NCBI GenBank assembly: GCA_020627885.1
Contig: JAHDGB010000008.1
Span: 1-35,493 of the forward strand
DNA from: Flavobacteriaceae bacterium
Lineage (GTDB): Bacteria; Bacteroidota; Bacteroidia; Flavobacteriales; Flavobacteriaceae
DNA length: 35,493 nt
Direction of reading: 5' to 3'
The translations under genes were made by a program, and so were the position numbers. Below the pieces are notes generated by a model. That model had not been told where the DNA came from and did not search any database. It saw only the letters and a program-made list of their open reading frames with translations. Positions 1-35,493 of the stretch are shown here, one piece after another; the stretch's first letter is position 1, and each line of letters opens with the position of its first letter.

Positions 1-27
1 ATGAGGCTTTTTATATTATAATAAGAG

Positions 28-51
28 TAGATTATAGTTTCTATAAGTCTA
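28..51 (-). terminator. Weak hairpin downstream of the GHMP kinase
   Basis: An imperfect inverted repeat lies just after the GHMP kinase stop codon. TAGATTATAG pairs with CTATAAgTCTA around a TTT loop, with one bulged base. Read on the minus strand it is followed by an AT-rich stretch without a clean U-run. It may end the mevalonate transcript, but the structure is weak and AT-only, so it could be chance. Confidence 0.25.
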
Positions 52-60
52 TTTCTTTAC

Positions 61-993
61 TTAAAGAACCATCTCTTCGTATGATAAAATAGTTTTGTAC
101 CCTTTTTTGTTAAAATACGACCTAACATAAGATTCATCTCCCGTAACTAAAATAAAATCTCCTCCCCAACCCCCAAGACTTTTTATTGCATTTTTATAAT
201 CACTAAAAAGTAATTCTTTTACCGGTGTTTGATGTGTTATTTCTCCAATTAAGATTTCGTGCTTTTCTAATAATTGCTCAAAAGAATTAAGAGAGGTTGT
301 TTTAATTAAATCTTCAGTTATACGATTTATTTCTTTTAAATAATGAGAGACATCATTTTTGTTGTCATGATAGGTTTTGATAGAAGCTCTGCTGTCTTGT
401 TTTTTATTTAAGTGTACAAAGAATAATTTAGATTTATATGATGGTGAAAAATTTACCAATTGAATAGTGCTATTTCCGTTGGTTAAAGAGTAAATAATGG
501 GGCTCTTTATCTGAGCACAGGCTATGTCGTAACCACTGCCACCAAAAGTAGCTTCAGAGAGTTTAAAAGCATCGATATTTGCCCATTTAGCAATATTATT
601 TAATAAAGTAGAGGAAGAGCCCAGTCCCCAATTTTTGGGAAAGTCTAATTTTGACGTTACTTTTAATCCTTTGCCTTTTTTAAAGCTGTTAGATAAAAAA
701 CTAATGTTTAGGTTGTTAGCGGTTTTTAGGATTTGTATTAAACGTTTTGAAATATCATCTGTAGTATTATTTTGAGTATAGGAATTCGTTAAGATTTCTT
801 CTAAAGAAAATGAGTTTTTAAACCAAATATTTCCTTTATCATCAATGCTTTCCCATTTTAATTGAGGGGCATTAATAGCACTAATGGTTAGAGATTGTCC
901 ATGTTTAGTTGGGATGGCTAAAGCCTTTGCTCCATCTAAAACAATATATTCTCCAGTAAGAAGTAATTTGCCGTTGCTATAAAAGGTTTTCAA
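61..993 (-). CDS. GYDIA family GHMP kinase (mevalonate-pathway type)
   Basis: This 310-residue protein is a small-molecule kinase of the GHMP superfamily (galactokinase, homoserine kinase, mevalonate kinase, phosphomevalonate kinase). The N-terminus has the GKLLLTGEY block typical of mevalonate and phosphomevalonate kinases. The ATP-binding loop GLGSSST is at residues 123-129. GYDIA, the signature naming this Bacteroidota subfamily, is at 154-158. The start codon is TTG at 993. No in-frame ATG occurs until the last residues, and the motif-1 block begins about nine residues in, so TTG fits. It lies 65 bp downstream of HMG-CoA reductase on the same strand, which suggests a mevalonate or phosphomevalonate kinase step. 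The exact substrate cannot be read from the sequence. A 26-bp hairpin stands between the two genes and may limit read-through. Family assignment is confident; substrate is inference. Confidence 0.88.
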   Translation of the reverse strand: MKTFYSNGKLLLTGEYIVLDGAKALAIPTKHGQSLTISAINAPQLKWESIDDKGNIWFKNSFSLEEILTNSYTQNNTTDDISKRLIQILKTANNLNISFLSNSFKKGKGLKVTSKLDFPKNWGLGSSSTLLNNIAKWANIDAFKLSEATFGGSGYDIACAQIKSPIIYSLTNGNSTIQLVNFSPSYKSKLFFVHLNKKQDSRASIKTYHDNKNDVSHYLKEINRITEDLIKTTSLNSFEQLLEKHEILIGEITHQTPVKELLFSDYKNAIKSLGGWGGDFILVTGDESYVRSYFNKKGYKTILSYEEMVL

Positions 994-1016
994 AAATTTA
1001 AGATTTAATAAAAAAT

Positions 1017-1073
1017 AAATTAAGAAATTAGGTGCTTAAAATTACAAATTTTAAGCACCTAATTTCTTAATTT
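1017..1073 (-). terminator. 26-bp perfect hairpin between HMG-CoA reductase and GHMP kinase
   Basis: The arms 1017-1042 and 1048-1073 are perfectly complementary over 26 bp around a 5-nt loop (TACAA on the plus strand). On the minus strand the first arm encodes the last four codons and TAG stop of HMG-CoA reductase, and the second arm is followed by ATTTTTTATT. That is the form of an intrinsic terminator for the reductase transcript. The GHMP kinase start lies 24 nt past the hairpin. It could therefore act as a terminator, a partial terminator (attenuator) or an RNA processing and stability element. The perfect pairing is seen directly; the function is inferred. Confidence 0.7.
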
Positions 1074-2357
1074 TTCAAGTTTATCAACTACAGCACTATG
1101 TGTTACTGTATTAGTTTTAAAATGAGTAATTATTTGTTTTTTTTCATTTTCCGAAGCATTAAACTGGTTTAAAATATTCATTAAGTGCATTTTCATATGG
1201 CCTTCTTGAATGCCAGTAGTGGTCAGAGAGCGCAAAGCAGCAAAATTTTGAGCCAAACCAGCAACAGCAACAATTTGCATTAATTCTTTAGAATTGGGTT
1301 TGCCTAATAATTCGGATGATAAATTAACAAGAGGGTGTAGTTTTGTTAAACCACCTACAGTTCCTAAAGCCAGTGGTATTTCAATCCAAAACTTGAATCT
1401 GTCGTTTTTTATTTCAGCATGGGTTAAACTTGTATAAGTGCCATTTTTTGAGGCATAAGCATGTATCCCAGCTTCAACCGCTCTAAAATCATTCCCCGTT
1501 GCTAAAACAACTGCGTCAATACCATTCATAATGCCTTTATTGTGAGTAACTGCACGATAAGGTTCTACCTTAGCAATATTAACTGCTTGTATAAATTTAT
1601 GAGCAAATTCTTTTGCGTTTATGTTTAGATCTGCTAAGTCTTCTATTTTGCAATTTACTTCTGCTTTAACTAAACAATCAGGAACATAATTAGATAGGAT
1701 ACTCATTACAATTTCTATAGTAGAATCTAATTGTTTTTCAGCTTCTGTTTTAAAAGTTTTAGCAAACTGTTCCAAGCACGAATTAATAAAATTCGCTCCC
1801 ATAGCATCTAGAGTTTCAAAAGAGGCATGTAATTGGTAATAACCGTCTATACTATCGGTTTTATTTCGTAGTTCAATATTAAGAATGCCACCACCACGTT
1901 TATCCATATTTTTGGTTATTGGTTTGGCATCAGAAATGAGTTTTGGTTTTATAGTATTAAAAAATGTATTTAAGGTCTTAAAATCGCCATGATACATAAA
2001 ATGCACTTGGCCAATTTTTGTTGTAGAAATAACCTCAGTCTTAAACCCGCCTCGTTCTAGCCAAAACTTAGCAGCTTTGCTAGCAGCAGCAACAACAGAG
2101 CTTTCTTCAATAGCCATCGGGATGGCATAAAGTTTATTGTTAATTAAAAAGTTTGGTGCTATACCTAATGGTAAATAGTAATTAGTAATGGTGTTTTCTA
2201 TAAATTCATCGTGCAATTGTTGTAGTTTTTCATTACTATTCCAATATTGAGTGATTATTTTTTTTGCAGATTTTGAATTAAAAAGATAATGCTGTAGCAA
2301 CCACTCTATTTTTTCTGATTTTTTTAATTTAGAAAATCCAGAAACCGACTTGTTCAT
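1059..2357 (-). CDS. Hydroxymethylglutaryl-CoA reductase, class II
   Basis: The product interconverts HMG-CoA and mevalonate, the committing step of the mevalonate route to isoprenoids. All catalytic residues known from the Pseudomonas mevalonii class II enzyme can be placed: the Glu84/Glu85 pair (IEESSVVAAAS), Lys274 (HNKGIMNG), Asp290 (ATGNDFRAVEAG) and His387 (EGHMKMH). Spacing nearly matches the reference (83, 267, 283, 381). I chose the ATG at 2357 (MNKSVSG), giving 432 residues, close to the 428 of the reference. The open frame extends 15 codons upstream without similarity I can recognise. Databases often label this class degradative, but the neighbouring GHMP kinase argues for a biosynthetic role here. 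Cofactor preference (NADH or NADPH) cannot be read. The last codons form one arm of a large hairpin. Confidence 0.93.
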   Translation of the reverse strand: MNKSVSGFSKLKKSEKIEWLLQHYLFNSKSAKKIITQYWNSNEKLQQLHDEFIENTITNYYLPLGIAPNFLINNKLYAIPMAIEESSVVAAASKAAKFWLERGGFKTEVISTTKIGQVHFMYHGDFKTLNTFFNTIKPKLISDAKPITKNMDKRGGGILNIELRNKTDSIDGYYQLHASFETLDAMGANFINSCLEQFAKTFKTEAEKQLDSTIEIVMSILSNYVPDCLVKAEVNCKIEDLADLNINAKEFAHKFIQAVNIAKVEPYRAVTHNKGIMNGIDAVVLATGNDFRAVEAGIHAYASKNGTYTSLTHAEIKNDRFKFWIEIPLALGTVGGLTKLHPLVNLSSELLGKPNSKELMQIVAVAGLAQNFAALRSLTTTGIQEGHMKMHLMNILNQFNASENEKKQIITHFKTNTVTHSAVVDKLEKLRN

Positions 2358-2399
2358 TTTAAGATATAATTTTGAAGCGCTAAGATAGTATACTAAACA

Positions 2400-2407
2400 C
2401 AAACATA
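2400..2407 (-). promoter_or_regulatory. Possible -7 element for the HMG-CoA reductase gene
   Basis: On the minus strand this reads TATGTTTG, an exact match to the Bacteroidota -7 consensus TAnnTTTG. It lies about 43 bp upstream of the chosen ATG. I find no TTG at the expected 17-23 bp upstream, so the assignment rests on one box only. Confidence 0.3.
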
Positions 2408-2560
2408 ATAGTTTATTGTTAGCTGCTTAAATAAAATATAATTTGCCATTATTATTTAAGTTAATTCCTATTAGTTATGTGGATTTAACTGTTAATAGTT
2501 AGTGTTTTTTGCTATATTTTTAGTAAACTTGACATTAATTTTACACAAACACCAATATTA

Positions 2561-4789
2561 ATGCGGTTTATTACACATTTGGTTGTGATTTTTTTCTCTC
2601 TAATCACTTTAGCATCAGCCCAAAAAAAAGAGATATCACTTGAAGAAATATGGAATGGTTCATTTAAAACTGAACGTTTAGATGCTCTTCATTCTATGAA
2701 AAATGGGAAAGAATACTCCGTTTTGAATTTAAATAAAGAAACAGGAACCACGAGTATTGATATTTATGACTACAAAACATTAAAAAAAGTAAAAACAATA
2801 GTTAACTCTTCAGCATTACAAGCTATCGATAATTTTTCTGATTATGCTTTTAGCGAAGACGAATCATTGGTGCTTTTGGCAACAGATGTAGATCCTATAT
2901 ACAGGCATTCAACATTAGCAAGGTATTATGTTTATAATATTAGTGCTAATAAATTGTCTATAGTTTTTGAAGAAAAAATACAGGAGCCTACTTTTTCTCC
3001 TAATGGCAAACAAATTGCTTATGGGTATGATAACAATCTTTATATTAAAAATTTAGAATCTGGAGAGGTAAAACAAATAACGTTCGATGGTGAGAAAAAT
3101 CAAATTATAAACGGTATTACGGATTGGGTATATGAAGAAGAATTTGCTTTTGTTAGGGCTTTTGAGTGGAATTCAGCAAGTAATAAAATAGCATATATCA
3201 AATTCGATGAGGCCGATGTACCAGAGTTTTCTATGGATGTATATGGCTCAGAATTATACCAAACTCAACAAGTTTTTAAATATCCTAAAGCTGGTGAAAC
3301 CAATTCGAAAGTATCTTTGCATATTTATGATTTAAGAAATAAAGAAAACCAAGTTGTTAAAGTCGAAAAGAAATATGATGATTTTTATATTCCTAGAATT
3401 AAATGGACGACCAAGGCTGATGTCTTAAGCGCCCAATATATGAATAGAGACCAAAATGAATTAGATCTATGGTTGATTGATGCGAAAAAAAACAAGTCGA
3501 CCTTGGTTATAGCTGAAAAAGACATAGCCTATATTGATATAACAGATAATTTAACGTTTTTAGATGATAATAGTTTTATCTGGACAAGCGAAAAAGACGG
3601 ATACAACCATATATACCATTATAGAGAATCAGGAAAATTAAAAAACCAAATTACTAAAGGGAATTGGGAGGTTACAAACTATTATGGTTATGATGAGAAA
3701 GTAAATAAAATATATTATCAATCTGTAGAAAACGGATCAATTAATAGAGATGTTTATGCTATAGATTTAAACGGAAGGAATAAAACAAGATTAACTAAAA
3801 CAACAGGAACAAATAAAGCCGATTTTAGTGCAGATTTCACCTATTTCATCAATTCATTTTCAAGTGCAACAACACCACCAGAATACACTTTAAACGAATC
3901 GAATACAGGAAATGTCATAAAGAGCATAAAAGATAATGATGTATTAGCCGAAATAATTTCAACATACAACACTTCTCAAAAAGAGTTTAGTACGATTAAT
4001 GTAAATGGAAACGATTTAAATATATGGACGCTTAAGCCAGCAAATTTCGATGCTTCTAAAAAATATCCTTTGTTTATGTTTCAATATTCTGGTCCTGGCT
4101 CTCAACAAGTAGCAAATAGATGGAATAATGCAAACGATTATTGGTTTCAATATTTAGCACAAAAAGGATATATAGTTGCTTGTGTAGATGGAAGAGGAAC
4201 TGGGTTTAAAGGTGCAGAGTTTAAAAAAGTAACACAAAAAGAATTAGGAAAATACGAAGTAGAAGATCAAATAGAAGCAGCCAAAGTTTTAGGTAAAAAA
4301 AGTTTTGTAGACGAAAGTAGAATAGGCATTTGGGGGTGGAGTTATGGTGGTTTTATGAGTAGTAATGCTTTGTTTAAAGGAAACGATATTTTTAAAATGG
4401 CCATTGCAGTAGCCCCAGTTACAAGCTGGCGCTTTTACGATACCATATATACCGAGCGCTATATGGGTACTCCGCAAGAAAACCCAAGCGGGTATGATAA
4501 TAATTCTCCTATAAACCATGTCGGTAAATTAAAAGGTGACTTTTTGTTAATTCATGGTTCTGGGGATGATAACGTGCATTTACAAAATACAATGCGAATG
4601 GTTGAGGCACTAATTCAAGCCGATAAACAATTTGAGTGGATGATCTATCCAGATAAAAACCATGGTATTTATGGCGGTAATACCCGTTTACATTTATATA
4701 AAAAAATGACGAATTTTATTAACAAAACTCTTGGTGATAAGCTTCCTAAGGCTAAAGCCAATGTTAATGAAATGAAAATAAAAGGCTAA
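2561..4789 (+). CDS. S9 family dipeptidyl peptidase (DPP IV type)
   Basis: This 742-residue secreted serine peptidase should remove N-terminal dipeptides, often after proline or alanine, from peptides in the periplasm or outside the cell. A signal peptide covers residues 1-20 (hydrophobic core, then ASA-Q). An N-terminal beta-propeller of about 460 residues carries the substrate N-terminus-binding motif DWVYEEE at 188-194. The C-terminal alpha/beta hydrolase domain has Ser594 (GWSYGGF), Asp669 (HGSGDDNVH) and His701 (DKNHGIYGG). Spacing of the triad (75 and 32) closely follows human DPP4 (78 and 32). The gene is followed after 36 bp by two peptide symporter genes, so the probable role is to feed dipeptides to them. 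The start is the ATG that directly precedes the signal peptide. Family assignment is firm; substrate preference is inferred from the family. Confidence 0.95.
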   Translation: MRFITHLVVIFFSLITLASAQKKEISLEEIWNGSFKTERLDALHSMKNGKEYSVLNLNKETGTTSIDIYDYKTLKKVKTIVNSSALQAIDNFSDYAFSEDESLVLLATDVDPIYRHSTLARYYVYNISANKLSIVFEEKIQEPTFSPNGKQIAYGYDNNLYIKNLESGEVKQITFDGEKNQIINGITDWVYEEEFAFVRAFEWNSASNKIAYIKFDEADVPEFSMDVYGSELYQTQQVFKYPKAGETNSKVSLHIYDLRNKENQVVKVEKKYDDFYIPRIKWTTKADVLSAQYMNRDQNELDLWLIDAKKNKSTLVIAEKDIAYIDITDNLTFLDDNSFIWTSEKDGYNHIYHYRESGKLKNQITKGNWEVTNYYGYDEKVNKIYYQSVENGSINRDVYAIDLNGRNKTRLTKTTGTNKADFSADFTYFINSFSSATTPPEYTLNESNTGNVIKSIKDNDVLAEIISTYNTSQKEFSTINVNGNDLNIWTLKPANFDASKKYPLFMFQYSGPGSQQVANRWNNANDYWFQYLAQKGYIVACVDGRGTGFKGAEFKKVTQKELGKYEVEDQIEAAKVLGKKSFVDESRIGIWGWSYGGFMSSNALFKGNDIFKMAIAVAPVTSWRFYDTIYTERYMGTPQENPSGYDNNSPINHVGKLKGDFLLIHGSGDDNVHLQNTMRMVEALIQADKQFEWMIYPDKNHGIYGGNTRLHLYKKMTNFINKTLGDKLPKAKANVNEMKIKG

Positions 4790-4825
4790 TATTAAAAATT
4801 CTAATTAAACTAATTTAATAAATCT

Positions 4826-6388
4826 ATGTCAACAGTAGTTAAAGCACCCCATGAGAAAGAGCTATTTGGTCAACCTATAGGGCTTTATATATTATTTTTA
4901 ACAGAAATGTGGGAACGTTTTTCTTATTATGGAATGCGAGCTCTATTGGTTCTATATATGACATCAGCTACAGTAGGAGATGAAAGAGGTGCGGGTTTAG
5001 GCTGGACAAGTAAAGAAGCTTTAGCACTTTATGGATGGTATACTATGTTAGTTTACGTTATGTCTATTCCTGGAGGAATGATAGCAGATAAAATATTAGG
5101 CCAAAAAAAATCTGTTTTAATTGGAGCAATAATATTATGCCTAGGTCATGGTGTTTTAGTTTTGACAGATATTTGGGCATTTTATACTGGTTTAGGGTTA
5201 GTTATTATTGGCGTAGGCTTATTAAAACCTAATATTTCTACTATGGTAGGAGGCCTTTATAAAGAAGGAGATATAAGAAGAGATAAAGGATTTAGTATAT
5301 TTTATATTGGAATTAACCTAGGCTCTTTGTTAGCAACTATGATAGTTGGGTTAGTCGTTGCAAAATGGGGATGGCATGCTGGATTTGGTTTAGCAGGAAT
5401 CGTAATGGTTTTGGGACTTATAAATTATGTATATGGGCAAAAATATTTAAAAGAAGTTGGAGATTTTGTGCCAAATAAGGAAGATGAAAATGAGGTTTCA
5501 TATGCTAATCTTTACGCAAAGCTATTTAATTCTAGCTCTTCAAAACAATTAATTATAGTTGGTATTTTAATACTAGCATCTGTATATGGTTGGTATACTT
5601 TAGAGTGGGGATATGGATTGTTGTTTATTTTTTTAACGGCCATTACAGCATTATTGATGATGATATATAAAGAACTAGAAACACAGGTGTTTAAAGATCG
5701 TTTTTTAGTGTTATTATTATCATTCATTATGGTAATTATTTTTTGGGGCGCTTTTGAACAAGCAGGTGGATTAATGAATTTATATACAGAAACGAATACC
5801 AATAGAGACTTTTTTGGATGGGAAATACCGACGGTTATGTTTCAAAGTTTAAATGCTGGTTTTATTATCATATTCGCTACTCTTATTGCTAGTTTTTGGG
5901 CAAAAAGAAAGCTAAAAGGAAAAGAAGCCTCTTCTTTATTTAAAATGGCGTTGGGTATTATAATTATGGGATTTGGATTCCTATTTATGGTCTTTGCAGC
6001 TATGGAGTTTGATAAGTCAGGAAGTTCAAGTATGATTTGGTTGGTATTAGCATATTTATTCCACACAATTGGAGAATTATGTATTTCTCCTGTAGCTTTA
6101 TCTTTTATTACAAAGTTGGCACCTGTTAAATATGCTTCATTAATGATGGGGGTCTATTTTGCTGCTACTGGATTAGGAAATAAAGTCGCAGGAATTGTAG
6201 GTGAATCTGCAAGTGAGTATGGAGAGCTTACTATTTTTTCTGGAATAGTAATATTTACTGTTGTTATTGGATTATTATTTATTTTAATCTTAAAGCCATT
6301 AAAAAGGCTAACTCATGGGGCAGAAGAAAGTGAGAGAGTTTTAAAGAATGAAGAAGCTGAAGGTTTTGAACTAGCTGATAATAACTAA
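4826..6388 (+). CDS. POT family peptide:H+ symporter (first copy)
   Basis: The 520-residue inner-membrane protein belongs to the proton-dependent oligopeptide transporter (POT/PTR) family of the major facilitator superfamily, which imports di- and tripeptides. The first helix carries ExxERFSYYG with Glu27, Glu30 and Arg31, which couples proton and peptide binding in this family. The PTR2-type segment FSIFYIGINLGS is near residue 155. Repeated hydrophobic stretches are compatible with 12-14 helices. It lies 36 bp after the dipeptidyl peptidase and 14 bp before a second POT gene, so co-transcription is likely. The two POT proteins share the same N-terminal layout (WERFS at the same residue number), pointing to a tandem duplication that has since diverged. 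Confidence 0.93.
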   Translation: MSTVVKAPHEKELFGQPIGLYILFLTEMWERFSYYGMRALLVLYMTSATVGDERGAGLGWTSKEALALYGWYTMLVYVMSIPGGMIADKILGQKKSVLIGAIILCLGHGVLVLTDIWAFYTGLGLVIIGVGLLKPNISTMVGGLYKEGDIRRDKGFSIFYIGINLGSLLATMIVGLVVAKWGWHAGFGLAGIVMVLGLINYVYGQKYLKEVGDFVPNKEDENEVSYANLYAKLFNSSSSKQLIIVGILILASVYGWYTLEWGYGLLFIFLTAITALLMMIYKELETQVFKDRFLVLLLSFIMVIIFWGAFEQAGGLMNLYTETNTNRDFFGWEIPTVMFQSLNAGFIIIFATLIASFWAKRKLKGKEASSLFKMALGIIIMGFGFLFMVFAAMEFDKSGSSSMIWLVLAYLFHTIGELCISPVALSFITKLAPVKYASLMMGVYFAATGLGNKVAGIVGESASEYGELTIFSGIVIFTVVIGLLFILILKPLKRLTHGAEESERVLKNEEAEGFELADNN

Positions 6389-6402
6389 ACCAACTTATAC
6401 AT

Positions 6403-8187
6403 ATGAATACTGATATCGAAAATCTATTTAAAGATAAAGTAATAGGGCACCCTGCAGGTTTATTTGTAATATTTTTTACAGAAATGTGGGAGCGTTTTTC
6501 ATTTTATGGAATGCGTATTTTATTGGTTCTATTTTTAACGGCTTCCATGGTTAGTGATAACCCAGGATGGGAGTGGCCTAGAGAGCATGCATTAGCTTTA
6601 ATTGGCACATATGGATCATTATTATATTTAACACCAATTTTGGGAGGATGGTTTGCTGATAAGGTTTCTGGCTATAGAACAGCAGTAGTAATTGGTTGTT
6701 TAATAATGGCTCTTGGGCATTTAGCTATGGCTTTTGAAACGACAATGAGTTTTTATTTAGGCTTAGGGCTGTTAATAATAGGTACTGGTTTTTTTAAACC
6801 GAATATGACTTCTATGATTTCCGAAATGTATAAAGGAAAGGAATCTAAAAAAGATGGTGCTTATACCATTTATTATATGGGAGTTAATGCTGGAGCATTT
6901 TTTGGAATGATGTTATGTGGTTATTTAGCCGAGAATAAAGGATGGAGTTATGGCTTTGGATTGGCTGGTATTTTTATGTTTATTGGATTAATTCAATTTT
7001 GGCTTGCTAAAGATTTGTTTGGGAATATTGGTGGGAAACCTTCTAAAACATATGAAGTAGAGTTGCCACAAAATATTAATGAAGAAAGCCCTTCAATTAA
7101 TAATGAAACAAAAGAAAAGGAGCGTTTAAATCCTTTTACTTTATTCGATAAAATATTGATTGTATTATCATCCCTAGGCGGCTTGTTATATCTTTTTAAT
7201 GATCCTTTGGAGAAGATTGAAAAAATTAATTTGTTGCCATTTAGTATTGGGGGAATGAGTGGATCTAATGTTGTCGTTTTATCTGCTCTTATTTTGTTTT
7301 TGATATTACTTATTTCAAGAGTTGTTAGGTATCTTCCAATAGTTAGAGACCGTATTATTGCAGTGTCTATATTTGGTGTGTTTACTGTTTTTTTCTTTGC
7401 GTTTTTTGAACAATCATTAGGTTCAATGACCTTATTTGCTAGGGATTATACCGATAGGCAACTAGTAGGGAGCTCAGCAATGATTTTTAAAATAGTAGAC
7501 TTGTTATTGACAACAATACCTTTAATATTAATTACATGGGTGCTATTCTTATTAGCAAAGAAAACCTATTCTAAAATTGGATTGTCAAATATCTTTTTAG
7601 CTATCGCTTTTGCTGGATTATGGTTTTTGGTAATATATAGATTAATAGACAAGTTTTCTCAAGAGGGTAATGAAGTAGAAGCTACATGGTTTGGTATACT
7701 AAACTCTTTTTTCATAATTACATTGGCACCTTTGTTTTCTAAATGGTGGGAAAGTAAATATAACCCAAGTGCTGCTATGAAATATGGAATTGGTTTAATC
7801 CTTTTAGGTTTAGGTTTTGCCTTTTTATCTTATGGTACTTTAGATATTCCTCAAGGTGCAAAAACGGCTTCAGTAAGTATGGTATTTTTAATTTTAGCTT
7901 ATTTATTTCATACTATGGGAGAATTATGTATTTCTCCTGTTGGCTTATCATATTTAAGTAAGCTAGTGCCAGGAAGAATGATAGGCTTTATGTTCGGAAT
8001 ATGGTATTTGGCTATTGCTGTAGGTCAAAAAGCAGCAGGTACTATGGGGGGGATGATTGATAAAATAAGTGAAGAATATTCTTTAAGTACATTCTTTTTA
8101 ATATTTACTTTAATCCCTATTGGAGTAGGGATAATATCTATTGTTTTAAATCCATTACTTAAAAAATTAATGCACGGTGTGAGGTAA
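6403..8187 (+). CDS. POT family peptide:H+ symporter (second copy)
   Basis: This 594-residue membrane protein is a second POT/PTR transporter. It keeps the ExxERFSFYG motif (Glu27, Glu30, Arg31) and the YTIYYMGVNAGAF segment near residue 160. It is 74 residues longer than its neighbour. Much of the extra length is a charged, hydrophilic insertion at about residues 205-250 in the central loop between the two six-helix halves, plus added hydrophobic segments after it. The gene starts 14 bp after the first copy ends and is followed by a hairpin terminator. The different central regions suggest the two copies have different peptide ranges, which cannot be read from sequence. Confidence 0.92.
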   Translation: MNTDIENLFKDKVIGHPAGLFVIFFTEMWERFSFYGMRILLVLFLTASMVSDNPGWEWPREHALALIGTYGSLLYLTPILGGWFADKVSGYRTAVVIGCLIMALGHLAMAFETTMSFYLGLGLLIIGTGFFKPNMTSMISEMYKGKESKKDGAYTIYYMGVNAGAFFGMMLCGYLAENKGWSYGFGLAGIFMFIGLIQFWLAKDLFGNIGGKPSKTYEVELPQNINEESPSINNETKEKERLNPFTLFDKILIVLSSLGGLLYLFNDPLEKIEKINLLPFSIGGMSGSNVVVLSALILFLILLISRVVRYLPIVRDRIIAVSIFGVFTVFFFAFFEQSLGSMTLFARDYTDRQLVGSSAMIFKIVDLLLTTIPLILITWVLFLLAKKTYSKIGLSNIFLAIAFAGLWFLVIYRLIDKFSQEGNEVEATWFGILNSFFIITLAPLFSKWWESKYNPSAAMKYGIGLILLGLGFAFLSYGTLDIPQGAKTASVSMVFLILAYLFHTMGELCISPVGLSYLSKLVPGRMIGFMFGIWYLAIAVGQKAAGTMGGMIDKISEEYSLSTFFLIFTLIPIGVGIISIVLNPLLKKLMHGVR

Positions 8188-8213
8188 TACAAAAGCATCT
8201 CAATGAATATAAT

Positions 8214-8250
8214 AAGCCTTGATTAACATATAATTAAGGCTTTATTTTAT
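8214..8250 (+). terminator. Intrinsic terminator after the peptide-uptake genes
   Basis: AAGCCTTGATTA (8214-8225) pairs with TAATTAAGGCTT (8231-8242), with one G-U pair, around a 5-nt loop ACATA, and a T-rich tail follows. It lies 27 bp after the second POT stop codon and separates that unit from the thioredoxin-like gene. Confidence 0.7.
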
Positions 8251-8292
8251 AATTTTTTGTAAATTGGGCATAACTTTTGCTACTACAAGACT

Positions 8293-8841
8293 ATGAAGAA
8301 ACTACTATATACAGCTTTGTTTGCACTTTTAATAACTGTAAACTTACAAGCGCAAGAAATTAAATGGGTAACATTTGAAGAGGCGGTTGCGCTTCAAAAA
8401 AAGAACCCTAAAAAAATTATAATGGACGTATATACAAATTGGTGTGGTCCTTGTAAAATGCTAGATAGAAACACTTTTGGAAATAAAGATGTTGCCAAGT
8501 ATATAAATGAAAACTATTATGCTGTAAAATTTAATGGTGAGGGTAATGAAACGATTAAATTTAAAGATAAGGTTTTTGAAAACCCTAATTACGATCCTGC
8601 TAAAGCACGTAGAAGAAACTCATCTCATCAGTTAGCGGCTTATTTTAGTGTAAGAGCTTATCCTACATTAGTGTTTTTAGATGAGAAAGCCGATTTTATA
8701 GCGCCAATTACTGGGTACAAAACCCCACAACAATTAGAATTATATGTAAAAATGTTTAACAAAAATGAACATTTAGCACTAACGAGTCAGGATGCTTTTG
8801 ATGATTATTATAAAGCCTTTTCACCAGAATTTAGTAATTAA
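8293..8841 (+). CDS. Secreted thioredoxin-fold protein
   Basis: The 182-residue protein has a signal peptide (residues 1-20, ending LQAQ) and a thioredoxin domain of the DUF255/thioredoxin-like type. The redox pair is in NWCGPCKM (Cys51 and Cys54), the CGPC sequence of classical thioredoxins, and the cis-proline is Pro124 (AYPTLVF). A charged insertion of about 25 residues at 83-110 lies between the active-site helix and the cis-Pro strand. It is probably periplasmic, acting in disulfide reduction or exchange; a CGPC pair favours reductase over oxidase activity. It has its own transcription unit after a terminator and ends directly against the convergent comEC gene. Partner proteins are unknown. 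Confidence 0.88.
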   Translation: MKKLLYTALFALLITVNLQAQEIKWVTFEEAVALQKKNPKKIIMDVYTNWCGPCKMLDRNTFGNKDVAKYINENYYAVKFNGEGNETIKFKDKVFENPNYDPAKARRRNSSHQLAAYFSVRAYPTLVFLDEKADFIAPITGYKTPQQLELYVKMFNKNEHLALTSQDAFDDYYKAFSPEFSN

Positions 8842-10872
8842 CTAATTGCATTTTAATATAAAAGCACCCTTTTCTCCAGTATAGTGAAAAGGGATTTTTT
8901 TTTCTTTACAAGATTTTTTCCATTTTAAAATTTGTGATTTATGATTACTGCCATCCGCAATAATTGTAAGTGGTTTTATAGAGTCAATTATTCTGTTTAA
9001 GTTAATTTTTGGAGTATTGGTTAGTAGTATGTAATCTGGACAAAACTGTTTTACATTATAAACACCGGTGCTATCAATAACTAATAAATAGCGATTTTTT
9101 ATTTTGAAAATAGGATCGAGGCTGCTCTTAGTTATCTTATTAATACGATGTGCAATAGTATAATTACGGAAACTGCGTTTTATTTTTGACACGTCAGAAT
9201 TACTGTAAAAGGCTAAGAATCGGTTCTTTTTTTTTGCAATGACTGTTGTTTTATTTTTGTGAAAAATGATAAATTCATTTGATTTTAAATGTAGTTTATG
9301 CTCAATAAAGTTACTTTGAAATAGAACTATTGCAATTAGTAAAAAAAGGAGTCTATTGTAATTGAGTTGCCTACAAACTTTGGTAAGCGCAATAATTAAA
9401 AGGTAGCTAGTTATAAGTTGGATAGTGTTAAAAGGAATGTCTATAAATATAAATTCATTTTGTTGAGCAATCCATTTTATAAATTGGTTTAAAAGGTTAA
9501 TTAGTGAGGCATAAAAGTTAGCAATAAATTCGGGTAAACTATTTAAAATTGCTAACAGGATAACTAATATTCCTAAGCCAATAATAAAGCCTAAACAAGG
9601 AATAATTACAAGGTTTGAGAGAAAGAATAGCCCCGGAAATTGATGAAAATAAAAAAGACTAAGCGGTAAAACACCAAGTTGGGCTGAGACAGAAACGGTT
9701 AAAACTTGCCATAATTTTTTTAATACGATCCATTTCGGATTCCATAATTTTTGTAATATGGGCTGGATACTAATTATGGAAATGACTGCGACATAGCTTA
9801 ATTGAAACCCCAAGTCAAATAAAAACAAAGGTTTAAACAAGAGTAAAACAAACACTGAAATTGCTATCGAATTGTAAGTATTTACAGGCCTTTTTATATG
9901 CATCCCAATTGTAATAATGCTGAACATGGTTGTAGCTCTAGTTACAGAAGGCGATAAGCCTGCAATTATTGCAAAGCTCCATAGAACTCCAAGAGTAAAT
10001 AAAATTTTTAATATGCTATTGTGCTTAAAATAATCTAGAAGTTGGGCAAATGGTGTTATGAGCATTAGTATAATCCCAATATGTAAACCCGATACTGCAA
10101 GGATATGTATGGCCCCAGCCTTAGTGTAGTTATCATAAATAACGGGATTAATATTTTGTCGTTGCCCTAAAATCATCGCATTAACTATAGAAAGCTCATC
10201 TGGCATAAAATGATAGTTTTTTAATTGGTTCTCAATGTGTTTTCTTAATTTTTCAACATGCCCAAATAGAGAGTGTGTCTTTTTTTTGTGCTTGTATAGA
10301 GAAGAATTGTTACTCGTTATTTGATGATATATATAATGTTTTTTTAGGTATGCTTTATAATTAAACTGCTGGGGATTTAAAGTTTTTTTTATTGTTTTAA
10401 ACAATGAGCTGACGGTTACGATATCGTCAATTTTTAAAGTAGAATTAAGAGTGTCTTTTTTTATATTTAATATTGATTTTCCAGAAGCATTTTGCGAATT
10501 AATAAATAGTATATCTATAATATATTTATTGTAGTAAAGGTTCGATTTTAATACTTTATTAATTCTAAAAGTGATTAATGTATTTGTTTGTTTGTTATTT
10601 AAAAAATGAGTGTAATGGTTCGAGTATTCTTTTTCATTATGAACACTTACCGTTAATATTCCGATAAAAATGATAGTGCAATAAGCTATAACGCCAAAAT
10701 ATATGGTTTTTGAGCTTTTGTTTAAAAATAATTTAGAAATTAAGAGCGCTATAATTAAACATACAACTAAAATTATAGCTGTATTAATAGAGCATGGTTT
10801 TAAATAGCCAATTATTATACCAACAATAAAACCAATTGTAAGTTTGATAATTGTAAAATTAATAGGTTTCAC
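8842..10872 (-). CDS. ComEC/Rec2-related inner-membrane protein
   Basis: The 676-residue polytopic protein resembles ComEC, the channel that passes single-stranded DNA across the inner membrane during natural transformation. An N-terminal pair of helices and a soluble DUF4131-like domain (about 90-190) precede the competence domain, which has the hallmark HILAVSGLHIGI at about 256-267 and many helices up to about residue 520. The C-terminal soluble part (about 535-676) sits where many ComEC proteins carry a metallo-beta-lactamase domain, but I see no HxHxDH metal-binding motif, so nuclease activity there is doubtful. The start codon is GTG at 10872, directly before a hydrophobic helix. The gene abuts the convergent thioredoxin-like gene with no spacer. 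Whether this organism takes up DNA is not shown by this gene alone. Confidence 0.88.
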   Translation of the reverse strand: MKPINFTIIKLTIGFIVGIIIGYLKPCSINTAIILVVCLIIALLISKLFLNKSSKTIYFGVIAYCTIIFIGILTVSVHNEKEYSNHYTHFLNNKQTNTLITFRINKVLKSNLYYNKYIIDILFINSQNASGKSILNIKKDTLNSTLKIDDIVTVSSLFKTIKKTLNPQQFNYKAYLKKHYIYHQITSNNSSLYKHKKKTHSLFGHVEKLRKHIENQLKNYHFMPDELSIVNAMILGQRQNINPVIYDNYTKAGAIHILAVSGLHIGIILMLITPFAQLLDYFKHNSILKILFTLGVLWSFAIIAGLSPSVTRATTMFSIITIGMHIKRPVNTYNSIAISVFVLLLFKPLFLFDLGFQLSYVAVISIISIQPILQKLWNPKWIVLKKLWQVLTVSVSAQLGVLPLSLFYFHQFPGLFFLSNLVIIPCLGFIIGLGILVILLAILNSLPEFIANFYASLINLLNQFIKWIAQQNEFIFIDIPFNTIQLITSYLLIIALTKVCRQLNYNRLLFLLIAIVLFQSNFIEHKLHLKSNEFIIFHKNKTTVIAKKKNRFLAFYSNSDVSKIKRSFRNYTIAHRINKITKSSLDPIFKIKNRYLLVIDSTGVYNVKQFCPDYILLTNTPKINLNRIIDSIKPLTIIADGSNHKSQILKWKKSCKEKKIPFHYTGEKGAFILKCN

Positions 10873-11000
10873 GAGTTCATGATTTACATCAAAATGAACC
10901 TGAGAAATTAGTTGAATACATTGCTTTTAACAATGATAAAGGGAAACCTCCATTAATAGATTTAATGAAGTTTTACAAAAGTAGCGATTTTATTTTATAG
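10866..11000 (+). other. Gene-like open frame without a usable start (possible remnant)
   Basis: In the 191-bp gap between comEC and the C40 peptidase gene, the plus strand keeps one frame open for 44 codons up to a TAG. Its translation is unlike translated AT-rich spacer. It contains NEPEKLVEYIAF and GKPPLIDLMKFYKSSDF, with many Glu, Pro, Gly and Asp. No ATG, GTG or TTG precedes this part in frame after the upstream TAG. It may be the 3' end of a lost gene or chance. I do not recognise the family. Confidence 0.25.
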
Positions 11001-11063
11001 GTATTTCGAAGTATTTAAAATAAGAGAATAACTTACAATTTAAAAGGTCAAAATAATTATAAA

Positions 11064-11573
11064 TTAAAAAACCCGTCTAGCTTGTACAAAGGCAAAGTAC
11101 CAATATTTTTCGGCAAGGTTAGATATTATAACCCCTTTACTAGTGGAAGAATGAATAAATTCTACATGGCCAGTCCTAGCAGTAGTTACTAAACCTACAT
11201 GATTTACTGTACGACTTCCTTTTTTTGTGGCAAAAAATAGCAAATCGCCTTTTTGCACCTTCTTTATATCTACCCATTTACCATGGGTTGCCATATCTTT
11301 TGATATTCTTGGAAATACAATTTGCTCTTCTTTAAAAGCTGTATAAATCAAGCCAGAGCAATCCATTCCTTTTTTTGTTGTTCCTCCATATTTATAGCGC
11401 GTTCCTTTATATGATTTTGCATTATCAACTACTTTTAAAGCTAAAGGACTGATTGATGTTTTTTTTGTGCCTGTTGTTTTAGTCGGTGATTTTTTCGTGT
11501 TAATTTTTGATTTTGAACTTCCGCAGGATAATAAAAAAATGAAGGATAAAGAAATGAAGACTAATTTTTGCAT
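11064..11573 (-). CDS. C40 family (NlpC/P60) cell-wall peptidase, lipoprotein
   Basis: The 169-residue protein has a lipoprotein signal with the acylated cysteine probably at Cys17 (FLLSC), followed by a Lys/Thr/Ser-rich linker up to residue 40. The NlpC/P60 domain then carries Cys72 (GMDCSGLIY), His125 (NHVGLV) and a third polar position at His141 (FIHSS). These enzymes cut peptide stems of peptidoglycan, usually between D-Glu and diaminopimelate, which fits the DAP-type wall implied by MurE in this window. The gene starts 4 bp after lpxB, so it is very likely translated from the same message. It is compact and has no extra SH3 or LysM domain. Confidence 0.92.
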   Translation of the reverse strand: MQKLVFISLSFIFLLSCGSSKSKINTKKSPTKTTGTKKTSISPLALKVVDNAKSYKGTRYKYGGTTKKGMDCSGLIYTAFKEEQIVFPRISKDMATHGKWVDIKKVQKGDLLFFATKKGSRTVNHVGLVTTARTGHVEFIHSSTSKGVIISNLAEKYWYFAFVQARRVF

Positions 11574-11577
11574 AACA

Positions 11578-12690
11578 TTAATTTAAAGCTTTATATATAA
11601 GTTTAGCGGTATAATTACTAGCTCCTTTGCCTCCAAGAGCTTTTTCTAAGTCGTAATAATTTAGAAAAAGCTTAGCACGCTCATAAGGATCGAGTATATT
11701 GTCCAACTCTTTTTTTAATTGTTTAGTATTAAAATCATTTTGAATTAACTCAGTGACCACTTCTTTATTTAAAATAAGATTTACCAAAGAAATGTATTCT
11801 AGTTTAACCAAGCGTTTACCTATCTGATAACTTAGCCAATTGCCTTTGTAACAAACAATTTGTGGAACTTTAAAAAGTGCAGTTTCAAGAGTTGCGGTAC
11901 CAGAAGTAACAATGGCAGCAGTAGAAATGCTTAGTAAATCATGAGTTTTATTAGATATAAAACTAACATTAGCTTTTTTTATAAATTGGTTATAAAAATG
12001 ATAATCCTGATTAGGGGCCCCAGCTATAACAAATTGATAATCTGAATAACTATCAACAATACTTAGCATTATAGATAAAATTTGAGTAATCTCTTGTTTT
12101 CTGCTTCCTGGAAGTAAAGCTATAATTGGTTTTTTATTAAGTTTATGCGTGGTTCTAAACTCGTGTTCATCTACTTGTTTTCTATCTGCAATAGCATCAA
12201 TTAAAGGATGGCCAACAAAATGAACAGGGAAATTATGCTTGTTTTCATAAAACCCTTTTTCAAAAGGAAGTATAACGTATAGTTCGTCGATATCTCTTTT
12301 AATGCTATTAACTCGTTTTTCTTTCCAAGCCCATACCTGTGGAGAGATGTAATAATGTGTTTTATAATTTTGTGCTTTTGCCCATTTTGCAATACGTAAG
12401 TTAAAACCAGGATAATCTATAAAAATAAGAACATCGGGGTTAAATACTTTTATATCCTTTTTAGCAAAAGCAATATTTTTAGTAATGGTACGAAGGTTTT
12501 TAATCACTTCAACAAAACCCATAAAAGCAAGTTTCTTGTAGTGTTTTACAAGAGAGCCACCTACTTGCTGCATAAGATCGCCACCCCAAAATCGAAATTC
12601 AGCATTCGCATCTTCCTTTAACAACCCTTTCATTAAGTTAGAGGCATGCAAGTCGCCAGAAGCTTCTCCAGAAATAATATAATATTTCAT
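11578..12690 (-). CDS. lpxB: Lipid-A-disaccharide synthase
   Basis: LpxB joins UDP-2,3-diacylglucosamine and lipid X into the lipid A disaccharide at the cytoplasmic side of the inner membrane. The 370-residue length is close to other LpxB proteins. The N-terminus reads ISGEASGDLHASNLM, the family signature, and the C-terminal half has the glycosyltransferase (GT19) features LLPGSRKQEI and VTSGTATLETAL. It lies in a minus-strand series with surE and a small membrane gene upstream and a C40 peptidase 4 bp downstream, an envelope-biogenesis operon. No other lipid A gene is in the window. Confidence 0.96.
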   Translation of the reverse strand: MKYYIISGEASGDLHASNLMKGLLKEDANAEFRFWGGDLMQQVGGSLVKHYKKLAFMGFVEVIKNLRTITKNIAFAKKDIKVFNPDVLIFIDYPGFNLRIAKWAKAQNYKTHYYISPQVWAWKEKRVNSIKRDIDELYVILPFEKGFYENKHNFPVHFVGHPLIDAIADRKQVDEHEFRTTHKLNKKPIIALLPGSRKQEITQILSIMLSIVDSYSDYQFVIAGAPNQDYHFYNQFIKKANVSFISNKTHDLLSISTAAIVTSGTATLETALFKVPQIVCYKGNWLSYQIGKRLVKLEYISLVNLILNKEVVTELIQNDFNTKQLKKELDNILDPYERAKLFLNYYDLEKALGGKGASNYTAKLIYKALN

Positions 12691-12732
12691 TTACTATGAT
12701 TTATTATGTTTAGTGGTATGCATTTTTTTAAA

Positions 12733-13017
12733 TTACATTGTTATTATAAAAACTAAAGCAACAATTAATAAAGACATTAATATTCCCTGTGCAATTTTAT
12801 CTTTCCTTTTGTTTAAGAAGAAGTAAAACACGGGCAAGTTTAAAAGTGCTCCTATGCTAGCACGCTTAGCTAGTAGTTTAGATGATAGCCCCTGTTCTAT
12901 TATCTGATCTATGTTCAAATTTAATTTTGCACCTATAAAGGCTGTAAACAGTATCAGTCCTATAGTAGATACTATAATGCCAATTATAAACCCTATAATT
13001 ATATCTTTTTTATGCAT
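12733..13017 (-). CDS. Small membrane protein between surE and lpxB, function unknown
   Basis: The 94-residue protein has three likely transmembrane segments (about 6-30, 54-68 and 75-93) with a short charged loop NKRKDK before the last. No catalytic motif or known domain is apparent. Its ATG overlaps the last 8 bp of surE in a different frame, so it is probably translated by coupling. It precedes lpxB by 42 bp. Position suggests an envelope-related accessory role, but nothing in the sequence defines one. Confidence 0.75.
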   Translation of the reverse strand: MHKKDIIIGFIIGIIVSTIGLILFTAFIGAKLNLNIDQIIEQGLSSKLLAKRASIGALLNLPVFYFFLNKRKDKIAQGILMSLLIVALVFIITM

Positions 13018-13771
13018 TAAAATTCCATGAGTTTAATTGTTGAATACAATGATGAGCTGTCAAATCAAACTGAACAGGGACTACAGATATATATCCGTTT
13101 TTAAGAGCCCATTCGTCTGTGTCTTCCCCATTGTCGTAATTTTCAAATTTACCAGTTAACCAATAATAATCTTTCCCTTGCGGGGTTTGTCGCTTATCAA
13201 ACTCCTCCTTCCAATTCCCTTTTGCTTGTCTACATATTTTTATGCCTTTAATTGCATTCTCATTGAGGTTAGGAATATTTACATTAAGAACAACTCCTTG
13301 AGTTAACCCATTTTCTAAAACATTTTTAGCTATAGTTTTTACATGTGTTTTTGCAGCATTAAAGTTGGCATCCCATTTATGATTTAAATGAGAAAAACCA
13401 ATAGCAGGAATACCTTCAATACCAGCTTCAATAGCAGCACTCATTGTTCCGGAATATATTACATTTATTGACGAATTAGAACCATGATTAATGCCAGAAA
13501 CGCATAAGTCTGGTTTACGGTCGAGTATTTCATTTACTGCAATTTTAACGCAATCGGCAGGAGTGCCAGAGCAGCTGTATTGAAAGTTACTGATTTTTTC
13601 AATATGTAGTGTTGAGTTTATGGTAATTGCATGTCCCATACCACTTTGAGGGCTATTAGGAGCAACAACTACTACATCTCCAATGCTTTTCATAATTTCA
13701 GTAAGTGCAATAATTCCAGGTGCGGTGATGCCATCGTCATTAATTACTAAAATAAGAGGTTTTTTAGTCAT
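13010..13771 (-). CDS. surE: 5'/3'-nucleotidase SurE
   Basis: SurE is a metal-dependent phosphatase that removes phosphate from nucleoside monophosphates and is often linked to stationary-phase survival. The 253-residue protein has the metal-binding NDDG (residues 11-14) after a first beta strand, SPQSGMGHAIT near residue 40, and the SGINHGSN block near residue 94, which supplies the conserved Asn ligand. It is the first gene of the minus-strand group that continues to lpxB, and its 3' end overlaps the next gene by 8 bp. A TAnnTTTG element lies 22 bp upstream of its ATG. Confidence 0.96.
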   Translation of the reverse strand: MTKKPLILVINDDGITAPGIIALTEIMKSIGDVVVVAPNSPQSGMGHAITINSTLHIEKISNFQYSCSGTPADCVKIAVNEILDRKPDLCVSGINHGSNSSINVIYSGTMSAAIEAGIEGIPAIGFSHLNHKWDANFNAAKTHVKTIAKNVLENGLTQGVVLNVNIPNLNENAIKGIKICRQAKGNWKEEFDKRQTPQGKDYYWLTGKFENYDNGEDTDEWALKNGYISVVPVQFDLTAHHCIQQLNSWNFNA

Positions 13772-13792
13772 TTTTAATTAAATTATATCAAG

Positions 13793-13800
13793 CAAAAGTA
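13793..13800 (-). promoter_or_regulatory. Possible -7 element for surE
   Basis: Read on the minus strand this is TACTTTTG, an exact TAnnTTTG match. It would give a 5' leader of about 15 nt before the surE ATG. No TTG at the right distance is seen for a -33 box. Confidence 0.33.
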
Positions 13801-13928
13801 CATAATTTCTTAGTGAAACCTTTAATTCGCTTAGTTTAACAAAAAATAGTGTTAATAGTCTTTAATTGGCATGGTTTTTTCTTTATTTTAGTAAATTCAT
13901 AAATCGAACCCCTAAAAGAAAAAGAGAT

Positions 13929-16082
13929 ATGCAAAGGAAATATAATATTTTAGTGCTAGTATTATTGTTAGCATTTGGTTCTTGCAGCTTTACATCTAAA
14001 GTTGATAATGATCCAAACAAAGATAAATTACTTATACAGATCATTACCTTAGCGCTTGAACAACTTCATTTTGAACCTAAAGATTTTAATGACGATTTTT
14101 CTCAAGATGTTTATAATACTTTTTTAACTCAAATAGATCCTTTAAAACGTTATTTTTTAAAATCGGATATAGAAGAATTTGATCGTTATAAAAACAAGTT
14201 AGACGATCAGATTAAAGCATATGATGTTTCTTTTTTTAACCTAGTACATGAACGTTTGGTAAAACGAATAGATGAAACTAAAAATATATATAAAGATATA
14301 TTAGATAAGCCTTTTAATTATTCAAAAGAAGAATCTCTTAATACCGATTATGAAACACTAGATTATGTAAAGAATAAAAAGCAATTAAAAGAAAGGTGGA
14401 GACAGCAGCTTAAATTTAGAGCCATTTCTAATTATGATGATTTGATTGTTGAAAAAGAAGATGAGGAAAAGAACAATGAATCTTCAAGTAGTAGAGTGTC
14501 TAAAAAAACCTTGCATAAGGAAATGGAGGAGAAAGCAAGAGAAACGACATTAAGTAATTTTGATGTATACTACAATGATTATATTGATGATCTGCAACGA
14601 AAAGATTGGTTTGCAATGTACATTAATGCCATTGTAGAAGAGTTCGATCCACATACGTTTTATTTTGCACCAAGAGATAAAGATCGTTTCGATCAACAAA
14701 TGTCAGGAAAACTTGAGGGTATTGGGGCTAGGCTTCAAAAAAGAATGGATCATACTAAAATAGTAGAGTTAATTTCTGGAGGGCCAGCTTGGAGAGGAAA
14801 AAAACTTGAAGTAGGCGATATTATTTTGAAAACAAGACAGGAAGATGAAAAAACACCTGTTAGTATTGTAGGAATGCGTATAGACGATGCTATAAAACTT
14901 ATAAAAGGACCAAAAGGAACAAAAGTAATATTAACAGTAAAGAAAGTCGATGGCTCTATCAGAGATATATCGATTACAAGAGATATTGTTGAGTTGGAAG
15001 AAACTTATGCAAAATCTTCTACTGTTAAGAAAGATGATAAACTGTTTGGAGTTATTAACTTGCCAAAATTTTATATCGATTTTGAAGACTATAACAATAG
15101 AAATGCTGCTTCAGATATTAAACTTGAAATTGAGAGATTAAAAAAGGAAGGCATGGAAGGTCTGGTATTAGATTTAAGAGATAATGGAGGAGGGTCTTTA
15201 AAAACGGTGGTGGATATTGCTGGTTTATTTATTAAAGAAGGTCCTGTTGTTCAAGTACGCTCTACAGATCAGCCAAAAGAGGTGTTAAAAGATAAAGACA
15301 AATCCATTATATGGGATGGGCCATTAGTTATTCTGGTAAACGAACTATCTGCATCTGCTTCAGAGATTTTAGCAGCAGCTATGCAAGATTATAAAAGAGC
15401 AATTATCATTGGTAGTAAACAAACTTATGGTAAGGGAACAGTGCAAAATGTATTAGATTTAAACCGTATGGTACGCCAGAATTCTCATGGCGATTTAGGG
15501 GCAATAAAGATTACACGTCAAAAATTTTATAGAATTAATGGGGGGTCTACACAATTAGAAGGAGTTAAAAGTGATGTCGTTGTCCCAGATCGTTATAGTT
15601 TTATTGATATAGGAGAGCGCGATCAAGACAACCCTCTTGAGTGGGACAAAATTAGTGCTGTAGATTATGATTACTGGAATAGATATTATGATTATGATAT
15701 CACAATTAGTAAAAGCAAAGCAAGGATGGCTCAAAATAAGCAGTTAAAGTTAATTGAAGAAAATGCCAAATGGATAAAAAGTAATTTAGACAAAAAAGAA
15801 TATTCACTAAATTATGAAAGCTATAAATCTAGAATAAAAGAAGGAGAGGCTGAAAGTAAACGTTTTGAAGCAATTAACGATTATAAAACAAATCTTACTT
15901 TTCAATCATTACCTTATGAGCAAGATTTATTTGTTAAGGATACGATTTTGAAAGAAAAACGAGACAGATGGCATGAATCTTTAAGTCAGGATGTATATAT
16001 GGAAGAGGCTTTAAACGTGCTTCAAGATCTTAAAATGACTTATGAAATTAAAAAAGTTGCTTCAGCTAAAGTAAAGAATTAA
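13929..16082 (+). CDS. Carboxy-terminal (tail-specific) processing peptidase, Prc type
   Basis: This periplasmic serine protease of family S41 degrades or trims proteins from their C-termini. I use the ATG at 13929 (MQRKYNILVL), which gives a clean lipoprotein-like signal (probable lipid-modified Cys19, FGSC) and 717 residues. An upstream in-frame ATG at 13866 would put an unlikely charged stretch before the signal. The order is an N-terminal helical region typical of Prc, a PDZ domain at about 245-325 (GKLEGIGARL, GGPAWRGKKL), and the S41 catalytic core with Ser476 (SASASEIL) and Lys502 (TYGKGTVQ). The Ser-Lys spacing is one residue longer than in E. coli Prc. A C-terminal charged helical region follows. 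The gene is 7 bp upstream of an ABC permease. E. coli Prc acts on PBP3 and a murein endopeptidase; a wall-related substrate here would be inference. Confidence 0.94.
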   Translation: MQRKYNILVLVLLLAFGSCSFTSKVDNDPNKDKLLIQIITLALEQLHFEPKDFNDDFSQDVYNTFLTQIDPLKRYFLKSDIEEFDRYKNKLDDQIKAYDVSFFNLVHERLVKRIDETKNIYKDILDKPFNYSKEESLNTDYETLDYVKNKKQLKERWRQQLKFRAISNYDDLIVEKEDEEKNNESSSSRVSKKTLHKEMEEKARETTLSNFDVYYNDYIDDLQRKDWFAMYINAIVEEFDPHTFYFAPRDKDRFDQQMSGKLEGIGARLQKRMDHTKIVELISGGPAWRGKKLEVGDIILKTRQEDEKTPVSIVGMRIDDAIKLIKGPKGTKVILTVKKVDGSIRDISITRDIVELEETYAKSSTVKKDDKLFGVINLPKFYIDFEDYNNRNAASDIKLEIERLKKEGMEGLVLDLRDNGGGSLKTVVDIAGLFIKEGPVVQVRSTDQPKEVLKDKDKSIIWDGPLVILVNELSASASEILAAAMQDYKRAIIIGSKQTYGKGTVQNVLDLNRMVRQNSHGDLGAIKITRQKFYRINGGSTQLEGVKSDVVVPDRYSFIDIGERDQDNPLEWDKISAVDYDYWNRYYDYDITISKSKARMAQNKQLKLIEENAKWIKSNLDKKEYSLNYESYKSRIKEGEAESKRFEAINDYKTNLTFQSLPYEQDLFVKDTILKEKRDRWHESLSQDVYMEEALNVLQDLKMTYEIKKVASAKVKN

Positions 16083-16089
16083 ATGATAA

Positions 16090-17169
16090 ATGGGTAATAC
16101 CACTAATTCATTAGGACGATTAGCGCTCCAAAAGTTTAAAAAAGACTTTTGGGGCGTTTTTAGTACTATATTTATTTTAATTATAGGTTTTATTTCCGTG
16201 TTTGCTTACCTGTTTTCTCCAGATAGTTCGCAAAATGCAAATCAAATGCATTTGTCTATACATTCTAAAAAGCCAGGGTTTAATGTTGATTTACTAAAAA
16301 TTAAATCTGAAAATATAGGCGAACAAAGTAAAATTGATAAGTTATTTTTTGGTGATAAAATAACAGATACAGAAACCCCTATTTCGAGTTATAGTTTTAA
16401 AGAAGGAGAATTGAAATATACAGCGTATGTTTCTGATGGTATGGAAGGTGTTGCGAAATCTATAGCTATTGCTAAAGAGAAATTTAGCATCGTTAATAAA
16501 ACTTTTTATTTAGGAACCGATAAATATGGGAGAGATCTATTAAGTCGAATTTTGGTAGGAGCAAGAATATCCTTTTTTATAGGTTTTGTGGCTGTTTTTA
16601 TTTCATTAGTAATTGGCGTTTTTATGGGGAGTGTATCAGGTTATTATGGCGGAAAAATTGATGCCATTGTAATGTGGGTAGTTAATGTAACGTGGTCTAT
16701 ACCAACCTTATTACTCGTTATTGCAATTACCTTAGCTTTAGGAAAAGGGTTTTGGCAGGTTTTTATAGCTGTAGGTTTAACCATGTGGGTAGAAGTGGCT
16801 CGTGTGGTGCGCGGCCAAATAATAAGCGCAAAAGAGATGCAGTATGTTACAGCAGCAAGAGCTTTGGGGTTTAAGGATTTTAGAATAATAGTAAAACATA
16901 TATTGCCAAATATTATGGCTCCAGTAATTGTAATTTGTGCAGCTAATTTTGCTGCCGCGATACTTATAGAAAGTGGGTTAAGCTTTTTAGGAATTGGAGC
17001 TCAGCCACCAATGGCTAGCTGGGGGGCAATGGTAAAAGATCATTATAATTATATTATTCTTGGCAAGCCTTATTTAGCTGTAATACCAGGTTTGTGTATT
17101 ATGAGTTTAGTTATGGCGTTTATGATGATAGGGAATGCCTTGCGCGATGCGTTGGATGTTAAGGGGTAG
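16090..17169 (+). CDS. ABC transporter permease, OppC/DppC-like
   Basis: The 359-residue inner-membrane protein is a permease of the peptide/nickel ABC importer family. An N-terminal helix (about 22-42, the OppC_N type) is followed by a soluble stretch of about 100 residues (45-145), longer than usual. FLGTDKYGRDLLSRIL-type sequence, here LGTDKYGRDLLSRIL, leads into a five-helix core domain. The ATPase-contact loop AARALGFKDFRIIVKHILPN is near residue 255. OppC proteins normally act with an OppB permease, two ATPases and a binding protein; none of these is in the window, so partners must be elsewhere. The gene follows the Prc-type protease by 7 bp and converges on engB. Confidence 0.9.
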   Translation: MGNTTNSLGRLALQKFKKDFWGVFSTIFILIIGFISVFAYLFSPDSSQNANQMHLSIHSKKPGFNVDLLKIKSENIGEQSKIDKLFFGDKITDTETPISSYSFKEGELKYTAYVSDGMEGVAKSIAIAKEKFSIVNKTFYLGTDKYGRDLLSRILVGARISFFIGFVAVFISLVIGVFMGSVSGYYGGKIDAIVMWVVNVTWSIPTLLLVIAITLALGKGFWQVFIAVGLTMWVEVARVVRGQIISAKEMQYVTAARALGFKDFRIIVKHILPNIMAPVIVICAANFAAAILIESGLSFLGIGAQPPMASWGAMVKDHYNYIILGKPYLAVIPGLCIMSLVMAFMMIGNALRDALDVKG

Positions 17170-17191
17170 TTTATAATGCGTAAAAAACAGA

Positions 17192-17806
17192 CTAACTATC
17201 AATCATATTACTATTTAAACGATCTATATATTCAAGCACTTCATCTTTTCCAATAGCTTTAGAAGACGAAGTTATGAAGTAGTTTGGCACCTCTTCCCAG
17301 GTTTCTAAAAGAATGGCTTTATAATCATTAACATGAGTTTCTATGGCTTTAGGTTTTAATTTGTCAGCTTTGGTGAAAATGATAGAAAAAGGAATGTTGT
17401 TTTCGCCCATCCAAATCATAAAATCTAAATCTACAGGCTGAGGTTTATGACGTATATCTACCAAGACAAAAGCAGTAACAAGCTGTTCGCGGTAAGTGAA
17501 ATATTGTGTTATAAACTTTTGAAATGTTTTTTTTGCAGTTTTCGATACTCTTGCATAACCATAACCAGGAAGGTCTACAAGATACCATTCTTTATTAATA
17601 ATAAAATGATTAATAAGTTGCGTTTTTCCAGGTCTTCCAGAAGTTTTGGCAAGGCTTTTTCTGCTTGTAAGCATGTTTATAAGAGACGATTTCCCGACAT
17701 TGCTACGCCCTATAAATGCGTATTCGGGAATACGACTTTTTGGGCATTTTGCCACATCAGAATTACTCATTACGAACTCAGCAGATTTTACCTTCATAGT
17801 CATCAT
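17192..17806 (-). CDS. engB: Ribosome biogenesis GTPase EngB (YsxC/YihA)
   Basis: EngB is an essential cytoplasmic GTPase that helps assemble the large ribosomal subunit. The 204-residue length matches the family. G1 is GRSNVGKSS (33-41), G3 is DLPGYGYA, G4 is TKADK, and a G5-like TSSSKAIG follows. The start may be any of three nearby Met codons (MMTM); I use the first. A TTG-N23-TACCTTTG promoter-like pair lies upstream, inside the end of the hydrolase gene, so engB may be transcribed on its own as well as with the hydrolase. The 86-bp spacer contains a small imperfect hairpin (17839-17858) without a U-run. Confidence 0.96.
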   Translation of the reverse strand: MMTMKVKSAEFVMSNSDVAKCPKSRIPEYAFIGRSNVGKSSLINMLTSRKSLAKTSGRPGKTQLINHFIINKEWYLVDLPGYGYARVSKTAKKTFQKFITQYFTYREQLVTAFVLVDIRHKPQPVDLDFMIWMGENNIPFSIIFTKADKLKPKAIETHVNDYKAILLETWEEVPNYFITSSSKAIGKDEVLEYIDRLNSNMIDS

Positions 17807-17883
17807 TTCTGCCCATGCAGAACTCTCTTTTTAGTATACCACTAGTTTTACTTAGTGGCTCTTGTGCAAAATTAATTTTGGGG

Positions 17884-17917
17884 CAAAGGTATTTAGAATT
17901 TTCTACTTTTAAACCAA
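17884..17917 (-). promoter_or_regulatory. Possible flavobacterial promoter for engB
   Basis: On the minus strand TTG (17917-17915), then 23 nt, then TACCTTTG (17891-17884) fits the Bacteroidota TTG/TAnnTTTG arrangement at the long end of the accepted spacing. It overlaps the 3' end of the alpha/beta hydrolase gene and would give a leader of about 70 nt. Confidence 0.3.
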
Positions 17918-18657
17918 TCGTGTAAAATTTGGTTAAAAGTGTTAGGATGTTCCATCATTGCTGCGTGACCACATTTATCGATCCAAAATAAATCAGAATC
18001 TGGTAAAAGTGTATTAAACTCTTCTGCAACTTCAGGTGGTGTAACAATATCATTTTTCCCCCAAATGATGCAGGTAGGAGTATTCATTTTTGGTAAGTCT
18101 TTGGCCATATTATGTCTAATGGCGCTTTTAGCAATGGTAATGGTTTTTATTAATTTTCGACGGTCATTTACTGTCTCATATACTTCATCTACAATAGCTT
18201 TAGTCGCAATTACTGGATCATAAAAAACATCTTGAGCTTTCTTTTTAATTAATTCATAATCACTTCGTTTAGGGTAGCTGTCACCCATAGCACTTTCATA
18301 TAAACCAGAGCTTCCGGTAATAACCAAAGCTTTTACTTTTTCAGAGTATAATTTGGTGTGGTATAAGCCAATATGTCCTCCTAAAGAATTTCCTAATAAT
18401 ATAACATTTTTGTAACCTTTAAGCGTAATAAAGTCGTTTAAGTATTTTGCAAAAGACTTAACATTGGTTTTTAGCAATGATAAGCTATATATGGGGAGTT
18501 CAGGAATTATTACTTTATATCCATTCTGGCTAAAGTAAGAGGTAACTTCGTTAAAATTACTAAGCCCTCCCATTAAACCGTGTAGTATTATTATAGGAGC
18601 GCCTTCTCCAACTTCAATGTAACTGTATTTTCCTTCTTTTTTTAGGTTGTGCGTCAT
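17893..18657 (-). CDS. Alpha/beta fold hydrolase
   Basis: The 254-residue cytoplasmic protein has a complete alpha/beta hydrolase triad: nucleophile Ser91 in GNSLGG, Asp203 in WGKNDIVTP and His231 in CGHAAMMEHP. The oxyanion-hole strand is IIILHGLMGG (22-31). No signal peptide is seen. The layout resembles small esterases, lactonases and C-C hydrolases of the MhpC/BphD type, but the substrate cannot be assigned. The gene is divergent from mraZ and shares the 298-bp spacer with it; a good promoter match lies 30-58 bp upstream. engB follows on the same strand. Confidence 0.88.
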   Translation of the reverse strand: MTHNLKKEGKYSYIEVGEGAPIIILHGLMGGLSNFNEVTSYFSQNGYKVIIPELPIYSLSLLKTNVKSFAKYLNDFITLKGYKNVILLGNSLGGHIGLYHTKLYSEKVKALVITGSSGLYESAMGDSYPKRSDYELIKKKAQDVFYDPVIATKAIVDEVYETVNDRRKLIKTITIAKSAIRHNMAKDLPKMNTPTCIIWGKNDIVTPPEVAEEFNTLLPDSDLFWIDKCGHAAMMEHPNTFNQILHDWFKSRKF

Positions 18658-18686
18658 TAAAATAATTGGTCAATTATGCTTTCAAA

Positions 18687-18715
18687 CAAATATAGTTATT
18701 TCAATGACAAAACAA
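18687..18715 (-). promoter_or_regulatory. Likely promoter of the alpha/beta hydrolase gene
   Basis: On the minus strand TTG (18715-18713), an 18-nt spacer and TATATTTG (18694-18687) match the TTG-N17-23-TAnnTTTG flavobacterial consensus. Transcription would start near 18681, giving a leader of about 24 nt. This is the best two-box match I found in the window. Confidence 0.5.
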
Positions 18716-18880
18716 TCATTTTTAAGTTTAACCTTCTGCTGTGATATCGATATTTAAATGAAAATAATTCTTAATAACTATTTGATAAGGGTCTAACTTT
18801 TTGATTAGTAGTTGTATTTGTCGATATATGAGTTTGTAATATAATAATTTAATGCTTTTTGGAGTTATTTTATTAACAAT

Positions 18881-18905
18881 GTGGTATACTGTGGTAAAAA
18901 GTGGG
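18881..18905 (+). promoter_or_regulatory. Probable MraZ operator (three GTGG repeats, 10-bp period)
   Basis: GTGGT at 18881, GTGGT at 18891 and GTGGG at 18901 recur at exactly 10 bp, i.e. TGGTA-N5-TGGTA-N5-TGGGG. MraZ of other bacteria binds direct repeats of TGGG-like pentamers with 5-nt spacers upstream of its own gene. The array lies 10 bp before the TAnnTTTG box, where a bound repressor would cover the -33 region. Repeats and spacing are seen; binding is inferred. Confidence 0.6.
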
Positions 18906-18915
18906 GTATTTTCAG

Positions 18916-18923
18916 TATATTTG
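18916..18923 (+). promoter_or_regulatory. Possible -7 element of the mraZ (dcw) promoter
   Basis: TATATTTG is an exact TAnnTTTG match 33 bp upstream of the proposed TTG start of mraZ, predicting a leader of about 26 nt. No TTG is present at the -33 position, which is occupied by the GTGG repeats. Confidence 0.4.
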
Positions 18924-18955
18924 AACTTATAAATTCAATTAATTTTAAAGGTATT

Positions 18956-19423
18956 TTGAACTCATTTATAGGGACATACGAATGTAAAGCAGATGTAAAA
19001 GGAAGGTTGATGCTTCCTGCTGCTTTAAAAAAACAGTTAGTCCCTGTTTTGCAAAATGGATTTGTTATAAAGAGGGCGGTATTTCAGCCATGTTTAGAAT
19101 TGTATCCAATGGAAGAATGGGAGGTGTTAATGCAAAAAATGAATAAGCTTAATCGATTTAAAAAAAAGAATAATGATTTTATTCGACGTTTTACTGCTGG
19201 TGTAAAAATGATTGACGTAGACGTGTCGGGAAGGTTGTTAATTCCTAAAGATTTGATTGCATTTGCTGGGATTTCAAAATCTATTGTTTTGTCTTCGTCA
19301 GTTAATATTATTGAGGTTTGGGATAAGGGAAGTTATGAAAAGGCTATAGATGAAGCGGCTTTGGATTTTGCAGATTTGGCAGAAGAAGTAATGGGACAAA
19401 ATGAAGAAGATGGAGTATCATAA
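18956..19423 (+). CDS. mraZ: Transcriptional regulator MraZ
   Basis: MraZ is a DNA-binding ring-forming protein that controls the dcw cluster, usually repressing its own promoter. I place the start at TTG 18956, giving 155 residues, with NSFIGTYECKADVKGR as the N-terminus, as in other MraZ proteins; AAAGG lies 4 bp before it. The open frame continues upstream to a GTG at 18881, but those 25 codons run through the promoter and repeat elements. Two AbrB-like half-domains each carry the DxxxR motif: Asp13-Arg17 (DVKGR) and Asp89-Arg93 (DVSGR). The gene overlaps rsmH and begins a run of 13 same-strand cell-wall and division genes. Confidence 0.93.
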   Translation: MNSFIGTYECKADVKGRLMLPAALKKQLVPVLQNGFVIKRAVFQPCLELYPMEEWEVLMQKMNKLNRFKKKNNDFIRRFTAGVKMIDVDVSGRLLIPKDLIAFAGISKSIVLSSSVNIIEVWDKGSYEKAIDEAALDFADLAEEVMGQNEEDGVS

Positions 19424-20309
19424 TTCGGTATTGTTAAATGAGTCTGTAGATGGCTTAAACATTAAAAAAGATGGTGTTTATGTCGATGTTACTTTTGGCG
19501 GCGGCGGACATAGCAGGGAAATATTAAAAAGATTGGGGGATAAAGGACGATTGTTTGCTTTCGATCAAGATCAGGACGCCCTTAAAAATGTGTTAGATGA
19601 TAGTCGGTTTACGCTAATTAATGAGAATTTCAGATATGTAAAACGGTTTTTGAGGTTTCATGGTGTTAAAACGGTAGATGGAATTTTGGCGGATTTTGGA
19701 GTGTCATCTCATCAATTTGATGTTGCAGAGAGGGGGTTTTCAACCCGTTTTGAGGCTAATTTAGATATGAGAATGAATCAAAATGATAAATTGTCGGCAT
19801 ATAACGTGGTTAATGAATATGATGAAGAAGCTTTAAAGCTGGTTTTTTTAAAATATGGAGAGTTAAGAGCAGCTCCAGCAATGGCAAGACTTATTGTGGA
19901 GTATAGAAGAAATGAGCCAGTTAAGACGAGCGATCAGTTAAAGAAAATTCTTAAAAAGTTTTTGTCGCCTAAGCACGAAAATAAAATTTTGGCACAAATA
20001 TATCAAGCGATTAGGATTGAGGTGAATCAGGAAATAGAAGTTTTGAAGGCTTTTTTATTACAAACACCAGAATTATTAAAGTCAGAAGGGCGATTAAGTT
20101 TTATTTCTTATCATTCATTAGAAGATCGTTTGGTGAAGCGGTTTATAAGAAATGGGTTGTTTGAGGGCGATCCGGTGAGGGATATTTATGGGAATTTTGA
20201 GGTGCCCTTAAAAAAAGTTGGAGGTTTAATTGTGCCGTCTAAAGAAGAGGTTTTAAGTAACAACAGGGCAAGAAGTGCTAAATTAAGGATAGCGCAAAAA
20301 GTAGGATAG
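19401..20309 (+). CDS. rsmH: 16S rRNA (cytosine(1402)-N(4))-methyltransferase RsmH
   Basis: RsmH (MraW) uses S-adenosylmethionine to N4-methylate C1402 of 16S rRNA in the decoding centre. The SAM-binding loop VTFGGGGHSREIL is near residues 30-42 and the FISYHSLEDRLVKRF block near 232-246 is characteristic of the family. The ATG at 19401 overlaps mraZ by 23 bp. A second ATG at 19410 (MEYHNSVLL) is equally possible and looks like the usual N-terminus of flavobacterial homologues, so the true length is 299 or 302. An 86-bp, purine-rich spacer separates it from ftsL. Confidence 0.96.
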   Translation: MKKMEYHNSVLLNESVDGLNIKKDGVYVDVTFGGGGHSREILKRLGDKGRLFAFDQDQDALKNVLDDSRFTLINENFRYVKRFLRFHGVKTVDGILADFGVSSHQFDVAERGFSTRFEANLDMRMNQNDKLSAYNVVNEYDEEALKLVFLKYGELRAAPAMARLIVEYRRNEPVKTSDQLKKILKKFLSPKHENKILAQIYQAIRIEVNQEIEVLKAFLLQTPELLKSEGRLSFISYHSLEDRLVKRFIRNGLFEGDPVRDIYGNFEVPLKKVGGLIVPSKEEVLSNNRARSAKLRIAQKVG

Positions 20310-20382
20310 GAGGTAAATTAAAGTATTTGATTTGGGTAAAAAGAAGGAGGAAACGATAAACTTTTTGAAATGAGGTGTTTTG

Positions 20383-20388
20383 AAGGAG
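20383..20388 (+). promoter_or_regulatory. Consensus Shine-Dalgarno sequence of ftsL
   Basis: AAGGAG lies 7 nt before the ftsL ATG, textbook spacing. A second, stronger AAGGAGG occurs upstream at 20344-20350. Flavobacterial genes generally lack such sites, and the other starts in this window do not show one, so this leader stands out. Confidence 0.55.
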
Positions 20389-20395
20389 TAAGAGG

Positions 20396-20716
20396 ATGAG
20401 AAAAAATATATATAGCATATTAAGAGGGACTTTTTTGGTGAGTGATGATTCGTTTAAAAACTGGCGAGTCATTTTATTTATTTCAGCTTTAGCTATAGTA
20501 ATGATAGCAAGTTCTCATAGTGCTGATAAAAAAGTGCATGAAATAGCAAGATTAAATAATGAGGTAAAAGAATTGAGGTCGCAGTTTTATGATGGAAGAA
20601 CAAAACTTATGGATTTAAAAATGGAATCCTCTGTAGTTGCTAAGATGAAAAAGCGTGGGTTGCTTTCTTCTGATGTTCCGCCTAAAAAAATAATAGTAAA
20701 ACAAATGCATAAATAA
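20396..20716 (+). CDS. ftsL: FtsL-like cell division protein
   Basis: The 106-residue protein is a single-pass inner-membrane protein with a short cytoplasmic N-terminus, one hydrophobic helix at about residues 25-42 and a periplasmic helical region (about 43-85) with heptad-like hydrophobic spacing. This is the shape of FtsL, which joins FtsQ and FtsB to activate FtsW and FtsI at the septum. Similarity by sequence is weak, as usual for FtsL; the place between rsmH and ftsI is the main support. In some annotations this gene inherits a methyltransferase name from its neighbour, which the sequence does not support. Its TAA is 8 bp before the ftsI start. Confidence 0.85.
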   Translation: MRKNIYSILRGTFLVSDDSFKNWRVILFISALAIVMIASSHSADKKVHEIARLNNEVKELRSQFYDGRTKLMDLKMESSVVAKMKKRGLLSSDVPPKKIIVKQMHK

Positions 20717-20724
20717 TAGATCTA

Positions 20725-22728
20725 TTGGCTATACAGGAAAAAAACATATTAAATCGATTGTATTTTATTGCAGGATGTTTGTTTGTCTTTGGTCTTTTAG
20801 TGCTTTTTAAATTGTTAACGATTCAGTTTGTCCATGGGGATAAATACCGCGATTTAGCAGAAAGGAGAACTGTGAAGAATGTGGTTATTCCTGCAAATAG
20901 AGGTAATGTTTACGCGGTAGATGGTAGTTTGTTAGCAACATCAATTCCTAAATACGATATTAGGTTTGATGCCTTAACACCTTCAACAAAAACGTTTGAA
21001 GAAAATTTAAAACCTCTAAGTGATGCTATGGCAAGGTTTTCGGGGAAGCCAGTTGCGTATTATCGAAAAGAGCTTAGAAGAGCAAGAAAAAATAAGAACA
21101 GGTATTTTTTATTGGCGAGAAATATTGGCTATTCAGACTATATTAAATTAAGAGGTTTTCCTTTATTAAGATTGGGTGCTTTTAAAGGCGGGTTAATTGT
21201 AGAGCAAACCACTAAAAGGGAATACCCTATGAGGGGAGTTGCGCAAAGAACAATAGGGTATGAACGTGTAGATAAAGCAGGAAACGTAACAAGGCCAGGT
21301 ATTGATGGTGCTTTTGGAGTTAAATATTTAAGGGGTAAAGATGGTAAGCGTTTAAAGCAAAAAATAGGAAAAGGGCAATGGAAACCTATTGTAGATTATA
21401 ATCAGATAGAACCTAAGGATGGTTATGATGTATATACAACAATCGATGTTAATATTCAAGATATAGCGCATCATGCTTTGTTAGAGCAATTAGAGTATTT
21501 TGAAGCGGAACATGGTTGTGTCATAGTAATGGAGACAAAAACAGGGGAGATTAAGGCGATTTCAAACTTAGGTCGAACTACAAAGGGAACCTATTATGAG
21601 AAATTAAACTATGCAGTAGGCGAAAGTCATGAGCCAGGCTCTACATTTAAACTTATGGCTATGGTTGCAGCTTTAGATCAGAAAGTTATAGATACAAGTA
21701 CTGTGGTAGATACCGAAAAAGGAGTGTTGTCTTTTTATGGAAGAAAAGTTAAGGACTCTAAACATGGGGGTTATGGGAAAATTTCAGCAGCAAAAGCTTT
21801 TGAGGTATCGTCTAATACAGGTTTGGTTAAGTTGATTAATACTGCTTATAAGAGTAACCCGAAAAAATTTGTTAATAAGCTTTATGAAATGGGTTTAAAT
21901 AAGAAATTAAACTTGCCAATTATAGGAGAGGGTGTGCCTTTAATTACTCATCCTTCAGATAAAAAAAATTGGGACGGGTTAGATTTGCCATGGATGGCTT
22001 TTGGTTACGGTGTTCAGTTAACACCAATGCAAACGTTAGCATTTTATAATGCTATAGCTAACGATGGAGAAATGGTAAAGCCCCAGTTCTTGAAAGAGGT
22101 TAGAGAGTTTGATAAAACGATAGTTCCTTTTGAAAGAGAGATTATAAACGCTCAAGTTTGTTCAAAATCTACGGCAAAAAAGATGCAGCAAATTATGAAA
22201 AATGTTGTTGAGAAACCACATGGTACAGCTCATAATATTTATTCTCCAAATTATTCGATGGCTGGAAAAACAGGAACTTGCCAGACTGAGTACTGGATTG
22301 AGAGTAAGCGATACATTTCTTCGTTTGCAGGATATTTTCCAGCTGAGAAACCTAAGTATTCCTGTATTGTAGTAATTCATAAACCAGATTATAAAAAAGG
22401 GTATTATGGTAATACAGTAGCAGCGCCAGTTTTTAAGAAGATTGCTCAAAAAATATATCGAGATACTCCAGTAATTGATGAAATAGAAGTCGTTGAAACT
22501 AAGAATGATTTAGTGGAGATAGAGTATGAAAAGTTTTATAAAATAGCACAGGTGTATAAAACTATAATGCCAGATCTAAAAGGGCTTCCTGTAATGGATG
22601 CTATTGCGCTTCTGGAAAACATGGGGGTAAAAGTTAAAATTAATGGAGAAGGTGTGGTTAAATCGCAGTCCGTCGCAAAAGGACAAAAGTTAAAAAGAAA
22701 TCAAGTAGTAATATTGGAAGTATCGTGA
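20725..22728 (+). CDS. ftsI: Septal peptidoglycan transpeptidase (class B PBP, FtsI) with PASTA domain
   Basis: FtsI crosslinks peptidoglycan stem peptides at the division site and is a beta-lactam target. The 667-residue protein has an N-terminal membrane anchor (about 12-32), a PBP dimer domain (about 50-210), and the transpeptidase domain with Ser306 in GSTFK, SSN at 362-364 and KTG at 515-517. A single C-terminal PASTA domain (about 612-667, beginning MPDLKGL) follows, as in Spo-type PBPs and FtsI of several non-proteobacteria. The start is TTG at 20725; the next in-frame ATG is far inside the protein. It lies 8 bp after ftsL, and murE starts within its stop codon (GTGA). Confidence 0.95.
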   Translation: MAIQEKNILNRLYFIAGCLFVFGLLVLFKLLTIQFVHGDKYRDLAERRTVKNVVIPANRGNVYAVDGSLLATSIPKYDIRFDALTPSTKTFEENLKPLSDAMARFSGKPVAYYRKELRRARKNKNRYFLLARNIGYSDYIKLRGFPLLRLGAFKGGLIVEQTTKREYPMRGVAQRTIGYERVDKAGNVTRPGIDGAFGVKYLRGKDGKRLKQKIGKGQWKPIVDYNQIEPKDGYDVYTTIDVNIQDIAHHALLEQLEYFEAEHGCVIVMETKTGEIKAISNLGRTTKGTYYEKLNYAVGESHEPGSTFKLMAMVAALDQKVIDTSTVVDTEKGVLSFYGRKVKDSKHGGYGKISAAKAFEVSSNTGLVKLINTAYKSNPKKFVNKLYEMGLNKKLNLPIIGEGVPLITHPSDKKNWDGLDLPWMAFGYGVQLTPMQTLAFYNAIANDGEMVKPQFLKEVREFDKTIVPFEREIINAQVCSKSTAKKMQQIMKNVVEKPHGTAHNIYSPNYSMAGKTGTCQTEYWIESKRYISSFAGYFPAEKPKYSCIVVIHKPDYKKGYYGNTVAAPVFKKIAQKIYRDTPVIDEIEVVETKNDLVEIEYEKFYKIAQVYKTIMPDLKGLPVMDAIALLENMGVKVKINGEGVVKSQSVAKGQKLKRNQVVILEVS

Positions 22729-24188
22729 GCGTGTTAAAAGACATATTATATAAAATTGCTATAAATGAAATTGTAGGTAGTACAAGTGTGGAAATTAATG
22801 CCATTCATTTTAATTCTTTAAACATAGAGAGAAATGATGTCTTTGTGGCAATTAAAGGAAGCATGGTAGATGGGCACAAGTATATAGATAATGCTGTAGA
22901 AAAAGGAGCTAAAGCTATTGTGTGTGAGTTAATGCCAATAAAGGTTGTGGAAGGAGTGACTTATGTGGTTGTAGATGATACCAGTATAGCTTTGGCAGTA
23001 ATGGCTGCAAATTATTATAATAACCCCTCTGAGAATTTGAAACTTGTTGGTGTTACAGGAACAAATGGTAAAACAACTATAGCGACTTTGCTTTATCAAT
23101 TATTTAAAAAAGCAGGTTATAAAGTAGGGCTATTGTCTACAGTAAAAATAATGGTAGATAATAAAGAATATGAAACCACTCATACAACACCAGACTCATT
23201 AGTTATTAATAAATTTTTAAATGAAATGAATAATGAGGGGGTTGAGTTTTGTTTTATGGAAGTGAGTTCGCATGGAATACATCAAAATAGGACTAAAGCG
23301 CTTCAATTTAGTGGAGGAATCTTTACTAATTTAACGCACGATCATTTAGATTATCATAATACGTTTTCAGAATATAGAGATATTAAAAAGAGGTTTTTTG
23401 ATGAATTGCCTAAAACAGCTTTCGCATTGGTAAATGGCGATGATAAGAATGGCGGGGTTATGTTGCAAAATTGTAATGCAAAACATTATAAATATGCACT
23501 TAAAAGTTATGCAAACTATAAAACTCAAATTCTAGAAAATCAATTAACAGGTTTGCTTCTAAAGCTTAATAATGTTGAGGTTTGGACCAGATTGATAGGC
23601 AGTTTTAATGCGTATAATATTACAGCGATATATGCTGTTGCGGAATTATTGGGCTTAGAAAAAGTAGAAATCTTAAGATTAATAAGTGAACTGGAAAGTG
23701 TAAATGGTCGATTTCAATACTTAATATCTGATAAAAAAATAACAGCAATTGTCGATTATGCACATACTCCAGATGCTTTAAAAAATGTATTAGAAACCAT
23801 AAATACTATCCGTACAAAAAATGAAGAATTAATAACAGTTGTAGGGTGTGGGGGCGATAGGGATAAAACTAAAAGACCTAAAATGGGGCATATTGCTTCT
23901 GCTTTAAGTACAAAAGTAATTTTTACAAGCGATAACCCAAGAAATGAGGTGCCAGAAAAGATTATAGAAGATATTGAGAAAGGGGTTGAGCCACAAAATT
24001 TTAAAAAAATAGTTTCAATTTCCGATAGAAAACAAGCAATAAAAACAGCTTGTCAAATGGCGAGGCCTAATGATATCATTTTAATAGCAGGAAAAGGGCA
24101 TGAGAGTTATCAGGAAATTAAAGGCAAACGCATAGATTTTAATGATTTTAGAATAGTAGAAGACTTGTTAAGGTTATTGCAAAAATAA
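22725..24188 (+). CDS. murE: UDP-MurNAc-L-Ala-D-Glu:meso-diaminopimelate ligase
   Basis: MurE adds the third stem-peptide residue to the UDP-MurNAc dipeptide in the cytoplasm, using ATP. The nucleotide-binding loop GTNGKTT is at residues 112-118. DNPR at 403-406 is the residue-selecting motif of meso-diaminopimelate ligases (lysine enzymes have a different sequence), so the wall is DAP type. The 487-residue length is standard. The start is GTG at 22725, overlapping the ftsI stop by 4 bp (GTGA), a sign of translational coupling; a second GTG two codons later is possible. Confidence 0.96.
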   Translation: MSVLKDILYKIAINEIVGSTSVEINAIHFNSLNIERNDVFVAIKGSMVDGHKYIDNAVEKGAKAIVCELMPIKVVEGVTYVVVDDTSIALAVMAANYYNNPSENLKLVGVTGTNGKTTIATLLYQLFKKAGYKVGLLSTVKIMVDNKEYETTHTTPDSLVINKFLNEMNNEGVEFCFMEVSSHGIHQNRTKALQFSGGIFTNLTHDHLDYHNTFSEYRDIKKRFFDELPKTAFALVNGDDKNGGVMLQNCNAKHYKYALKSYANYKTQILENQLTGLLLKLNNVEVWTRLIGSFNAYNITAIYAVAELLGLEKVEILRLISELESVNGRFQYLISDKKITAIVDYAHTPDALKNVLETINTIRTKNEELITVVGCGGDRDKTKRPKMGHIASALSTKVIFTSDNPRNEVPEKIIEDIEKGVEPQNFKKIVSISDRKQAIKTACQMARPNDIILIAGKGHESYQEIKGKRIDFNDFRIVEDLLRLLQK

Positions 24189-24233
24189 TAGCAATAAAAA
24201 CGATAGTAGTTAACAGAAATAAAAAGCAAAAAC

Positions 24234-25460
24234 ATGTTGTATTACTTATTTGAGTATATAGAAAAGCATTATCAATTAACAGGAGCAAGTGTGTTTCAGT
24301 TTATTACATTTCGTGCTGCTTTGGCAATTATTTTATCATTATTGTTCTCTACAATATTTGGTAAAAAAATAATTACATATTTACAAAAAAAACAAGTAGG
24401 CGAGAGTGTAAGAGACTTAGGTTTAGAGGGGCAAATTGAAAAAGCTGGAACACCAACAATGGGTGGGGTTATTATTATTCTGGCAACTTTAATTCCTGTT
24501 TTATTATTGGCTAAACTGGATAATGTATATATAATATTATTAATAGTAACAACACTTTGGATGGGGGGCGTAGGTTTTACAGACGATTACATTAAAGTGT
24601 TTAAAAAAGATAAAGGAGGATTAAGCGGGAAATTTAAAATTTTAGGCCAGGTAGGTTTAGGGATTTTTGTTGGGTCTGTTATGTATTTTCATTCAGGAGT
24701 AACGATTAAGCAAGAAAAAATAAGCTCCAATGTTGTGCAGAAAGCACAAAATGCTTTGCCTGAGTTTCATCCTGAAGAGCAATCGTTAAAAACAACTATT
24801 CCTTTTGTGAAAAACAATGAATTTGATTATTCAAATTTAGTGACTTGGATAAGTGAAGATTTTAAGGCATATGCATGGATGGTTTTTATTCCAATAGTCA
24901 TTTTTATTGTCGCAGGGGTTTCGAACGGTGCTAATTTAACCGATGGTATCGATGGTCTTGCAGCTGGAAGTTCAGTAATTATAGTTTTTGTTTTAGCAAT
25001 TTTTGCTTTTGTTTCTGGGCATATAGTATTTTCTGATTATTTAAATGTAATGTTTATACCGCGTATAGGAGAGTTAGTTGTTTTTATAGCAGCTTTTGCT
25101 GGGGCGTTAATTGGGTTTCTCTGGTATAATGCATATCCTGCGCAAGTTTTTATGGGAGATACAGGTAGTTTAACAATAGGAGGGGTTATTGCGGTTATTG
25201 CTATAGCGGTTCGTAAAGAATTGTTAGTGCCATTATTATGTGGCATCTTTTTCGCAGAATCGCTCTCTGTAATTTTGCAGGTAAGTTGGTTTAAATACAC
25301 AAGAAAAAAATACGGGGAAGGACGGCGTATTTTTAAAATGTCTCCTTTGCATCATCATTATCAAAAAGGGGGCTATCATGAAAGTAAAATAGTAACACGA
25401 TTTTGGATTGTTGGGATTTTTTTAGCAATCCTATCTATTGTAACCTTAAAGTTGAGGTAA
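24234..25460 (+). CDS. mraY: Phospho-N-acetylmuramoyl-pentapeptide-transferase
   Basis: MraY transfers phospho-MurNAc-pentapeptide to undecaprenyl phosphate at the inner membrane, forming lipid I. The catalytic aspartates are Asp117 and Asp118 (FTDDYIKV) and Asp309 (MGDTGSL). NLTDGIDG is at 234-241 and the HHH loop is at 373-375. At 408 residues it is about 48 longer than E. coli MraY; the extra sequence is a hydrophilic insertion at about 155-205 between membrane helices, an addition I associate with Bacteroidota MraY. About ten helices are expected. It lies between murE (45 bp) and murD. Confidence 0.95.
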
Positions 25461-25539
25461 TCAGCTCTTCTGAAAATGGAGTGATTAGGTATAGCGAATA
25501 AGTTAGAGCATAATGAAAGGATATGAAAGAATAAAAAAA

Positions 25540-26871
25540 ATGAAACGATTAGTGATTCTTGGTGGGGGGGAAAGTGGAGTAGGCACTGCGCTTTTAGGAA
25601 AAGCGAAGGGCTATGATGTTTTTGTTTCGGATAAAGGGATTATAAAGGAGAAATATAGAAAAATTCTGAAGTATAATGAAATTGAGTGGGAACAGCAGCA
25701 ACATTCGGATAATAAAATTATTAATGCAGATGTTGTGATGAAAAGCCCTGGGATTCCAGATAAAGTTTTATTGATTCAAAAACTTATAGAAAAAGGAATA
25801 CCAGTGGTTTCTGAAATAGAGTTTGCGGCAAACTATACGGATGCGACAATAGTTGGGATTACAGGGAGTAATGGGAAAACAACAACAGCAAGTTTAACAT
25901 ACCATACATTAAAACAGGATTTAAATGTTGGGCTAGCAGGGAATATTGGCGATAGTTTTGCAAGGCAAATACTGGAACATAATTACTCTAATTATGTTTT
26001 AGAAATAAGTAGCTTTCAGTTAGACGGTATAATAGATTTTAAACCGCATATTGCAGTAATAACAAACATAACTCCAGATCATTTAGATCGTTATGAATAT
26101 AAATTTGAAAATTATATCGCATCAAAATTTAGAATAATAAAAAATCAAACAAAAGCCGATTATTTGATTTATGATGCGGATGATGAGATTATTACTACTT
26201 ATATAAGTAAACATAATATAGCATCAACATTATTGCCTTTTTCGTTAACAAAAGTGATTGAAACAGGCGCATATTTAGATAAAAATAGAATAAAATTAAC
26301 CATAGATAATAACCAAATAATTATGCCAACAACAAACTTGTCATTGCAAGGAAAACACAATATAAAAAATGCCATGGCTGCTTCTACAGTTGCTCATTTG
26401 CTTAAAATTAGAAAGCAAACCATTCGAGAGAGTTTAGAAAATTTTCAAGGAGTAGAGCATCGGTTAGAAAACATATTAAAAATTAATAAGGTACAGTATA
26501 TTAATGATTCTAAGGCCACAAACGTGAATGCAACATATTATGCATTAGAAAGTATGGATTGTCCAACGGTTTGGATTGTAGGAGGAACAGATAAAGGGAA
26601 TGATTATACCGAGTTATATCCATTTGTAAATGAAAAGATAAAAGCAATTATATGTTTAGGGGTAGATAATAAAAAATTATTTAAAAATTTTGAAAATATG
26701 GTTGAGGTTATTGTGGAAACACAATTTATGAGTGAGGCAGTTAAAATTGCGTATAAAATTGCAGAAGCAGGAGATAATGTTTTATTATCGCCAGCATGCG
26801 CAAGTTTTGATTTGTTCGAAAATTATGAAGATAGAGGAAGGCAGTTTAAAGATGCTGTCAGGAATTTATAA
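25540..26871 (+). CDS. murD: UDP-N-acetylmuramoylalanine--D-glutamate ligase
   Basis: MurD adds D-glutamate to UDP-MurNAc-L-Ala with ATP. I chose the ATG at 25540 (MKRLVILGGGESG), which puts the N-terminal nucleotide-fold strand at the first residue as in homologues and gives 443 residues. The ATG at 25513 would add nine charged residues. The ATP loop GSNGKTTT is at about 109-116, DHLDRY near 177 and HRLEN near 308 in the central domain, and LLSPACASFD near 415 in the C-terminal domain. The standard Mur ligase order of three domains is complete. Confidence 0.95.
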   Translation: MKRLVILGGGESGVGTALLGKAKGYDVFVSDKGIIKEKYRKILKYNEIEWEQQQHSDNKIINADVVMKSPGIPDKVLLIQKLIEKGIPVVSEIEFAANYTDATIVGITGSNGKTTTASLTYHTLKQDLNVGLAGNIGDSFARQILEHNYSNYVLEISSFQLDGIIDFKPHIAVITNITPDHLDRYEYKFENYIASKFRIIKNQTKADYLIYDADDEIITTYISKHNIASTLLPFSLTKVIETGAYLDKNRIKLTIDNNQIIMPTTNLSLQGKHNIKNAMAASTVAHLLKIRKQTIRESLENFQGVEHRLENILKINKVQYINDSKATNVNATYYALESMDCPTVWIVGGTDKGNDYTELYPFVNEKIKAIICLGVDNKKLFKNFENMVEVIVETQFMSEAVKIAYKIAEAGDNVLLSPACASFDLFENYEDRGRQFKDAVRNL

Positions 26872-26916
26872 ATACTTTTTCGATATGAGAAAAAGATTTA
26901 AGAATATATAAAACAA

Positions 26917-28110
26917 GTGAATTTATTATTTAAAAATATAAAAGGAGATCGGTTAATATGGGCAATATCTGCCCTATTAGCAATTTTTTCGTTTCTCCCA
27001 GTGTACAGCGCAGCAAGTAATTTGGCATACATTGGGGGGGCAGGAAATACCTTCGCTTATTTTGTAAAGCATTTCATGCACTTGTTTTTGGGTTTTACAA
27101 TAATGTATGGTGTTCATAAAATACCGTATCGTTATTTTCGTGGCTTGTCTATTGTTATGATGCCTTTAATATTTGTATTGTTAATTGTAACAATGCTGCA
27201 AGGAACAACTATAGAGGGGGCAAATGCAAGTCGTTGGATCCGTATTCCTATTGTGGGGATGTCTTTTCAAACATCAACATTAGCAGCAGTGGTTTTATTA
27301 GTTTATGTTGCAAGATATATGTCTAAAGTAAAAGATAGTAAGATCGGTTTTAAAGCATCGTTTTTGCCTTTGTGGATTCCTGTTTTTTTAATTTTAGGGC
27401 TAATACTCCCTTCAAATTTTTCGACTACAGCAATTCTTTTTGTAATGGTGGTTATTTTGGTTTTTTTAGGCGGATACCCTATTCGATACTTAGCAGTAAT
27501 TATTGGTTCTGGGATGGCTGGTTTAGTGCTATTCGTTTTAGTAGCTAAAGCCTTTCCTGATGTTATGCCAAATAGAGTAGATACATGGATGAGTAGAATA
27601 GAAAGTTTCTCTAATGGAGAGGATTCGGAATCTGATTATCAAATAGAAAAAGCGAAAATAGCTATAGCATCGGGCGAAATATGGGGGTTAGGGCCGGGGA
27701 AGAGTACTCAGAAAAACTTTTTACCGCAATCATCATCAGATTTTATATTTGCTATTATTATTGAGGAGTATGGTATAATAGGTGGAGGTTTTTTAATATT
27801 ATTATATATGTGGTTGCTTTTTAGGATTGTTATTGTTGCTCAAAAAGCCGATACTATTTTTGGAAAACTCTTAGTGTTGGGAGTAGGTTTACCTATAGTA
27901 TTTCAGGCATTAATAAATATGGCGGTAGCCGTAGAGTTGTTTCCTGTAACAGGGCAAACATTGCCGCTAATAAGTAGTGGAGGAACTTCCATTTGGATGA
28001 CTTGTTTGGCAATAGGGATTGTGCTTAGTGTAAGTTCAAAAAGAGAGGAAATAAAAGAACGGGAAACCATAAACGATAATCCATTAGAAATTTTATCTGA
28101 AGCAATATAA
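26917..28110 (+). CDS. ftsW: Septal peptidoglycan polymerase FtsW (SEDS family)
   Basis: FtsW polymerises lipid II into glycan strands at the septum together with FtsI. The 397-residue protein has about ten membrane helices and recognisable SEDS blocks: SFLPVYSAAS at the end of helix 1, WGLGPGKSTQKNFLPQSSSDFIFA near 255-275 and LISSGGTSIW near 350. The long periplasmic loop around residues 220-255 carries an acidic, Ser-rich stretch. The start codon is GTG at 26917; MNLLF is the expected N-terminus. Its place between murD and murG is that of typical dcw clusters and favours FtsW over RodA. Confidence 0.94.
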   Translation: MNLLFKNIKGDRLIWAISALLAIFSFLPVYSAASNLAYIGGAGNTFAYFVKHFMHLFLGFTIMYGVHKIPYRYFRGLSIVMMPLIFVLLIVTMLQGTTIEGANASRWIRIPIVGMSFQTSTLAAVVLLVYVARYMSKVKDSKIGFKASFLPLWIPVFLILGLILPSNFSTTAILFVMVVILVFLGGYPIRYLAVIIGSGMAGLVLFVLVAKAFPDVMPNRVDTWMSRIESFSNGEDSESDYQIEKAKIAIASGEIWGLGPGKSTQKNFLPQSSSDFIFAIIIEEYGIIGGGFLILLYMWLLFRIVIVAQKADTIFGKLLVLGVGLPIVFQALINMAVAVELFPVTGQTLPLISSGGTSIWMTCLAIGIVLSVSSKREEIKERETINDNPLEILSEAI

Positions 28111-28141
28111 TTTATAAAATATATGTTATCATAAATCGTAA

Positions 28142-29248
28142 ATGGAAAAACAAAAAAAAGCATATAAAATCATATTATCTGGTGGAGGTACTGGAGGACA
28201 TATTTATCCAGCAATAGCAATTGCTAATGAGTTAAAATTGCGATTTCCTGATGCTCAATTTTTATTTGTTGGAGCAAAAGACAGAATGGAAATGGAAAAA
28301 GTGCCGCAAGCTGGTTATGAAATTAAAGGATTGTGGATATCAGGTATTCAAAGAAGTTTATCTATAAGGAATCTTTTATTTCCGTTTAAATTGGTTAGTA
28401 GTTTGTGGAATGCAATGAGAATTGTAAGGAAATTTAAACCGAATGTGGTTATAGGTACAGGAGGATTTGCAAGTGGGCCATTATTACAAGCGGCAGTTTC
28501 TAAGGGTATTCCAAGCTTAATTCAAGAACAAAATTCTTATCCAGGTATAACTAATAAGCTTCTGTCAAAAAAAGTGGAGAAAATTTGTGTTGCTTATGAT
28601 GGTCTGGAACGATTTTTTCCGAAAAATAAAATTATAAAAACAGGTAACCCCGTTCGTTTAGGGTTGTTAAATAGTGAAGATAAAAAGGATCAAGCTAAAA
28701 AACATTTTAACCTTGTGGAAGGGAAGAAAGTATTGTTGGTAATAGGGGGTAGTTTAGGAGCAAAAGCAATTAATGAATTGTTAGAGCGAGAGCTAGATTA
28801 TCTTAATACAAATAACTTGCAAGTGGTTTGGCAATGTGGAAAGTTGTATTACGAAAAATATAAGATTTATGGTAATGATAAGTATGTGCAAGTACATGCT
28901 TTTCTAAATAATATGGATTTAGCATATGCAGCAGCCGATTTTATTATTTCAAGAGCTGGTGCTAGTTCTGTGTCTGAATTGTGTATTGTAGGGAAGCCAG
29001 TAATTTTTATTCCATCTCCATATGTTGCAGAGGATCATCAAACAAAAAATGCAAGAGCAATAGTGAATGAAGATGCTGCGATTTTAATTGCTCAAAACGA
29101 TTTAGAGGTAGATTTTAAAAGTAAGTTTACGCAATTAATAGTTGCCCCAGAAAAGCAAAAACAACTTAGTGAAAACATAAAAAAATTAGCGCTAGAAAAT
29201 GCTACAAAAGATATTGTGGATGAGATAGAAAAGCTTTTGAAACGTTAA
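28142..29248 (+). CDS. murG: UDP-GlcNAc:lipid I N-acetylglucosaminyltransferase MurG
   Basis: MurG converts lipid I to lipid II on the cytoplasmic face of the membrane. [11 protein letters not shown] at 14-24 is the acceptor-side glycine loop, GTGGFASGP near 99-107 is the second loop, and the C-terminal GT-B domain has VIGGSLGA near 200 and [12 protein letters not shown] near 263 for UDP-GlcNAc binding. The length of 368 residues is normal. It starts 31 bp after ftsW and ends 6 bp before murC. Confidence 0.96.
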
Positions 29249-29254
29249 CAAGAA

Positions 29255-30595
29255 ATGAATTTATCTAATATACATACTGTTTATTTTATAGGTGTTGGAG
29301 GGATTGGCATGAGTGCTATTGCACGATACTTTAAGGCTAATCATAAAAATGTTTTAGGTTATGATAAGACACAAACAGAAATAACAAATGATTTAGTGAA
29401 TTTAGATATTAAAATCTATTTTAAGGACGATATTTCTCTGGTTAATAATAAATTTGATGTTAATAGTACTTTAGTAATTTATACTCCAGCAGTTCCTCGT
29501 ACTCATAAGCAATTAACCTATTTTATAGATAATGACTTTAAGGTTTTAAAGCGTTCAGAGATTTTAGGAATTATAACACAGAATACATATTGTTTAGCAG
29601 TAGCAGGGACGCATGGGAAAACAACAACAACTAGTATTTTGGGGCATTTGTTAAAAGAGTGTAATGTTGCAATGACTGCTTTTTTAGGAGGAATAAGTGA
29701 AAACTACAATTCGAATTTAATTTTAAACGGTTCTAAGGTTTCAGTTGTCGAGGCAGATGAATTTGATCGATCATTTTTAACACTATCTCCAGATTTGGCT
29801 TGCATAACTTCTATGGATGCAGATCATTTAGATATATACGGAGATGTTAGAGCTTTGCATCAATCTTTTGAAGATTTTAGTAAAAAAATAAAACCCAAAG
29901 GAAAGTTATTTGTTAAAAATGGGTTGCCAATAAAAGGCATAACATATGGTTTAGAAGATAATTCTGATTATTCTGCAGAAAATATAAAAATAAAAAATGG
30001 GACTTACTTTTTCGATGTAAAAACACCTAAAGGTCTTTTTCGAGGCTTTGAGTTTAGTCTTCCGGGAAGGCATAATTTGTCTAATGCACTAATAGCTATT
30101 GCAATGGCTATAGAGTTTGGTTGTTCTATAAATCAGTTGATTGTTGCGTTGTCTTCGTATAGGGGAGTGAAAAGGCGTTTTTCTTATCAAATTAAAAATG
30201 CGAATAGAGTATTAATCGATGATTATGCTCATCATCCAACAGAGATTAAAGCTGTATATAATGCAGTTAAAGAAATGTATCCTAATGATAAAGTGTTAGT
30301 GTTGTTTCAGCCGCATTTATTTTCAAGAACTAGAGATTTTATAGAAGGTTTTGCGTGCAGTTTGTCTCTTTTTGATCAGATAATGCTTTTAGATATATAT
30401 CCAGCTAGGGAAGCACCAATAGAAGGTGTAAATTCTCAGTGGTTGTTGGATAAGATAGAAAACAAAAATAAGGAGTTAATTAAAAAAAATGAGATCGTTA
30501 GTAAGTTGAAAAATAGTAATGCAAGAGTTGTTCTTGCTATTGGAGCAGGGGATATTGGTGAAGAGGTGTCTAAAATAAAGGAAGCATTGATGTAA
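29255..30595 (+). CDS. murC: UDP-N-acetylmuramate--L-alanine ligase
   Basis: MurC attaches L-alanine to UDP-MurNAc, the first stem-peptide step. The N-terminal Rossmann motif GVGGIGMSAIA is at 13-23, the ATP loop GTHGKTTT at 118-125, VVEADEFDRSFL near 163, and DDYAHHPTEIKA near 325. The 446-residue length fits the family. The gene ends with a one-base overlap with ftsQ (TAATG), so the two are probably translated in sequence. Confidence 0.96.
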   Translation: MNLSNIHTVYFIGVGGIGMSAIARYFKANHKNVLGYDKTQTEITNDLVNLDIKIYFKDDISLVNNKFDVNSTLVIYTPAVPRTHKQLTYFIDNDFKVLKRSEILGIITQNTYCLAVAGTHGKTTTTSILGHLLKECNVAMTAFLGGISENYNSNLILNGSKVSVVEADEFDRSFLTLSPDLACITSMDADHLDIYGDVRALHQSFEDFSKKIKPKGKLFVKNGLPIKGITYGLEDNSDYSAENIKIKNGTYFFDVKTPKGLFRGFEFSLPGRHNLSNALIAIAMAIEFGCSINQLIVALSSYRGVKRRFSYQIKNANRVLIDDYAHHPTEIKAVYNAVKEMYPNDKVLVLFQPHLFSRTRDFIEGFACSLSLFDQIMLLDIYPAREAPIEGVNSQWLLDKIENKNKELIKKNEIVSKLKNSNARVVLAIGAGDIGEEVSKIKEALM

Positions 30596-31314
30596 TGAAA
30601 ATAAATTGGAGCATATTAAAACTATTCATGCTGCTATTTGTAGTCATGTTTTTGTATGTGTTTGCAGCAGAGCGTAATGTTAAACGGAAAGTGGCGCCGC
30701 CCAATATTCAGTTTATAGGAGATAATACTCTTTTTATAACTCATGAAAATGTTAGTAAATTGTTAATACAAAATTATGGAGGCGCTTCAAATGTAACTAA
30801 AGAAGCTTTAGTTTTGAATGAATTGGAGGCTTCTCTAAATGCGAACCCGATGATTAAATCTGCCGAAGTTTTTTTAGGTGTAAATGGAGAATTTTCGGTA
30901 AAAATTAAACAAAAAAAACCTATTGCTCGCGTTATAGGAGAGGAGTCTTATTATATTGATAGTGAGGGTAGGTATATGCCGCTTTCTAATAATTTTTCAG
31001 AAAGAGTACCTATAGTAACAGGGGTTGTAAGTAAAAAGCATTTAGAGTTAGTTTTTAAAATAGCAGATGTCGTTGAGAACGAAGAATTTTTGAAAAAAAA
31101 TGTAGTTGGCATAGAACAAATGAAAAACAAAATGTTTCGTTTAAAATTAAGGCAGTGTAATTTTATAGTTCAGTTAGGGAGTCTTGATTATTTAGAGAAA
31201 AAAATAAACAATTTAAAGGTGTTTTATACTAAAGCCCTAAAGGATAAAACACTAAATAAGTACAGTATAGTGAATTTGCAATTTGAAAATCAAGTTGTAT
31301 GTACCAAAGTATAA
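30595..31314 (+). CDS. ftsQ: Cell division protein FtsQ/DivIB
   Basis: The 239-residue protein is a single-pass division protein that works with FtsL and FtsB in the periplasm. A short cytoplasmic N-terminus precedes one membrane helix (about 6-24). A POTRA-like region (about 37-105) contains the typical NPMIKSAEVFLG and KQKKPIARV strands, followed by a beta-rich FtsQ domain. Sequence conservation in FtsQ is low, so position between murC and ftsA supports the call. It overlaps murC by one base and is 3 bp before ftsA. Confidence 0.93.
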   Translation: MKINWSILKLFMLLFVVMFLYVFAAERNVKRKVAPPNIQFIGDNTLFITHENVSKLLIQNYGGASNVTKEALVLNELEASLNANPMIKSAEVFLGVNGEFSVKIKQKKPIARVIGEESYYIDSEGRYMPLSNNFSERVPIVTGVVSKKHLELVFKIADVVENEEFLKKNVVGIEQMKNKMFRLKLRQCNFIVQLGSLDYLEKKINNLKVFYTKALKDKTLNKYSIVNLQFENQVVCTKV

Positions 31315-31317
31315 GTT

Positions 31318-32664
31318 ATGGAGCATAATATTTCAGTAGGATTAGATATTGGAACCACAAAAATTGTGGCGATGATAGGACGTAAAAATGAATACGGTAA
31401 AGTTGAAATTCTTGGTATAGGCAAATCGAAGAGTTTAGGGGTGCATCGTGGTGTTGTAAATAATATTACACAAACTATACAATCTATACAACTCGCTATT
31501 CAAGAAGCAGAAACGGCTGCTTCAACTAAAATTAAAGAAGTTACAGTAGGAATTGCTGGCCAGCATATTAGAAGTTTACAACATAGTGATTATATCACCA
31601 GAGCAAACTCTGAAGTTGTAATAGACGAAGATGATATTGAACGATTGATAAATCAGGTTCATAAATTAGTAATGCTTCCTGGAGAAGAAATTATTCATGT
31701 TCTCCCTCAAGAATTTAAAATTGATGGGCAAGGGGAGATAAAAGAGCCTATAGGAATGTATGGAGGAAGATTAGAAGCTAATTTTCATGTTGTAGTAGGT
31801 CAAGTCTCATCAATCAGAAATATAGGAAGGTGTGTGAAAAGCGCAGGGCTAGGTCTTGAAGGAATAACTTTAGAGCCTTTGGCTTCAGCTAATGCGGTTT
31901 TAAGCCAAGAAGAAAAAGAAGCTGGTGTTGCTTTAATAGATATAGGTGGAGGGACTACAGATTTAGCAATATTTAGAGATGGTATTATTAGGCATACAGC
32001 AGTTATCCCTTTTGGAGGAAATGTTATTACTGAAGATATAAAAGAGGGCTGTTCTATAATCGAAAAGCAAGCTGAGTTATTAAAAATAAAATTTGGTTCT
32101 GCGTGGCCAGGAGAAAATAAAGATAACGAAATAGTGTCCATTCCTGGTTTAAGAGGTCGAGACCCTAAAGAGATAACCCTAAAAAACCTTTCTAAAATCA
32201 TACATGCTCGTGTTGTAGAAATAATTGAACAAGTCTATGTTGAGATAAAAAATTATGGACACGAAGAGCAAAAAAAGAAATTAATAGCAGGAATTGTTCT
32301 TACAGGGGGAGGAAGCCAATTAAAACACTTAAAACAATTGGTAGAGTATATAACAGGTATGGATACAAGAATAGGTTATCCTAACGAGCATTTAGCAGGA
32401 GAAAGTGATAATACTATTACAAGTCCGTTGTTTTCAACTGCGGTTGGTTTAGTTATGGATGGCTTATTACATCAAGAACGTAGAAAGGAAGAAGAGCCTG
32501 TGGAGGAAGAAGCCGTTTTATATGAAAACGAAACAATATCCCCTTCAGAGGCTGAGCTAGAAAATAGAGCAAATAAATTAAAGAGTAAACCTAAAAAAGA
32601 ACGCCGTTCATTTTTAGATACATTAACAGAAAGAGTAAAAGATTTTTTAGATAACGCAGAATAA
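31318..32664 (+). CDS. ftsA: Cell division protein FtsA
   Basis: FtsA is an actin-fold ATPase that tethers FtsZ filaments to the membrane and activates the divisome. Phosphate-binding loop 1 is GLDIGTTKIVAMIG (8-21), phosphate loop 2 is DIGGGTTDLAIF beginning at Asp208, and the adenosine motif is VLTGGGSQLKHL near 328. The SHS2 (1C) region lies at about 85-165. The C-terminus, after an acidic linker, ends in a basic amphipathic segment (RRSFLDTLTERVKDFL), the membrane-targeting helix. The 448-residue length is slightly above E. coli FtsA (420) because of the linker. Confidence 0.96.
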   Translation: MEHNISVGLDIGTTKIVAMIGRKNEYGKVEILGIGKSKSLGVHRGVVNNITQTIQSIQLAIQEAETAASTKIKEVTVGIAGQHIRSLQHSDYITRANSEVVIDEDDIERLINQVHKLVMLPGEEIIHVLPQEFKIDGQGEIKEPIGMYGGRLEANFHVVVGQVSSIRNIGRCVKSAGLGLEGITLEPLASANAVLSQEEKEAGVALIDIGGGTTDLAIFRDGIIRHTAVIPFGGNVITEDIKEGCSIIEKQAELLKIKFGSAWPGENKDNEIVSIPGLRGRDPKEITLKNLSKIIHARVVEIIEQVYVEIKNYGHEEQKKKLIAGIVLTGGGSQLKHLKQLVEYITGMDTRIGYPNEHLAGESDNTITSPLFSTAVGLVMDGLLHQERRKEEEPVEEEAVLYENETISPSEAELENRANKLKSKPKKERRSFLDTLTERVKDFLDNAE

Positions 32665-32786
32665 TCTGAAAAATAAATAATATAGATAAAGCTAATAAAA
32701 TAAGTTTTTCGTCATTAAGCTCAAGATAAAGAACCATTAGTTATTGAGGTGTTAGACGAAAAGTAAAAAAGAATAAAAAAGAATTT

Positions 32787-34787
32787 ATGAGCAACGACAA
32801 AGAATTCGAAAGCATAGCATTCGATCTTCCAAAAAACCAATCCAATGTGATAAAAGTTATTGGTGTAGGAGGAGGAGGTAGTAATGCCATTAATCACATG
32901 TTCCAGCAAGGCATTAAAGGTGTCGATTTTGTTATTTGTAATACAGATGCACAAGCATTACAAAATAGTGGTGTTCCTAATAAAATACAATTAGGGTTAA
33001 ATTTAACAGAAGGGCTTGGTGCAGGAGCAAATCCAGATGTAGGAGAACAATCGGCTGTTGAGAGTTTTGATGATATACAACGTATGCTCGAAGGTAATAC
33101 AAAAATGATTTTTATTACTGCAGGTATGGGAGGAGGAACCGGTACAGGAGCAGCTCCGATTATAGCAAAAATGGCAAAAGAGTTAGATATTCTTACAGTA
33201 GGAATTGTTACTATGCCATTTCAGTTTGAAGGAAAAATGCGTAACGCTCAAGCGCAAAAAGGAATAGAAAACTTAAGAAACCAAGTCGATTCATTAATTG
33301 TTATAAATAACAATAAATTACGAGAAGTATATGGAAACTTAGGATTTAAAGCTGGTTTTTCTAAAGCAGATGAGGTATTAGCTACAGCGGCTAGAGGCAT
33401 AGCAGAAGTTATTACACATCATTATACTCAAAATATTGATTTACGCGATGCTAAAACGGTATTAAGTAATAGCGGTACTGCAATTATGGGAAGCGCAATG
33501 GCCTCTGGGCAAAATAGAGCTCAAGAAGCAATATCTAAAGCATTAGATTCTCCATTGTTAAATGATAATAAAATTACAGGTGCAAAAAATGTATTATTGC
33601 TTATTGTCTCTGGGGTTCAAGAAATCACTATTGATGAAATAGGAGAAATAAACGATCATATACAAAGTGAAGCAGGTCATGGTGCTAATATTATAATGGG
33701 TGTTGGTGAAGATGAATCTTTACAAGAGTCTATAGCCGTTACTATTATTGCTACAGGGTTTGATATAGATCAGCAAGATGAAATTTCTAATACAGAAACA
33801 CGAAAAGTAATTCATTCTTTAGGAGACGAACAAATTTTAGAGAAAGAATTAGTGTCTAAAAAAGAAGAGCTTTTTGATAATATATCTAAAGTAGAAGTTA
33901 AAGAAAAGATAAAATCTGAGCCGCCTATAATACATACTTTAGATGTTAATGAAACAGATTCAGGGTTAAGTAAGTTTGAATTAGAACAAATTGAAAGACA
34001 GAGAACGCCAACTTTAGATGATTTAGGTTTAGTCTCACCACCAGATTTAGTAAAAAATATGAATGTTGTTTATGAGGAAGTTGTGGTCGATTTTAATGAT
34101 CAAGATGATTTTGTTATAACTGATTCTAAGCCAAAAAACAATCCTGTTTTTAAAGAGGATGAAGGAGAGGTAAAACAGCAAATCACACTTACCTTTGATA
34201 TGCCTTTAGCAGAAGCATCTACCGAAGAAGAACCAGTCGTTTTTGAGGAAACGAATACCGATGAAATTGCTAAAAATGTAAATGATTTTATCGTAAATGA
34301 TGCCGTTGAAATTATTTCAGTTACGGAGTCATCAGAAGAAGGAGAAATTCGTTATGCATTAGATGATTATATTGAAGTAGATTCGCAAATCAATGACGCC
34401 GAAAAAGTTATAGATGAAGAAATAAATTCAGATCTCGCTACAGAAATCATATTCGAGAAAAAAACTATAGATCAGGGAGTGGTAGAAAGCAATGTAAATG
34501 GAGCAGATGAAGATTTAGATCCTACAAATAGCTCGATTTCGGAAATACTTAAAGAGCGAGCAGATGAGAGAAGGCGAAAAATGAAAAACTTTAATTATAA
34601 ATTTAATAACTCTAAAATTGATGATATTGAAAAAATCCCTGCATATAAACGACAAGGGTTAGATATCGAAGATGCAAAATACTCTTCGTCAGAAGCGGCT
34701 ATTTCTAGAACGACTTTAGGAACAGATGATAATGATGAAATACAGATAAGAAATAATAACTCATTTTTACACGATAATGTTGATTAA
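32787..34787 (+). CDS. ftsZ: Cell division protein FtsZ with long C-terminal extension
   Basis: FtsZ is the tubulin-like GTPase that forms the division ring. The GTP signature GGGTGTG is at 115-121 and the synergy loop NIDLRDAKTVL near 219-229 keeps the two acidic residues needed for hydrolysis. At 666 residues it is far longer than E. coli FtsZ (383). The GTPase core ends near 330. An acidic low-complexity linker of about 280 residues follows, with repeated Glu/Asp runs. A likely FtsA/membrane-contact peptide IPAYKRQGLD is at 617-626, with 40 further residues after it. Long FtsZ tails are known from Bacteroidota. The 122-bp gap after ftsA could hold its own promoter, but I find no TAnnTTTG there. 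A terminator follows 17 bp after the stop. Confidence 0.96.
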   Translation: MSNDKEFESIAFDLPKNQSNVIKVIGVGGGGSNAINHMFQQGIKGVDFVICNTDAQALQNSGVPNKIQLGLNLTEGLGAGANPDVGEQSAVESFDDIQRMLEGNTKMIFITAGMGGGTGTGAAPIIAKMAKELDILTVGIVTMPFQFEGKMRNAQAQKGIENLRNQVDSLIVINNNKLREVYGNLGFKAGFSKADEVLATAARGIAEVITHHYTQNIDLRDAKTVLSNSGTAIMGSAMASGQNRAQEAISKALDSPLLNDNKITGAKNVLLLIVSGVQEITIDEIGEINDHIQSEAGHGANIIMGVGEDESLQESIAVTIIATGFDIDQQDEISNTETRKVIHSLGDEQILEKELVSKKEELFDNISKVEVKEKIKSEPPIIHTLDVNETDSGLSKFELEQIERQRTPTLDDLGLVSPPDLVKNMNVVYEEVVVDFNDQDDFVITDSKPKNNPVFKEDEGEVKQQITLTFDMPLAEASTEEEPVVFEETNTDEIAKNVNDFIVNDAVEIISVTESSEEGEIRYALDDYIEVDSQINDAEKVIDEEINSDLATEIIFEKKTIDQGVVESNVNGADEDLDPTNSSISEILKERADERRRKMKNFNYKFNNSKIDDIEKIPAYKRQGLDIEDAKYSSSEAAISRTTLGTDDNDEIQIRNNNSFLHDNVD

Positions 34788-34804
34788 GTTTAGTCTTTTT
34801 TGAT

Positions 34805-34850
34805 AGCCCAAAAAGTGAGTTATTTAACTATTTTTGGGCTTTCTATTTTT
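34805..34850 (+). terminator. Intrinsic terminator at the end of the dcw cluster
   Basis: AGCCCAAAAA (34805-34814) pairs with TTTTTGGGCT (34831-34840), and the loop holds a further AGTTA/TAACT pairing. TTCTATTTTT follows. The symmetric A and T flanks would allow function in both directions, but the only convergent need is on the plus strand. Confidence 0.8.
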
Positions 34851-34936
34851 ATATTACCAATATCTCAATTTGAGTTAAATCAGAATGAAATACTCTGAAT
34901 TTTATTTTTATCTTCGTAAATTAAAAACCACAAGAC

Positions 34937-35386
34937 ATGAGTTTACAACAAGATTTAATGGCTGCTTTAAAAACAGCAATGAAATCAAAAGATCAAACTG
35001 CTCTAACAGCATTGCGCGCAGTTAAATCTTCTATATTATTGGCAAAAACAGAAAGTGGAGCAGGAGAAGAGTTAACCGAAGAGCAGGAGTTAAAAATACT
35101 CCAAAAGCAAGTAAAGCAAAGAAAGGACAGTGCAGCTATATTTATTGAGCAAGGGAGAGAAGATTTAGCAACTCCTGAGTTAGAAGAAGCAAAGGTTATT
35201 TCACAATTTTTACCAGAAGCGATGAGTGAGGATGCAGTAGTAGCTGTTGTAGAAGAAGTGATTGGGCAGGTAAATGCTAATGGGATGAAAGATATGGGTA
35301 AGGTAATGGGTATAGTGAGTAAGCAATTAGCGGGAAAAGCCGATGGAAAAATGATTTCTACTATCGTAAAAGCTAAATTAGCTTAA
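34937..35386 (+). CDS. GatB/YqeY domain-containing protein
   Basis: The 149-residue protein is a stand-alone YqeY-type domain: an N-terminal helical part (about 1-90, with the TALRAVKSSILLAKTE block) and a C-terminal part resembling the tRNA-binding tail of the GatB amidotransferase subunit (DMGKVMGIVSKQLAGKADGK, about 118-137). The ancestral function is thought to involve tRNA or RNA contact, but the cellular role of YqeY proteins is not settled. It is separated from ftsZ by a terminator. tRNA-Arg lies 23 bp downstream, so the two could share a transcript. Confidence 0.93.
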   Translation: MSLQQDLMAALKTAMKSKDQTALTALRAVKSSILLAKTESGAGEELTEEQELKILQKQVKQRKDSAAIFIEQGREDLATPELEEAKVISQFLPEAMSEDAVVAVVEEVIGQVNANGMKDMGKVMGIVSKQLAGKADGKMISTIVKAKLA

Positions 35387-35409
35387 TTAATCTATAAAAT
35401 TATTAAAAT

Positions 35410-35483
35410 GGCTGCGTAGTTCAACTGGATAGAATATCAGATTTCGGCTCTGAGGGTTGGGGGTTCGAATCCCTTCGCGGTCA
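35410..35483 (+). tRNA. tRNA-Arg (anticodon UCG)
   Basis: The 74-nt sequence folds as a complete cloverleaf: acceptor GGCTGCG/CGCGGTC with two G-U pairs, D-stem GTTC/GAAT, anticodon stem TCAGA/TCTGA around the loop TTTCGGC, a 5-nt variable loop, and T-arm GGGGG-TTCGAAT-CCCTT. The anticodon in the loop is TCG, which reads CGN arginine codons. The discriminator base is A at 35483. CCA is not encoded, so it must be added after transcription. I folded it by hand; pairings are consistent throughout. Confidence 0.93.
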
Positions 35484-35493
35484 CAAAAAAGAA

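What the first reader, a model, noticed from the sequence alone, without database searches (positions are those of the whole stretch)
18881..18923. Putative MraZ operator: three GTGG repeats at exact 10-bp spacing next to a TAnnTTTG box
GTGGT, GTGGT and GTGGG begin at 18881, 18891 and 18901, giving pentamers separated by exactly 5 nt, one helical turn each. MraZ in E. coli and mollicutes binds direct repeats of this design upstream of its own gene. Here the repeats occupy the -33 region of a likely flavobacterial promoter (TATATTTG at 18916). This suggests that dcw autoregulation by MraZ holds in a phylum with a different sigma factor consensus, using TGGT/TGGG pentamers.
Basis: partly seen in the sequence, partly recalled or inferred. 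Interest (0 to 1): 0.65.

Follow-up and report, generated by a model that had tools for sequence, protein, structure and literature searches.

The report
Division-operon switch beside a replication-gene box
Three evenly spaced repeats in front of the cell-division operon look like the docking site for the operon's own regulator MraZ, kept across the flavobacteria examined, and they sit next to a second short box that also marks two DNA-replication genes, hinting at a shared division-and-replication control.

Summary
The triple occurs once in the 2.8 Mb genome.

Comparison supports an MraZ operator. In 60 genomes (own included) 42 of 45 exact triples lie 65-85 bp before mraZ. The other 14 of 56 mraZ genomes keep one- or two-mismatch versions there. 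The 4 mraZ-less ones have no exact triple, and no array at rsmH. Binding and repression were not tested.

(1) Geometry: in 101 of 101 flavobacterial upstreams the array precedes the -7 box; in E. coli and 27 of 33 other-class Bacteroidota loci it follows a TTGAC -35. (2) TTWTNAACA abuts box 1 in 98 of 101. TTATYAACA lies within 200 bp upstream of dnaB (27 of 30) and dnaN (22 of 30), against 1 of 207 upstream regions in one sampled genome. Several loci of other orders carry canonical DnaA boxes near the array. A lineage-specific DnaA box is my best guess, unproven; one of two origin tests agreed.

The parts
18870..18878 (+). TTATTAACA element (TTWTNAACA), 11 nt before box 1; candidate DnaA-type / replication-gene box
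   Evidence: Position. At -10 to -12 from box 1 in 98 of 101 upstreams; same word upstream of dnaB and dnaN
18881..18884 (+). MraZ box 1, GTGG (unit GTGGTATACT)
18891..18894 (+). MraZ box 2, GTGG (unit GTGGTAAAAA)
18901..18904 (+). MraZ box 3, GTGG (unit GTGGGGTATT)
18916..18923 (+). -7 promoter element TATATTTG (TAnnTTTG); predicted start site about 18928
   Evidence: best match 6/6 in 98 of 101 and 5/6 in 3 of 101, 14-16 nt after the last box (ties were settled in favour of 15)
18956..19423 (+). mraZ, TTG start, two MraZ domains with DVKGR and DVSGR
   Evidence: Pfam PF02381 1.1e-25, 2 stretches; matches solved MraZ chains 1n0e, 9qlg, 9sx6, 9qlr
19401..20309 (+). rsmH (mraW), first gene after mraZ
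   Evidence: Pfam PF01795 9.3e-89
20396..34787 (+). rest of the dcw cluster in order: ftsL-like, ftsI, murE, mraY, murD, ftsW, murG, murC, ftsQ, ftsA, ftsZ
   Evidence: ORFs; these gene names were read from the translations by recall, not by a family search

Best explanation
[quoted passage not shown] Shown by comparison: three GTGG boxes one helical turn apart, 14-16 nt from the last box to the -7 element, near-universal conservation in the flavobacterial sets, near-exclusivity to mraZ, and absence from relatives without mraZ. Inferred: an MraZ oligomer binds the boxes side by side on one face of the DNA at about -47 to -24 and keeps the primary sigma/RNA polymerase off the promoter, so mraZ and the genes behind it repress themselves (I put repression at about 0.75, activation at 0.2). 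The TTATYAACA element just 5' of box 1 is a second protein site shared with the dnaB and dnaN upstream regions (association shown). Most likely it is a flavobacterial DnaA-box variant (inferred, about 0.45), so that the division operon is read jointly by MraZ and a replication regulator. The confidence below is for the MraZ-operator core.
For: Own genome: one exact triple, at mraZ. 60 genomes including the own one: 45 exact triples in 43 genomes against 4 for the reversed pattern; 42 of the 45 are 65-85 bp upstream of mraZ; 56 of 60 have mraZ and the other 14 of those 56 keep triples scoring 11 of 12 (11 genomes) or 10 of 12 (3). 101 non-redundant upstreams: best triple 12/12 in 78 and 11/12 in 23; Markov control never above 10 (0.25% at 10). 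Stricter two-box pattern GTGGTAANNNGTGGTAA in the same 60 genomes: 35 matches in 25 genomes (overlapping matches in one array counted apart), 33 of them at mraZ; the window's own array does not match it. mraZ-less genomes: 4 of 4 relatives have no exact triple; 8 of 8 rsmH upstreams (4 relatives, 4 more distant) have no two GTGG at 9-11 or 20-21 bp pitch within 400 bp. E. coli has the same layout, and MraZ acting as a repressor in E. coli and in Mycoplasma genitalium is described in PMC8475190 (passages). Second element.
Against: No binding, footprint or transcript data. The 101-sequence set includes loci fetched because they carry the array (some of L112-L140), so the 60-genome sample is the fairer count. 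Phylogenetic relatedness inflates conservation. In the 148-genome phylum sample the exact triple has a clear background: 73 genomes match, and 5 of the 11 mraZ-less genomes there (G117, G158, G170, G192, G200) hold exact triples somewhere; these I did not examine. The rsmH upstream of G158 (L218) reaches 10 of 12 for its best triple, though without two intact boxes in register. One family of the class (f18, 6 loci) has GTGG-GTGT-GTGT/GTGG-type arrays in most members and no TAnnTTTG at the usual distance. Repressor action is carried over from other bacteria; a Mycoplasma gallisepticum study linked MraZ overexpression to higher FtsZ (as told in PMC8475190), and the operator position differs from E. 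coli. For the second element: no recurrent boxes at dnaA, no origin-like cluster in G027, a lone box at most mraZ promoters, whereas E. coli DnaA mostly needs two boxes 2-3 bp apart (PMC11317965, passages).
Confidence: 0.88

Rival explanations
1. Same operator, opposite sign: MraZ bound at -47 to -24 activates the promoter by touching RNA polymerase.
For: In E. coli and Burkholderia the boxes follow the -10 element (PMC7761207 passages), a natural place for a repressor; in the flavobacterial loci they lie upstream of the -7 element, a place used by activators. No TTG was found 16-23 nt before the -7 box in 101 of 101.
Against: A -33 motif is weak in F. johnsoniae anyway (PMC6847099), and my control set of other promoters was only 10. 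mraZ-less G025 keeps a TACCTTTG box before rsmH without any array, so that promoter can do without MraZ. MraZ represses in E. coli and M. genitalium (PMC8475190).
Confidence: 0.2
2. The repeats are coding: an N-terminal extension of MraZ starting at GTG 18881.
For: The frame is open from 18881 to mraZ.
Against: Relatives align from the codon at 18956 on; array-to-gene distance varies from 65 to 85 bp among 42 genomes; the boxes sit 14-16 nt from a -7 element.
Confidence: 0.02
3. TTATYAACA is not a DnaA box but the site of another factor that controls dnaB, dnaN and mraZ, or an extra contact of MraZ itself.
For: It sits 10-12 nt before box 1 in 98 of 101, and at -11 or -21 in 12 of the 14 degenerate arrays. 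It is absent from the plus strand of the 200 bp before rsmH in the 4 mraZ-less relatives. It is not recurrent at dnaA, no origin-like cluster was found in G027, position 6 is A where TTWTNCACA has C, and pairs at dnaB start 20 bp apart rather than lying 2-3 bp from each other.
Against: dnaB and dnaN upstreams carry it although no exact MraZ triple lies there in the 28 of 30 genomes also covered. Canonical TTWTNCACA occurs within 80 bp 5' of the array in 9 of 21 loci of other families (19 of other orders, 2 of f5) against 0.47 expected.
Confidence: 0.45

Closest known systems
MraZ boxes of Escherichia coli mraZ (Eraso et al. 2014; not held, known here through PMC8475190 and PMC7761207 passages)
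   Same: GTGG repeats at exact 10-bp pitch before mraZ; NC_000913.3 shows GTGG-N6-GTGG-N6-GTGG plus a fourth degenerate box.
   Different: In E. coli box 1 starts 37 nt after the start of TTGAC, so the array begins around the start site; here it lies at about -47 to -24, upstream of TAnnTTTG, and has the TTATYAACA neighbour.
Burkholderia cenocepacia MraZ site (PMC7761207, passages seen)
   Same: Tandem GTG-containing repeats with 10-bp period upstream of mraZ; the fragment is bound by MraZ in gel shifts.
   Different: Four repeats, located downstream of the -10 box and overlapping the start site, as in E. coli.
Mollicute MraZ site AAAGTG[T/G] repeats (Fisunov et al. 2016, not read; cited in PMC8475190 passages)
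   Same: AT-rich lead and GTG core in direct repeats; single genomic occurrence at mraZ in M. genitalium, like the near-single occurrence here.
   Different: Different phylum and promoter type; GTGT allowed there, mostly GTGG here.
E. coli DnaA box TTATCCACA / TTWTNCACA (PMC11317965, PMC5043019, PMC5742627, passages seen)
   Same: Length 9, degenerate at the same two positions (A/T at 3, any at 5), found at replication genes and, in one genome, clustered near the GC-skew minimum.
   Different: A instead of C at position 6; not recurrent at dnaA; pair spacing unlike E. coli's; no DnaA binding shown. Flavobacterial DnaA has alanine where E. coli has the base-contacting Thr435 (29 signatures in 30 loci; contact residues).

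Membership tests
MraZ operator (MraZ boxes) | Direct repeats with GTG/TGGG core at one-turn spacing directly upstream of mraZ | tested here: met
MraZ operator (MraZ boxes) | Linked gene encodes a two-domain MraZ protein with DxxxR motifs | tested here: met
   PF02381 in 2 stretches; DVKGR and DVSGR in the translation
MraZ operator (MraZ boxes) | Site co-occurs with mraZ and is missing when mraZ is missing | tested here: met
   4 of 4 mraZ-less relatives have no exact triple; 8 of 8 mraZ-less rsmH upstreams have no two boxes in register. In the wider phylum sample 5 of 11 mraZ-less genomes have exact triples elsewhere, not examined
MraZ operator (MraZ boxes) | Bound by MraZ; dcw expression changes without MraZ | not testable with these tools
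   Needs gel shift or footprint and a deletion strain
Proteobacterial MraZ operator arrangement | Boxes downstream of the -10 element, overlapping the start site | tested here: not met
   Last box 14-16 nt upstream of the -7 T in 101 of 101; TTGAC 20-50 bp before box 1 in 3 of 101
DnaA box | Consensus TTWTNCACA | tested here: not met
   TTWTNAACA at mraZ (98 of 101, offsets -10 to -12) and dnaB (28 of 30; TTWTNCACA 0 of 30)
DnaA box | Present at replication genes beyond chance | tested here: met
   TTATYAACA within 200 bp upstream of dnaB 27 of 30 and dnaN 22 of 30; 1 of 207 upstream regions in the G016 sample
DnaA box | Cluster at the replication origin | tested here: inconclusive
   G016: densest TTATNAACA cluster (4 in 500 bp) in the rpiB-rnr intergenic region, 20-25 kb from the local cumulative skew minimum. 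G027: the densest cluster (3 boxes) lay before a gene that reads as SusC-like, not an evident origin
DnaA box | Boxes at the dnaA promoter | tested here: not met
   No recurrent box in 30 dnaA loci
DnaA box | Binding by DnaA | not testable with these tools
   Needs gel shift, footprint or ChIP

The most novel reading that the evidence does not exclude
In Flavobacteriaceae the initiator DnaA (with Ala in place of Thr435) reads an altered box, TTWTNAACA, and through it controls the helicase gene dnaB, the clamp gene dnaN and, side by side with MraZ, the whole dcw operon. One composite promoter element would couple chromosome replication to division, and the MraZ operator moved from downstream to upstream of the promoter core as this lineage changed its sigma-factor consensus.
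Probability: 0.36. Interest if true: 0.78.

Novelty: new variant of a known kind. Interest (0 to 1): 0.55.

Why it matters
The E. coli-type MraZ switch appears to hold in a lineage with a different promoter code, but in a different place on the promoter, so one ancient regulator seems to have been re-fitted to a new sigma factor. The neighbouring box shared by dnaB, dnaN and the dcw operon gives a concrete, testable candidate for how replication and division are tied together in Bacteroidota. If TTWTNAACA is the DnaA box of this lineage, origin prediction with the E. coli box would look for the wrong word here.

Tried and rejected
Replacement of the -33 element by the operator: no TTG 16-23 nt before the -7 box in 101 of 101, but my control of other promoters was only 10 (3 TTG hits in that range) and the -33 motif is weak in F. 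johnsoniae, so I dropped it as evidence.

DnaA boxes at dnaA: TTWTNAACA 47 observed against 35.6 expected over 30 loci, no recurrent position; not supportive. G016's record starts at dnaA, yet its skew turns near 0.89 Mb, so dnaA does not seem to be at the origin there.

Second origin test (G027): skew was noisy; my first 400 kb missed the switch; in the next 220 kb the densest cluster (3 boxes) lies before a SusC-like gene next to a LacI-like regulator (names read from translations), probably not an origin.

First cluster screen: 2 of 12 genomes had a triple TTATNNACA, all six boxes TTATNAACA; 7 of 199 with TTATNAACA triples against 0 for the reversed pattern. One of the 7 (G342) is a 9-bp tandem repeat; two lie next to dnaB (G347) and dnaN (G310), which prompted the dnaB/dnaN test. 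The test sets therefore include those two genomes.

Part of the dnaN signal is TTATAAACA at a near-constant 168 bp from the other box, which reads as coding sequence of the upstream gene; I use only the 200-bp count. That count takes the dnaB start as 75 nt before the Pfam match, which is off for a few loci (L272, L276, L284, L300).

Plasmid search for the region: no match. Literature: in the listings (40 of 7,841; 40 of 413; 20 of 72; 25 of 227; 15 of 32; 13 of 14) I saw no paper on MraZ boxes in Bacteroidota, nor one joining mraZ with a DnaA box (12 of 119; 20 of 785 for the 9-mers) showed none on Bacteroidota. These lists are capped and the library holds only open-licence papers; Eraso 2014 was not held. 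The main texts of the two start-site papers PMC9723704 and PMC7366714 do not mention mraZ.

Counting caveats: one search misplaced some starts and one search replaced it; L172 and L201 were still anchored wrongly. The 33 other-class loci were chosen from the 137 mraZ genomes, not drawn at random; fetched loci L141, L145, L146, L149-L151, L153, L155, L156, L160, L161 and L163-L167 were left out of that count, several because the same genome was fetched again.

Full report
Observation. The window holds GTGG at 18881, 18891 and 18901 and TATATTTG at 18916-18923. It is the only exact GTGG-N6-GTGG-N6-GTGG in the window and in the own genome, an 81%-complete assembly of 2.80 Mb in 296 contigs. The gene downstream is mraZ (PF02381), whose relatives align from TTG 18956; behind it the strand runs on through rsmH to ftsZ (names after rsmH read from translations). 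Taking the first T of TAnnTTTG as -12 (PMC6847099, passages) gives a start near 18928, boxes at -47 to -24 and a 28-nt leader.

Conservation and specificity. In the sample of 60 genomes (the own one and 59 relatives) 56 have mraZ. Exact triples: 45 in 43 genomes, against 4 for the reversed pattern. 42 of the 45 lie 65-85 bp upstream of mraZ on its strand; the other three (in G013, G015, G044) lie elsewhere. The remaining 14 mraZ genomes show degenerate triples at the same place, scoring 11 of 12 in 11 and 10 of 12 in 3. The four mraZ-less relatives have no exact triple. Upstream of rsmH in eight mraZ-less genomes (of ten searched; two had no rsmH hit) there are no two GTGG at 9-11 or 20-21 bp pitch within 400 bp, although one distant genome (L218) has a triple scoring 10 of 12. 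A stricter two-box pattern gave 35 matches in 25 of the 60 genomes, overlapping ones counted apart; against the mraZ coordinates, 33 lie at mraZ; the own array does not fit this pattern. So this looks close to a single-target operator in relatives. In the wider phylum sample the exact triple is less telling: 73 of 148 genomes match, often away from mraZ, the reversed pattern also matches in many, and 5 of 11 mraZ-less genomes have triples that I did not examine.

Consensus. From 138 aligned loci (of 139; the one without a hit is a non-mraZ match) I kept 101 below 90% identity over 120 bp. They are mostly Flavobacteriaceae by record title or kinship; a few titles say only Bacteroidia or Bacteroidetes. 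Some were fetched because they carry the array, so this set is not an unbiased sample. Best triples score 12/12 in 78 and 11/12 in 23 (19 of these have ATGG as the middle box); Markov controls reached 10 in 0.25% and never more. The consensus reads TTATYAACAAW GTGGTAAAAW GTGGTAAAAW GTGGTAAAA ... TATATTTGA. The -7 T lies 14, 15 or 16 nt after the start of the last box in 21, 28 and 52 of 101, ties between equal matches being settled in favour of 15.

Same kind of operator, other place. E. coli MG1655 has GTGG-N6-GTGG-N6-GTGG before mraZ, starting 37 nt after the start of TTGAC. In Burkholderia the site follows the -10 box and overlaps the start 'as in E. coli' (PMC7761207, passages). Of 33 loci that I chose from the phylum outside the window's class, 27 have TTGAC 27-46 nt before the anchor box, thus the E. 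coli-like arrangement; six do not by the script, one of them (L201) because it was anchored wrongly. Of 19 loci of the same class but other orders, none shows TTGAC there; L172, anchored wrongly in that call, has one 54 nt before box 1 and L180 one 101 nt before it. In the flavobacterial set 3 of 101 have TTGAC 20-50 nt before box 1. So the operator follows the -35 in most sampled lineages with TTGAC and precedes the -7 element in the TAnnTTTG lineages. One family (f18, 6 loci) has mostly GTGG-GTGT-GTGT/GTGG arrays and does not fit the second rule cleanly. Family labels are anonymous, so I cannot name these groups.

A second element. TTWTNAACA starts at -11 from box 1 in 86 of 101 and, by the listed sequences, at -12 in 11 and -10 in 1 more, thus 98 of 101; the exceptions are L029 (one mismatch), L031 and L038. 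Among the 14 degenerate arrays it is at -11, or -21 where another box precedes, in 12. In 20 of 101 a further GTGG lies 21 bp before box 1. In 21 loci of other families (19 of other orders plus two of f5, same order) canonical DnaA boxes TTWTNCACA occur within 80 bp 5' of the array in 9 (expected 0.47) and TTWTNAACA in 5 (expected 0.69). In family f17 three loci have TTTTCCACA at -16 and the fourth TTTTCAACA at -14, all on the minus strand. In 31 loci outside the class there are 5 with TTWTNAACA (expected 1.46) and 1 with TTWTNCACA (0.67).

Shared with replication genes. A pattern for three TTATNAACA in a row matched 7 of 199 family genomes, control 0; two of the seven lie upstream of dnaB and downstream of dnaN. 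I then fetched dnaB and dnaN from 30 genomes, including those two. On either strand TTATYAACA lies within 200 bp upstream of the dnaB start in 27 of 30 (39 boxes; TTWTNCACA 0 of 30) and of the dnaN start in 22 of 30 (TTWTNCACA 1 of 30). At dnaB, 12 neighbouring pairs start 20 bp apart and 2 start 21 apart. In 400 kb of one complete relative (G016), within 200 bp upstream of 207 ORFs with free upstream space, TTATYAACA occurs at 1, TTWTNAACA at 27 and TTWTNCACA at 5 (ORF starts are mechanical). Related genomes are not independent, though by eye these upstream regions are otherwise poorly alike.

Is it a DnaA box? For: same length and same free positions as TTWTNCACA (PMC5043019, passages); canonical boxes near the array in loci of other orders; presence at dnaB and dnaN. 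Flavobacterial DnaA reads DHATV in the 29 signatures found in 30 loci, whereas E. coli residue 435 is a base-contacting Thr, usual in the proteobacteria surveyed, and T435M is defective in box binding (PMC5742627, passages); alanine there is, however, also seen in some epsilon/deltaproteobacteria. Rare C-to-A changes at position 6 are tolerated in epsilonproteobacteria. In G016 the densest TTATNAACA cluster of 210 kb around the skew minimum (four in 500 bp, in the 0.7-kb space between rpiB and rnr) lies 20-25 kb from that minimum, with no TTATNCACA cluster. Against: nothing recurrent at dnaA; the second genome gave no origin-like cluster; E. coli DnaA mostly binds two boxes 2-3 bp apart (PMC11317965, passages), whereas most mraZ promoters have a lone box and the dnaB pairs are wider; no binding data. 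I put it at about 0.45.

Mechanism. Most likely MraZ autorepression from a site upstream of the -7 element, tuned by a second, replication-linked protein bound next to it. The MraZ part rests on comparison plus published MraZ work (PMC8475190, PMC7761207: passages seen; Eraso 2014 and Fisunov 2016 only through them). The sign of regulation and the identity of the second protein are inferred.

Noticed in passing
G016:C1:911128-911841 (L352:11128-11841): A 0.7-kb AT-rich space between rpiB and rnr, about 3.5 kb from rnpA and 20-25 kb from the local GC-skew minimum, with four TTATNAACA boxes: a candidate replication origin about 0.9 Mb away from dnaA.
   Followed up: partly
L173, L174, L175, L183, L185, L187 (family f18): A family of the class in which most mraZ arrays read GTGG-GTGT-GTGT/GTGG and no clear TAnnTTTG follows at the usual distance; the operator may overlap the -7 element.
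   Followed up: no
L018, L045, L048, L053 and others (19 of 101 loci): The middle MraZ box is ATGG in 19 of 101 loci; in the four named here mraZ itself starts with GTGGTAAAT, so a box-like word lies on the start codon (also seen in loci with an intact middle box, such as L051).
   Followed up: no
L021, L081, L082, L085, L100, L103, L104, L108, L109: A second TTATYTACAAWGTGGTAAAAC unit 21 bp before the first box: the 'element plus GTGG' pair looks duplicated as a unit.
   Followed up: partly
L212 (G025): A 99%-complete relative without mraZ keeps rsmH with a TACCTTTG box but without array or TTATYAACA element.
   Followed up: yes
L220 (G016:C1:3873311): Three TTATYAACA boxes 12 bp apart lie inside a phosphohistidine-phosphatase-like gene next to ppk (names read from translations).
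   Followed up: no
phylum sample, family f36 (G085, G117, G144, G158, G162, G170, G192, G200): The eight sampled genomes of one family gave no mraZ match, a natural group for studying dcw control without MraZ; five of the eight (G117, G158, G170, G192, G200) have exact GTGG triples somewhere that were not examined.
   Followed up: partly
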